NCBI RefSeq assembly: GCF_011745365.1
Contig: NW_024468910.1
Coordinates: 1,020,068-1,084,067, forward strand
Origin: Cryphonectria parasitica EP155
Taxonomy: Eukaryota > Ascomycota > Sordariomycetes > Diaporthales > Cryphonectriaceae
Length of the DNA: 64,000 nt
Direction: 5' to 3'
In this document: one piece after another, positions 1 to 64,000 of the stretch
How positions within the stretch are numbered: position 1 is the first letter of the stretch
How the letters are laid out: the number at the start of each line of letters is the position of its first letter
The notes under the pieces: model-generated
The model's database searches: none
Told to the model about the DNA's origin: nothing
Seen by the model: only the letters and a program-made list of their open reading frames with translations
Translations under genes and position numbers: made by a program

Positions 1-1190
1 TATATTAAGTAGTTATTATTATAACAGAATGTTCAGCTGAGACTTCTATAATCAATAGAGTTTAATATTTGCTCTGAGAAGATGTTTTTGCTTAGTTGAT
101 TAAGTTTCTATTATTAAGCAACATTTATCTAGTATTCTTTCTGAACTGATTGCTATTTATTCTTTCGGAATTAATAGCAATTGCATGCTATATATTCCTG
201 TTTATTGCAGTTATAGCAAGTGATGCTGTTTCTTTTGCTATACTATTTATTAGCTGTATTAAGTTTCATGAAACTAGCATGCATAGTGCTGCTCTAAGCT
301 ATACTGCTATATTAATCGCTATTTTTGTTTTGAAGTTTCTTGCTTATATTAGCTGGAAATCTTCAAGTTTAGCTTTCTTTCTTTTTAAATTTCTTTATCT
401 GTTGTTCGTACAGATAGTTATTAATGCGGATTGCTTAGTTGGAGAATATTGTAAAGTTCTCTAGCTAATTCTGCTTAAAGATCTTATTCTTAATATTATT
501 CTTGAGTTTCTTGTAATAATGCTTCATAAGATTCTTATTTTCCTATAGAAGTCTTGTTAAGAATTGCTTGAATCTAATTATATAAGCAGAAGCTGATTTA
601 GTTTGTTTAAGATTTATAAGCTGCTAAGCTATAATGCATTCTTTATTAAAATTACTAAAGATTTTCTTAAAAGCTTTTTCAAAGCTTATAAAGAAATTGA
701 ATATATTTTTAGTACTCTGGATATGCATATCGGAATTATTCTAGTGCTCTAAGTAATTGTATAGAGAAGGTTTGTATCAGATAAGAGCATTCTTTTCGAA
801 ATGAGTTTCTGCAAGAATAATCTTCTCAGATTCTATAATGAACTGAGTTGCATAGTACAAAAAATATGCTCTGCAGTAAATAAGGAACTCATATAGTATC
901 TTCTGATTATTATTATATATAGCAGATTTGTTTATCTTATATACTTTTCTAGCATTATTAGTAACTGCAGAGATGAACTATGCCTGCTGTGCTTGCTAAG
1001 CAAGCTAAGCTTACTAGTTAGCGATAATAGCGCTCTAAGCCTGCTATTGATTGCGCAGATCCTGAATACGCTGAATAAGCTGATATACCTGATTAATCAG
1101 TTCTTTCTGAGTAGGAGCGCATGAGGATAAAGAAGTTCTCTGAGAAGCTATCGTATTCCGTATTGCTCAAGAGAATAATACTAAACCGTT
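1..1190 (-). pseudogene. gag relic of family A chromovirus
   Basis: Decayed capsid/nucleocapsid coding region. It is recognised only by base-by-base similarity to the gag region at 31,119-32,462, including the area of the CX2CX4HX4C knuckle and the glutamine-rich segment. Stops are dense in every frame and the changes are transitions, so this copy cannot make Gag. Confidence 0.7.
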
Positions 1191-1211
1191 CTTGAACAAG
1201 AGTTATCAAAA

Positions 1212-1664
1212 TGTAATAAGCACTGCAGTAATCCAAAGATTCCAAAATATACAAAGAAGTTTATGCTAACAAGAGCGGTATCAAAGTATCAAGTTCTTGA
1301 ATACAGAACTGTACAAGTTCTAATAAGCAATGCAAGTATTTACTGCTTTTGGAGCTACTTAGTATATAAGATTGAATACTTAGATTAATAATTGAAGAGC
1401 TATGTACTGAATTTATCTAATGGTAATGAATGTGTTCTTATATATTCAGCTCTTCAGTATGAATATATTGGATAGCAACATATCCGAGTTATTCTGCTAG
1501 CTCTGAATAGCACATATCCAGAGCTATCCTTCCTGATTGGTTGCATCCATAACCCTAACCCTGGGTTATGTAATCAGTGTTTTGTCAGAACGTTGGGTTC
1601 TTAACACCTGGTCCTTGTTGCTCGTAACCTGTTCCGTGACCTGCATGTTGGATGGGTCATAACA
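1212..1664 (-). repeat. 5' LTR, family A (453 bp)
   Basis: Starts TGTAATAAG and ends GGGTCATAACA on the plus strand, so in element orientation it begins TGTT and ends in CA after RIP decay. It has the same length as the LTRs at 25,518 and 32,522. It carries the family's internal telomere-like CCCTAACCCT stretch near 1,552-1,563. Confidence 0.9.
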
Positions 1665-2934
1665 ATATACCAACGAAAGTACTGCCTGAACCAGCTATTT
1701 AGAAGTGAATTTAGCATTTTGGAGTGCTTGAGTATGGATGGAGAGATGTTGAATAGCTAGGTAGCTACTTTTATATACTCTAGCTATAGGTCTTTCAGTA
1801 GTTTAGCTGATAATAGAAGAACTAGCGTACGCTTCTGAATTTCATGCTCAGCTTGCTCAGCAGCGCTATTTAACTCTTTCATATGCAGTAAAGTAATCTC
1901 CAGATCAATGCTATTATCAGCATACTATTATATATATATTATTTCATATAGCTTTCTTATAACTAAGAAGTTTGCATTCTATCTGATTTTGCAGATAAAG
2001 AAGCAATATTAGCATTATACTCAGATTTCGAATAATCTAAGCATATCAAATACTGTAGATTGTGCCTTATTAAGTATTAGAAAAGCAAATAACTTGCTAC
2101 TATACTCGTCTTTGAATATAAAAGCTTATTTTGAGCTATTCTGCACTTTATTATAATTGAGAAGATTCTAACTAATGCATTATAATAATCGAGAGCTGTA
2201 ATGTTCAGATCTTGCATATTGAATAATCTTTGTAATGTATTCTAGAGTATAGTATTTACAGTTAATTCGTTTGATTCTGTTAATTCTAATATTATAAACT
2301 GAGTAAATGAGCTCCTTTAGAGCATTGATACTCAGATATTCCAATCTTAGATGCTAAAGATGCTCTGAATTACTTCTTTCAGATGCTTTATTATATGAAG
2401 AATGAGAATGCTTATTTCTTTTTAAAGTTGAGAATATGAGAATGCTAGGTCAGCTGTATAGCAGCATAGCTGAAGCTCGAGAGTAGAAAGAGTTTGTAAA
2501 AGGAATATATTCGAAGAAAACTAAGTTGAACTCTTTATATAGATTTGCAATTACTGCATTCTATTCAAGCATTTTTAAGCGCAATATGCTATTTTTGCTA
2601 TAGTACTAGATTCGTTTCTTATATAAGAGAGCTTTAGCAATTATATTAATATGAAAGCTATCTATAACTGCTATACAGTTGAGAACTAGATTCTCAGTGC
2701 ATTTTTCTCGCTTTCTATTTAGTGCATTTTTGAAGCATTGTTTTCCGAATTCCCGTATTAGCAATAATAAGCTCTCTGCTTTTATAACTTCTGCATCTTT
2801 TAAGAAAGAAAAGATATTTAGCTTCAAGAGATTAATGCTATTAATAAGATATATAGCTTTGCAGTTATTTAGAATTATACTTTAAGAAAGAATATAAGAT
2901 ATCTGAAATAATATTAAGAAAACTGCTATACTTG
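1665..2934. other. AT-rich spacer without a supportable gene
   Basis: About 1.27 kb of strongly AT-rich, TpA-rich sequence between two family A elements in opposite orientation. Short open frames exist (for example near 2,606-2,885 on both strands), but they overlap one another, have no recognisable motif and look like chance frames in RIP-mutated DNA. Confidence 0.6.
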
Positions 2935-3395
2935 TGTTATGACCGATCCAACATGCAGATCACGAAAACAGATTACGAGTAACAAGGACCAGGTGTCAAG
3001 AACCCAACGTTCTGACAAAGCATTGATTACATAACCCAGGAGAAAAGATACAGGGATGGATCACCAGGAGCACCAGAAGCACAGCTCACCAAGCTTACCC
3101 GGATCACCGCAGTAATCCGTAGAAGCGCAGCCAGACAATGATTCATACTGAAGAGCTGAATATATAAGAACACATTCATTACTGTTAGATAAACTCAGTA
3201 CATAGCTCTTCAGTTATCAATCTAAGTATTCAGTCTCATATACTGAATAGCTTCAAAGATAATAAATACTTGCATTGCTTATTAAGAACTTGTATAGTTC
3301 CGTATTCAAGAACTTAATACTTTGATACTGCTCTTGTTAGTATAAATCCTCTTTATATACTTTGGAATCTTTAGATTGCTGCAATACTTATTATA
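2935..3395 (+). repeat. 5' LTR, family A (461 bp)
   Basis: Begins TGTTATGACC and ends with decayed TTATA (TTACA in intact copies). It is immediately followed by the family leader motif resembling TTTTGACAACTCTTGTTCAAGAA. It pairs with 10,003-10,463. Confidence 0.9.
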
Positions 3396-3455
3396 TTTTA
3401 ACAACTCTTGTTCAAGAATAGTTCAGTATTACTCTCTTAAGCAATATGGAATATA

Positions 3456-4930
3456 ATAGCTTCTCAGAGAACTTCTTCGTTCTTGCACGCTCCTATTCAG
3501 AAAGAACTAATCAACTAGATATACTAGCTTATTCAGCGCATTCAGAATCTGCATAACTAATAGCAGGCTCAGAGCGCTACTATCGCTAACTAGCAAGCTT
3601 AGCTAGCTTAATATGCTCAGCAGATGCAGTTTACTTCTGCAATTATCAGTGATGCTGAGAAAGCATATAAGATGAACAAGCTTGCTATATATAATAGCAA
3701 TCAGAAAACACTACATAAATTCCTTATCTACTGCAGAGCATACTTCTTGCATTATACAGCTTAGTTTACTATAGAATCTGAGAAAGTTATTCTTGCAGAA
3801 ACTCGTTTCGAAAAGAATGCTCTTATCTAATATAAGCCTTCTCTATATAACCATTTGAAGTATCAGAATAACTCCAATACACATACTCAGAGTATTAAGA
3901 ATATATTCGATTTCTTTGCAAGCTTTAAGAAAGCTCTTAAGAAAATCTTTAGTAATTCTAATAAAGAATATATTATAGCTTAGCAGCTTATGAATCTCAA
4001 ATAGATTAAGTTAGCTTCTACTTATACAGTTAGATTCAAGCAGCTCTTAGCAAGATTTCTATAAGAAAATAAGAATCTTATGAAGTATTACTATAAAGAA
4101 CTTAAGAATAATATTAAGAATAAGATCTCCAAGCAGAATTAGCTAAAAGACTTTGCAATATTCTTTAACTAAGCAATCTGTATTAATAACTATCTATACG
4201 AATAATAGATAAAGAAATTCAAAAAAGAAGAAAGCTAGACTTAGAGATTTCTAGCTAATACAAGCAAGAAACTCCAATACAAGAATAGCAGTTAATAGAG
4301 CAATACAGCTCAGAACAGCACTATACATGCTAATTCTATAAAACTCGATATAGCTAACAAGCAATACAGCAAAAGAAACAGCATTACTTACTACAACTGC
4401 AACAAATAGAAATATATAGCATACAATTGCTATTAATTCTAAAAGAATAAGTAGCAATCAGTTCAGAAAGAATACTAGATGAATATTACTTAGCAACAGA
4501 AACTCAATCAACTAAGCAAAAATATTCTCTTAGAGCAAGTATTAAACTCTATTAATTACGAAAGTCTCAGCTGAACATTCTGCTATAATAATAACTGCTT
4601 AATACATCTCTCGAGTAAGAAAGATTCAGAATAGTTCTCTCAGAAATCTAAGCGCTATTAGCAGATAGCAATAGCAGAGCGAGAGTATATGCTTAGTACA
4701 ACTATAAGCAGCAGCAACTTGAACTGTTCTAATATTATTAAACAAAGCATTTAAGCATTGAAGAAAGAACTTAGCAATAGCATTCTTTATCATTTCTTAT
4801 TACTTACACTAGATACTACAACTAGAGATATAAATAAGAGATAGTATTCTCTTAGCTATTGATACAAATACCTAGATAATGCTGAAAACGCTTCTCAGAT
4901 AACAGAAGAATTCAGCTAAGACAGACAATC
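3456..4930 (+). pseudogene. gag relic, family A
   Basis: Region homologous to the 447-codon gag of family B at 58,108-59,451. The expected start codon reads ATA at 3,456, as in the family A copy at 32,462. Recognisable pieces include the capsid segment around 3,700-4,200 and the nucleocapsid area around 4,300-4,460. Stops are numerous. Confidence 0.75.
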
Positions 4931-5599
4931 TAGCGATCTACCAGAGTCTCTCATAAACAACAAACTCAATAAGCTTAAAGGAAAGTTTCCCTTCAGCATT
5001 AAATAGAATAAGAAAACAATATAAATTAAATATCTCATCTATAGAATAAAGCTAAAGAAGCTCTTCACTTATATTCCCTTGCAAAATATCAAGATGCAAC
5101 AAGATAAAGATCCTCGAATTAGTCTATTTCACAGCTTATATCACAAACTAGTATAGATCTTCTGCATCTATCATAGCTGCAGAATGCATTTCTCGGAGAA
5201 GATATAACACAAATAGTTTCTCATTAGAGAATCAGAACAAATTCTTTAAGCTATTAAGAAATAAGAACTCTACTTCAGAAAAGTTCTCAATAGATAGCAC
5301 TATAATACATACATTAAGCTATCAGATGATTGCTCCAAGCAATGCATAAATAAGAAAATAAAGTAATAGCAATGCAGAACAATGCTCTGCACAATTCATA
5401 TTAATAATAAGATTTGCAACTAGCATTAATAGAAGAAAGATTAGGAATAATGATAATATGAGCAAAGGCAAGCTAAAAAGCTTGCTTAAGAAGCAGCGAA
5501 GCAAGCTCAGAAGAAGAATAAGCAGCTCTTAATAATCTCAAAAGAACAGAATTGCTTATAAAGAAACTGCAGATAATTAGACTGAAACAGTTTCTATAT

Positions 5600-8500
5600 A
5601 AAGCTTTTAGAACAGACTATACTTATATTAAGTTCAATATATACATTCAAGAATACAGATACAGCGCACTATTGAATAGTAGCGCTTAGAGAAACTTTAT
5701 ATTCTTATATATTATTAATCAAGCATAACTATAATAGAAATAAAAAAAGCAACTATACACTCTCAGCACTGTAAAAGAATAATCTATTGCATATAACCAA
5801 GGAATAATCAATAAGAAGATTAATTATCTATTTATCTTAATTCAAGAATATATAATCAAGATTTCCTTCAATATAATGAATACAGCATAGCATAAGCTAA
5901 TTATAGAATTTTCATAGCTTAAAGAGCATAATTCTCGAATCAATTGAACTACTGGCTAGATCTCATGAAAACAAGCTATATCCAGAGAAATAGTTACAAT
6001 CAATAGCATAGGATTGAAGCTAGTAATTGAAGAATACTCAGGAAAAGAAGCTTCATACAACTTCATATATACTTTCAAGTCAGCAGGGCTGGCAGTTCAA
6101 GGAGAAGGATCTAGTGATAAGCGAACCCAAACAGTGCTAGAGCGCTAACAGGTTAGCAAAACAACAGAAGCGAGGCTCTCAGTAAGTCGGTCCGCTTCGG
6201 AGCGACAAGGAAAAGCTTCAGAATGTGGATTGTGGGTTCACACAGAAACTTCGAAACCAGGCCCTCGAGCGGTTAGTCCGGCCCGGAGCGAACGCTCAAG
6301 GCTCTCAAAAACGCTACTAAAAATAACGAATGAAAAGAAGCACGCTCAACAATACTTACTATTCCTCCAGATAGCAGAAACAGCATATAAACCAGAACTA
6401 ATACTTGCAAGCATATTACAAGAATATCACAAGTTCAAGAAACTATTCCAGAGAGAATTGAATACAAAACTGTTAGAATACAGCTTATATAATTACAAGA
6501 TCCCACTATAAGAAGAAAAACAGCTCAAATTCTTCCCTATCTATAAACTAAATAAGGTATAATTAGAAGCACTTAAGAAGTATCTCAATAAGAATCTCAA
6601 AAAGAAATATATATAACTATTGCAATCACTAGCAGAATATCCTATTCTGTTTATACTCAAAAAGAATAAAAAGCTCAAACTATATATTAATTATAAATAA
6701 CTTAATAATATTATAATTAAGAACTAATATTCATTACTACTTATTAAGAAACTATAAAATAGATTGCAAGAAGTATAATAATTTATAATTCTAAATCTAA
6801 AAGAAGCTTACAATCTGATTAGAGTAAAGAAAGAAGAAGAATGGAAAACTGCTTTCAGAATATGCTACAAATACTACAAATATTTGATTATGCTCTTCGG
6901 ATTAACAAATACTTCAGCTTCATTCTAGAAAATAATCAATTACATTCTATACAAGCATCTGGATCAGTTCATCATTGCATACTTCGATAACATTCTTATT
7001 TATTCTCAGATACTAGAAGAGTATAGAAAATACGTGGAAACAGTATTGCAAACGCTTCAAGATGCAAAACTTCTTGTAGAACTCGCAAAGAATCACTTTT
7101 ATATACAAAAGGTTAACTATCTCAGATTTACAATCAAACCAGAATGTATTAAGCTATAGAAAGATAAGATAGAAGCTGTTAGAAATTAGCTAATCTCTAA
7201 GAATATTAGAGATATTAAGTTTTTTCTTGAATATATTAACTTCTATAAGCAGTTTATTAAGAACTATAGCTGAATTATACATCTTCTTACAAATCTTACT
7301 AAGAAAGATCAGCTTTTCAAATAGATCTTTAAAGCACAGAAAGCTTTCAATAAGATTATCAAGTATATTACTTCAGAACCAGTTCTATATAAAGCAAACT
7401 CTTATAAGCTCTTTGAAATTAAAACTGATATATCAGAATATACACTTGGAAAACAACTGAGTTAGCAAGATAACTAAGAGCATCTCAGAATCATAAGCAA
7501 CTTTTCGAAGAAGCTAAACAAACCAGAAATCAATTATAAAATCCCTAATCAGAAACTTATAACGATAATAAAAGCTTTCGAGAAATAGCAATACTACTTC
7601 ATCAGCATATAGCACTCAATCATAGTTCACTCGGATTACAAAAATCTAACTATATTCATAATAACTAAGATCTTAAACAAGCAATAAATCAGATAAGCAG
7701 AATTCCTCTTACAGTTTAACTTCAAAATTATATACTACAAAAGCTTGGAAAACAAATAAGCAGATGCTCTTAGCAGAAGATCAGATTATTGAAATGCAGA
7801 TTTCTCAGATATATAGAACATCTTTGCTCAAGATAAATCAGAAAATCTTATTAATGCATATAAAGAGCTAAATGCTGCTTTTAGAATCGAATTCGCAGAA
7901 AAGAATCCAGAATTAATAACTTCAGATGAATAAAACAATTATATTAAGAATATATATAGCATATCAGCGCACGGATATCAGAAAGTTAGAGCAATCTACA
8001 AATGCATAAAAAAATACTAGAGCTTATCAAGCTTTAGGAAAAGAATTGAGAACATCTTATAACAATGCAATAGCTGCAAGAAAAATAAGATAGAAAGATA
8101 CAAGCTTTATAAACTACTGTATCTCTTACTAATATCTACAACTGTTTAGCAATCCATTAATCTAAACTTTATTATTAAGCTATCTTTCTTACGAAAACTT
8201 TTAACTAAAATGTAATATAATAGCATTCTAGTAATGATTTGCAAACTGAGCAAGTATACTTACTTTCTTCTCTATAAGGAAAGCAGTATAGCAGAAGAAT
8301 TTGTATATGCATTTCTCAGAACAATTATCGCTAATTATAGCATGCTAGAAGAAGTAATTTCCAATAAAAATAGAAAGTTCAATTCAAAGTTTTGAACTTC
8401 GCTTATAAAACAACTTGAAATATACTATAGAATATCTATAGCATTTCATCCGCAAACAGATAAACAGATGAAAAGAATAAATCAGATTATTAAATAGTAT

Positions 8501-9200
8501 CTTCGATACTATATTAATCAGAAATAAAACAATTAAATTAATCTATTGCCCCTTGCATAGTTTGCTTATAATAATATAAATACAAGCATAATAAAGAAAT
8601 CACTATTCTTCATACTTTACAAATACAATCCAATAGCTTATTACAAAGTATTGCTAGAAGTAGATATAGAAGCTGCAAATAAAAAAGTTAAGAAAATTAA
8701 GAAGATTCAGAAGGAACTCTAATCAGAATTACAATTCGTTCAAGAACAAATAATACAGTATGCAAACTTCAAAAGAATTGAGAAACTAATTCTACAGAAG
8801 AGAGATAAGATCTACCTATTTCAAAAAAATATTAAAATAATCAAACTTAGCAATAAACTCAATTACAAAAAGTTGGAACTATTCAAAATCTTGCAACAGA
8901 TTTCTCCGGTTAACTACGAATTAGCATTATCTTATAGAATGAGAATATACTCGGTTTTTCATATCTTACTGCTGAAACCAGCAGCATAGGAAATACCAGC
9001 GAACAATACAGCAGAAGTAGAAAATAACGAACCAGAGTATAAGATGGAGAAGATTCTTAAGCACAGAAGCACAGACAGCACGAGAGAATACCTCATCAAA
9101 TGGAAAGATTACTCAGCAAGTGAAAATTCATAGAAACTACGGAAAAATATCAAAAACGCTCAGAAAAAAATAGCTAAGTATTGAAAAAGAAAGGAAACCA
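5600..9200 (+). pseudogene. pol relic (PR-RT-RH-IN-chromodomain), family A
   Basis: Decayed polyprotein. Near 5,640-5,700 it reads YSALLNSSA, the protease active-site region with D and G of DSG mutated to N and S. Near 6,340-6,510 is the start of RT (QYLLFLQIAET, then EYHKFKKLF), matching family B. The fingers/palm, RNase H and integrase follow in order. Near 9,016-9,180 the chromodomain persists (EVENNEPEYK, EYLIKWK). Dozens of stops interrupt it. A short GC-rich block at 6,110-6,310 within the PR-RT linker is conspicuously less mutated. Confidence 0.85.
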
Positions 9201-9204
9201 GCAC

Positions 9205-9820
9205 CTAGGATGATTGCTTCACCCCGAACCGAGATTCAGGAATCTCATTCTCCAAAAAACCAGAATAATCCACTACAGCTCTACTAGAATTAATAGAGTT
9301 CCAGTCAAACCCATCGAATAAGAAATCCTTAGCCAAAATACTCTTAGCCAATACCACCTTACGAACTAATACAGCAAGATTGCGCTCCTTCTTCTTGCAA
9401 CATTTCTGCTCATCCAGCTTATCAAGAGACTTAAGGCCTGCATTCACCATCTAAGCGCTTCGGAAAGCAAGAGATCTACGCTGAATGCGCAGACGAGCGA
9501 GACGAGCAGCGGACTCTGAGATCTTCGCGCAAGCCTCGTTAAGGACCTCCAACGCTCAGCAATAAGCTCCCTCCAGCTCCGCCTCCGCCTTCCGCTCCTT
9601 CAATTCCAGCCTCTTATCTTCTGCTATGATGTGCAAGACTAAGAAAAGGAGGGGGAATATTAGCAAGAGAGAAAGAAAAGGAGAAGGGATACTTATAAGC
9701 GGAAATAGAAACTCTACAGCTATTACAAGAACAAGCATAATGAATATACTGAGAATAATACTTTGCATTATTCATTATTTTGCATATTAAGCTCCGAGAA
9801 GCGCAAGCAGTACAAGGCAT
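9205..9820 (-). pseudogene. Relic of the antisense zinc-cluster/coiled-coil accessory gene, family A
   Basis: On the strand opposite to pol, between the chromodomain and the 3' LTR. The start MPCTACASRSLIC (9,820 downward) retains C-x2-C-x6-C, followed further on by CNSC. The downstream part (DGFDWNSINSSRAVVDYSGFL, near 9,205-9,340) matches the C-terminal part of the equivalent gene at 26,063-26,674 (SFDWNSVDVGNAVVD). The gene is broken by stops and AT drift. It shows that the accessory gene is a standing component of family A, not a one-off insertion. Confidence 0.7.
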
Positions 9821-10002
9821 AATCTTGAAACCAAACTGATTAATAGCTAGGAAAAGGCAGTTATACTATTCAGTTTTCTTAGAAAAAGATTTCTCAACTC
9901 TATTCAACATCTTAATTAGGAAAGCAAGATTATATATATAGAAAACTTGCTAGAATACTTATAAAAGATTATTAAGAATAACAACTAATAGAAGAAAGAT
10001 GA

Positions 10003-10463
10003 TGTTATAATCCATCCAACATACAGATTACGAAAACAGATCACAAGTAATAAGAACTAGATATCAAGAACCCAACGTTCTGATAAAGCATTAATTACAT
10101 AATCCAGGAGAAAAGATACAGGAATGAATTACCAGGAGTACCAGAAGCACAGCTCACCAGACTTACCCGAATCACTGCAGTAATCCGTAGAAGCGCAGCC
10201 AGACAATGATCCATACTGAAGAGCTGAATATATAAGAACACGTTTATTACCGTTAGATAGACTCAGTACATAGCTCTTCAGTTATCAATCTAAGTATTCA
10301 GTCTCATACACTGAGTAGCTTCAAAGGCAGTGAACACTTGCATCGCTTATTAAGAACTTGTACGGTTCCGTATTCAAGGACTTGATACTTCGATACCGCT
10401 CTTGTTAGCATAAACCCCCTTTGTGTACTTTGGAATCTTCGGATTGCTGCAGTGCTCATTACA
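10003..10463 (+). repeat. 3' LTR, family A (461 bp)
   Basis: Begins TGTTATAATCC and ends GCTCATTACA, followed by the ACTTG target duplication. It contains ATATATAAGA as a TATA-like box and the ACTGAAGAGCT/AGCTCTTCAGT inverted repeat found in all copies of this LTR. Confidence 0.92.
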
Positions 10464-10539
10464 ACTTGCTTGTAGCAATACTGCTTGATTAAAGAGTTAA
10501 GAGTTGAAAATAGCATTTATTTGAAAGAACTGAGAATAT

Positions 10540-11632
10540 CTTGTTTCAAGCTTAAGAAGTATTAGATCTAGTATTTTAATATTATAATTAAGAGATTCTA
10601 GCACTCAATAATGCCTGAATAGAGATTCCTATTGTTCTTTATTCTTTATAGAATTCTTTCTATTCAGCTTTGAGAAAGCTATTCAGTTCTGATAAGATCT
10701 GAACAGAGCTTTTAATAGTTTTTGCTAGTTAGCTTAAAGAGAATCTTTTTTCTTTGCTTATTAGATAGAGCTTTGAAGATTGAGTTTAGCCTAACTCCAG
10801 TATAGGCGTACTCCAGCCTTCTGCAGCTTATTAAGCTTTTTTTCTGCTCAAGCTGAAGTTAGTAAATTGAAGCAAGATTTCATTAAAGCTGTTCAATAGT
10901 CTTAATAAGCAGATTATTATTAAATGCTATAGCAAGAAGATATTGTTGCATTTTAGCTTACTCTATCTGGAAGCAAATTCTGATAGCAGCAAGAAAGTTA
11001 TTAAAGCTTTAAAATCTCTCAACTTCATTAATGCTGTAAACCCAAGCTAGATTTAGGAGATTCTAATGCTGCTAGCATCAGTTTTGGAAATCAGTGCCTT
11101 GCTTAATAGCTAGCTTAAGGTAATAGCGTTACTAAAAGCGAATAATCTGTTTCATGCTCTCTTCAGATGAACAGAGATCTTTCTTCAAGTTTCTAAGCAT
11201 CTGTTGAATCAAGAGAGACTTCTTTTCTGAATAGATATGCATATAAGAAACGAAAACTAACAGAGATACTGTTTTCTAAATTCAGTTCTACATCCTCTAT
11301 ATATTCTAATAAGCATACAACTACTTATTTTAATAAAGCTAAAAGCATTTCATCTTCTGATTGTAGAGAATAGCTTATTTCTAAATAGAAAGTAGCTTGT
11401 AATTCTCCATTATAGTATTTTTGCATTCCTTCTCAAGATTCTGAGTAAACTTGGAAAACTCGAGATCGAAGTCTTCAGATTCGAGAGAGAGCATATCTGG
11501 GCCATCCGGATCTAGGTACTCCCAAACACCCTTTCCCTTACTCTGGAACTGCAAAATGCTGTACCAGGATGGAAAGGAGTAGATATCAGTACACTTTACC
11601 GAGAGCATGAGATCGTCAGGTTCGCGCTTCAT
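10540..11632 (-). pseudogene. Copia-type gag relic
   Basis: An 83-codon open piece at 11,381-11,632 begins MKREPDDLML and contains SWYSILQFQSKGKGVWEYLDPD. This matches the N-terminal Ty1/copia Gag pattern (W..L...A...vW.yvdP). Downstream (lower coordinates) the reading continues as Copia-Gag-like text broken by stops (for example SYMHIYSEKKSLLIQQMLRNLK, then EVERF and FLAA). I see no LTRs, protease or integrase nearby, so it is a fragment. The identification rests on pattern recognition only. Confidence 0.55.
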
Positions 11633-11860
11633 CGTAGGCTTGATGAAGCATAAGTATAATTATTTGGAACAAAAGATGTATTCTGAAAGAATAAGAAGTG
11701 AATAGCTCAGTCTGTTTCGATAGATAAGAGGAAGATTAAACCCGATTCTTGCGAACCGGGCTCATAACTAAGAAGAAACGTATGAGCTGAGTACGTGAAA
11801 GTGGCTGAATGAGTATTGAGATTGAATCTATCTAATACAAAAGGAAGATCTTCTAAGTAA

Positions 11861-12367
11861 CTAAACCAGGCTCTGAGATGGTTTATGAGGAGACCAAAAC
11901 AGAGGGTTAGGGTTAAATATGCCCCATTTTTCACACCTGAGTGTTCTGTTAGATGAGAAGATTGCACGTGCAACAGTATGCGTACCACGCCGCTTAGCTC
12001 CGCCACGAACACCACTGCTTTCCCCCAATTGCAAGGTTTCTCTTTCCTCTGATGGGTAGTCATCGGCTGCCTTAGCAGAGAGCTGCTCTGCGAAAGCATG
12101 ATGAAGATGGGCAGGTCCTGCGTGGAGTTCGTTGAGCAATTTCGTCAACTTGGATTGGTTCTTGAATGCGTGTTTCAATTTTGTCGCTGTCGTTGCGGTG
12201 TAGTATGCACGCCAGACCAACTCCCCTTTACTTAGAATGATTCGCTCGATTGAACCCTCATCAGCCTGAGTTGCTTTCTTCAGCGCATTGTCTAACCCAT
12301 GCAAGTTTCGCTTTTTCCGATGCTCCCTCAACACTAATGTAACAAGTTCTGCAAGACGTGAGTCCAT
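11861..12367 (-). CDS. Hypothetical protein fragment (168 codons)
   Basis: Open frame beginning MDSRLAELVTLVLREHRKKR. It is basic in the first third, with mixed helical composition to about residue 115. The remaining third looks non-coding, because an overlapping frame (11,707-12,099) is equally plausible there. GC content is normal, unlike the RIP-mutated flanks. I recognise no domain. It could be the N-terminal exon of a truncated gene, or a chance frame. Confidence 0.3.
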   Translation of the reverse strand: MDSRLAELVTLVLREHRKKRNLHGLDNALKKATQADEGSIERIILSKGELVWRAYYTATTATKLKHAFKNQSKLTKLLNELHAGPAHLHHAFAEQLSAKAADDYPSEERETLQLGESSGVRGGAKRRGTHTVARAIFSSNRTLRCEKWGIFNPNPLFWSPHKPSQSLV

Positions 12368-12407
12368 TGAGGTTCAGGGACTTTCAAAAATGAGTGTTTG
12401 ACAAGAA

Positions 12408-12510
12408 GCTTGAAAAAACGAGGCCTGAAGAACGAGGCGGGGAAAAACGAGGGAGGCGGGGAAAACCGACGTCGGGAAAAACGAGGCCGAGAAAAACGAG
12501 GTTTGGAGAG
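12408..12510. repeat. GC-rich minisatellite (GGGGAAAAACGAGG-like units)
   Basis: Six to seven imperfect units of about 14-18 bp built on GGGAAAAACGAGG. Read on the minus strand they spell repeated (P)RFSRP/RFF peptides inside an otherwise unsupported 96-codon frame (12,334-12,624), so I treat them as repeat DNA rather than a gene. Confidence 0.65.
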
Positions 12511-12644
12511 TAGGGTTTCAAGAAGGTGCAGCACGTCTGGGGCCGAGCGCTTACGTGCCGACTCTTCATTGGGTTGTTTCTCGAACCAGCTAATATTGCC
12601 TGCAGCACTACCAAAGCTTTGCATCAGTCTATCCTAATTTGAAA

Positions 12645-13160
12645 TTATTCACATTTTGGATACAATCTGCCAAGGTCTGTAAAGCCTTCTGCAGAGATAA
12701 ACGAGAATATTCTTCCTGCTCCTCCAGTTGCTTCAGCTAATGCATGCGGAAGCTGGACCGAGTAGTCTGATAAGTTTCGTAGAGCATAGTTGCAAGAATT
12801 TAGATTTAAAGGCTTCGCAATCTTCGCCAAACGGAGCAGCATGATAGAGATGTTCTTCTCACGAGCTCCAAACTTTTCTCTACTCCCTGCTATCATAAAC
12901 CTTCCTAGTTCCTACAACAGCATTCATTCATTTCCCAAGCTTTGAGCATCACCATATATCGATATACATATCCTACCACCATGCTCGTCAACTCCTGTAT
13001 ATAGTCATCCATCCTCGATGAACAGGGAAAGAAGCAAATATTCCGAGAAGATTGCATGAAAAAATCCTGCCCATCATTGAGATTATACAATGGGCCTAAG
13101 AGCAATGAGTTTAAGAAATAGTTTGATAGAAGCAGTATAGTAAGTATGCTGCAGCCCCTA
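12645..13160 (-). pseudogene. Hypothetical protein gene, RIP-inactivated
   Basis: One minus-strand frame is protein-like through the interval. It begins near 13,150 (YTASIKLFLKLIALRPIV), passes WAGFFHAIFSEYLLLSLFIEDG and HGGRICISIYGDAQSLGNE, and ends FTDLGRLYPKCE with a stop at 12,645. It is interrupted by stops near 13,085, 13,077, 13,010, 12,930 and 12,918, each one C->T from CAA, CAG or CGA. The family is unknown. The 5' side is cut off by an LTR relic at 13,218. Confidence 0.5.
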
Positions 13161-13217
13161 GCATTACCACATACTCGCATTTATATATCTTTACTAATTC
13201 AATTAGTTAGCGATAAC

Positions 13218-13470
13218 AATATAACTCAGTCAATCTGTAGATCACGAACCGATTATAAGCAACAAGAACCAGTATCTGAATTCAATATCCGGCAAAGAGG
13301 GAAATTGTATTACTCAGGATGATGAATCAGTAGCGATGCAGCAAATCTAGAATCAACGGATCAGTCGAGCTAGTCTTAAGAAGCTGGGTATATTTACAAC
13401 GTTCATTACTAGTATATAGATGTTTTATATAGCTCTTCAGTCATCACGCCAAGTATCAGTTCCCTATGTA
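13218..13470 (+). repeat. Diverged solo-LTR relic of the chromovirus families
   Basis: Resembles the family A LTR in plus orientation: AATCTGTAGATCACGAACCG, then AAGCAACAAGAACCAGTATC, and AGCTCTTCAGTCATC near 13,430. Similarity is patchy and the termini are eroded, so the bounds are approximate. Confidence 0.5.
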
Positions 13471-13795
13471 CAGTATCTTCCTTGCTCAAAACTTATACTG
13501 CAAATTGTCTTTCAGTATGTTCCAATATTGAAGATTAATCAGCTATTAAAAGAAGGAGACTATAGTACTATCCTTCCAGTAATACTTAATCATAATAGCA
13601 AATCAGTTTATATCAATATACACCTTGGATTTGTATTCAAGATGATGTTTAACGCAGTGCAGATTGCGAATATTAAGGTATAGCACTAAGCTGATTATCC
13701 AGAATGTATCTCGAAAGCATTCAGCCCGTGCGCCGCCGTTTCCAAACTTCCTTATATAAAAGCGGTATTGCTGAAAACAGTAATTATCTCCCTCG

Positions 13796-14032
13796 CTAAG
13801 ACTGAGTATCGGGTATCCGCATCTCGTTTTCGTTACTGTTCGGCAGCGGTAACTGCTCCGCAGAACCGGCTGAGCTGGACTTCCGTTTCCGAGAGCCTTG
13901 TAGGAGAGGCACGTGCTCGAGGGGTTGAGAAATGCAAGTGCTGCCTGACAGCTGGCCAGCGATGCGCAAGCTACGACGAAGAGGCTTCTGCTTCTCTGTA
14001 GCCTGCGGTGCAGGATTCTGTATGTTTACCAT
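13796..14032 (-). pseudogene. N-terminal fragment of a hypothetical protein (RRSLRIAG motif)
   Basis: Begins MVNIQNPAPQATEKQKPLRR and contains RRSLRIAGQ, an R-R-S-x-R-I-A motif often seen near the N-terminus of fungal disordered or kinase-like proteins. It is low-complexity and basic (SRKRKSSSAG) and stops after 78 codons. The coding direction points into the decayed zone below 13.75 kb, so the rest of the gene is lost or unreadable. Confidence 0.35.
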
Positions 14033-14426
14033 TGAGAGCTATCGTAAGACTCAGGGCAACTCCTTAGCGTGCGTTTCCGCGAGCATCTCTCAGTATGGCC
14101 CATGCGCCCTGCACCTGTTTGAGATACAATTCCCTTGCTTATTATTCCAATAAGGTAGAGCTATCTGAAGCTTAAAGACGAGATTGCCCAAGAGAGCTGG
14201 AAAGAAGCAGCAGGAACCAATGATGCAGAAGCGTAGAAGACAGCAGCCTACATATTTCAGATATCATAAACATAGATAATTGAGGCAAGTATAAGCTCTA
14301 TCAAAGGCATAATCTTTGCTAGAAGCATTGAAACTACAGAGAATGAAAATTATATCTAAGAAAGTACAGAAGACCTGCGCTTGCCCTGATTGTAGATTGG
14401 TTCAGCGCCGAAGCTTTGAAGAAGCT

Positions 14427-17400
14427 TTAATCCTTTCTTAACTGCCTAAGCATGCTCATGCTCTTATGTGTTGTAGTTATTTCCTTAGTAGCCAGGCTCC
14501 TGCCCTGCTCCTTCAAGCACCTACTCTGTGCTATATAAGAGTATTGAGTGTCTAGCTCGCTCCTTTCTTCATCCTCGCTTCCAGAATCCAGTTCAGTGTG
14601 CAGGTTGTTCACGGATTGAATGCTGTTCCTACATTCGCTGCCGACATTATTCTTGCAAGTACTCCAGCTATCCAGCTGCAACTTCTGCATATCCTGCATA
14701 CAGTCCGTCTGAGGCTCATGTGCAGATAGAGATCTGTTGCTGGTCTCATCAATGCTAGCATATGTTACCCAGCTCGGGCCCAGCTGCAGGTTTTGGATGA
14801 TATCCGCTTTAGCTTCGCTAACGTTTGCCCCTGAAGCCAAGTATAAGTCTTCCTGGTTGCCGTCTGATAGTTGAAGCCAGCCACTCAGTGTGAATGTAAA
14901 GTTTCAATCCTCGTCAGAGACAGCCTCAGTGTAACAAGTGATGTCGCCCTTACTCCTGAGTTCGATAGAAGACCCATCAGCAGCTACTTCGGCATCGAAA
15001 TCGCTATCGACAAAGGGAGTGCCCGGGACAGAAGTAAGACCCTGGGAATCCTGGTCATCGGCCTGCTCCTTAGGGATGAAGAAGGATCCAGAGGCCTCTG
15101 CGCATGGAGATGTAAAGCCATGCCTGGATTTCTGCTCTGAAGCGGTCACAAAGGATTTTGCGGCCGGTGTTCATTCCTCGATGACCCGCAGAGGTCGGAT
15201 GGTGGATGCTGTGCTCGCCCTACGCTTCTTGGCGTCGACACAAAGTATAGAGCTCGCAGAACGCTTCCGGCTATCAGAGCTAAATTCTTTATCCAACCGC
15301 CAGAAATAATTGATGACTTTTTGCGCGCCCCATCGGTCCTTGGCCTCGTAGGCAAGTAGCTCACTGAGTAGTGGTCTGAACTTCCCCCCAACCCTATCCA
15401 CCATAGGAAGCGCTGTTGTTCGCATCCATTCTTCCTGATACTTAGGCGAGATCTCTTTGCCTTCGGGCACTTTCTTATATGGAAGATCCGTAAGAAGATA
15501 CAAGGCGACCATCCCCAAGCTGAACATATCAACTTTCTCATTACTCAGCTAACCGTTCAACACCTCAGAAGCCATGAATCCAGGAGTACCAGAGCACCGT
15601 TTCATATGGATTTTTAGCACCGAATCACACAGATCGATAATTTTGGCTATTCATCGCGTCTTCTCGGGAGACAAACGAATATTGCGCAGGCTCAAATCCC
15701 TATGCACAAGGTTCTGCCCATGGAGGAAGATAAGGAAACAGGCTATCTGTGAGATAATGTCAGTAGGAATAACTGGAGGAAGTGGTGCTTTAGGCCATCG
15801 GCGTCGATCACAGATGTAAGTACTTAAACTGAACGGAACATGCTCGAGTATCAACCAGAGTGGAGCAGCCCCATTCGCCATGTAGGCAATATCGATGGCA
15901 ATGGCGAGATGTAGCTGTTGACGGATTGAATACGTAATTGGCGCTAGCTAACTTGATCACTGGAAGGAAGGGAGAACTTGCATGAGAGAGATGCTTATAC
16001 AACTGGAACTCCTTCTCAGTCTGCTCATGCTAGCGTCTGATATAGCTCGCGGCATCACCTATCCGCAGGATCATTTCCTTAGCACAGAGGGTTACTGAGT
16101 CTGAGCCTACCCTCCTTACGATAAAGACTCTGCCTGATGTCTCTGTAGCATGAGCTGCGCAAATTGCCAGCTCGGGTACTTTCGTATACAGAATGCCATC
16201 CCTTGAGATGCAGGATGCTTCGTTAACAGTGGCTGGTTCGCTATCGAGCGGAGGCCAATACTCCAAAGCCTTCGTAACAACTGGATGATCCAGTTCTCAG
16301 ATATGTTATATAAATTGCTGGAATTCACGACGGGTGCGAGAGGGAAGCCACATGCGAAATGTGAACTTCGAATGGCGTATGATGACGGATTTCTCGATCT
16401 CATTCCAGTTCCCTTTGGCGAGATGGATAACATCTTCAGTAGAATGTTCGCTATATTGTATGCACAACTTAGCGTTCTCCAACTCGTTCGTAATTCGCAG
16501 AACAGGCTTCCCATCTGAGCGTATGACAAAATCGATGCGGAGACATTTCTTGCTGACCCCTTGTCGGTTGTCTTTGGCAACCTTGAAGTCGATCTCCTTG
16601 ATATTGGTACCACTACCGAGAATCCAGCAGCCGGCCCGTTTCTGCGCTACCTCGAAGGGAACGCAGAAGACAGACTGCGGGATCATAGCGTCGTTGGGCA
16701 GTCAGGAGCGAGCTCTGAGGAGGATCAGAAGTACGACGAAGGACTCGCCCGGTCAGTATTCGGTGTTATATCTGAGGCGTCGTCGTGTTTCCGAGCTGCC
16801 GTCTGTCGTCCTCGCGTGCTCCACACCAGGATGGGCCTTAGTCTGGCTTGCTTCGCTTCTTCGTAGTCGGTTCATGGTTCCAGAACCTCACTCGATTGGT
16901 TCCTACTACCGGTGTGTTCATTTGAGCCGGGACTGCGAGTTACAAGGAAGGGTGGCTAAGAAGCGGAGTAAGGGATCATTGCAAGTAGAAGTATATTGAA
17001 GAGAAAGTAGTACATTGCTTAAAGTTTCACCAGCTTCCCTATTCTACTGACTCGAAGACTTTCGCTTCAAACGTCAACATATACCAGAAATCCAACCACG
17101 GAACCCCTTCGCTCGTAAAACTTTGGTGACTGATGCTGAGACTGTTGTCTCGGAGTTATTTGAGATAGAATAGTAAACAAACGAATCGCTAGTTAAACCA
17201 TCTTCAGAATCATTACAGCAGACCAATGCTTCAGAAGGTTCTTGATGAAACTATGATGTCTCAGCATTAGCAAATGCCAGTATCTGGGTAGAGTGTTGAT
17301 TGTCGATCGAGAACACATTCTCATGCTCAGTGTAGTGAAAGTCCTCATCTGACAGAGATTCTAGATTCCCTGTGGAACAAATGTCGTGATCGAGGGAGGT

Positions 17401-17840
17401 TGAGTTCTTTTCAGCACCTAACATTATTATATCAAAGAACCTTAAGAGATTGGCAATGGCAACAGAGGATGCTCGTATCTGGGGGGAGTGTTGATTGTCG
17501 ATTGAAAACACATTCTCATGCTCGGGATAGTGAAAGTTCTCATCTGACAGGAATTCTGGATTCCCTGTGGAACAAATATCGCAATCGAGGGAGATTGAGT
17601 TCTTTTCAGCATTTAATATCTCTGTATTGAGAATCAGCAGAAGCTGTGCTGAATAAAGGCAGATAACTTACAGTTTGTTTCTTAAAGCATTCGAGCATAT
17701 CTACTCGAAGCATATAGCACTAGTTCTAGCAGCTGAACTTTTTGATCCTCAGGGCAGCAACAGCGCAGCTCATAGCAATCCAGCACTTGCTTGCCGAAGT
17801 TATCTGTGATAGAAAAAAGTTCACTATGGAAGTAAGCCAT
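14427..17840 (-). pseudogene. Large protein-kinase-like gene with FHA-like domain and 65-aa repeats, RIP-inactivated
   Basis: Start ATG at 17,840 (MAYFHSELFSIT). Exon 1 ends at 17,672. A 50-bp intron (17,622-17,671, GTAAGT...CTGAT...TACAG) leads into two 65-residue repeats (FSIDNQHS..., 195-bp units). An FHA-like segment follows (GCWILGSGTN, GVSKKCLRIDF; 16,686-16,306), then a kinase domain. LCAKEM is the probable Lys strand, NLVHRDLSLRNIRL the catalytic loop, IIDLCDS at the DFG position and GTPGFMASEVL the activation/APE region. The acidic C-terminal tail ends QLRKD. The frame is continuous except for a 1-nt shift near 15,920. In-frame stops at about 16,308, 16,299, 15,650, 15,551, 15,171 and 14,904 are each one C->T from Gln/Arg codons. 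The DFG position reads LCD, so catalysis is uncertain even before decay. There may be additional decayed N-terminal stops near 16,720 and 16,780. Confidence 0.75.
17281..17625 (-). repeat. 195-bp (65-codon) tandem repeat inside the kinase pseudogene
   Basis: Two tandem units offset by exactly 195 bp: TATCTGGG...GAGTGTTGATTGTCGAT occurs at 17,281 and 17,476, and GAGTTCTTTTCAGCA recurs at the same offset. Because 195 is a multiple of three, the repeat keeps the reading frame and duplicates an acidic 65-residue module. Confidence 0.85.
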
Positions 17841-18089
17841 GATTGAGAAATGAAAGGAGATAATGATAAAGAAAAGGAAAAGGAAGAGCATTCTAGATTA
17901 TACGAAGGCATCTATATACTTTAGCGAAGGAGAACAGTGCATTTTGACTCTACCTCACTCTCAGATTATCAATAATCAACAGCCTCTGGTAAAAACCCCC
18001 CTGCTCTTCAGTCTACTGCCAGAGTCAATAGCAGTCGCTGCGGTCCACAGTTAGATCAGTAGAACTGCTTGCAGTCCTTGCGGTCCTCT
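17841..18089. other. Presumed promoter side of the kinase pseudogene
   Basis: Upstream of the ATG at 17,840. The transcribed strand holds a pyrimidine-rich leader (CTCCTTTCATTTCTCAATC) typical of fungal transcripts. I see no other gene. Confidence 0.4.
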
Positions 18090-18205
18090 TCTGATTGGCT
18101 GAATTTGTAATGCAACACTAGGTTATGTAAGCACCGTGTTGGATGTTGAATCCTGATATCTGGTCCACTGTTCCGTGTGGCCCGTCCTGTGACCTGAAAC
18201 GGGTA
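18090..18205 (-). repeat. Solo-LTR relic, chromovirus family
   Basis: CTGATTGGCTGAATTTG, GGTTATGTAAGCACCGTG, ATGTTGAATCCTGATATCTGG and TGTGACCTG align in order with the last ~120 bp of the family A LTR (minus orientation). Its end is eroded. Confidence 0.6.
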
Positions 18206-20090
18206 TAAGCTGAGCAAAGATTATCACCCTTGCGCCAGCTTCCGCAGTTAGAAGCACAATCAAGCTAAGATCTTTAGGTAGCGGCCCGGTAGCAGCCCCG
18301 ACATGAGAGTTAGCTCGCGACAGCCTTCATTGGTTTATCACAGCCAGGGTAAAGAGGCAGAACTTCGGCGATTCACTTGCTGAAGCTTGCGAATTTTAAG
18401 TGCTTGCTTAGCACTATACTAAATCGGGCTAAATCGGTAGACGTTGACGTGCGTAAGTCGATACCGGTAGGTCTCAGCCCTCCTGACCCTGATTTCCCTA
18501 CTCAGACGTTGTCCCCCCTCCCTCACTTTCCCCTACACAAATTCAACATTCTAAACCTAGGAGTACCTAGGAAAGTATCGAGCTTCTTGTCTGCTTGTGA
18601 ATATTCTTATACCCATCTAGTCAGCTACTGCTGAGCCTGCATTCCAGCTATCCCTCCATTCAGGCATCACATTCAGATCTCTACACAGTGCAAGCAGAGT
18701 CTTCTACATCATTAGCATCGCCTTTCTCGCTTTAAGCTTCGCGCCTAGCTCCACATTCAGAGCAATAAAATAATGCAATCAGCATCTTTAGTATTATCTG
18801 CATTATTAGCATCTTCAGTGTTATCTGCATTATAAGCATCTTTCGTATTCTTATTTAGCTCCATATTAATCATACGATTTTCAGAGCAATAATTAGCATC
18901 TGCGCTATTAGCATTTTCAGTATTATCTGCATTACAAGCGTTTTTTGTATTCGCATTTAGCTCCGCTCTAGCTGATGCTATCCAAGGGTTATGCTAACTT
19001 GGATCTTAGCATCTCCACGATCAGGAATCTCTAGCTAAGTTGGTATTTCATCACTTAACAACTCTTTAGCTGCAGAAGCACGCTCTAAACAAATGAATTG
19101 TATCCAGCATGCGCATCGAAGTGCTCACTCCAGCTGCAACTAAACAGAGAAGTTAATGCACAGAGGTTGGGATTTCAATTGATCGCTATTTTGAAGAAGC
19201 GCTGCTACCAGGGAATCATTTAGAATTGCTCCTTCCTCCCAGGTTCTTTCCCAAGTTCCTTCCTTTTTGAAATAGCCAGGTTAACGAATTAAGTAGTGAT
19301 CCTTCTCCCGGATAGTTCTTCCTATTCTCGTCTCCGCCCCAAGTTACAGAGCAATCAAGATGCAAGTCTGTATGAATGAAAGAGAAGGGAGCAGGTGAAC
19401 CAGGCAGGCAGGGTAAGCCACTGTTGTCTACCCAAGTATCTCGTCCTACATGATCAAACTCAATCAGTTCTCCTGCTCAAGCTCTACACATCTTTGAGTA
19501 CAGGATATTTCCATAGTCATTGCAAAACCGCCGATACTATCCTTTACTTTGAGAAGCATTACCACCCACTACTTCCCAGCGAACAGAACAAGCCTCGAGT
19601 GCACTTCATGAAGATATTGATGGATTTACTACAGCAATATAGCTGTAACAAGAGCCAGAGTGCCGCCACTCGGGAGATGCAACAGACTATAGAAGAGGAA
19701 CATGAAAGCCAGATGTTGTCAGTAATATCGATCTTGCTTTTTCCGAGCTTACTATATCTAATCAGAATATTCAAGATCCCATCCTTTCCAGCTTCAGTTC
19801 AAGAAAAGGGAGAATTATTGAAACTCCCTTGATCGAAGCAATAGTGGAAAACAAAGTGCAACCAAGGAGTTCACTCATAGAAAGTACAAGGCGAAGACCA
19901 GAGAGGAGATTCATATATTCATATCAACATTAGTGTCCTCAATCCATACATACTATCCTAGCTATTTCTAATTCTAGAGTATAAGCTTAAGAGGTTCTTC
20001 TGCCCCTTGAAGCAATCGCATAACAACAAAACCCTAAGTAAGTACCATCCATTCTACTCGAAATGATGATTCAAGCTAACAACTTCTTTT
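18206..20090. other. Intergenic region with repeats, no supportable gene
   Basis: Contains the low-complexity array described separately and several short frames. The largest is 19,395-19,832 (145 codons, plus), which has no recognisable domain and an odd composition. I do not call a gene here. GC content is nearer normal than in the RIP zones. Confidence 0.5.
18759..18985. repeat. Degenerate array of AGCATCTT...TATCTGCATT units
   Basis: Short units (AGCATCTTTAGTATTATCTG, AGCATCTTCAGTGTTATCTG and similar) sit inside a ~124-bp duplication bracketed by AGAGCAATA (18,759 and ~18,883) and TATTTAGCTCC. The reverse complement (GATGCTAATAATGCAGATAA) resembles the 71-bp array at 62.1-62.4 kb. Confidence 0.7.
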
Positions 20091-20150
20091 GGTTTGCATA
20101 AAGACGACTCAGTACCATATAATCCCTCCCCTAGCTCCGGCCGAAAAAGC

Positions 20151-21028
20151 ATGCCACACATCCAGCAGTACAGTATTGCTGCCCCTCAGAATGCTTTGCT
20201 CCCTTTACCAATGAGCCTTGAGATCCCAGCAACTCATTTGCTCCGGAAGCATTCAGACGTGAGTCAAGGATGTGCGACTCCATCGAAACGCCGCCGTGAT
20301 TTTAACAAAGAGGATACGCCATACAAAAGACAGCATACAGCTTTAACAACTCAGAGCTCAGCTCTGCAACCAACTACATTCAAACAGTACCCAGTGCTTA
20401 CAGAACTCCCTGAAAATCGACAATCACTTCAGATTCCTTTTCATATTGATGCCCAAGATAAAGCATATGCCTACCCTGTATCAGCAGATTGCATTTTGAA
20501 CAATAATCAAGATAAATTCTATGCACGGATACCTATATCTGCTGGAAATCTAGAGAACTTTGCTAGATGCTTCTTTCATATTGATGTTCGGAATCATAGC
20601 TTATGGCAATCCATTGAGCCAAGTTCAAAGATATTAAGTTCTCTTATATTGCAGGATGAGTATCCTGATGAGGATAGTATAAGCAAGATCTTTGGAAAGG
20701 GCTTAGGGAAAAGATTCCTTCAGTCTATACAGAAAAGAAGGGAATAAAGCTCAAAGAGTTTCTTGGAAATAGAAATCTACCATATCAGAGTACCAGCAGC
20801 TTATATTGCAATAAACATTCGAGACTGAATACTATTACAAGATTCATATTCTATAATATATGCTTGCAAATCTCTGAGGCATCTACTGGTTTTCAAAGTG
20901 CTCATATTAGAAAATCATTAAAACCTGATTATATATTGCATTCCAATTTTGCTAGCCCATCATCATCACCTAGTAACAAGAACAGAATAACAGGCTGGTT
21001 ATGCATTAGCCATCAATAACAGCAACTA
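20151..21028 (+). pseudogene. Hypothetical protein gene with a frameshift
   Basis: Open from ATG 20,151 (MPHIQQYSIAAPQNALLPLP) to a stop at 20,747. The N-terminal third is disordered (TPSKRRRDFNKEDTP, a possible nuclear-localisation cluster). A more ordered stretch follows (FYARIPISAGNLENFARCFF, HSLWQSIEPSSKILSSLI). Near 20,730 the protein-like reading jumps to another frame and continues KGIKLKEFLGNRNLPYQSTS to RITGWLCISHQ, with a stop at about 21,028. This is best explained by a 1-nt deletion. Total would be about 290 residues. I recognise no family. Frames upstream of 20,151 are open to 20,094 without an ATG. Confidence 0.5.
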
Positions 21029-21050
21029 CATCATCATCATCACCACCACC

Positions 21051-21084
<34 letters not shown>

Positions 21085-21097
21085 TCATCAGTAACAT
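21028..21097. repeat. (CAT)n/(CAC)n microsatellite
   Basis: Pure trinucleotide run CATCATCATCATCACCACC... switching from CAT to CAC and back, directly after the preceding pseudogene's stop. Confidence 0.95.
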
Positions 21098-21142
21098 CAT
21101 CACCTGCAGCATGCAAGCAATGTGGTACTGCGATCTAGTTTT

Positions 21143-21170
21143 AAGCATCGGTTGGTACAATGGTCTAGCT
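21143..21170 (+). other. tRNA-Gly-like 5' half (possible tRNA-derived fragment)
   Basis: GCATCGGTTGGTACAATGGTC resembles the 5' end and D-arm (A box) of fungal tRNA-Gly, but no anticodon arm, T arm or acceptor 3' half follows. It cannot be a functional tRNA. It may be a tRNA-derived repeat head or coincidence. Confidence 0.25.
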
Positions 21171-21267
21171 CCTGCGCCCGTATTTTTGGTTCTGTAGTCT
21201 CCGCATACCGCGCACGGATCACTAATGTAGATTCAGTTAGTGGCCCATGCACAACGTGCCACTTCCT

Positions 21268-21324
21268 AAGTCCACTGTCCCCGTGACCTGTTTCCGTGAC
21301 CTGCATGTTGGATGGGTCATAACA
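21268..21324 (-). repeat. LTR terminal fragment, chromovirus family
   Basis: CCCCGTGACCTGTTTCCGTG and CTGCATGTTGGATGGGTCAT, then AACA, match the terminal ~55 bp of the family A/B LTR. The remainder of the LTR is missing. Confidence 0.75.
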
Positions 21325-21519
21325 ACATTGCTTGTAACCTATTTCTGTTGAGTCGTAACACCGAGACGGCTGCTCCAGAAACCTGCCACGTCCATAGTCA
21401 TAAAGTTGTAACGCTCAAATCTGCAGACTTTATCACTCTTCCCATCCTGACGAGACAAGATAGCTTCTAGCACTCATCTTCAAGAAATTCAACGCATTTT
21501 CCAAGATATCATCGCCGAG

Positions 21520-24497
21520 ATGGAGTTGCAGCTTCACGAATCACTTACAGACCTCGATCTAAACTCCATCTTCAAGCAAGACCAGCGCCTCACTCGAAGC
21601 CACAACTCGGCTCTCAAGAAGCAATTGAGACTTCGCATCCATCAAGCAGCTGATAACACTGTACAGTTATTCAGTGAGCGGCTTACTCAGTTGGAAGCAA
21701 CGTCGCCGAGTATAAGTACACCGCGGAAAGTGCTTATAACAGCCAATCCCACGCAGCTGACAATGGCAATCAGATCGTCGCCCTAATCAATGTAGCGCCA
21801 GTCGAGGGCGATGGAGATGCTGCTCAAGCCTGCACTGACTCACTGTACAGCCTGCCTGCTCAAGCAATGGGCCCAGACATGGTGCACAGCCTTTCTGGCA
21901 TCGTTCAGCAGCGCGGCTTCAAAGGCCTCATCAAAATCATCAGCCTTGAGAGTCCGACATTCAGCCTTGCCGCGATCTCCAGCACTATCAAAGCCATACC
22001 ACACGCACCCAAGGGTTGGGCAAGCTTAACTATGGAGTACGGACAGTCATTAATACAGAGCTTCGCAAATCTTTTTCGATTCAATTGCTCAAAATGGAAG
22101 TTTCCCAACCTAATATTACCAGTTGAGATGCCAACAGAAAGCGAAATCCAGAATCATCTCTGCCAACTGGTTCGCTCTCCTCCGACAGAGAAAATCCCTT
22201 ACTATATCGGATCTCCGCTCACTACTCATTTCGATCACCTTCTCCACCCGGGCAAGCTTCGCAACTTAGACCATATGGATAGCATTACTTCGATGTACTA
22301 GCACGTTGGCAATAAAGACTCAGGAATAGCATTTCATTGTGAAGATTCGAGGCTGCGATCATGCAACTTGACGATTCAAGGTTACAAGCTTTGGATTATA
22401 ATTCAAGAAGCCAGCATAACGCTATTCGAAGACTTTATTCAACAATCTTGCACCGATTCTATTACAAAATGCGATCAGTGGATACATCATCAAAGTCTCT
22501 TGGTCGATACTAAAACGCTGAATGCTATGGATATTCAATATCAGTTGTTTTGTGCTGAGCCTAGCGATCTGGTAGTTACAGAGCCGCGGCAATATTATGC
22601 TGTGGTTAATCTAACTACCTGTTTCGCAATATCGATCAACTTTGTGCTTCCAGCCGAGCCAGCTCTAGCGCCGACCAAGACATGCAACGAGTATGGCCTG
22701 TCAAGTCTACGATATCCGACGGTTTCGGCAGTTGTGAGTGACAAGAACGTCCGGAGCACGGAACAAGGCAGAGCGCTCACTGCAAGAAGCGTTCGCACCC
22801 GGAGGATACCAGTGACAGCGATATTGCATGGATATCCCTCCAGCAACGTTCATGCTTCTCAAGCGCCTACAACAGCCTGCACCTCAGCTGAGCCCAGCTC
22901 TGTAAACATCGAAGAGTTAAGCCAAGCTCAAATTTTATTGTCTGGTGATTCCTCGGCCTCCATATCGCATGGTTCACCCCTCTCGATCGTGCCTCCTGCT
23001 GCTTCTCCTGCTCCGTCTTCTGCAGCTGAGTCTGCTGAGTCTGCTGAGTCTGCTGAGTCTGCTGAATCTGCCGAGTCTGCTGAGTCTGCCAAGTCTGCTG
23101 AGTCTGCCGAGTCTGCCGAGTCTGCTGAGTCTGAGTCTGCTCCGTCTCCTTCAATCGAGTCCAGCACTATCGATCTCGAACCGCGTTTTGATACTCCCGA
23201 TAAATTACTACAGGAGCACGGTTTGAAGCGGAAAGCGCCAGATAATCCTCTGGTTGAGCATCAGTCAAGACGAATAAGAGCTCGTTTCGAGAAGATGAGA
23301 AACAAAATACCCACCGAGCTACGCCCAACTCATCAGGCCGTTGAACTAGTCAAAGCAATCAAAGACAACAATACTATCAACAAATTCTGCGAACTAGTCA
23401 ATACGAGGAGAGTGCTTATAGGTTCGCTGCAGCTATTACGCAGCTCCTCGTACAACAAGTTGCAATACAGCAAGGATTCTGAACTTCTCAGCATAGCTAA
23501 GCACCTCGTGCTCATTAGGCATCAGCAAGTCTCTCTAGCCACAACACGGATTCGCCAGTATCTGATAGCTCAACTATGTGCCAGCTTAAGAAAAGATAGC
23601 CATCGATTGAATAGCAGAATAAAGCAGGATGTTTTGAAAATAACCGGACTGAGCACAAATCAATACAACTATAACATCTAGCAAGGCAAGAAGTAGTTGA
23701 GACTTTGCTCTCCGAAATTCGATAGTTTGCTATGCTTTGCCCTTGCATATTGCAAAGAATCAACGAAGAAGCTCGATCTGAGTAACTATAAACTTCAGGT
23801 ATTTCATCACCTACTGCAGAACAACGAATACATAACTTCATTATGCTCAGTCAGCAAGGCGTTCCAAGAAAGCCTTGGAGGTTATGATATCCACTTCAAA
23901 TGAGAAACTCCAAGATTGCACTCTGTCAAAGATTTGCCAGAAACTGAGAAGCTATCCTACTTACAGCCATTCGAATCTCTACGCATAAATACTTTCCACC
24001 CAGAAGACTTCCCGGGATCAGCACAAGATCCAACTCTTTTATCAGATATCGGGGCGCAGTGCAATTTCTGTAACGAATCAGCATGCTATTGCTTCGAGAC
24101 ATTGCCAAGCCAGAATATCAGGATCAAAAGATGTGCTGGGAAGGGGCTCGGCCTTCAGGCAGTCTCAGATCAATGCAATACTGTTGCTTTCCACAGCGAT
24201 TCTCTCCTAAGCTTTCTTACTAGCAAGCTTATGCCTCAGGGAACATGCAATCACGATATAGCTGCTGATATAACTGACTGTTAGATCGATTGCTCGAAAG
24301 CAAGCAGTTGCTTTCAACTTTTGAATCATACATGCGCTGAACATGCAGTTGCTAGCCTGAAGATAAAGAGAATATCTAGTCGAAAGATATTAGCTATTGA
24401 AGCACTTCGGAATATTCAAAGTGGTACAGAGATCACAATTAACTACAGTTTGAAAGCACATTATTTGAACTGCAATTTATATAAGCAGATAACTTGA
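21520..24497 (+). pseudogene. JmjC + SET domain gene in one reading frame, RIP-inactivated
   Basis: ATG at 21,520 (MELQLHESLTDLDL). A single frameshift near 21,690 moves into a frame that stays protein-like to 24,497, about 990 codons in all. The JmjC part reads HVGNKDSGIAFHCEDSRLRS (iron-binding H-x-E), GYKLWIIIQ and EPSDLVVTEPRQYYAVVN. The second iron His of YHxVVN is Tyr here, a CAT->TAT transition. A run of Ala-Glu-Ser repeats (23,024-23,136) and a basic region follow. The SET part reads IRIKRCAGKGLGLQAV, FQLLNHTCAEHAVA and NIQSGTEITINYS. In-frame stops at 22,299, 23,679, 23,694, 23,901 and 24,282 are each one C->T from CAG or CGA. The alternative is two adjacent genes ending and starting near 23.69 kb. 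Both domains would act on histone or protein lysines. Confidence 0.7.
23024..23136 (+). repeat. 9-bp tandem repeat encoding (Ala-Glu-Ser)n
   Basis: About a dozen copies of GCTGAGTCT and close variants (GCCGAGTCT, GCCAAGTCT), kept in frame as AES units between the JmjC and SET parts of the pseudogene. Confidence 0.95.
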
Positions 24498-24981
24498 ATA
24501 CATCTTGCAAACTCTATTGCTGCAATAATCAATTGCTGGCTATATTTAAATATTGATAAGCTGAGATCTGAAGAGAAGACAGGATAGAACTGCTTAGCTT
24601 GAGAATAGATTCTATTATTCTAGATTGAGAATTGAGTTAAGTAGATGCTAATCCGAGAATACTAGCTGATACTTAGTCTATAAGCTTGTAATGAAATCCT
24701 CTTTCATCACCATATATACTCAGCGAAGTTAGTTTATCTATAGCGTGCTTTACGAACGAGAGGAACAGCTCCTTGTTCTAATATCCATTCTTTATTGCTT
24801 GCACTTATTATAATAGCACGTTCTTAAGCATAACTATACTCGATATTTACAAGAATTATTAATATTCAGCAGTTATTAAGAGATAAGCAGATAATTAGAG
24901 TTGATAGAAACTATTATAAAGGGTTTAAGTTTACTGATTCGGGTAATAGAAGAATAAAGCGATACAATAATAAACAGCATA
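24498..24981. other. AT-rich interval, nothing recognised
   Basis: No frame longer than a few dozen codons and no similarity to other repeats in the window that I can see. Confidence 0.5.
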
Positions 24982-25345
24982 TTATGCATACTGCTTGCGT
25001 TTCCACTCAGTCTGCGAAACCAGAGCTTCTTCAGCAGCAATAGATGTGATATCACTATTCAACTCATCCAAATAGTAACCAGCAATCATATCCACTTTGA
25101 TAACCGAATCACGTCCGCATCTGGCCCCTTCCCATATGGAACCAATACTGAAATATGCAGGAATCTCATCTGAGCTTCAGATTTCGCTCTCTTCTACAGA
25201 ATTATGAATAAATCCTAACAAGAGCAACTCATTTAAGATCTTCAGAATGAACATAGCATAGCAATCACCTTATATAGTATGAATATCAGCAAGCTTAATG
25301 TAGACTTAGCGAATATACATTCTGAAGCGGAAGCAACCTTGGGAG
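24982..25345 (-). pseudogene. C-terminal part of a hypothetical gene, RIP-inactivated
   Basis: One minus-strand frame reads FRFRMYIR, VYIKLADIHTI, GDCYAMFILKILNELLLLGF, IHNSVEESEI, then SSDEIPAYFSIGSIWEGARC, VIKVDMIAGYYLDELNSD and a terminal SQTEWKRKQYA with a stop at 24,982. Three internal stops are compatible with C->T changes. The family is unknown. The 5' part would lie toward the element at 25,518 and may have been disrupted by it. Confidence 0.4.
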
Positions 25346-25517
25346 TATAACGGTGTGCATATGGTTCCTAACGATTCTAATTAAAATTCGAGGCTTGGTC
25401 TTGGGTCAGGAGAATATATTTACGTGGTAAAAGTGATTTCTCATCAACTTCTAGTTGGCCGATTGCAGGAAGCGCGATTGATGCAGGGTGGGCACGATCA
25501 AACGGCAAGATATAAGG

Positions 25518-25970
25518 TGTAATGAGCACTGCAGCAATCCGAAGATTCCTAAGTACACGAAGGGGTTTATGCTAACAAGAGCGGTGTCAAAGTGTCAAGT
25601 CCTTGAATACGGAACCGTACAAGTCCTAATAAGCGATGCAAGTGTTCACTGCCTTTGGGGCTACTCAGTGTATGAAACTGAATACTTAGATTGACAACTG
25701 AAGAGCTATGTACTGAATCTATCTAATGGTAATGAACGTGTTCTTATATATCCAGCTCTTTAGTATGGATATGTTGGATAGCAACATATCCAAGTTATCC
25801 TGCTAGCTCTGAATAGCACATATCCGAAGCTATCCTTCCTGATTGGCCGTGCCCATAACCCTAACCCTGGATTATGTAATCAATGCTTTGTCAGGATGTT
25901 GAGTTCTTGACGCCTGGTCCCTGTTACCCGTGATCTGTTCTGTGATCTGCATGTTGGATGGGTCATAACA
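25518..25970 (-). repeat. 3' LTR, family A (453 bp)
   Basis: TGTAATGAGC...GGGTCATAACA on the plus strand. It pairs with 32,522-32,974. Confidence 0.95.
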
Positions 25971-25983
25971 TCATCTCCCTCCT
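25971..25983 (-). promoter_or_regulatory. Polypurine tract, family A element
   Basis: On the minus strand AGGAGGGAGATGA lies directly against the 3' LTR, the expected position of the plus-strand primer. The same sequence is present in family B at 52,978-52,990. Its complement forms the pyrimidine-rich leader of the antisense gene. Confidence 0.7.
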
Positions 25984-26062
25984 ATCAGTCGTTGTTCCCA
26001 ACGATCTTTTGTAAGTATTCTAGCAAGTCCTCCGTATACGTGATCTTGCCTTCCTAATTGAG

Positions 26063-26674
26063 ATATCGAACAGAATCAACAAATCCCGCTCTCGTGCCGA
26101 GAAGACTAAACAAAAGGATTCTCTTCTTTCCTTGGTTCTTCAAAACGCCATTACCATGCCTTCTTGTTCCTTCTGCGAGGGTCGTAGTATTCAGTCTTGT
26201 CAAGTCTCCGTTGAGAATTCCTCTTGCTGCGCTGAATGTGTTCGCCTGGGTCGCTCTCGGTGCGATGTTCAAGGGTTGAGCGCAGCGGAAATTCGTCGGA
26301 TAGGCGTTCAGCACCAACGCCTGGAGAACTAACTCGAGAGTGCTGAGGAGCGGCTGCGCGATGCTGCTGCGGAGGTAGGATGTTTGCGGAAGCAGAAGCG
26401 TTTATGGTTTGAGAGGATGATGAAAGCTATTCGTCGAGGCTTTTCCAGTGTGGAGGAGTTGGAACGTGAGGAGGCTGAGGAGGAGCGAGCTCGCATTGCT
26501 GCTGGGGTTCGTTCTATGGTTGCAGAGGAATCTGCTGTGGTTGCTGGAGATCCTTCTTTTGAGAGTTTTGACTGGAATTCCGTGGACGTGGGGAATGCAG
26601 TGGTGGATTAGTCTGGGTTTTTGGATGAGATGGTGAGCTCTGGGCTCCTCTCCGGGCCGGAGCGGTTGTCTTAG
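26063..26674 (+). pseudogene. Antisense accessory gene: Zn2Cys6-like cluster + coiled coil (family A copy)
   Basis: Homologue of the intact gene at 53,071-53,673, same length class (204 codons) and position. It retains the cluster (MPSCSFCEGRSIQSC, then CAECVRLGRSRCDV), with C-x2-C-x7-C spacing twice, and a charged helical region (RKQKRLWFERMMKAIRRGFS, VEELEREEAEEERARI). Decay: the upstream start is ATA, TAA interrupts after QRLEN, and TAG follows NAVVD. The internal ATG at 26,155 (MPSCSFC) survives and is conserved in all copies. The protein would probably bind Zn and dimerise. No function is known to me. Confidence 0.75.
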
Positions 26675-29600
26675 GTGCTGGCCTTCCTTTTCCAATATTC
26701 AGCTACCTTTTCCTGAGCGTTTTCAACGTTCTCCCGTGGTTTCCATGAATTTTCACTTGCTAGGTAACCTTTCCACTTGATGAGATATTCCCTTGTGTTG
26801 TCTGTATCTCTGTGCTTGAGGATCTTCTCTATCTTATATTCTGGTTCGTTATTTTCTACTTCTGCTGTATTGTCTGCTGGTGTTTCCTGTACTGCTGGTT
26901 CCAGTAGTGAGATGTGGAAAACCGGATGTATCCTCATCCCATGAGATAATGCTAATTCGTAGTTAACTGAGGAGATCTGTTATAAGATTTTGAATGGTTC
27001 TAACTTCTTGTAATCGAGTTTGTTGCTAGATCTGATTGTTTTGATATTTTTCCGAAGTAGGTAAACCTTATCTCCTTCCTATAGGATTGATCTCTCAATC
27101 CTTTTGGAGTTTGTATACTGCATCATTCGTTCTTGGACGAATTGTAACTCTGATCGGAGTTCTTCCTGAACTTTCTTGATCTTCTTAACCCTTTTGTCTG
27201 CAGCTTCTGCATCTGCTCCTAGCAGTACTTCATAATAAGCTGTTGGATTGTATCCATAGAATACGAAGAATAGCGATTTCTTCGTTGTGCTCGTATCTGC
27301 GCTATTATAAGCAAACTATGCGAAAGGCAACAGATTAACTCAGTTATTCTATTCCTGATTGATATAGTATTATAGATACTATTCAACAACTTGATTCATT
27401 CTTTCTGTTTATTTATCTGTTTATAGATAAAATGCTGTAAACATTCTGTAATATGTTTCGAGCTATTTCATAAGTAAAGTCCAAAATTTTGAGTTGAACT
27501 TTCTATTTCTGTTGGAGATCACTTTCTCTAGCGTGCTGTAGTTAGCAATAATTGTTCTGAGAAATGCATATGCAAGTTCCTCTGCTATACTGCTTTTCTT
27601 GTAGAGAAGAAAGTAAGCATACTTGCTCAGTCTGCAAACCACTACTAGAATGCTATTATATTGCATCTTAGTTAAGGGTTCTTATAAGAGAGATAGCTTG
27701 ATAATAAAGTCTAGACTAATGGATTGCCAAACAGTCGTAGGTACTGATAAGGAGTGCAGTAGTCTATAAGGCTTGTATCTTTCTGCCTTATTCTTTTTGC
27801 AGCTGTTGCACTGTTGTAGAATGCTTTCAATCCTTTTCCTAAGGCCTGGTGGATTCCAGTATCTCTTGATACATTCATAGGTTGCTCTAACTCCCTGATG
27901 CCCGTATGCTGGTGCACTATATATATTCTTGATATAGTTATCTTGTTCGTTCAGAGTCATTGATTCTGGATCCCTTTCCGAGGATCCTATCCTGAGAGCA
28001 GCATTCAGTTCTCTATATGCATTAACAAGATTTCCTGACTCGTCTTGGGCGAAGATGTTCTATATATCCGAAGAATCTGCATCTCGATGATCTGATCTTC
28101 TGCTGAAAGCGTCTGCTCGTTCGTTCTCCGAGCCTTTGCAGTGCACAATCTTGAAATCGAACTGTAAGAGGAATTCTGCCCATCTGACTTATTGCTTATT
28201 CAAAACCTTGGTCATCATGAACGTAGTCAGATTCTTGTAATCCGAGTGAATTATGATCGGGTGTTGTGTGCTAATAAAGTAGTATTGCTACTCCTCGAAG
28301 GCCTTCACTATTGCTATGAGTTCCTGATTGGAGATTCCGTAGTTGATTTCCGAGCTGTTCAGTTTTTTCGAAAAGTTGCTCACAATTCTTAGACGTTCTT
28401 GGTTATCTCGCTGGCTAAGTTGTTCTCTGAGTGCATATCCTGATGTATCAGTCTCAACTTCAAAGGGTTTGTAGGGGTCTGCTTTATACAGAACTAGCTC
28501 TGAGGTGATGTGCTTGATAATCTTATCAAAGGCTTCTTGTGCTTTGGAGATCCATTCGAAGGGTTGATCCCTTTTGGTAAGATTCATAAGGGGATATGCG
28601 ATCCGGCTGTAGTTCTTAATGAACTGCCTGTAGAAGTTAACATATCCGAGAAAAGACCTAACATCTCTAACATTTTTGGGAATTAGCTAGTTCCTAACAG
28701 CTTCTACCTTATTCTTCTGTAGCTTAATGCATCCTGGCTCAATTGTGAATCCGAGATAGTCAACTTTTTGCATATAAAAGTAACTCTTCGCTGGTTCTAT
28801 AAGAAGTTTTGCATCCTGAAGCATCTGCAATACTATTTCCACATGTTTTTTGTATTCTTCCAATGTTCAAGAGTAAATAAGGATATCATCGAGGTAGGCA
28901 ATGATGAACTGATCCAGGTGCTCGCGTAGAACGTGATTGATCATTTCCTGGAACGAAGCTGGGGCATTCGTTAGACTAAAGAGCATAACCAAATATTCGT
29001 AGTATTCATAGCGCATTCTGAAAGCAGTTTTCCATTCTTCTTCTTCCTTTACTCTAATCAGATTATAAGCTCCTTTTAGATTCAGAACTGTGAACTACTG
29101 TGCTCCTTGCAATCTATCTTGTAGTTCCTTAATAAGTAGCAATGAATATCGGTTTTTGATTGTGATATCATTGAGTTGCTTATAGTCAATGCATAGCCTA
29201 AGCTTGCTGTTTTTTTTGGGTACAAACAGGATGGGGTATCCTGCTAGTGATTGCAATGATTGTATATATTCTTTCTTAAGATTCTCGTCAAGATACTTCC
29301 GAAGTGTTTCTAGCTGTATCTTATCTAGTCCGTAGATAGGGAAGAATTTGGGCTGTTTCCCTTCTTGTAGCAGGATCTTGTAGTTATATGAGCTGTATTC
29401 TAGTAATCCTGTTTCCAATCCTTCCTGGAATAGTTTCTTGAACTTGTAATATTCTCGTAGTATGTTCGCGAGGGTAGGTTCTGGTCCTTGTGCTGTTTCT
29501 GCTATCTGGAGGAACAGTAGATACTGTTAAGCGTGCTTCTTTTCTGATGGCGTTTTCGAGGGCTTTGAGCGTTCGCTCCGAGCCGGACCGAGCGCTCGAG

Positions 29601-30450
29601 GGCTTGGTTTCGAGGTTTTTCCCGTGTGGTTCCACAATCCACATTCTGAAGCTTTTCTTTATTGCTCCAGGGCGAACCGATTTGCTGAGAGTCTTGCTTC
29701 CGTTGTTTTGCTAACCTGTTAGCGCCCTAGCACTGTTTGGGTTCGCCTATCACTAGATCCTTCTCCTTGAACTGCTAGCCCTGCTGACTTGGAGGTATGT
29801 AGGAAGTCGTATGAAGCCTCTTTTCCTGAGTATTCTTCAACCACTGGCTTCGATCCTGCATTGTTGATTGTAACTATCTCTCTGAGTACAGCTTGTTCTC
29901 ATGAGATCTAGCCAGTAGTCCAATCGATTCGAGGATTATGCTCCTTAAGCTATGGAAGCCCTATAATCAGCTCATGCTATGCTGTATTCATAATATCAAA
30001 AGAAGCTCTGGTTGCGCATCCTTGAATCAAGACAGATAGATGATTAGTTTCCTTATCGATTACTCCTTGGTTATATGCAACAGATTGTTCTTCCACAGTG
30101 CTGAGAGTATATAAGCATCTCTTCCATCTTCATTGTAATTATGCTTGATTGATAATATATAGGGATATAAAGTTTTCCTGAGCGCTATTATCCAATAGTA
30201 CGCTGTATTTGTATTCTTGAATATATATGTTGAACTTGATATAAGCGTAATCTGTTCTAGAAGCTTCATATAGAGATTGTTCTGGTCTGATCATCTGTAG
30301 TCCCTTTACAGGCAATTCTATTCTTTTGGGTTCGTTGAGGATTGCTTGTTCTTCTAAGCCTGCTTCGCTGCTTCTTGAGCAAGCTTCTTAGCTTGCTTTT
30401 GCCCGTATTATCATTATTCCTGATCTTTCTTCTATTAATGCTAGTTGCAA
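26671..30450 (-). pseudogene. pol relic (PR-RT-RH-IN-chromodomain), family A
   Basis: Open pieces in order on the minus strand. The RT start is at 29,095-29,418 (FFPIYGLDKIQLETL, LAGYPILFVPKKNSKLRLCI). RNase H is at 28,288-28,587 (LYKADPYKPFEVETDTSGYA). The integrase zinc module and core are at 27,463-27,960 (YGHQGVRATYECI, CNSCKKNK, then VVVCRLSKYAYFL). The chromodomain is at 26,671-26,937 (EVENNEPEYKIEKILKHRD, EYLIKWKGYLASENSW). These are separated by many transition-type stops, so the element is not autonomous. Confidence 0.88.
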
Positions 30451-31118
30451 ATCTTATCATTAATATAAATTGTACAGAGTATTATTTCATACTGCTACCA
30501 TTTTATTTTCTTATTTATACATTGCATAGAGCAGTTGTCTAATAATCCAATGTATGCATTGTAATGCTATCTATTGAAAACCTTTCTGAAGCGAAATTTC
30601 TGTTCTTCAATAGCCTGAAGGATTTATTCTAGTTCTCTGATAGAGAACTATTCGTGTTGCATCTTGTTTAAGAAATGCATTCTGCAGCTATAATAGATGC
30701 AGGAGATCCAAGCCAATTCGTAGTATAGATTATGAAGTGGGCTAATCCGAGGGTCCTCATTCTCTCGCATCTTAATGTTCTGTAAGGGGATGCAGGTGAA
30801 GAGCTTCTCTAGTTCTATTCCATAGATAAGATATTCAATCCATATTATTTCCTTATTCCATTCAATACCAAAGGGAAACCTTTCTGCAGGTTTCTTGGGT
30901 TCATTGTTCACAGGAGACTCCGGTGAATCGTTAGATTGTTCGTTCTAGCTTGATTTTTCCGTTGCCTGAGAAGCGTTTTCAGTATCATTTAGATACTTAT
31001 ACCAATAATCAAGAGGGTACTATCCTTTATTCATTTCTCTGGTTATGATGTCTGGTGCAGGTGATGAGGAATAGCGAAGAGCACCGTTATTAAGCTCTTC
31101 CTCCAGCGCCTGAATACT

Positions 31119-32462
31119 TCATTCAGTGACATCGGAGCAGTCCGAGTTGTTGCTGCTCGTAGTTGTGCTGGGCGTATACCCTCGCCCTGCTGTCGCTATC
31201 TGCCTGTGGCGCCTAGGTTTCTGAGGGAACCATTCTGAACCTTTCTTACTCAAGAGGTGTATTAAGCAGTTATCATCGTAGCAGAATGTCCAGCTGAGAC
31301 TTCCGTAATCAACAGAGTCCGATACTTGCTCCGAGGGAGTGTTTTTGCTCAGTTGATTGGGTTCCTGTTGTTGAGCAATATTCATCTGGCGTTCTTTCTG
31401 AACTGGTTGCTATTTGTTCTTCCGGGGTTGATGGCAGTTGCATGCGATGTGTTCTTGTTTGTTGCAATTGTAGCAAGTAATGCTATTCCTCTTGCTATAC
31501 TGCCTGTTGGCTGCATTGAGTTCCATGGGATTAGCGTGCGTGGTGCTGCTCTGGGCTGTACTGCTATATCAACCGCTATTCTTATTTTGGAGTTTCTTGC
31601 TTATGTTAGCTGGAAATCTCTAAATCTGGCTTTCTCCCTTCTTGAACTTCTCCATCCGTCGTTTATACAGACAGTTATCGATGCGGATAGCTTGATTGAA
31701 GAACATCGCGAAGTTCTCTGGCTAATTCTGCTTAGAGATCTCGTTCTTAACATTGTTCTTGAGTTCCTTGTAATAGTGCTCTATGAGATTCTTATCTTCC
31801 TATAGGAGTTTTGCTGAGAGCTGTTTGAATCTAACCGTATAAGCAGAAGCTGACTTAGTCTGCTTGAGATCCATAAGCTGCTGAGCTGTAATGCGTTCTT
31901 CGTTGAGATTATCAAAGGTTTCTTTGAGAGCTTTCTCGAAGCTCTTAAAGGAATCGAACATGTTCTTAGTACCCTGGGTATGTGCGCTGAGGTTGTTCTG
32001 ATGCTCCAAGTGGTTGCGTAGAGAAGGCTTGTACTAAATGAGAGCATTCTTTTCGAGGCGAGTTCCCGCAAGGATGATCTTTTTAGATTCCATAGTGAAC
32101 TGGGTTGCATGATACAAAAAGTACGCCCTGCAGTGGGTAAGGAACTCATGTAGCGTCTTCTGGTTGCTGTTGTATATGGCGGGCTTGTCCATCTTGTATG
32201 CTTTTCCAGCACCACTGGTGGCTGTGGAGGTGGACTGCGTCTGCTGAGCCTGTTGGGCTAGCTGGGCCTGCTGAGCTTGTTGGGCTAGCTGGGCCTGCTG
32301 AGCCTGTTGAGCTAGCTGGGCCTGCTGGTTGGCGATGGTGGCGCTCTGGGCCTGCTGTTGTTTGTGTAGGTTCTGGATACGCTGGGTAAGCTGGTACATC
32401 TGGTTGACCAGTTCTTCCTGAGTGGAAGCGTGCGAGAACGAAGGGATTCCTGGAGGAGCTAT
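31119..32462 (-). pseudogene. gag relic, family A
   Basis: A Gag of about 448 codons broken by stops, with its start at 32,462 mutated to ATA. It contains a glutamine/alanine-rich array (QAQLAQQAQQAQLAQQ; 32,226-32,340), the capsid core (FLTHCRAYFLYHATQF; QQLMDLKQTKSASAYTVRF) and a zinc knuckle CYNCNKQEHIACNC (CX2CX4HX4C). The last 88 codons (31,119-31,385) end SDVTE. Family B has a glutamate-rich, not glutamine-rich, segment at this place. Confidence 0.88.
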
Positions 32463-32521
32463 CGTGTTCCGTATTGCTCAAGGGGTAACACTGAACCGTT
32501 CTTGAACAAGAGTTGTCAAAA

Positions 32522-32974
32522 TGTAATGAGCACTGCAGCAATCCGAAGATTCCTAAGTACACGAAGGGATTTATGCTAACAAGAGCGGTATCAAAGTGTC
32601 AAGTCCTTGAATACGGAACCGTACAAGTCCTAATAAGCAATGCAAGTGTTCACTGCCTTTGGGGCTACTCAGTGTATGAAACTGAATACTTAGATTGACA
32701 ACTGAAGAGCTATGTACTGAATCTATCTAATGGTAATAAACGTGTTCTTATATATCCAGCTCTTTAGTATGGATATGTTGGATAGCAACATATCCAAGTT
32801 ATCCTGCTAGCTCTGGATAGCACATATCCGAAGCTATCCTTCCTGATTGGCCGTGCCCATAACCCTAACCCTGGGTTATGTAATCAATGCTTTGTCAGGA
32901 TGTTGAGTCCTTGACGCCTGGTCCCTGTTACCCGTGACCTGTTCTGTGACCTGCATGTTGGATGAGTCATAACA
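32522..32974 (-). repeat. 5' LTR, family A (453 bp)
   Basis: TGTAATGAGC...GAGTCATAACA. It contains a TATATAAG box (minus strand) inside the AACTGAAGAGCT/AGCTCTTTAGT inverted repeat. Confidence 0.95.
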
Positions 32975-33700
32975 TAAGGGGAGGAGGGCTTGTCCTCGAT
33001 TGAGGTGACTATATTGTTAAGAGCACTTATTTGTATTTTATATGTAATAGATATAAGACTATAATGCTGGAACTGAGACTTGAATGATGATGTTAAATGG
33101 ATTTGAGAGATGGAAGTAAGATCGATATATAGTTTGAGAGAATAGATCGGCGGGCTAGACCGGAACAGCAACCAGGTTTATTTATAAACAGAGAGCTAAC
33201 AACCCCTGTTTATTTCTGCTAATAGAGCTTGAAATACTTCTTAAAAAAAGAATTTATTTTAAGGAAAGTGCATTAATTCGAAAACTAAGTTCTTGAAATC
33301 AGAGACTGTAAACTTGTATGTAATCTATTATACCTTGCTAACGAGAAGAGGATTACATTATAACTATCTTGGAGAAGTAAGAGCTGAAATAAGTTCCTCC
33401 ATTCCCATTTTCTTTTCTTTTTCTTCCTTTTCCCCTATCGCAGTAAGTATGTTTGTACAAATACTTAAATTGTAACCTTACGCATTCCTTATTTTAAGTG
33501 AAGCTGAATCTTCGAGCCTATATTTCTTAAAGACAGAGAAAATACTTACTAAATTATAATACTCTTTTTCCAATCTCTACCTTTCAATACTATCACTAAT
33601 AACTTCTACAAACCAGCATCGAGAGTAAGGCTTACAGATTCAAATCGAATCCTATAAGATAGCTAACTTTTTACAGTTTAACACTATTCTATAAGCCATA
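32975..33700. other. Interval without a supportable gene
   Basis: Mixed-composition DNA after the TAAGG duplication. A 95-codon minus frame (32,884-33,171) runs out of the LTR and has no motif, so I reject it as a gene. Confidence 0.5.
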
Positions 33701-33719
33701 AACTGTCACATATTATAAA

Positions 33720-34181
33720 GCAAATGTTTCGAAAAGCTTACAGCATAACCAGTCTTGTCTCTTGATCAAGCCTCTTTGCTATTTCAAGCAAGAAGAATTA
33801 GAAGCAACATACCACATCTCACAGCCCAGCTATCGGATGCATTATCGTATAACTCAAAATGTAGATCTAGAGCAGCGATTCCGCCGCTTGCCACCAGAAG
33901 TGCAACACGAGATCCATAAGTTGATCACCGATCGTAATGAAGCCATAAGCACTCCATTGAAAGTATAGAACTTCAAGCTTGTAATGCTTGTAGAAGTTCC
34001 TGGAAGTTATATTATAGAAGCTTCTATAGCGAAACCATGCCGATGGAATCGTCGAAGAAAAATTTCCAGCCATACAACTGAATATCGTCTTCTTCTCCGT
34101 AAACAGGAAATAAAGCATACTCATATACCTTGGGTCTCATTCAACTGTTGGACACAAACATATATAAATAGAGGAAATTAG
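33720..34181 (+). pseudogene. Hypothetical protein gene fragment with an in-frame TAG
   Basis: One frame reads KPLCYFKQEELEATYHIS, YRITQNVDLEQRFRRLPPEV, QHEIHKLITDRNEAISTPLK, a TAG at about 33,966 (one C->T from CAG), then FKLVMLVEVPGSYIIEASIA and ends INRGN. The basic, helical stretch RFRRLPPEVQHEIHKLI is suggestive of a folded domain, but I recognise no family. Confidence 0.4.
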
Positions 34182-35280
34182 AATGTTTGAATCTATAACT
34201 TTTCTTTCTCTCAAAACAGCTGTAATCAACAACATTGTTTTTAAGCTTATCAAATCGATCCCCCTTCCTTTCCTTTTCCGTGTCTAATTAGCCCGCAGCC
34301 AGATAGAAAATCCCAACCCAATGCTTTATAATTACTGAGTTCCCAGCTAGCTCAATATAATATTCGGTAGGGAATAAGCTGTATAGTATATTGTAATATT
34401 GGCGCCAAAGCCAAAATACCTCGGTTTTGCTATACTTCAATGAAACAGAGTCTTCGTGATTAAGCTCTTATAATTATTGAGAAAGAATATACCAGCTCTG
34501 AATATCAAAAGTGATATAAATAGATACAATAGAACAGATGAAAGCTGTATGCCTGTATACCAAAAATATAAAACAGATAATGCTGCTAGTATATATCAGA
34601 GTCAATATATCATTTTGAATAACTATATAAGTATCTTAGCAGCAGCTTGAAACTCAGAATTTTTCATAGAGTCTTAAAGAGTTCTGAAAGTTAGCTTGCT
34701 TATATATAAGACCAGAGGTAGCTGCTAGAGAGATTAAAGTTCAGATCTAGCTGTTGCAAAGCTTGCACTAAAATTAGAATGCCAGCTGGCCAGCTGAAGC
34801 TGGCTGCAGATAGGGCTAATTCCAGATGAATGTTAAAAATAGCACCTGCAGCATCCCCAGCGATTTCAGCTGAGACTTCTGCTGGCTACCAAGCAGAGCT
34901 GCTATGCTTCTCCGAAGACATTATTTTGATGTATTTTAAGTGGGGAACAAGCAATACCTTAGATTAGATGAATTCTAGCAATAATGTTATTCATATTCAC
35001 TAATGCTTATAATATAAGCAACAAACTAGCTAGAACTATATATAGAAGAATAGATTGATCAATGTGGAAATTGAGTGAATAGCTGTTGCAATGCAAGCAT
35101 TTACTATTTAGGATATTAAAACAGTTGCCTATCGAAACTTTATCTTATCGATACTTCAGCATTTATTCGATGCTGAGCATCGTGGTACTCATGCTTCTGG
35201 AATTCCGAATCCAAGTCTAACGATTCCGCTTGTATTTCGAAACCTTAATCTTTCCGAGAATTGCAGGTAATCCCAACCCT
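34182..35280. other. AT-rich interval, nothing recognised
   Basis: TpA-rich sequence with stops in all frames and no repeat that I can match elsewhere in the window. Confidence 0.45.
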
Positions 35281-35576
35281 TTGACTAGCGTTAACGTTTG
35301 GAAATTACTTGCACAGTTTGTAGTTATGCATTCTCGAGCGTAAGAGGTTGTAAATCCATCTTGAACTGCTGCTGCTCAATCCAATCTAGTAGAATTTCGT
35401 GCTATCGTTGAGTTTGTTCAGAATACTTCAAGCGTTTCCGAATAGCGATTCCATTCTAATATATGCTTCTGAATTCTTTAATATCTATATTATCAGCTTT
35501 CTTCTGAGTAATATCCAAGTCTTCTCTGAACTTATTTTGCTTTTTTATTAATTCTTTATAATATCGAAGATAATAG
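35281..35576 (-). pseudogene. Decayed hypothetical gene interrupted by the 12.3-kb element
   Basis: Minus-strand reading YYLRYYKELIKKQNKFREDL, DITQKKADNIDIKEFRSIY, then NGIAIRKRLKYSEQTQR with transition-type stops. It is charged and helical. The family C element begins at 35,577 and its other flank resumes at 47,883. The family is unknown. Confidence 0.3.
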
Positions 35577-35895
35577 TGAACCAGAACTAGGGCGCCGTCG
35601 CCCTCGAAAGAAAGAGGGACAAACAGCTGCCGAAGCAATGGGCAAGGGCTCATGCAACCCAAGCGTGCCTGTACAGATGAGGACAGCAAACTAAGGCCAC
35701 ACGGGCGCAAGAACAGGGTGAAAAACCTGTCTTAGACCTGTCCAAAGGGTTCAAAATTGAAAAGAAGAGAAAGGATGCTTGATTGTTGCTTATAGCTAAA
35801 GAATTTGAAAAGTGGGTGGTATCCTTTATATGTATGAGGACCCTTGACCCACTGTACTCCACGTCCCACGGACTACCACCCTGGCCACCACAACA
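35577..35895 (-). repeat. 3' LTR, family C (319 bp)
   Basis: Plus-strand TGAACCAGAACTAGGG...CCACCACAACA. It pairs with 47,564-47,882. ATAG precedes it. Confidence 0.97.
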
Positions 35896-35896
35896 G

Positions 35897-35910
35897 TCCT
35901 CCCCCAGCAA
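35897..35910 (-). promoter_or_regulatory. Polypurine tract, family C
   Basis: Minus-strand TTGCTGGGGGAGGA one base from the 3' LTR, in the expected place for plus-strand DNA priming. An exact 14-bp copy lies at 39,860-39,873. Confidence 0.75.
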
Positions 35911-36145
35911 CTTTCTTCCAAAGTTGCGACAAGTCCAATGGTGTGCCAGGTCTGATCAGAGGGAGATGAAGTAAAGAAATAAAGAATTCATCGCAAACTG
36001 CCAAAGGAAACACTGCAAACCGAACCATCCCCCCAATTCAACCCTCATGCCTCTCCCTATCGCTTGAGCCATCATTCAAATCAACGCAGGAGTATCAGTA
36101 TCCATCTTCAGTCCATTCGTAACACGGGCACGACCTGGACAGATC

Positions 36146-37810
36146 CTAACGCTGACCTCTTCTCTGTCCCCGTCTGCTCTCAAACTCTGCTCGAGCAGCA
36201 GCAGCAGCAGCAGTTCTCTCCTGATTCTGCATTCTCACTCGACGGATCCTTTCGCAGTCCGCTTCATACATATCCATCTTGATAGCATGATCGAACCCTG
36301 TCCAGTTCGGAGAACCCACTGAGGGCCTGATAGGGTTAAGGCTATGAAGCTCATTCCATAGAGGCACACGAGGCTCCTGAGGTCTATCAGGAAAACTGGG
36401 AGGCATGATGTTGCTGCTTCTCAGTCTCTGATGCAATGGGGCTTCAGTAGCACGTCCAGGCCTAGCTGTTTGCTGCATTGACAGGTTGATTGTCGGTCCT
36501 GGACCGACAGGCGTTCCTCGAGGTGAAGAGGAGTAAGGATCGGTAGGAGTTCCGGATGGGAGTCGACTTAACTCTGAGCTGATACTACGTCCTCTTGATG
36601 AACGCAAGATCGGGCCAGCTGGAGCTGTGCTCTCTCGGGACTGTTGTCTTGACGGAACTAGGCTGGGTGCCCTACTCGCTCTGAAATCCTCCAGGGCAAA
36701 GGCTGATATGTCCCTCCTCATCCTGTCGAGATCGCCTTCAATAGACAGTTCAGGCAAGTCTGCAACTCCTCCCACGAAGAAGGTAACATTCGGCTTGTAG
36801 GTTATGTTCAGTACCCTACCGGCTTCCACTTGTACAGCCTTGTATTCTTGAAGTGAGGCACTCCTTCTTAATGGCCGATCAGGATATCGCGTATAGTTGC
36901 TGTGTCCCAGCTCATAGGAGAAGGCCTGGCAGTGCAGGCTTGTCATAGCCATCTCCGCACCCCATTCTTCCACATTTTGTGCAGTTTCTCTATGGTTAAG
37001 ATAGAGAGCTTGCCTCCAGTCTGGACAGCCACTAGGTGATTGGTAGAAATCAGTAGATTCCAGGATTCGAAGGCGAAACAGTTCGATTGCATAGAGCAGA
37101 GCTGCATTCGAATCGTTATCCAGCGGCGTAGTTGGAACATTCTCGAAATCCCAATCCCGATTGGCTCCAGCACTCCTGAGCTGACTGTTCAGATAGTGCT
37201 TGCTTGCATGAGCCAGTAGGGTATCGCCGGATTTGTGCACAGCGATGTAAAATCCTTTTTCAGTCTTCATATCGAGCCAAGACAGAGCACAAGCTGAAGT
37301 CGCTGTATTGACTGAGAGGAGAACCCATAGGCGCCTCTGTCTAGCCTCATGTCTGGGCAGATCCTGTTTATTGAGAATATCAGGAGAGCCAGGTGGATGG
37401 GCTATCGATGGAACACGAAGGCATCCCATCAAGAATACGTCTTGTTGATTGTACTGAGCGTAATGACGAAAGGCAGCCACAGCGTGCTGCGGACCAATAT
37501 CTTGAGGGACTCCTGCATCTAAGAATCCGACCAGATCATAGATATCGAGAAGGTGTCTGGAAGGATTGGCGCCGAAGATCGTGGGCAAGTACGACTTGCG
37601 AGGGGGTAACCCTGGGAAGTACTTCTCGACGAGTCCTGCTGCCAGATGATTTTCTTCGTCCCTTAGACTGAAGTAGGGCGGACGACTCTTGATCACTTCA
37701 GTTGGGTACGGCGCTCTGGGAAAGACAGTCCGAAAGCAGTAGGCCTTGGTCATCCAGTCCCCTCGGCTATGCTGGACAGGTGGGAACAGAGAGTACTTGA
37801 ATTCGGCCAT
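36146..37810 (-). CDS. Passenger gene 1: 554-aa protein of unknown function, in pol orientation
   Basis: Intronless 555-codon frame with a good start context (CAGCAGCAATGGCC) after a CT-rich leader. Residues 1-330 look globular (for example KSYLPTIFGANPSRHLLDIY; RRLWVLLSVNTATSACALSW). Residues 370-480 are Ser/Pro/Arg-rich and disordered, and the end is Ala/Arg-rich (AAAAAARAEFESRRGQRRGQ). The order W-L-L-S-V-N, LD, then PLDNDSNAALLYAIELF faintly resembles a Ulp1/C48 SUMO-protease fold, but the catalytic His and Cys positions are not conserved. I offer that only as a hypothesis. It lies between the passenger gene on the opposite strand (divergent, start codons 617 bp apart) and the 3' LTR. The absence of introns fits repeated passage through spliced element RNA. 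Confidence 0.8.
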   Translation of the reverse strand: MAEFKYSLFPPVQHSRGDWMTKAYCFRTVFPRAPYPTEVIKSRPPYFSLRDEENHLAAGLVEKYFPGLPPRKSYLPTIFGANPSRHLLDIYDLVGFLDAGVPQDIGPQHAVAAFRHYAQYNQQDVFLMGCLRVPSIAHPPGSPDILNKQDLPRHEARQRRLWVLLSVNTATSACALSWLDMKTEKGFYIAVHKSGDTLLAHASKHYLNSQLRSAGANRDWDFENVPTTPLDNDSNAALLYAIELFRLRILESTDFYQSPSGCPDWRQALYLNHRETAQNVEEWGAEMAMTSLHCQAFSYELGHSNYTRYPDRPLRRSASLQEYKAVQVEAGRVLNITYKPNVTFFVGGVADLPELSIEGDLDRMRRDISAFALEDFRASRAPSLVPSRQQSRESTAPAGPILRSSRGRSISSELSRLPSGTPTDPYSSSPRGTPVGPGPTINLSMQQTARPGRATEAPLHQRLRSSNIMPPSFPDRPQEPRVPLWNELHSLNPIRPSVGSPNWTGFDHAIKMDMYEADCERIRRVRMQNQERTAAAAAARAEFESRRGQRRGQR

Positions 37811-38427
37811 TGCTGCTGAGTCGAAAGGAAAGTGAAAAGGGAAGAACGGCTTTGTCGGAAGGTGGGCAATTGCGAGAGGGGTTTGCGAAGGTGTAAAGTC
37901 AAGGGACCGAGAGGGTGTTGACTGAGGAAGAAAGGTAGAGAAGAATGCAGCTTCAGCCTGAGGATCTGTCGAGGAAGGTGATGTTATGTAAGCAGAGCAG
38001 TTGACAATTTGCTCTGATGTCGGTGTACAGGTCTGGGGCAGCGTTGACGAGGAAGAAAAAGGGTGTGTGTATGCTCGAGAAAGGTGGTTGTGAAGAGGTT
38101 GAAGGAGGAAGAAGAATAGCTGGCTGCGAGTGTGGATGGAATGGCCAATTTATCTTGTCTGGCAACTACCCAAGTGATTCACTGCTTTCCGTTTGTCACA
38201 AGGCAAACAGCTTCACCCTTGGCCAGGTAGGAGCTGTCCAGCAACAGACTGGATAGAAGGTGTGGTGACTCAGTTGGGTGTGTTTGTTACCCATTGCCAT
38301 CTCATCAATCTTCAGCAAACTGTTCAACAATCTCTCCCTCAGTTCACCTTGCCTTTCAATTCATCCTTCGCACAACAACTTCTCCTTCTGTCAACCTTCC
38401 CTTGCCCAGCTCTGCAACACACTCAAG
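37811..38427. promoter_or_regulatory. Divergent promoter region between the two passenger genes
   Basis: 617 bp between opposite start codons. Each flank has a fungal-type pyrimidine-rich leader (CTTCCCTTTTCACTTTCC toward 37,810; CTCCCTCAGTTCACC and CTTCTCCTTCTGTC toward 38,428). This suggests that the genes have their own bidirectional promoter rather than relying on the LTR. I see no clear TATA box. Confidence 0.5.
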
Positions 38428-39662
38428 ATGTCTCGAATCGTCACCGACGCTGTTTTCTCTTCGCGGGTAAACACCGCTCCTCAAGAGGTTGACAAGGTCT
38501 GGATCTGGTTTTCTTCTTCGGTTCCTCCTCCTCAGGGCAGCAACTACCACTGGCTCAAGGATGTCCATGTCGACTTCCTTGACGTTACAGACTTCAACAC
38601 CATCAAGGGAGACCTTGGCTTGACATACGCTTCTTGGGATATCCAAGGCGATATCATGTTTTGGAACAACTCACTGCCAAGCCCTGGCTTTGCTGCTCAT
38701 TTCGCAAGGCTGGACAATAAGGATTCTATCAAACTGAATCCTATTGTGGTGTGTAAAGCCGGTTGGAAGCCCTTTGGCGAGTACCTTACCCGCATCTTCT
38801 CCCGCCCTGAGCGAGTAAATTCCCTCCTCGTTCAGTCCTATGGTCGGCGTAACCTAGTCCCTTGCGATTGCTGCTCCCGTCGGTACGCCACTGCTTGCAT
38901 GCCTGTACAGGGGCAGCAGGTCAACGTCAACTGGCCTTTCCTAGAATGCATCTCAATGGAGGGCTTCTTCAATGGGAAGTGCGGCAACTGCATTTATCAT
39001 GCAGAGTCTGGGTGTGACTACACCAAAGACTTCCCTTGTGTCAAAGAGCGCAGTGCACGAGTAAGATTCCCATTCCGATGTCTTTGACCAGGTTTGAGCA
39101 CACACTAATCATTGTCCTTCTCGCAGCGTCGGCACTCGTTTTACCAACTCGGCCCTCGACGTGTAATCGAGATAGATTCTCAAGTCAACTCCAATGCCGA
39201 CGTCGAGCGTATTGTCAAAGCTCAATACAAGCTCATGCGGGATAAAGGTATTGCGCATAACCAGATCAAATGGGTTCCTCTTGTGCCAAGGAAGTGGTAC
39301 CCACAGGATACTGTGAGTCTCATAATCAACTATGATTGCGATGCTCAAGAAGACCATTGCTAACTTTATCTGCACAGATCGGCAAGAAGAGTACTGCTCC
39401 TTCTGCTCCCAAGAAGGGAGTATCTGGGTCTGGGCAGGCAGCTCCACGACCTGTATCTCGTGGCAAGGATAAAGGCAAGGGCAAGGCTGTAGTAGGATCT
39501 CGTGTCGAGAAACGAGCCAAGTCCGTTCAATCTCAAGGTTCTTCCTCTGTTTTTGACGACGATTCTTCAGCGGATGATACGGATGACATGGATCTGGACA
39601 GGACGAGGAGAGAGCCATCGGATGACATTTACGGGTATTCCGGTGATGAGGATGATGTGTAA
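38428..39662 (+). CDS. Passenger gene 2: spliced antisense gene, 367-aa protein with paired C-x2-C-x7-C motifs
   Basis: Exons 38,428-39,060, 39,127-39,312 and 39,378-39,662. Intron 1 (66 bp) is GTAAGA...CACTAATC...CGCAG, and intron 2 (65 bp) is GTGAGT...GCTAAC...GCACAG. Exon lengths 633, 186 and 285 are all multiples of three. The start context is CTCAAGATGTC. Residues 1-145 are globular (VWIWFSSSVPPPQGSNYHWL). C146-x2-C149-x7-C157 and C185-x2-C188-x7-C196 (KCGNCIYHAESGCDY) form a probable zinc-binding module reminiscent of Zn2Cys6 or the fungal DUF3716 cysteine pattern. Residues 275-367 are Lys/Ser- then Asp-rich and disordered (SGDEDDV end). It is convergent with pol (stop at 39,949). The orientation explains why introns survive retrotransposition. 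Function unknown, perhaps chromatin or nucleic-acid binding. Confidence 0.85.
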
Positions 39663-39859
39663 AAGTAAGGGGTTTCCATAGGTTGCAGTGTTTCTTCGGC
39701 GCTCTGCATTTTTCATGCGTTGCATTCCAATATACTGCAATTTTTGAACAACGAAAATGGCCTCAGAGCTGGTCAACATGCTCTGTGCCGGGTGCTTTGA
39801 AATTTTTAGGTGGGTTTACAGTGTTCTGTGGCGAGTGGTAGCAGACGACACTTCGTCCC

Positions 39860-39873
39860 TCCTCCCCCAGCAA
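39860..39873 (-). promoter_or_regulatory. Second polypurine-tract copy just downstream of pol
   Basis: Exact copy of the 14-bp TTGCTGGGGGAGGA (minus strand) that abuts the 3' LTR at 35,897. Its position right after the pol stop is where the 3' polypurine tract would lie if the passenger module were absent. Confidence 0.6.
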
Positions 39874-39948
39874 AACACACGAGATGGAATAGGAAAGACG
39901 AAAAGAAAACGTGTTTTGCGAACAAAAAGAAATATGGACAGAAAGAAA

Positions 39949-42900
39949 TCAACCTCCCCCACGAGCTAGGAACGCTGATTTAGTTGGGATTGGTATAAAC
40001 ATCCCACTTCTATCTGCTTTCTCCTGTTCTCGCCTCTCCTTCTCTGCTGCCCGTGTGAAATGTTCACCGTCACCAACTCCATTTCCATCCTCAGCATCAT
40101 CATCCGCTTCAGTTGCTAGATTGACAGTCTCTGGATCAGGACTGGTCTGGCCAGGCGTGGGGTCGTGCTCGATGATGTCTGGAACCCAGAATGTGGCGTC
40201 GTCGCTTGAATCTGCTTCCTGAACTTCGAGGATATTGTTGTCTGGTTCCCCCCGCCAGGGAGCTCTCATCGAATCCAGCTTTTCTGCCAATGGTTGGCCA
40301 GGTTGAAGCTCGACATCTTCTTCCCAGGGCATAGGCACCTCGGGTTCCCAAATGCCATCCATATTCCGCATGAACTTTTTGAGATTGGTAGCTGAATATG
40401 TGCCTTTTAGCAGAACTCCGTCTGTGGTCTTGAGCTCATAAGCATGTTTGTCTAGGACCTGAGCAATCAGGTATGGACCCTTCCACTTATAAGAGATCTT
40501 GGCATTGCGCGAGTGGCTCATTTTCCGGACGTGGTCATAGACAAGCACGAGATCTCCGACACTCAGTCGAGATTTTCGTACCAGACCCTGCGTTTGACTT
40601 TTGGCTGCGATCTTTTGACGGTATGCCTGAACAGCTTCAATTGCCTTCTGCACATCATCTTCCTTGGCTGCGATCATCCTCAACCGCATTTCAAACGCTT
40701 CCTGAGGGGATTGGTCTTCGGTCCATGTAAGAACTCTCCACGTCGGGATTTCAGTTTCAATTGGGATAAGCGGCTCCCAACCGAAAATCAAATAGAAGGG
40801 GCTGTATCCATGCGACTGGCGGATCGTAGTCCTTTCAGCGAAGAGTGCGAGTCTCAAGTACTGCCTCCATCTCCAGGGTTGAGCATCAGCTAGCTTAGCA
40901 AGGGCACTTGCTAAGGAAAGATGACCAGCTTCTACTTGTCCTTGGGCATGGGGATTGTAACTGGAGACCTGGACAAGCAGGATCCCAAGAGCTCTGATGG
41001 TCTTGGCCATCTCAGCCTTGTTTTCTGGTCCTCCGTCAACAGTAATTTTGAGAGGGCACCCGAACACAAGAATGATCTCTTCCAAAATGAACTTCCTCAT
41101 TTCCGCAGCTGTAGCTTTCTTGAGGGGTCTTGCAAGCACATAGCCGGTCAGGTCACAGCGAGCCTCCGCAAGGTATCTGTAACCGCCATCCTCGGCCATG
41201 TGTTGAATGTCGATGCTGATCCTCGTGAAGGGTTGACTTGGAAGGGTCGGGATCACTCCTTCCTTCCACATCTTTGGATCGAACTTTGCACACTTCTCGC
41301 AACCCGAGACAGCATTGGCCACATCTGTCCAGAGACCTCTCCAGTAGTAGAGTTGCTTGACACGAGCTACCGTAGAGTCTCGACCTCGATGTCCAAACTT
41401 GGCATGACATTCTCTGATGATTCGGCGACGAAGATCAGGATCATCTACTACCCGTCGGCGTGGGAGTTTCGCACCAGCGCGGCGCCACAGAGCCTGGTCA
41501 AGTACTTGATGCTTTAATGCCTCTACCATGAAGTTCTTGCGATCCCTCTTGGAGAGTTTTGGTGGAATGATCCCGTGGCATAAGAACTCTGCATACCGTT
41601 TCGACTGTTCCGTCCACTGAAGAGTTGGATTTAGCAGTGGTACTAGGTCAGCTCCATCTGAGTTCACGCTGTTAAGCTGAGCATCACACCAGTCCTCAAC
41701 ATTGCCATCTTCGTCTTCCTTAGGTGGCGTTGAGTATGGAGGTCGAGAAAGGGCATCAGCCACAGGATTCTTTGACCCGGGAATGTGTTTGACAGTGAAG
41801 TCAAACATCTTGATCACTGCCACCCATCTGTTCAGGAGAGCACCGGGTATGTCGTTCATTCCTCCATTGAGTTGGTCCACCAGAACGCGAGCATCGGTTT
41901 CCAGAATGAAATGGCAACCATAGAGATGCCGCCGAAGAGACCGTAGGGCACAGAGGACAGCGCGACACTCCCTCTTGGTAGCATCGTACTTCTGTGCTGC
42001 AACTGTCCAGGTTCCGCTAACGAAACGTGCTGGCTTTCGTTTATCCTCTACCACCTGCATCAGTGCGGCGCCCCAGCCCAACAGGCTTGCATCCACCATA
42101 AGAACGATCTCCCCAGCATCAGTGCTGTAATCAATTGAAATGATGACTGGACGAGACGTGAGCGTCCGGACAAGTGTGGCAACAGCTTCTTTCTGTTCCT
42201 TCTCCCACCTCCACGCAGCACCTTTCTTGAGAAGATCGTAGAGTGGTCGGGCAATGATTGCGAAGTTCCAAATCCAAGCTGCATAATAGACGACCAGTCC
42301 GATGAAAGAGCGGACGTCCTTGATGTCCTTGCATTCTGTCCAGGCCAGAAGCTTTTCCACCTTCCTGTCCTGAGGTTGTCGTCCGCTGGAACCGACGACA
42401 TAACCAACCATATCGACTTTCACTCGGCACCATTCTGACTTGAATGCTGAGATTGTGGCTCCAGCCAGCTCTGCATTTACAAGAACCTTGTCGAGGTTTC
42501 CGATGTGCTCAGCAATGTACCTACGCACTCCGGGAAGGCTCGGAACCTCTTCATCCCCATAGGTTGTTGTGGGACCACGAACAGGAATGTCGTCGAGGAA
42601 AGGCTGGCATATATGAGGAATAAGATCATACAGAAGTCTGACCATTATCCTCATAAACTGAGCAACAGAGTTGGTAGCACCCTGGGGTAGAGTACACATC
42701 CTGAACAGGCCTAAGGGCGTTGAGAAGGTCGTCATATCCCTGCTGTTAGGATGCAGTCGCACTTGGTCGTACCCGGAAAAGAAGTCGAGCAGTGAAAGAA
42801 CCTTGCACATGGCGAACTCCTCCGAGAATTCATCTGAGGCAGGCGGCATGAAGGCATCTTTGAGGCTGTGCTTGTTGTACTTTTGAGCGTCATTGATCAG

Positions 42901-43740
42901 GCGTAAGCCACCATCCTTTTTGACAACAAGAAACCAGTTGTTTCTGTATGATGCATGGCTTTCCTCAATGATCTCCCGCCTGATACGTTGTTTCAGGAGC
43001 TCCATCAGCTTTGGCCTGAGAGCATTGGGGATTGGAATGTGCCTCGCTTGAAAGACCTCGTGGGGTACGGTTCTGATTTCTTGCAAGGGAGCCACTTCCT
43101 CAATGATCTTTCCAATCTCAGTAAAGTCCCACGCAAGGGCTTTGATCCTGTTTCTCAACATGTGTTTGAACATTTCCTTCTCAGCCTCAGAAAACCCTTC
43201 ACAGTTTTTCTCTTGCATGGCAGCCCACCGGTCAGGTCTCAGGCGCTGATCAGGATCCAGATCGCTGAACTTGGGTTCAATCCACTCATCATACTTGGTA
43301 GGCTTTGTGGATCGCTGAGCTCGTCTCATCTCCTCAACCTTGGCAGGCTTCCACCCGATCGTCCCTTCCGGTACTGAACCATCAGGCTGGGAATCATTAA
43401 TTGGCTTGACCTTCTTGTCTTTGGGCTTGTAAAGAGTGTTGACCAGGCCTAAGACATCTTTTCTTTCCTTCCCCACACAACGTGGCTGGCGTGAATGGCG
43501 CTGGCTGCTGTGCATTCCACACAGGCAAGACCCTCGGGTCGCTCCTTCCTCATTCACCATGGAGCAACCCTCCTTCAACTTCCTCCCCATCAGTTCCACC
43601 GTTAACTCGTTCACAACAGCCGCAATGTCTCGTTCAGGTATGGACATCACAGCTGTATCTCCCTCCTCCAACAACACCCACTCTGGGACGACTTCTCCGC
43701 TGACAGCCCTGCGTCCCTCAGGGTGGCTGCCAGCACTCAG
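39949..43740 (-). CDS. pol: Pol polyprotein (RT-RNase H-integrase), family C, expressed by -1 frameshift
   Basis: About 1,260 codons, open without interruption, entered from the gag frame at 43,740-43,746. No ATG near the start is needed. Counting from the Met-like LLEEGDTAV residue: RT about 140-420, with VVKKDGGLRLI, LPQGATNS and the catalytic FLDD near 360; RNase H about 510-640, with VDAS, TKRECRAVL and ETDARVLV; the integrase zinc module is H...H...CEKC near 756-796; the core is Asp near 822, Asp near 880 (TVDGGPE) and Glu about 34 residues later (GQVEAGH). A GPY/F-type module (KWKGPYLI) follows. The C-terminus is an acidic ~150-residue tail with no chromodomain. It should be enzymatically competent by motif content. 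Confidence 0.95.
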   Translation of the reverse strand: MSAGSHPEGRRAVSGEVVPEWVLLEEGDTAVMSIPERDIAAVVNELTVELMGRKLKEGCSMVNEEGATRGSCLCGMHSSQRHSRQPRCVGKERKDVLGLVNTLYKPKDKKVKPINDSQPDGSVPEGTIGWKPAKVEEMRRAQRSTKPTKYDEWIEPKFSDLDPDQRLRPDRWAAMQEKNCEGFSEAEKEMFKHMLRNRIKALAWDFTEIGKIIEEVAPLQEIRTVPHEVFQARHIPIPNALRPKLMELLKQRIRREIIEESHASYRNNWFLVVKKDGGLRLINDAQKYNKHSLKDAFMPPASDEFSEEFAMCKVLSLLDFFSGYDQVRLHPNSRDMTTFSTPLGLFRMCTLPQGATNSVAQFMRIMVRLLYDLIPHICQPFLDDIPVRGPTTTYGDEEVPSLPGVRRYIAEHIGNLDKVLVNAELAGATISAFKSEWCRVKVDMVGYVVGSSGRQPQDRKVEKLLAWTECKDIKDVRSFIGLVVYYAAWIWNFAIIARPLYDLLKKGAAWRWEKEQKEAVATLVRTLTSRPVIISIDYSTDAGEIVLMVDASLLGWGAALMQVVEDKRKPARFVSGTWTVAAQKYDATKRECRAVLCALRSLRRHLYGCHFILETDARVLVDQLNGGMNDIPGALLNRWVAVIKMFDFTVKHIPGSKNPVADALSRPPYSTPPKEDEDGNVEDWCDAQLNSVNSDGADLVPLLNPTLQWTEQSKRYAEFLCHGIIPPKLSKRDRKNFMVEALKHQVLDQALWRRAGAKLPRRRVVDDPDLRRRIIRECHAKFGHRGRDSTVARVKQLYYWRGLWTDVANAVSGCEKCAKFDPKMWKEGVIPTLPSQPFTRISIDIQHMAEDGGYRYLAEARCDLTGYVLARPLKKATAAEMRKFILEEIILVFGCPLKITVDGGPENKAEMAKTIRALGILLVQVSSYNPHAQGQVEAGHLSLASALAKLADAQPWRWRQYLRLALFAERTTIRQSHGYSPFYLIFGWEPLIPIETEIPTWRVLTWTEDQSPQEAFEMRLRMIAAKEDDVQKAIEAVQAYRQKIAAKSQTQGLVRKSRLSVGDLVLVYDHVRKMSHSRNAKISYKWKGPYLIAQVLDKHAYELKTTDGVLLKGTYSATNLKKFMRNMDGIWEPEVPMPWEEDVELQPGQPLAEKLDSMRAPWRGEPDNNILEVQEADSSDDATFWVPDIIEHDPTPGQTSPDPETVNLATEADDDAEDGNGVGDGEHFTRAAEKERREQEKADRSGMFIPIPTKSAFLARGGG

Positions 43741-43746
43741 TTTTTT
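43699..43746 (-). promoter_or_regulatory. -1 ribosomal frameshift signal between Gag-PR and Pol
   Basis: On the minus strand the gag frame ends CCA AAA AAC TGA. A AAA AAC (43,740-43,746) is a canonical X XXY YYZ slippery heptamer in the correct phase. After a 5-nt spacer (TGAGT) comes a 10-bp stem, GCTGGCAGCC (43,725-43,734) with GGCTGTCAGC (43,699-43,708), nine Watson-Crick pairs and one G-U. A one-base backward slip enters exactly the pol frame (KKLSAGSHPEG...). Confidence 0.88.
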
Positions 43747-46577
43747 GGTGTGGTTCTGTGTGAACCCTCCCCTTCAAGGAGTTTCTGACCGCCGATTGTG
43801 GTGACCAGTTGTACTCCTCCAAAGGCGAAGCTCGCACGGAGAAATCCGGGGATGGAGTGATCAAAGGAAAGCTTGGTCTGCATCACAAACGGCATTCCTA
43901 ACAGCACAGGATGATTTGGCGACATCAATCTGTCGTCGACGACATAGAATATCACCTGTTCAGAGAAGCCGCCACAGAAAACATCGGTTTCAAGAACTCC
44001 AACAAGCGCCATATCTGATCCATCGTACGTGCGTGAGATAACATTCGATGTTGGCACATAAGACAAGCGCATGCTCGAACACAGAGAGAGAGCTACCAAG
44101 CTCATTTCGGCACCTGTATCCAGCATTGCTCGTACAGGTTCATTCTCTTTACCTCCCAGCTGCAGAGGGATGTATGCCACCGGAGCGATGCTCCTATCTC
44201 GGATGCTGCTGAGAGCAGTCATGGAAGCCGTCACAGGAGGAAATGAGGATTTGTTGAAGGCTCGAATCATGTTAACAGTAGGCTTGACATAGCTAGGTTC
44301 AGCAACAAGAGACAAAGCTTGAACTGCGGGTGGTTGAGCCAGTCTCGAAAGGTACTCAGTAATGTCCCGAGTGTTGATAATCTGACCATCAATAAGCCCT
44401 TCAGGCTGGGAAAGCGTCGAGATTCCGGGTTTATGCTGCGATGAATTGGCTGATCCAGCAGTATCTACCTTGTGCAGGTCCGAGCCGGTTTGATTGTCGA
44501 GATCAACAACTTTTCGGGCTCCAGAGCTGACTCCTTGAAGACTGTGAATCAGACGGGCTCCCCATCCTGGTAACATGACTGTCATCTCCCGGCCTGAGAC
44601 CTTCAACGGGTGGTCTAGGAACTGATTCAGGAGCTTGTCACTAATGGCCTGAACTGTTGGCTCTCTGTCCAGACTGTTGGATTGCTTGTTGGATTCCTCT
44701 GGTCCAATATTCCCGAAATGTGTAGGGACCTCAACAGTCCTCACACTTGCATCTCCTCCAACCTCACCATCATCATACCCAGCCTCCCCAACACGGCGCT
44801 TCTTTGCTTCACCCGCGTTTACCTGGGCTTGGACAGGCCCAACACCCACAGCATTGATGCTGGGAAGCTTTGGTAGGTACAGTTCGGCTTGGGCTGGAGT
44901 GAGATATGACTTCCCCACTTGAATCTCACCAGCATTGCTGAGGATCTCAATGTTGTTGGTCCTGTACTGATTGTTGCGTCTGGGAACGGGGTCGGTCTCT
45001 TCCCACAGTGTCTTATTCTTGGCCATCTCAGGGTCTCCACGCCATTTCTCGTCCTCTTGGACCAGGCTGACATATCGAGAGATCCAAGGATCCTCAACAC
45101 CCTTCAGCCGCTGATCCTCACAGAGACCGAGGATCAGACGGATCATACCGCCTTTGGGGTTATCTCGAGCGGACATGACCTGGCCATATGACACTGGTTT
45201 TGACCTAGAGTCCAGAAACTCCGAGCGATTGCCAAGATGCCACTCTGGCTTCGCTAATGCTGGAGCATAGCAAATGCCACAGTCCATAACAGTACGGAGT
45301 TCCACGCACTCATGAGCTCCATGGGACTTCGACCCACAGCCGTAGCACCTGCGCAGAGTTCCGTCCTTCTTCAGGATTTCATTGATCTCCGCTCGCCATG
45401 CTTCAGAGTACTGCTCCCCCTCGTCCTCCGGACTTGTGTAGGTAACACCCATCTGCAAGGAATTTGCATTCCCCTGGGGAGGATTCCTCGCAGAAACAGT
45501 TTGGGGACGCCTGATCAGTTGTGAGATCTCCTGTAGAGCCTTGGTTTGGTCATACGAGACATCCCGCGTCTGTCTGAGAGCATCAGTCTGCAGCTTTAAG
45601 GATTTTGCCATTGCAATTTGGTCAATGCGGAGTTGCTCCATCATTGAAGCCAACTGGTTGTATCCTTGGTCGCTCTTCTGAGCAGGTTCAGCCTTCAAGA
45701 TCTGCTTAGTCGGTTCAGGCTGAGCTTGCCAATCACGAGTTGACTGTTGAGGCGGTTGATAGTACGATGGCCCTACTGCTTGTCCCGACGGGTTCATCGG
45801 TTGACTGGGAGCACTATGCATCGGATGTGGAACAGGAACGGGCCGTGTCTGGTCAAGGACCGGCTGAGGTGGAGGCATAGGAGGACCTTGGAATTGAGCC
45901 TGTTGATGAAGTTGAAGGTTGGTAGCACCGGAGGCAAGTTGGTCTTGAGTCTCCTCCTGGAGTGCTTCACGATGAACCTCCAACAGCTTTTCCATAAGGT
46001 AAGGCCACTTCTTGTCGCTGACGCTTTCGGCAGTAACACCATGGTCAGCTCGGAGGCGCTTGATCCAGGTCGAAGGGAGCTTCATCCATGCTTCTGCCAC
46101 AGGTTGACTGTCTCTGATCTTAAGACGAGTGAGAGCGTTGTCATAGTCCACAATGAACGACCAGAGGCTAGCGGCATCGGTAATGAAACGGTTGTTGATG
46201 ATGTTCAGGCGCTCCTGCTCGGGGGTGTACGCCTGGAGATGGTCCCAAGGGCGATAAGCAACCAACAGTCGCTCCTTCTGTTCATCCCAAGTTTTGGCGC
46301 TTGTAGTGAATCTCTCCACTTCTCCGGCAACGATTGTGTCTGTACAGAAGCCTTTCATGAAGTTGAGTGCTTGAGTGTCATCAATCCCTTTGATCTGACG
46401 CCACCAGTCGAATCGCTTCAGCCACGAGGAGACTTCCACACGGGCAAACAACGTCAACCCACCACCAGCAAGCTCACTGTGGGAGGGGAACCTGAAGTTC
46501 TGACCATAGTGGTTGTTGGCCAGGTGGTCGGCCGAACTGGGTGTCTGATTGGAAGAGCCCTCAGACGTGGAGGCCAT
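43737..46577 (-). CDS. gag: Gag-protease polyprotein, family C
   Basis: Chosen start MASTSEGSSNQTPSS at 46,577 (context AAGATGGCC). The frame is open without stops to 47,555, near the LTR, with other ATGs at 46,886 and about 47,388, so the true start is uncertain. The capsid-like region is residues 1-230 (EVSSWLKRFDWWRQIKGIDD; RPWDHLQAYTPEQERLNII). A Pro/Gln-rich linker and a canonical zinc knuckle CYGCGSKSHGAHEC (CX2CX4HX4C) follow. The C-terminal aspartic protease has active site LDTGAEMSLV and the HPVLLGMPF strand. The frame ends in TGA inside the frameshift signal at 43,737. It packages element RNA and matures the polyproteins. Confidence 0.92.
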   Translation of the reverse strand: MASTSEGSSNQTPSSADHLANNHYGQNFRFPSHSELAGGGLTLFARVEVSSWLKRFDWWRQIKGIDDTQALNFMKGFCTDTIVAGEVERFTTSAKTWDEQKERLLVAYRPWDHLQAYTPEQERLNIINNRFITDAASLWSFIVDYDNALTRLKIRDSQPVAEAWMKLPSTWIKRLRADHGVTAESVSDKKWPYLMEKLLEVHREALQEETQDQLASGATNLQLHQQAQFQGPPMPPPQPVLDQTRPVPVPHPMHSAPSQPMNPSGQAVGPSYYQPPQQSTRDWQAQPEPTKQILKAEPAQKSDQGYNQLASMMEQLRIDQIAMAKSLKLQTDALRQTRDVSYDQTKALQEISQLIRRPQTVSARNPPQGNANSLQMGVTYTSPEDEGEQYSEAWRAEINEILKKDGTLRRCYGCGSKSHGAHECVELRTVMDCGICYAPALAKPEWHLGNRSEFLDSRSKPVSYGQVMSARDNPKGGMIRLILGLCEDQRLKGVEDPWISRYVSLVQEDEKWRGDPEMAKNKTLWEETDPVPRRNNQYRTNNIEILSNAGEIQVGKSYLTPAQAELYLPKLPSINAVGVGPVQAQVNAGEAKKRRVGEAGYDDGEVGGDASVRTVEVPTHFGNIGPEESNKQSNSLDREPTVQAISDKLLNQFLDHPLKVSGREMTVMLPGWGARLIHSLQGVSSGARKVVDLDNQTGSDLHKVDTAGSANSSQHKPGISTLSQPEGLIDGQIINTRDITEYLSRLAQPPAVQALSLVAEPSYVKPTVNMIRAFNKSSFPPVTASMTALSSIRDRSIAPVAYIPLQLGGKENEPVRAMLDTGAEMSLVALSLCSSMRLSYVPTSNVISRTYDGSDMALVGVLETDVFCGGFSEQVIFYVVDDRLMSPNHPVLLGMPFVMQTKLSFDHSIPGFLRASFAFGGVQLVTTIGGQKLLEGEGSHRTTPKN

Positions 46578-47550
46578 CTTCCCTCTTGGTTGTCGCTTCC
46601 TCCGATGTTTCTTTGCCTTCCTGGTTCGAGGTCCTTGAGTTGAGGGCGCCACAGCCGGAATGCCTTCCGTATCCTGCGGAAGACAATACTGTGGAGGTCG
46701 AGGGGGTTCAGGTGCTTGAGGGAGGTTCAGTCTGTGAGTGGAGCGTGCATGAGGTCTGTCTTGTGATGAACAACAAGGGATTGAGTTGGCTGTTCTGTGC
46801 TGCACTGGGATTTCCTTTATCAATAGTCCTGCCAACCAATGGAGGCATTTCTGACCAGGTGTAAGGCGTCGATTAAAGTTCGACATCGGATGATGTCGTC
46901 GTAATCCTCGACCTCTATTCCTCGTGTGCACTGACGGTTCCTCATCTTCACCTCCCTGTGTCCTTCGCTTTTGGGATAATGCAACCAGCAAGCTTTTGAT
47001 CCAAAGGATCAATGTGGCCAGACGTGTCCAGGTAGAGCGTGCTGATCGGACCATCGCAAGGAGCACAGACCTTGTTAACCATGCCACTTTTCTCTGCAGA
47101 GTACCATCCACCAAAAGCATCCCACTCTGTAATTTAACCATGGACCCACATCCGACATGGTTAAACTTTCCGCTGCAGCCTGTACAGGTCTGAGCCGTAT
47201 CAGCTTCTGTATAGGATCGTTGATTGATGTGGGAAATGTTGGAAAAAGGAATTCGTTTCTTCGTAATATTGGCCCGCGGGCTCAACGCATCGTTCACCGG
47301 CCCACGACCAGAACTCACACCACTCCTCCTCTGTCCACCCATCTCCCCTCTACGAGAGGTCTCAGGCATGACCCAGAGTCCAGACATGATGCACAGCCTG
47401 TCGTGTAAGCGTGATAGATAAAGGAAATAAAAGAGCTCAGCAGGGAAAAAGAGTGCGCCCGTCCATAGGGTAAACTTGCTGCTCTTACTGATCCTCACGA
47501 ACTGTAACGCAAACAGCCCTGAGCTACCAGCCTGAACAGCTAAGTCCACA

Positions 47551-47562
47551 CTCACCGCACCA
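47551..47562 (-). promoter_or_regulatory. Primer-binding site, family C
   Basis: One base from the 5' LTR, the minus strand reads TGGTGCGGTGAG. It begins with TGG, complementary to a tRNA CCA end (a tRNA ending CTCACCGCACCA would pair over 12 nt). I cannot name the tRNA. Confidence 0.6.
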
Positions 47563-47563
47563 T

Positions 47564-47882
47564 TGAACCAGAACTAGGGCGCCGTCGCCCTCGAAAGAAA
47601 GAGGGACAAACAGCTGCCGAAGCAATGGGCAAGGGCTCATGCAACCCAAGCGTGCCTGTACAGATGAGGACAGCAAACTAAGGCCACACGGGCGCAAGAA
47701 CAGGGTGAAAAACCTGTCTTAGACCTGTCCAAAGGGTTCAAAATTGAAAAGAAGAGAAAGGATGCTTGATTGTTGCTTATAGCTAAAGAATTTGAAAAGT
47801 GGGTGGTATCCTTTATATGTATGAGGACCCTTGACCCACTGTACTCCACGTCCCACGGACTACCACCCTGGCCACCACAACA
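47564..47882 (-). repeat. 5' LTR with promoter, family C (319 bp)
   Basis: Identical to 35,577-35,895. The minus-strand TATAAAG at 47,811-47,817 is the likely TATA box. ATAG follows as the target duplication. Confidence 0.97.
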
Positions 47883-48205
47883 ATAGCTTTAGAACTTAAT
47901 CGATTTTCTTATTACTTCGTATAATGCAGATTAAGAATAAGGAAAAAATGATCTGCATATCAGTGCATTGCAGTATAGTTTAAAAGCAGCTTGTTTATAC
48001 AGAGGGTGATTAATAGTCTTGTTATATCTACAAGTAACTCTGATAATCTCGACTTGCCTGCAGATAGAGATAATAGAACAAAGATTCTATCTGCAATATC
48101 ACTGCCTAAGCTTAGAAGAAGCATTACTTAAGTATATTTTCAGTACAGATCAGTATTAAAGACTTTTTGACTGTTTAGTAGTAACCTTGTATAACACTAT
48201 CAAAA

Positions 48206-49606
48206 TCAAGTATACAATAAGTCTCGAAGTTCTAAAGCTTCTCTTGGCCCTAGTAGGATAAGAATGTAAGCACTACTATCTGCTGCAGCAGGAATCTTCA
48301 TTGAAACACAGCCCGTTAAACCATTTCCTGCTTGAGCATCTACCTGATATGTCGGGGTAGCGAAAATTGCATTTGCAATTTGTTAGCTAAAAAACCTATC
48401 AATATTTGCAATGCAGCACTCTCTCAGAAAGATATCAGGAAGAGAGTAAACCTTTTAGCCATGAGGCAAATATATATAACGATAACCATCCTTCATCTCT
48501 ACCTGTATATTAAACAACATGTAAGCAATGTGTTCAATCTTGGTACTCATAACCTCTATCCTTAGCAGATACTCCATAGAGCCTTGCAACATATGTACCA
48601 TCGAAACCGCTACTCTTACTTAACTAGGCTAGCCGGGTAGAACTTGCTTAACAACGGCTTCAGCGAGGTAGAGAGGGAAGATGCTCGCGCACTTATCGAT
48701 GGAAGCGTTCGTGAGAACATATTGATCTCCGGTAAAGAGCTTGAATAGATTGACGATGATGGGAGGGGGTTGGCGCGATGTGGTTATAGACTGCAGTATT
48801 CGGGAGGGTTGTGTCGGCATCATGGGTTGGATCGTTGTAGAGTCTGTGCTGTTGCTATGCCTAGCGCTGTATCCTTCTGCCTGCCAAACGTTTCCCGTAT
48901 CCTGAGAGCCTTCTGCCTGCCGAATATCTCCCGTGTCCTGCGAGCCTTCTGCAGCGCTGCATTCCCTTTCAGCATCATTGCTAACGCTGGTAGAGTCAAG
49001 TACCCGTTCGAAATGCGCTCGTTATTCAGAACCCATCTTTTCGTTCAGCTGTCTTGCAAGTGCTTAGCATGTTCCGACATCTAGCTGATTTATGCGATTG
49101 AATAGCTCTCTGCAGTTTTTTCTACTCGGAATATGGCCAGTAGATTCTATCTTATCTTTTATCAGAGAATACGCAGCCCAGACCGCTATGCCGCCATATT
49201 CGTAAAAGATCTTTTCCAACGTATTCTGGCCCACGCTTTGTATTTTTTGTAAGTCTGTAGCAAATTTTCGCGGGAGCTTTCGACAGTCTTGGATTTGCTT
49301 AAGGATCTCGTTAAGATTATCGTGGCTTCTGGGGTTTATAGCTGAGTCGTGGCTGGCTTGATCTCAACTTCCAGATTTACTGCATGCTATAAGGAGTGGT
49401 GATGCGGTGTGCATAAAGTAGCTTCGAGAACAAGTGTTGTGATTAATAAGTGGAGTAGAACAAATAGCATAGCTTCTAAAAAACTCGGATTCTGCAGATT
49501 CGTTGCAGCACTTGTCGCTGCACTTGTTGCTGCACGAGCCAATCATGCGAGCTGGGTGAGCGGATGAGCTCGTGCCTGGCCTTAATCCAACTCTCGTGCA
49601 AGGCAT
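48206..49606 (-). pseudogene. Hypothetical ~466-codon gene, RIP-inactivated
   Basis: One minus-strand frame is protein-like from MPCTRVGLRPGTSSS (49,606) to LLGPREALELRDLLYT, with a stop at 48,206. The middle reads NLNEILKQIQDCRKLPRKFA, VGQNTLEKIFYEYGGIAVWA and AYSLIKDKIESTGHIPSRKN. A 12-residue repeat (EGSQDTGDIRQA/EGSQDTGNVWQA, about 48,880-48,955) follows, then VNLFKLFTGDQYVLTNASID, and late AGNGLTGCVSMKIPAAADSS. Internal stops at about 49,364, 49,080, 49,035, 48,629, 48,620, 48,455 and 48,389 are each one C->T from Gln/Arg codons. I recognise no family. The frame also extends upstream to 49,699 without an ATG. Confidence 0.55.
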
Positions 49607-49844
49607 CACTGCAGGCTCCTTTTCCTCAAGCTGCCTGTGCACGCTAAAGATACCGGGGGGCAGGCCCCTGCCCGTATGTGGCGGTGCTAGTCTTGTCAAG
49701 AAAAACCAGTCTGATTGGCTATAGGCGGTTACTTAGGGGTCCTTCTCGAAGGTTCCTACTAAACAGTACTCAGATACCACCTGGAGCTGCACTGCACAGC
49801 CCAAACAACTCACTCAACTAACTACTACTGCGAAATAGTCTATA

Positions 49845-50249
49845 TTATAACCTATCTAATATGCAGATCACAAAGCAGATCGCATAAAACAATAGACAGG
49901 AAAAGCTAACAACTAGGATCTAATATTTAGAACAAAAGTGCTTATATAATCAAGGTTTAGAGTTGCAAAGAAGGGATAATCGAAGGAGTTGGCCAGCGAG
50001 TCTAGCAACTTATACTAAAGAGCAGGGTATCTAATCTTATATTATTTACTATATAGATAGATCTTGTTTATAGCTTTCCAGTTGCTAATCTAAGTTCTGA
50101 GTATATAAATATTTGAAAGCTCTAAAGGCAGTGAATACTTGTATTAGAGATTGTTTTCTATTTAAGGCTTGTATTTAGCACTGCTTATATTAGCATAAAC
50201 CTTTCGAAATACTTTGAAATCTTCAGATAACTGCAGTGCTTATTATAAT
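49845..50249 (+). repeat. RIP-decayed solo LTR, family A-like
   Basis: From TATTATAACCTATCTAATAT to GCAGTGCTTATTATA. It aligns end to end with the 461-bp family A LTR, including AGATCACAAAGCAGATC near the start and TTAGCATAAACCTTTCG near the end. No internal element remains. Confidence 0.75.
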
Positions 50250-50609
50250 GATAATTGCTAATAATACTTCTATATAGAACAGCAATTAACTTAGCAACAA
50301 TGCTGCCTTCTTTGATAAGAAATAAGCTGTTCAATAGATTGTGCCTGCAGACTATAAAAGAAAACCCTACTTCCTCAAATGCAGGCTTATCATATTTCAA
50401 AAACATAGAAAGGCCTTATAATATATAAGAGGCAGTGGAGAAAGTAATCTTCAAATTAACATTGGAGTTTATATTCGATATTTATGCAAAAGTAGTTGTA
50501 TTATAAAACTACAATAGTTTTGCAGAATATGCAAACAGAGCTTTATAGCTGTACAAAACAGAATTCGAGCAATATCAACTGCTCTATAAGCCGAAGTATG
50601 CTCATGTAG

Positions 50610-50888
50610 TGAATCAGAACTGGGGCGCTGTCGCTCTCGAGAAGAAGAGAACGGCTGCTGAAGCAATGAGCAAGGGCTCATGCAACCCAAGCATGCCTGT
50701 AAAAACAAGGACAGTAAACTAAAGCCACACGGGCATAAGAACAGGGTGAAAAACCTGTCTTAGACCTGTCTAGAGGGTTCAAAATAGAAAAGAGAAGAGA
50801 AGTTGCTTAATTATTGTCTTTTAGCTAAAGAATTTGAAAAGTGAGTGGTATCCTTTATATGTGTAAGAACCCTTGACCTGCTTTACTT
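50610..50888 (-). repeat. Decayed solo LTR, family C
   Basis: TGAATCAGAACTGGGGCGCTGTCGC..., GAACAGGGTGAAAAACCTGTCTTAGACC..., GGTATCCTTTATATGTG. It is clearly homologous to the 319-bp LTR at 35,577 with mostly transition changes and loses similarity before the terminal 30 bp. It shows an older round of family C activity at this locus. Confidence 0.85.
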
Positions 50889-52219
50889 ACATTTATAGTC
50901 TTGAAGCATGCTATGCTGACTATCAAAACTGTTCTTTCAAACTATATAATGAATATGCTATAGCACAGCCCAAACGCCACCCAATTCTTAACTAGAGAAT
51001 GCTATTGAGTGAAGACAGGTTATGCAATTCTCTACTAGTTGATTTTCCATCTCCTATCTGCAGAGCTGGCTCTCTGCAATTGCCTACACAATATACAAGC
51101 CGAGGAAATCAGGTAGTGCCTTAATAGAAGCACCTATATAAACATAATAATTTAGACTTAGTTTGTTAAATAAATAAATATTAAGGATATTATGATAGAT
51201 TTACAGTTTAATAATTTTAGTATATGCTCAGCTTAAGGGAATAGAAGATTGATAATATTCTGAGCTAGTCTAATATCTAGAAATATAAAGCAATCTTGAT
51301 TGTTTACCCAGAACAATCTTGTTCTAATAGTCTGTATTCTCTGTATTAGGTTGAGAGAATTCCTTGACAACTCTAGTTCAGAAGAGACTAAACGCCAGAC
51401 AGGTTGATAGAATCTCCTAGTTTGTTATAGCAAAGTCAAGAGTACACCCTTCGATTTTTTGTTAGATTTAATAATCCCTAGGGAAGTCAGAATCTCTAAT
51501 AATCAATTGAGAGCAGCGATAAACAATGCTTCAGCCAGATTCAGGGATATTATATCTCTGAACCTTTGAAAACGAGAGTTGTTTGTCTTCTTTGCAAGGA
51601 CAATCAGAAGGCCTATAGGCTTTTTTGAGTCATATTTCCGATGCGACCTTGCCTAAAGCCAATAATGCATAATACAACTAGAAGGGGACCGCATTTTCGT
51701 AGAACATCGAAGAGAAATTCTCGAAATTTTTGCAGCTGAGGCTGCATACTAGCCGCTTAACTAAATAGACCTATACTCTTCGAGAGCAGCATTCGAGCCC
51801 GCTTCTTCAAAGCAGTAGGGCTAGCGAGCACATTTTCTAGACTTTGCCATGCTTGCAAGGCAGAAATAGGGAGTTGACGTTGCTGTTATAGATGCCAATG
51901 TGCCAACACAGGGAAATTCCAGCTGTTATGCGACGCATTCATAATGTATGAAACCCTGATAATAAGAGGAGAAATGTACTCAAAAGCAATCAACAGCTTC
52001 AGAATTGGGAATCAAAGAGCGAGCATACTTTAGATTCAACAAGAACAATTACGTAGAGACACTCTTTTCATTTGCTCATGAACTATGACCCATGTTTATG
52101 CTCAAGAAAGTGCCTGCCGAATATATCTAAACCAGCGAAATACCCAACCTTGAATACCAGCCCCCAGCATGCAAAGAACACTGCCAGTCTCAGGCTGCTG
52201 CATGCTCTTTCATTAGAAT
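50889..52219. other. AT-rich interval without a supportable gene
   Basis: No frame of useful length. A few minus-strand stretches near 51,480-51,720 look vaguely coding but are too broken to assign. I see no terminal repeats. Confidence 0.45.
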
Positions 52220-52529
52220 CTAGCAATAGGTGAAGGAGTAGCAATTAAACACTGACCAATGAAGACTGGTTTTGTCCTTGATAGGGATATTTTTTGAGCA
52301 CATCCGACAAAGCATTATATGCTCTTGATCTTGGTATACAGCACCCACATAAGATTCGAGATGTTGTTTTGTATTGATAGAGTATATCAAGAGAGCCGTG
52401 TTTGCATATGTTGCAGTATCTCGGTCCCAGTATTGCTCGTGGTGACTCTTTGGTATACCGATCCATCCTGTAGAAAACAAGAAAAGCTGGACTTCAAGGA
52501 TAAGGATGTTCCTAGGACATAAGACACAT
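52220..52529 (-). pseudogene. Gene remnant that was the target of the family B insertion
   Basis: Minus frames here (for example ATYANTALLIYSINTKQHLE, SYVGAVYQDQEHIMLC) can be continued across the insertion point when 52,525-52,529 is joined to 59,966 onward, so the CACAT target duplication lies inside an older transcribed or coding unit. Two overlapping frames are equally plausible and I recognise no domain. Confidence 0.3.
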
Positions 52530-52977
52530 TGTAATGAGCACTGCAGTTATCCGAAGATTCCTTAAGTACTGATTGAGTTTATGCTAACAAGAGCGATATC
52601 AAAGTGTAAGTCCTTGAATACGGAAACGTACAAGTCCTGGTGAAAGTGCAAGTGTTCACTGCCTTTGGAGCTATCCAAGTGTGTAACAAATGAATACTTA
52701 GATTAACGACTGAAGAGCTATGTACTGAATCTATCTAATGGTAATGAACGTGTTCTTATATATCCAGCTCTTCAGTTCTGACTATCCTGACTATGTTCCG
52801 ATTCCTCATAGTCGTTTCCTAAATATGTTGACTATATCCATAGTTGACATAGTCGCGCTAGTAACCCTAACCCGGGTTACGTAATCCTTATTGGCTGTCT
52901 TGATGTTGAGTCATGACACCTGGTCCTTCTGTTAGTTGGGCGTGTTTCAGGACCTGCATGTTGGATGGGTCATAACA
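52530..52977 (-). repeat. 3' LTR, family B (448 bp)
   Basis: TGTAATGAGC...GGGTCATAACA on the plus strand. It pairs with 59,513-59,960 and contains CCCTAACCCGGG near 52,864. Confidence 0.96.
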
Positions 52978-52990
52978 TCATCTCCCTCCT
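52978..52990 (-). promoter_or_regulatory. Polypurine tract, family B element
   Basis: Minus-strand AGGAGGGAGATGA against the 3' LTR, identical to the family A copy at 25,971. Confidence 0.7.
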
Positions 52991-53070
52991 ATGGATCGTT
53001 GTCCTCAACGATCTTTCGTAAGTTTTCTCGGCTGTTCTCCCTGTCGTGTGTCGTGCCTTCCTAATCCATC

Positions 53071-53673
53071 ATGTCGAGCAGAGTTAACAAATCTCGCGTT
53101 CGCAAACCCTCCTCTGTCCCAAAAAGTACCCAAGATCGAAATCTCTTGGTTTCCCGCCTCTTGGAGAATTTTGTCGAGATGCCCGTCTGTTCCTATTGCG
53201 AGGGGCGCGGTTTCGGATCCTGCAAGGTGTCTCCCGGAGACTCTTCTCGTTGCATCGAATGTGTTCGTCTGGGTCGCTCCAAGTGCGACGTCATGGGTCC
53301 TTCCCCTGAGGAGCTTCGCAATATCGCCACCCAACATCGAAAGTTGGAGGACGAGATTGAGAAGAGGGAGACCGAGCTTCTCCGTCTGCGTCAACAGAAG
53401 CGGATGTGGTCCGAGAAGATGAAACGTGCCCTGCGTCGTGGTATTACTCGCGTGGAAGAATTGGATCGTGTGGAGGCTGAAGAGCGCGAGGCCGAGCGTC
53501 GTGCCGCGGAGGAGGAGCAGCGTGTTGCTGAGACATCGGTTCCCGAGGGTCCTCTTCCTGAGGGACTTCCTCCCTGGGTGCCCGACTTCGATTTCTTGTC
53601 TGGCTTTCTGGCTGAGGGCGGCGCGGTTCCTGGCCCTTCCGAGGATCGTTCCGGGGCGGAGCGCTCTTCCTAG
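53071..53673 (+). CDS. Intact antisense accessory gene: 200-aa Zn2Cys6-like cluster + coiled-coil protein
   Basis: Opposite to gag-pol, between the 3' LTR and pol, ending 7 bp from the pol stop (convergent). Residues 1-36 are basic. The cluster is C40-x2-C43-x7-C51-x9-C61-x2-C64-x7-C72 (PVCSYCEGRGFGSC, RCIECVRLGRSKCDV), close to the Gal4-type C-x2-C-x6-C-x5-12-C-x2-C-x6-8-C but one residue longer in loop 1. Residues 80-150 are a charged coiled coil (EELRNIATQHRKLEDEIEKR). The tail is acidic and hydrophobic (PPWVPDFDFLSGFLAEGG), like an activation domain. The start is either ATG 53,071 or, if the GTAAGT at 53,020 and the CTAAT/CAG near 53,060-53,078 form a leader intron, ATG 53,179 (MPVCSYC), which all copies keep. 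A DNA-binding or regulatory role is inference. Confidence 0.85.
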   Translation: MSSRVNKSRVRKPSSVPKSTQDRNLLVSRLLENFVEMPVCSYCEGRGFGSCKVSPGDSSRCIECVRLGRSKCDVMGPSPEELRNIATQHRKLEDEIEKRETELLRLRQQKRMWSEKMKRALRRGITRVEELDRVEAEEREAERRAAEEEQRVAETSVPEGPLPEGLPPWVPDFDFLSGFLAEGGAVPGPSEDRSGAERSS

Positions 53674-53680
53674 GTGGTTG

Positions 53681-56600
53681 TTATCGTCGTGCCGCTAAGA
53701 TGACTGCCAATGGTGTGGTGTTTGGATGGAGGCTAGTCTTTTTCTTCCAATATTCTATCAATTTTTCCATGGCGTTTCCGATGTTTTCCTGTGATTCCCA
53801 TGAATTTTCGCTTGTTGAGTAGCCTTTCCACTTGATAAGGTATTCCAGTGTGTTGTTTCTTCCTCTGTGCTTAATGATGCGTTCTACTTCGTACTCTGGT
53901 TCGTTGTTTTCTACTTCGATGGTATCGTCTGTTGGGATTTCTTGTGCTGCTGGTTCCAACAGTGAGATGTGGAAGACCGAGTGTATTCTCATTCCGTAGG
54001 GTAGTGCGAGTTCGTAGTTGATTGGGGAAACTTGTTGTAGAATTTTGAATGGTCCCAGTTTCTTGTGGTCAAGCTTGTCGCTGGGTCTCTTTGTTTTGAT
54101 GTTTCGTCGTAGTAGGTAGACCTTATCTCCCTTCTGTAGGATTGGTCCCTCAATCCTTTTGGAGTTTGCATATCTCGTCATCCGTTCTCTGACAAATGCA
54201 AGTTCTTCTCTGAGATTTTCCTGGAGTTTCTGGATTTTCTTGACTCTTTTGTCTGCTGCTTCTGCATTTGCTCCTGGGATCTCTTCATGGTAGGCTGTGG
54301 GATTGTAGCCATAAAGCGCGTAGAATGGTGATGTCTTTGTGGTAGATGTGTCTGCGCTGTTGTATGCGAATTGTGCCAGTGGTAACAGGTCAACCCAGTT
54401 ATCCTGTTCTTCGTTTACATAGTGCTGTAGATATTGTTCGATGATCTGGTTGATTCGTTCTGTTTGTCCGTCCGTCTGCGGGTGAAACGCTGTTGACATC
54501 TTATGTTCGGCTCCGAGTCGTTTCATGAGTGAGGTCCAGAAGTTTGATGCGAACTTTCTGTCTCTGTCGGAGATGACTTCTTGGGGCATGCTGTGGCCGG
54601 ATATGATTGTTCTAAGGAATGTATATGCGAGTTCTTCTGCTGTGCTGCTTTCCTTGTAGGGGAGAAAATAAGCATACTTGCTCAGTCTGCAAACCACTAC
54701 TAAGATGCTATCGTACTGCACTTTAGTTAAGAGTTCTCGTGAGAGGGATAGCTTGGTGATGAAGTCTAGACTGATTGATTGCTAAACAGTTGTAGGTACT
54801 GGTAAGGGTTGTAGCAGTCCGTAAGGCTTGTGTCTCTCTGCCTTGTTTTTCTTGCAGCTGTCGCATTGTCGTAGGATATTTTCAATCCTTTTCCTGAGGC
54901 CTGGTGGGTTCCAGTGTCTCTTGATTCGCTCGTAGGTTGCTCTGACTCCTTGGTGTCCGTGTGCTGGGGCACCATGTATATCCTTGATGTATTCTTCTTG
55001 TTCTGCTGGGGTCATCTGCTCGGGGTTTCTGACTTGGGGTCCTATTCTGAGGGTTGCCGCAAGTTCCTTGTGTGCGTTGATGAGGTCTCCTTCCTCATTG
55101 AGTGCAAAGATGTTTTGGATTTCTTCCTCAATCTTATCCTGGTGGTCTGCTCTTCTGCTGAGAGCGTCTGCCCTGGCGTTTTCCTTGCTTTGGATGTGGA
55201 TGACCTTGAAGTCGAACTGAGATAGGTATTCTGCTCATCTTACCTGTTGTCTGTTGAGGTTCTTCGTCGTTGTGAATGTGGTAAGGTTCTTATGGTCCGA
55301 AAATACCTTGATCGTGTGTTTGGCACCTATAAGGTGGTGTTTCCATTCCTTGAATGCTTCCACTATGGCTATGAGTTCCTTGTCTGGTATTCCGTATCGT
55401 AATTCTGGTCCATTAAGCTTTTTGGAGAAGTTGGCGACTATCTGTAGTCGTCCTTGTTCGTTGCGCTGGTTGAGTTCTGCACCGAGTGCATAGTCTGAGG
55501 CGTCTGTATACAGTTCGTATTCCTTTCGAGGATCTGATTCTCGTAGAACTGGGTCCTTGGTAACTAGCTCCTTAATGGTCTCGAAGGCCTGGTCTTCTTC
55601 CTGATTCCATTGAAAGGGTAGGTTCTTTTTTGTGAGGTTTGTGAGAGATCTGGCAATTTCGCTGTATTTGCTGATAAACTGCCGATAGAAGTTGGCGTAT
55701 CCGAGGAATGCTCTGACGTCCTTGACGTTTTTTGGTGTAGGCCAATCCCTGATTGCCTGTATCTTATCTTTCTGCATCCTGATGCATTCTGGTTCAATGA
55801 TATATCCGAGATAGTCGATCTTTTGGATATGGAAGTAACTTTTTGTTGGTTCCACTAGGAGGTGTGCATCTTGGAGCGTCTGGAGTATCTGTCGTACGTG
55901 CCGCTTGTATTCCTCGAGGGTTCTGGAGTAGATGAGGATGTCGTCTAGGTAGACGATGCATGTAACATCCAGGAATTTGCGGAGGACATGGTTGATTATT
56001 TCCTGGAAGGACGCCGGTGCGTTGATCAATCCAAAGAGCATAATCAGATACTCGTAGTATCCGTAGCGAGTCCTAAATGCTGTTTTCCACTCTTCTCCTT
56101 CCTTGATGCGGATGTGTGCGTATGCCTCTTTGAGATCTAGTGCTGTGAACCATTGTACGCCTTGTAATCGGTTCTTGATTTCCTTGAATAATGGTAGTGA
56201 GTACCGATTCTTTTTGGTGATGTCGTTGAGCTGTTTGTAGTCCACACAAAGCCGGAGTTTTCCGTTCTTCTTTGGTACGAACAGGATCGGGTATCCTGCT
56301 AGTGATCGTGACAGCCTGATGTATCCTTTCTTCAGGTTCTCGTCGAGGTACTCCCTGAGTGCCTCTAGTCTTGCTTCATCAAGCCCGTAGATAGGGAAGA
56401 ACTGTGGCTGAGTTCCTTCCTTCAGTGATATCTCGTGGTCGTATGGGCCGTGTTCTGGAAGTCCTGTGTCCAGTTTTCCTTGGAACAGCTTCGTAAATTC
56501 GTGATACTCTCGTGGTATTCCAGCGAATGTTGGTATTGGTCCATCCTTCTCCGTTTCTGCTATCTGAAGAAATAGGAGGTACCGTTGAGCGTCTTTGTCT

Positions 56601-57422
56601 GGAGACAGTCTCTTTCCCTTGCCTGTTGGTTGTCTTTTCGGGGGTTCTGGGACCCTTAGATTCTCGTTCCGAGCCGGACCGAAGTTTCTGGGATGCCATG
56701 GCTGTGGGATTTCTTTGTGGTTCGCAAGACCACACTTCTGTTGTCGCTCCGAGCCGGACCGATTTCCTGAGGGTCTGCATATGCTCGTTGTTGTGTTAAC
56801 CTGCTGATGCCCTGGCACTGTTGATTTGGGTTCATCTTTGCTAGATTCTTCTCCATGAGCCATCAGCCCTGCTGATTTGGAGGTATTCGTGGGTTCGTTT
56901 GAGGCCTCGTTTCTTGAGTGCGCTTCAGTGACTGAATCCGATCCTTCGCCTTTGATTGCAACCTTCTTATGGGTAACAGCGTTGTCCCATAAGATCTGGC
57001 CAGTAGTCCAATCGATTCGAGGATTGTGCTCCCTGAGCCATAGTATTCCTAGTATCAGTTCGTGTTGTGCTGTTTCTGTGATGTCCAACGTAATAGAGGT
57101 CGTTTTGCCGCAGATCGTAACTGGTAGATGATCAGTCTCCATGTTGATAATACCTTGGCTGTAGTCGACGTTCGTTCCGTCCACAGTTCTGAGTACGTAG
57201 ATCTCCATCTTCTTATGCCATGGGATCTTGTCCCTGTTGATGATTCGTGGGGATATGAAATTTCCCTGAGCGCCACTGTCCAACAGTGCGCTGTATCTTT
57301 TCCCGTTGACCTCTGCTTCGAGTATCAAGTGTGTTGTATCGGCTCCCTGAGTCGCACAGAGGGACCGTGTCTCTGGTCCTGATCGTCTGTTGTCCCTTAC
57401 AGGCGATCTTGCTCTTTTGGAG
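53681..57422 (-). pseudogene. pol: pol (PR-RT-RNase H-integrase-chromodomain), family B, two nonsense mutations
   Basis: A single frame from about 57.4 kb to 53,681. The protease is ALLDSGAQGNFISPRI (near 57,270). RT has LAGYPILFVPKKNGKLRLCV and IVYLDDILIYS (YLDD). RNase H has LYTDASDYALGAEL and GIPDKELIAIVEAF. The integrase zinc module has HGHQGVRATYERIKRHW and CDSCKKNK, and the core has VVVCRLSKYAYFLPY, then ISDRDRKF and TDGQTERIN with D-x35-E. The C-terminal chromodomain reads EVENNEPEYEVERIIKHRG and EYLIKWKGYSTSENSW. TGA replaces a Trp after NLNRQQVR (55,235) and TAG replaces a Trp after PVPTTV (54,782). The pol frame is -1 relative to the upstream open frame that ends at 57,397. I found no canonical slippery heptamer there. 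Confidence 0.93.
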
Positions 57423-58104
57423 CTTCTCGCGCCGCTTGCTGCGAGAGCTTCTTGGCTTCTTTTTGGGCATACTTGTGCCGTGTCAGAGCTTCAAGGGCTT
57501 CCTTTGCCTCTTGATCCTCTTTTCTGAGTTCCCTGGTCATGGTCTTCCGGAGCTCTCTATCCTGGTGCCATTCCTTGATCTTTTTAGGTCCATGGATGTC
57601 GCAGTTCTCGTGTTTGCAGTTCCGCCATTCGTTTTTCTTGATAATGCATTCCGCAGGAAATTGTTCTGGTAATCCGATAATTGCGTAGCTTGATTGCTGG
57701 TTGATCTTGGTCTTGAACTTGAGGTCTTCCTTGGTGTAGAGAATCGTAGGCCTGTTTCCTTTTGGCCTGGTCGGGAACCAGTTGTTGCTGATCTTGTCAG
57801 GTAGGTGGGTCATGCAGTTATGGAAGATGCATGAGGTCCATCCTATCTCGTGGTGGTAGAGGTGCCTAGGGGAGATCCTGAGATCTTCTCCATTCTTGGT
57901 TAACTAGTCGCAGTATCGAATTTTGGTGATTGCTTGTCTAAGCGGGATTCCTGGGATCCAGTATTTGGCGTTGAGTCGTATAGCCTGTGCTTGTTGTTCT
58001 TCTTCTTCCGTCATATCGAGGACTCGCTGCAGGGTTTCCTCGAGTTCTGACATTGTGGGATCGTTGTCGGGGGTCTCCGATGATTCTGTTTCCCAACTGT
58101 CCAT
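57397..58104 (-). pseudogene. Gag-Pol junction open frame, family B
   Basis: Starts with ATG 58,104 only three bases after the gag stop and in the same frame (TAA ACC ATG). It reads MDSWETESSETPDNDPTMSE, continues through one TAG (57,904; one C->T from CAG) and ends KEAPKEQDRL at 57,397, where pol is entered in the -1 frame. A basic, Lys/Glu-rich segment (RKEDQEAKEALEAL) precedes the protease. It is probably the N-terminal part of Pol, reached by reinitiation or stop readthrough. Confidence 0.65.
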
Positions 58105-58107
58105 GGT

Positions 58108-59451
58108 TTATTTGGCCAGTTGTCGTTCCTGTAAGTGTTCCCTGAACACTTGTTCCATGGTGTCTGAGGCGTCTGAGTCGCTATCGCTGAGCGCCTGTTC
58201 GTAGCGTAGTCCTGTCTTCTTATGCTGTCTGGGAAACCATCCTGACGCTTCTTTCTCACTGAGGTGTGATACGCATTGATCGTCGTAGCAGGCTGTCCAA
58301 GACAGTCGGCGGTGATCAAGGTCCGTCACTTGCTCTGAGTTTTGATTGGGGTCGGAGTGGTTTATTGGGTGCCGTAGACAATCGGCGCAGCATTCATAGG
58401 ATGCTTCTGGTATGTGGTAGATCCGGCACTTGGTGTCTGTGCAAGTGCACCGGTCTGTGTGTCGTGTGAGGACGTTGATTTGTCGCTCTGCTGTGTTTAC
58501 CTGTCGTCCTTCTGGGACGGGTTGCCATCGTAGCTTCCTGGGGTGCCGACATTCTCGTGCGAAGTGGCCATGCTTCCCGCAACTGAAGCATTTGATGTTG
58601 CCCTTCATCTGTCGTTGTTCGTAGCGATGGGCTGCATCGATTTCCATGGGGCCCGAGTGTATTATTCCGCCGTAGGCCGTACTGGTTCGTCCCTGGTTAC
58701 CAGGTCCCTTGTTATGCTGGTATTTCTTCCCGGTATTGGCTTGTGTGCGAGCGATCCAGGGGACGTGGGCTTTTCCCTGTTTTTCCAACCTTCGTTCGTA
58801 CTGTCTGTCGTCGATTTTTGTGGCGAGCGCGATGAAGTCTACTAGCTTCGTAGGTCGTTCAGCGCGTGCGAGATCATCCTTGACTTCGTCCTTGAGTCCG
58901 TCGTAGTATTGGGCGATGAGGGCTGCGTCATCCCACTGCAAGTGTGAGGAAGCCTTCCGAAATTCCGTGGTGTACTTAGCTGCGGACTTGGTCTGCTTGA
59001 GCTTGAGGAGTTCTCGCTCAGCCTTGCGCTGTTCGTCTGTGTCGCCGAAGGTGTCCTTGAGAGCCTGTTCGAGGTTGTCGAAATCCTGGAAGATGTGTTT
59101 CGTGTTCTTGTCCTGCTCGGGTTCGTCGTACTCGAAGTAGTTCCTGAGGGTAGGTTCGAACCAAGTGAGTGCATCTCCCTTAAGTCTGGTTCCGGCGAAG
59201 ATGACCTTGTTGGCTTTCTTTGGGAACTTCTTTTCTTCGTGATGGAAGTAAGCCTTGCACTGGGTCAAGAAGGCCTGGAGAGTGTGTCGCTCTCCTCCGT
59301 AGAGTGCGGGGGCTTCCATCTTGTAGTGGAATTCTTTGCTGTTCGACTTCTGTTCCTCGAGTTCCTTAATACGCTTCGTAAGCGCCTCAATTTGGTCAGT
59401 AAGGTTAGTAGCGCTGCCGCTGACAGATCCAGTTGGGGTTTGGGGAGCCAT
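58108..59451 (-). CDS. gag: Gag, family B (447 aa), intact
   Basis: ATG 59,451 (MAPQTPTGSVSGSATNL), 61 bases from the 5' LTR. Residues 15-40 form a coiled coil (IEALTKRIKELEEQ). The retrotransposon Gag capsid domain spans about 45-240 (FLTQCKAYFHHEEKKFPKKA; WFEPTLRNYFEY; LLKLKQTKSAAKYTTEFRKA). The zinc knuckle CFSCGKHGHFAREC (CX2CX4HX4C) is near residue 287. A second Cys/His-rich stretch (CTCTDTKCRIYHIPEASYEC) lies near 340-365 and could be an additional metal site. The frame ends RQLAK, then TAA at 58,108. Confidence 0.95.
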   Translation of the reverse strand: MAPQTPTGSVSGSATNLTDQIEALTKRIKELEEQKSNSKEFHYKMEAPALYGGERHTLQAFLTQCKAYFHHEEKKFPKKANKVIFAGTRLKGDALTWFEPTLRNYFEYDEPEQDKNTKHIFQDFDNLEQALKDTFGDTDEQRKAERELLKLKQTKSAAKYTTEFRKASSHLQWDDAALIAQYYDGLKDEVKDDLARAERPTKLVDFIALATKIDDRQYERRLEKQGKAHVPWIARTQANTGKKYQHNKGPGNQGRTSTAYGGIIHSGPMEIDAAHRYEQRQMKGNIKCFSCGKHGHFARECRHPRKLRWQPVPEGRQVNTAERQINVLTRHTDRCTCTDTKCRIYHIPEASYECCADCLRHPINHSDPNQNSEQVTDLDHRRLSWTACYDDQCVSHLSEKEASGWFPRQHKKTGLRYEQALSDSDSDASDTMEQVFREHLQERQLAK

Positions 59452-59512
59452 CGTGTTTCCGTATTGCTCAAGGGGTATACACTGAACCGTTCTTGAACAA
59501 GAGTCGTCAAAA

Positions 59513-59960
59513 TGTAATGAGCACTGCAGTTATCCGAAGATTCCTTAAGTACTGATTGGGTTTATGCTAACAAGAGCGATATCAAAGTGTAAGTCCTTGA
59601 ATACGGAAACGTACAAGTCCTGGTGAGAGTGCAAGTGTTCACTGCCTTTAGGGCTATCCAAGTGTGTAACAAATGAATACTTAGATTGACAACTGAAGAG
59701 CTATGTACTGAATCTATCTAATGGTAATGAACGTGTCCTTATATATCCAGCTCTTCAGTTCTGACTATCCTAACTATATTCCGATTCCTCATAGTCGTTT
59801 CCTAAATATGTTGACTATGTCCATAGTTGACATAGTCGCGCTAGTAACCCTAACCCGGGTTACGTAATCCTTATTGGCTGTCTTGATGTTGAGTCATGAC
59901 ACCTGGTCCTTCTGTTGGTTGGGCGTGTTTCAGAACCTGCATGTTGGATGGGTCATAACA
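59513..59960 (-). repeat. 5' LTR with promoter, family B (448 bp)
   Basis: Pairs with 52,530-52,977. The minus-strand TATATAAG at 59,738-59,745 is the probable TATA box. It sits in the loop of a perfect 12-bp inverted repeat, AACTGAAGAGCT (59,691-59,702) and AGCTCTTCAGTT (59,749-59,760). Confidence 0.96.
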
Positions 59961-59965
59961 CACAT

Positions 59966-60469
59966 AGTCCAGGCCTTTCCTTCAGAATCGATCCTTTTAT
60001 ATAATCTCATGGCTATCTGTGTTGAACTCTGTATTGCTTCTGATATAATCTGTGGAGACAGGGTGCCCATGCTATTAACTCAGCGTGATCTACCCGGGTT
60101 ACTGCTTGTACTGCGGGTTCAGTATACTGTGTAGAGTATTGATTCAGAAACAGTCTACCTGGGATATTTTATTTTCTGGGATAAATTGATCAGAGGCTAT
60201 AGTAACTCGCCAGCGCTAAAGAGACATGCAGCAGTAATATGACTCTAGGTTATATAGCAGCAAACCTGACTAGCAAAATTATAATTTCTAAGCTAATAAG
60301 ACTTTGCTCTAATATGTTGTTTTACCAAGCAACTTACTCCTAGATCTGTTCGACTACTCTGGAGCAACTGTGCTTCTTCTTGTTTAATCTCTCTGCTGTT
60401 ACTCAAACAACCTAAAAGTATCTTAATATTAGCAAGAGATTAAAGATTTCTATCTGCATAAAAGAGCCA
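59966..60469. other. Right flank of the family B insertion
   Basis: The first ~170 bp continue the target remnant described at 52,220-52,529. The rest is AT-rich with no gene that I can support. Confidence 0.4.
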
Positions 60470-60893
60470 CTCTTATTGAAACAATAAGTATTATAAAGAA
60501 AAAGTTCGGTCTAATAGCAAAACAAGTTATACTAATAGTTTCTTCTTTATTGAAATTAATAAGAAATGTAGTTGTGCTGAATAAGGGAAGAATATAAGGA
60601 TAATGTTATTTACTTTATGGCTTTTGATCGGAAGCTGGCTATCGATGCAGCAGCTAGCAATATAGCTAGATTCATTAATCACTTATGCAATCCAAATTGC
60701 CGAATGGAAAAATGAATAGTGCATAGCCAGATAAGAATCGGCGTTTTCGCGAAGAATAACCAATTTCGACTGAAAAAGAGCTACCGATCAATTATAATTT
60801 CGATCCGGTCCTTAGTAACAGATGCGCTGAAGTGCTTATATAGACGCGCGAAATGCCGTGGCATATTGGGCTCGAAAGAATAAGGGCTGTGTT
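60470..60893 (+). pseudogene. ASH1-like SET + post-SET domain remnant
   Basis: Pieces in order, across frameshifts: KKKFGLIAKQ (SET N-terminal strand), FFIEINKK (position of the EYxGE motif), then YKDNVIYFMAFDRKLAIDAA and SNIARFINHLCNPNCRMEK, with TGA for the expected Trp (G->A). QIRIGVFAKN follows, and after a frame change ISTEKELPINYNFDP. The end is the post-SET text KCLYRRAKCRGILGSKE with a stop at 60,891, in which a CxC is reduced to CxY. RFINHxCxPNC, the NYNFDP element and CRGILG fit ASH1/NSD-type H3K36 methyltransferases better than SUV39 or SET1. It is a domain fragment only, not functional. Confidence 0.7.
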
Positions 60894-61493
60894 TTCTATA
60901 TAACAGTGAAACAGGGAAGGGTCTCTTCTGATAAGGCTCGACAGGTAACAAAGAAAAGAAAGCAAGGGAAGAAGACAAGATAATAGACAGCCTGTCTGAA
61001 AACGAATATATCAGTATAGAGTCTCTTATTATTGCGAAAGCGCATGCTAGCATATACACTAGCTAGAACCATTTATATCTCGTGATAATTACAAAATACT
61101 AATTAGGAAGTATGCAGTGCTTCAATACACACTTAGGCTCCAGTCCTCCGCACTGGATTATAATAATACTATCACAAGCGATAAATTCATTCAAGCAATC
61201 TTAGATCAGATAATTAAAAAGCTTTACAGAAAATACTATCTTCGAGATCGAAAAATTTGCCGTCACTCAGTCTGTATGTCGTACTGAACATCATACTGCC
61301 TGCCTCAAACCCCTGCGCATCCCTGCTAAGATTTTTGAGCCACGGAAGCTAGTACTACGATTAGCTAATATTTATATGAATGCCAGAACCCTTTTGTCCC
61401 AACAAGCGAAACGCACTTACTTATCCATCCCGCGTGCTCCTTACCCCACGGCCCGCCGACCACAGCACCGAACAGTTTCAGCAGAACGACAAG

Positions 61494-61992
61494 ATGACAA
61501 ACACACTCACTGCAGAACAGAAGAAACTTGCAAGGCGTGCTGCGACGCCTAACCTTCCGGAACCTACACCTACCTGGGCGGACATTGGTGAAGACAAGAG
61601 GAAGGAGCTGTTTCAAGAGTTCCTAAAGCGCCTACGCAAAACCGACAACAATACAACTACCAACATTATCGCCGAAACCTCAGAACTAGGTTACATAATA
61701 TTGCAAGAGAAGATCAAGTCTATGCAGCAGAGGGACCGAAGGCAGGAGAGTATGGTGCTATCTTAGCTCTGGTTCGATATGCCCCTTCATAGCTAATGAG
61801 CTGCAGGAAAATCTCAAGGCAATACGCAAAGTCAGCAGAACATCATACCCGGCAGCGGGAACACAGCTGCCCCTTCTGACAACGATTAGCAGTCTGGCCA
61901 CTCATAAGGGAGCTATTCCATCCTGGCAGTTGATTAGAACAGGATATCTACTATAGTACTTAGTACTGCTTGGGAGCTTATATGATCAGCAT
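61494..61992 (+). pseudogene. Hypothetical protein gene, frameshifted
   Basis: ATG 61,494 in a good context (AACGACAAGATGACAAAC) reads MTNTLTAEQKKLARRAATPN, TPTWADIGEDKRKELFQEFL, IIAETSELGYIILQEKIKSM and stops at 61,766. The next frame continues protein-like as EYGAILALVRYAP, then another as NELQENLKAIRKVSRTSYPA, AGTQLPLLTTISSLATHKGA, PSWQLIRTGYLL to about 61,990. Two small indels would explain this, though an intron is possible. It is helical, soluble and of unknown family. The frame is open upstream to 61,380 (ATG) with less convincing sequence. Confidence 0.5.
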
Positions 61993-62079
61993 ATTGAATA
62001 GATCATAACAAGGGATTAAGATTAGCTGAATTCATACTGTATTGTACTGAGATTTAACAGCTAGTGACAACGATGATGC

Positions 62080-62445
62080 TGAAAATATTGATCACAAATG
62101 CTTCAAAAGACGCTAGTAATGCAGATAACGCTAATAACACAGATAACGCCATCAGATGATTACGAAAAATGCTTCAAAAGACGCTAGTGATGCAGATAAC
62201 GCTAATGATACAGATAACGCCATCAGATAATTACGAAAAATGCCTCAAAAGACGCTAGTGATGCAGATGACGCTAATAACACAGATAACGCCATCAGATG
62301 ATTACGAAAAATGCTTCAAAAGACGCTAGTGATGCAGATAACGCCAATGACACAGATAACGCCATCAGATAATTACGAAAAATTCAGCAAAAGACGCTAG
62401 TGATGCAGATAACGCCAATAACACAGATATTACAAATTCAAACAG
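62080..62445. repeat. 71-bp tandem repeat array (about 5 copies)
   Basis: GACGCTAGTGATGCAGATAA recurs at 62,109, 62,180, 62,251, 62,322 and 62,393, each step exactly 71 bp. It is followed by ACACAGATAACGCCATCAGA and ATTACGAAAAATGCTTCAAA. Because 71 is not a multiple of three, the array does not keep a frame. Units differ by a few transitions. Confidence 0.95.
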
Positions 62446-62945
62446 AAGATATCTGCAGATAATGCTAATTGCTCTGAATTTACTTAGTTTAAAATTGTAT
62501 AATTAGTATCTTATAATAAGAATATGAATAGCGAATAACACTAGTGATATAAATAATGCTGAAGATACTAATAGAAGACTGTAGTAATGCAGGTAATGCA
62601 TGTTAGTTGCTCTAATAGGGAAATAAAAACATATAAATGCATATATGCTGTAAATACATGCTACTTTCTACTAGATAAGAGATGATCTATAAGATAGTAG
62701 AAAGCCTGAAATCTAGTTATAGTATAATCCCTGCTTATAACAGTATCTCACTATAGATTGGATATACAGTGTAAGTATGGGTAATGCCTTCTAATAAAGC
62801 ATAAGCTTAAGTATACTTGATAGAAGCATGATTATAAAATTCATAATGAGAACATTTGAAATAACTGCAAGACTTATGACTTATCCATTTATCTTTTTTC
62901 AAAACAAAACAACCACTAAGCAGCTTTCTTCAGCCTCAATTAACA
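62446..62945. other. AT-rich interval, nothing recognised
   Basis: No useful frame. A few decayed units of the GATGCTAAT-type repeat persist to about 62,600. Confidence 0.45.
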
Positions 62946-63962
62946 ATGAATCAAACGTTTGACTCAGAAGTTACCTTCCATCCAGCATTATGAGAAGCTA
63001 TGTTCTGTGAGATTGATCAACCAGCTTAGCTTTGCTAAAATCAAGTTAAGCATAGATTGGAAATCAATATGCAAGACTGTCTGCAGGGCAAACAACTCGA
63101 ACACGCTATTAGAAAGAAAAGAAACTGCATTCAAAAAGCAAGCCCGAGTTTTGATACAGTCAAACAAGAGATCGAACAGCATTAGCCTACAATTTCTAGC
63201 AAGAAAAAGATCAGATTTCTTGATCATAAGCAGTTCCAAGACCTGTAGGATGCATTCGAAACTCTGATAACTGCATTCAAGACCTACATCTTGCTTTTAC
63301 ATCACGCTCAGCCACAGCAATACAGCTATCTCATGGAAAACCTCTTGAATGCTATATCCTTGCCCGAGAAGATGTACTAAGTATTCTGCATTCTCAGTTG
63401 AGACTCTTCATCATCAAGCACTGGAATCCTGAAAGCTTTTCTTCAGAGTTGTATGACAAATATCACGGAACTCAGCTAAGTTGCAATTGAATCTCAGCGA
63501 GATTGGAACGAGATGATAGCCTTTCTTGCTCTTTGGAGGTAAATATATTGTTTCTTTCAGCTTCATTACTTCATTCTTACTGATACAGTAGTCAGGTCTC
63601 AAGTTTCTCCACATCAGAGAGGAAATCCAGCCAATCCTCCATGTTTTAACTGAACACGGATCAGTTTCTTGAAGTTTACAAAGTTCGAGGATTATAATCC
63701 TATAAATAAGCAAATTCACCACCTCAAAGCTACACTCTGTCCAAAGACAACACATTTGAATATAATGATGCATTTCTTTTATCTATCGAAAGCAACATTT
63801 GCTATCAAGCCTTATCAGAGCCGCAAGAAGTATAATACTACTATTAAAGAAGCGATAATCCGGATCTACAATAGCTCTCGACAGCAGCCGCATTTTGCCC
63901 CATTGTATATAATCGCTGCGCTTGCTTGCCATTTCGCCCGGATTTCCGAGAGGAGATTATGA
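62946..63962 (+). pseudogene. Hypothetical protein gene, RIP-inactivated
   Basis: ATG 62,946 opens a frame reading MNQTFDSEVTFHPAL, EAMFCEIDQPA, RLEINMQDCLQGKQLEHAIR, KKRNCIQKASPSFDTVKQEI, then KKKIRFLDHKQFQDL, DAFETLITAFKTYILLLHHA, SYLMENLLNAISLPEKMY, GILKAFLQSCMTNITELS and RDWNEMIAFLALWR. The stops between these pieces (TGA, TAG, TAA) are each one C->T from Arg or Gln codons. A possible 50-bp intron, GTAAAT...CTGAT...ACAG, lies at 63,539-63,588. The same frame is open from 63,669 to 63,962. The family is unknown. An overlapping 119-codon minus frame (63,414-63,773) is probably a shadow. Confidence 0.5.
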
Positions 63963-64000
63963 ATCTTCAGACTTTTTTGAACATATTCCCAAGTTTCTAT

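Follow-up and report, generated by a model that had tools for sequence, protein, structure and literature searches.

Antisense genes between pol and the 3' LTR in two Ty3/gypsy families of Cryphonectria parasitica: a possible Gal4/Hap1-type regulator and a separate DUF3716 protein

The brtn gene of the Boty-like elements of Botrytis reportedly goes back to Zhao et al. in 2011. In these fungal Ty3/gypsy elements it lies antisense, between pol and the 3' LTR (PMC7264820, in the part available), which is also the location of the two genes described here, those of families B and C. The plant elements Retand, Grande and RIRE2 carry antisense ORFs (TRP28, gene23) at the same place and on the same strand, for which a regulatory role has been proposed, and Retand TRP28 is predicted to bind DNA (accessible portion of PMC11963269); TRP28 (PF04195) is a different domain, however, and is not listed for the B or C protein at E 1. 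The HBZ gene of HTLV-1 is an antisense gene with a promoter in the 3' LTR and spliced and unspliced forms, and its protein, which has a bZIP and an activation domain, lowers expression from the 5' LTR (PMC10186651, likewise available in part). We use HBZ as a functional comparison for B; it has a bZIP rather than a cysteine cluster, and no sequence relation is claimed. What such antisense genes do in the LTR retrotransposons of plants and of fungi is still an open question (PMC7264820, PMC11963269, as far as their accessible text goes). Antisense genes at this place are known; what is new is the Gal4-like reading of B and the independent DUF3716 case of C. Among papers outside most subscription journals we found none that gives a fungal gene of this sort a Zn2Cys6-like reading and none that links DUF3716 to retroelements, and the accessible text of PMC4182546 and PMC3658920 holds nothing on a B-type gene.

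The window analysed is a 64,000-nucleotide stretch of the C. parasitica EP155 genome (43.8 Mb in 17 contigs), and its relevant features are listed in Table 1. The family B antisense ORF sits between the end of the pol ORF and the 3' LTR, pol itself having no single open frame, and Met 37 inside the protein is the start in the gene models of some relatives. The relic of such a gene that the initial annotation had seen in family A is also there, with 47% identity to B residues 1-128.

Table 1. Positions in the window of the elements, their antisense genes and associated sequence features.
Feature	Position	Strand	Remarks
Family B antisense gene	53071..53673	+	200 aa, start at 53071
Six-cysteine module, residues 37-76, Zn2Cys6-like	53179..53298	+	C-x2-C-x7-C-x9-C-x2-C-x7-C
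Predicted long helices / coiled coil, residues 79-155	53305..53535	+	AF2 model
Acidic-aromatic tail	53542..53670	+	low model confidence; composition activation-domain-like
Family B 3' LTR	52530..52977	-	448 bp
Family B 5' LTR	59513..59960	-	97.3% identical to B 3' LTR
Family B pol	53681..57328	-	protease-RT-RNaseH ORF 55235-57328; integrase-chromodomain ORF 53681-54721
Family B gag	58108..59451	-	447 aa
TACGGAAACGTA in family B LTRs	52619..52630 (3' LTR), 59602-59613 (5' LTR)	.	first half of CGG-N2-CCG inverted repeat; candidate binding site
TACGGAACCGTA, CGG-N2-CCG palindrome in family A LTRs	10361-10372, 25608-25619, 32612-32623		
Polypurine tract (sense strand), directly before 3' LTR	52978..52992	-	by eye
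Inverted repeat between polypurine tract and antisense gene	52993..53014	.	
GTAAGT, 5' splice-site-like	53018..53023	+	CTAAT at 53061-53065
B-type antisense gene relic in family A	26063..26452	+	
Family C 3' LTR	35577..35895	-	319 bp, identical to 5' LTR
Family C 5' LTR	47564..47882	-	
Family C ORFs	39949..47555	-	43737-47555, aspartyl protease at end; 39949-43677 RT-RNaseH-integrase
Family C antisense gene	38425..39084	+	220 aa from first ATG; ORF 38278-39087
DUF3716 domain of C protein	38824..39009	+	

The family B gene is a real gene under purifying selection. Over the 15 pairs of six stop-free copies dN/dS is 0.17-0.66 (in most pairs dS exceeds 1 and is therefore poorly measured), and the third codon position is the most changed in 15 of 15. 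These six come from nine stop-free rows, of which L085, L087 and one more were not used; in L089 the first ATG is missing. No other frame of this strand is free of stops in any of the six copies. On the sense strand two frames are likewise closed in all six, and the remaining one can be read through in two of them (the window's and L088). Because the pol ORF ends before the B gene, this conservation is not borrowed from pol. Stops occur in 141 of 150 scored B copies, as is expected from RIP. Two protein database searches gave 14 and 19 matches, the window's own included, with names from Colletotrichum, Pyricularia, Diaporthe, Mollisiaceae and Cryphonectria; no relatives were found in viral contigs by tblastn. 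All six cysteines are invariant in the alignment of 13 chosen proteins, which leaves out P0001, P0011, P0013 (no module) and P0014 (one Cys is Tyr). Beyond these 13, fragments or damaged models without the module or without at least one Cys are P0013, P0014, P0022, P0025 and P0026 (in the wider alignment the module is missing from P0025 and incomplete in P0022 and P0026), and the Diaporthe record is without the six-cysteine module. No match named Botrytis came up in the protein searches, one of which took the 7998 candidates sharing most words. The weak Mollisiaceae match P0026 (E 6.5e-3, module incomplete), which we take to belong to the class of Botrytis, hints that the B type may reach that class. 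L088, judged by eye, seems to have an intron (CTAAC, then TTAGCAG) that separates an N-terminal exon from the module's internal Met.

The gene belongs to the element, and its position recurs genome-wide. For 150 scored of 418 RT candidates and 150 scored of 286 B candidates, a B-type match lies within 6 kb downstream of 68 of the 150 RT matches, antisense in 62 of those 68 and at a distance of 2070-2532 bases in 58; only 10 RT matches have one within 6 kb upstream on either strand. Seen from the other side, 58 of 150 B matches have a scored RT match 1.5-3 kb away in antisense geometry and 92 have none. Divergence of the antisense protein correlates with RT divergence over seven copies (Mantel 31 of 5040), the RT pieces being partly RIP-damaged. 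The initial annotation had placed the antisense genes of both families between pol and the 3' LTR, which is where they are, and it had named rarity and poor conservation as grounds for dropping its proposal; for B we find genome-wide recurrence and conservation across genera.

What kind of protein might this gene encode? The AF2 model of B has a helix after each CxxC, long helices at residues 79-122 and 128-155 (block pLDDT 82-98 up to residue 150 and 58 in block 151-160) and a disordered tail. A coiled coil after the cluster, as in Zn2Cys6 factors, is thus predicted for B, from a monomer model. The predicted layout of cysteine cluster, long coiled coil and acidic tail is that of a small Gal4/Hap1-type regulator. 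Foldseek with this model placed the Leu3 DNA-binding domain first and GAL4 third, and Hap1 was second and fourth in the VIA structure listing, none of them significantly; Zn2Cys6 proteins by sequence make up only 24 of 177,635 distinct PDB sequences. The VIA entries 7v2w and 8tzk were taken as common helix matches. Gal4, Leu3 and Hap1 (PF00172) have the order cluster, linker, coiled coil that is predicted for B, and they are the factors that come up in this non-significant fold ranking; B differs in being small, lying on a mobile element and staying below the Pfam cut-off. Zn_clus (PF00172) is not among the 25 of 26 Pfam families listed at E 1 for 14 aligned B proteins, the relative L084 reaches 10.4 of the 21 bits of the gathering score, and L086, L088 and L090 have no PF00172 match. 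A PDB sequence search with the profile of the 14 proteins gave six matches, the best at E 0.08 and none Zn2Cys6. Weak Pfam matches of B to ATG17-like, CENP-H and other families, all below cut-off, were taken as coiled-coil noise. The Zn2Cys6 spacing pattern is C-x2-C-x6-C-x5-12-C-x2-C-x6-8-C. In the first half-site, where this pattern has x6, the window copy has x7, and among 21 complete six-cysteine modules (one gene counted twice, as L086 and P0016) 13 have x7 and 8 have x6. Tails are net acidic in 20 of the 21 B-type proteins with tails of at least 20 residues, shorter ones having been dropped (P0002 and L089 are the same gene); the tail of P0019 has a single W/F/Y/L.

The LTRs offer a candidate target. 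Zn2Cys6 factors usually bind CGG repeats, and a CGG-N2-CCG inverted repeat is complete in the family A LTRs, whereas the B LTRs of the window keep only its first half. Among 31 copies with a B-type gene the exact repeat is present in the LTR block near the element's 3' end in 12. By eye, it is one RIP-type base off in seven and more RIP-type bases off in four, the window copy is one non-RIP base off, four form a subfamily without the second half, and three have no such LTR block. Since LTR copies share ancestry, the repeat is only a lead for binding.

Between the 3' LTR and the antisense gene lie two further features. In 12 of 13 aligned copies GTAAGT and CTAAT occupy the same positions, 40-43 bases apart (L086, with different upstream sequence, is the exception); this resembles an intron in a 5' leader on the antisense strand, with no clear acceptor in the window copy. 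The inverted repeat is self-complementary with other sequence in L084 (by eye) and in L022 (through RIP-type changes); the tract pattern occurs in 16 of 35 copies, with at least six pairs in 10 of those 16, and RNA folding of the region gave weak z values of -1.9 and -1.4. Because this repeat directly adjoins the polypurine tract, its role may be in plus-strand priming, as a stem-loop, and not in the antisense gene; it could also be a dimer binding site.

Our preferred reading, to which we give a probability of about 0.5 as a whole, is that B is a minimal Gal4/Hap1-type regulator, inherited as an accessory gene together with a clade of fungal Ty3/gypsy elements. Antisense transcription would probably come from the 3' LTR side; the six-cysteine module, probably binding two zincs, would contact DNA, the coiled coil would dimerise the protein and the acidic-aromatic tail could recruit the transcription machinery, so that B would act in trans, most likely on its own family's DNA, at the LTR or the antisense promoter. 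Of this, the gene itself, where it lies, how it is conserved and the selection on it are observed, the module and the coiled coil are predicted, and DNA binding, activation and the LTR as target are inferred. The predicted DNA-binding, dimerising and activating layout is recognisable enough that binding to, and driving of, its own LTR can be tested directly.

The family C element (35577-47882) is larger than that of family B, and the two RTs resemble each other only remotely, with 27% over 120 residues. Its antisense gene, too, is placed between pol and 3' LTR, and is separated from the latter by a sense ORF of 554 aa (36146-37810) that has no Pfam match. After 20 weak rows of other families had been left out of 91, a C-type match was found within 9 kb downstream of 51 of 71 family C RT matches, on the opposite strand in 50 and at 3304-3321 bases in 43 of these 50. 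The C protein passes the Pfam cut-off for DUF3716 (PF12511; 25.0 and 25.7 bits against 22), and hhalign against eight DUF3716 domains of the same genome gives 96.6% (E 4.8e-10), with 19-34% identity to those eight. It differs from them by an insert of about 15 residues with an extra Cys: the third Cys of DUF3716 aligns to the Cys in FLEC after the insert, and the one that the initial annotation took as third lies within it. Judged from these profiles, C is a DUF3716 protein and a separate, independent case at the same position. Neither homologues at E 0.01 in the protein database nor pattern matches in viral contigs were found. An AF2 model of C from one sequence (pLDDT 31.8) was unusable. Six 3660-base stretches round the gene, on C2, C4, C6, C9 (two) and C10 (L051-L056), are identical, five of them also with an intact RT, and 14 other copies (of 71 other matches) differ almost only by C-to-T/G-to-A changes, with three transversion columns in all; this is a young burst beside heavily RIP-damaged kin. 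Two distant, damaged C relatives (28-30%), L091 (C3:8589-8888) and L092 (C6:3942645-3942935), keep PC-x-C and IPFFEC with the insert, L091 also the extra Cys, and are perhaps a second family with the DUF3716-type domain of C.

Are the metal motifs of B and C related? The initial annotation had read two C-x2-C-x7-C half-sites in each (at residues 40 and 61 of B and 147 and 186 of the 220 of C), with linkers of 9 and 27 residues, as the same metal motif and the sign of a common accessory function. Literally the half-sites and counts stand, and the pattern is not chance: apart from B and C, only the family A relic among the 311 stop-to-stop ORFs of at least 60 aa in the window has two half-sites, and residue shuffling produced them 0 times in 200,000 for B and 12 in 200,000 for C. 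The supposed 27-residue linker of C, however, holds another Cys, the third of DUF3716. That the two proteins share one ancient DUF3716-like metal domain with a common function would fit their six-Cys order, place and strand and a weak hhalign alignment of B to DUF3716 that spans the module over 39 columns, but we hold it to be quite improbable, because that third Cys of C is another residue, hhalign probabilities are between 0.7 and 2.9% (0.7% for B against C; 1.3, 2.9 and 1.8% against DUF3716), nine of 60 permuted controls reach the B-DUF3716 score, and DUF3716 is absent among the 25 of 26 families listed for the 14 B proteins. Of the profile checks that the initial annotation had proposed, the DUF3716 one thus places C in the family and B outside it, and the Zn2Cys6 one leaves B below cut-off; DUF3716 against Zn_clus gives 5.3% by hhalign. 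Unrelated profiles, which the initial annotation had accepted as speaking against it, are what we find for a common origin of B and C, and by sequence the motif is not shared by descent, a very remote link being possible given the shallow B alignments (Neff 1.6-2.6). The common accessory function loses the common metal motif and keeps the shared place and strand and the purifying selection on B; a nucleic-acid-binding accessory role is plausible.

Other roles for B and C have also to be weighed. B might act on RNA or the particle (nucleocapsid-like, as an RNA exporter or as a silencing suppressor) and not on promoters, as its basic N-terminus (8 basic and 3 acidic residues in 1-36) could suggest; RNA binding is known for cysteine-rich modules, and some retroviral accessory proteins export RNA. 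At E 1, though, Pfam gives B no zinc knuckle, the tail is acidic and the fold ranking weakly favours DNA-binding domains, and we regard this role as unlikely. Regulatory antisense RNAs are discussed for LTR elements (PMC7264820) and retroviruses (PMC10186651) in the accessible parts of these papers, so the transcript itself might be functional, as a source of dsRNA or siRNA, with the protein incidental; purifying selection on the B frame and conservation of the protein across genera make this highly unlikely. For C, it is somewhat unlikely that the element captured a host DUF3716 gene and carries it as a passenger. In favour, DUF3716 is found in probable host genes of this genome (20 matches in total, C copies included), and the C copies leave no differences from which to gauge selection, the six intact ones being identical and the other 14 compared diverging almost solely through RIP-type change. 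The gene's occurrence with 50 of 71 RT matches, downstream and on the opposite strand, argues against a passenger, and at 19-34% identity to other DUF3716 domains any capture would be old.

A wider version of the Gal4/Hap1-type reading is tentative, and we put it below that reading: a fungal Ty3/gypsy clade would carry its own antisense Gal4-type factor, which would have evolved separately from retroviruses into a self-regulator like HBZ and would target the CGG repeats of the clade's LTRs, and an unrelated family would have recruited DUF3716 to the same place. The presence of two unrelated domains at a single position would speak for selection of an antisense regulator and not for chance capture, and, if this is true, antisense accessory regulators would be a recurrent solution in LTR elements.

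Two side observations follow. A DUF3716 ORF is present in two loci on different contigs (L006 and L008) that are 94% alike over 2.2 kb, which are either a duplicated gene or another mobile element, and a tandem repeat with a 71-base unit occupies positions 62085-62439 of the window.
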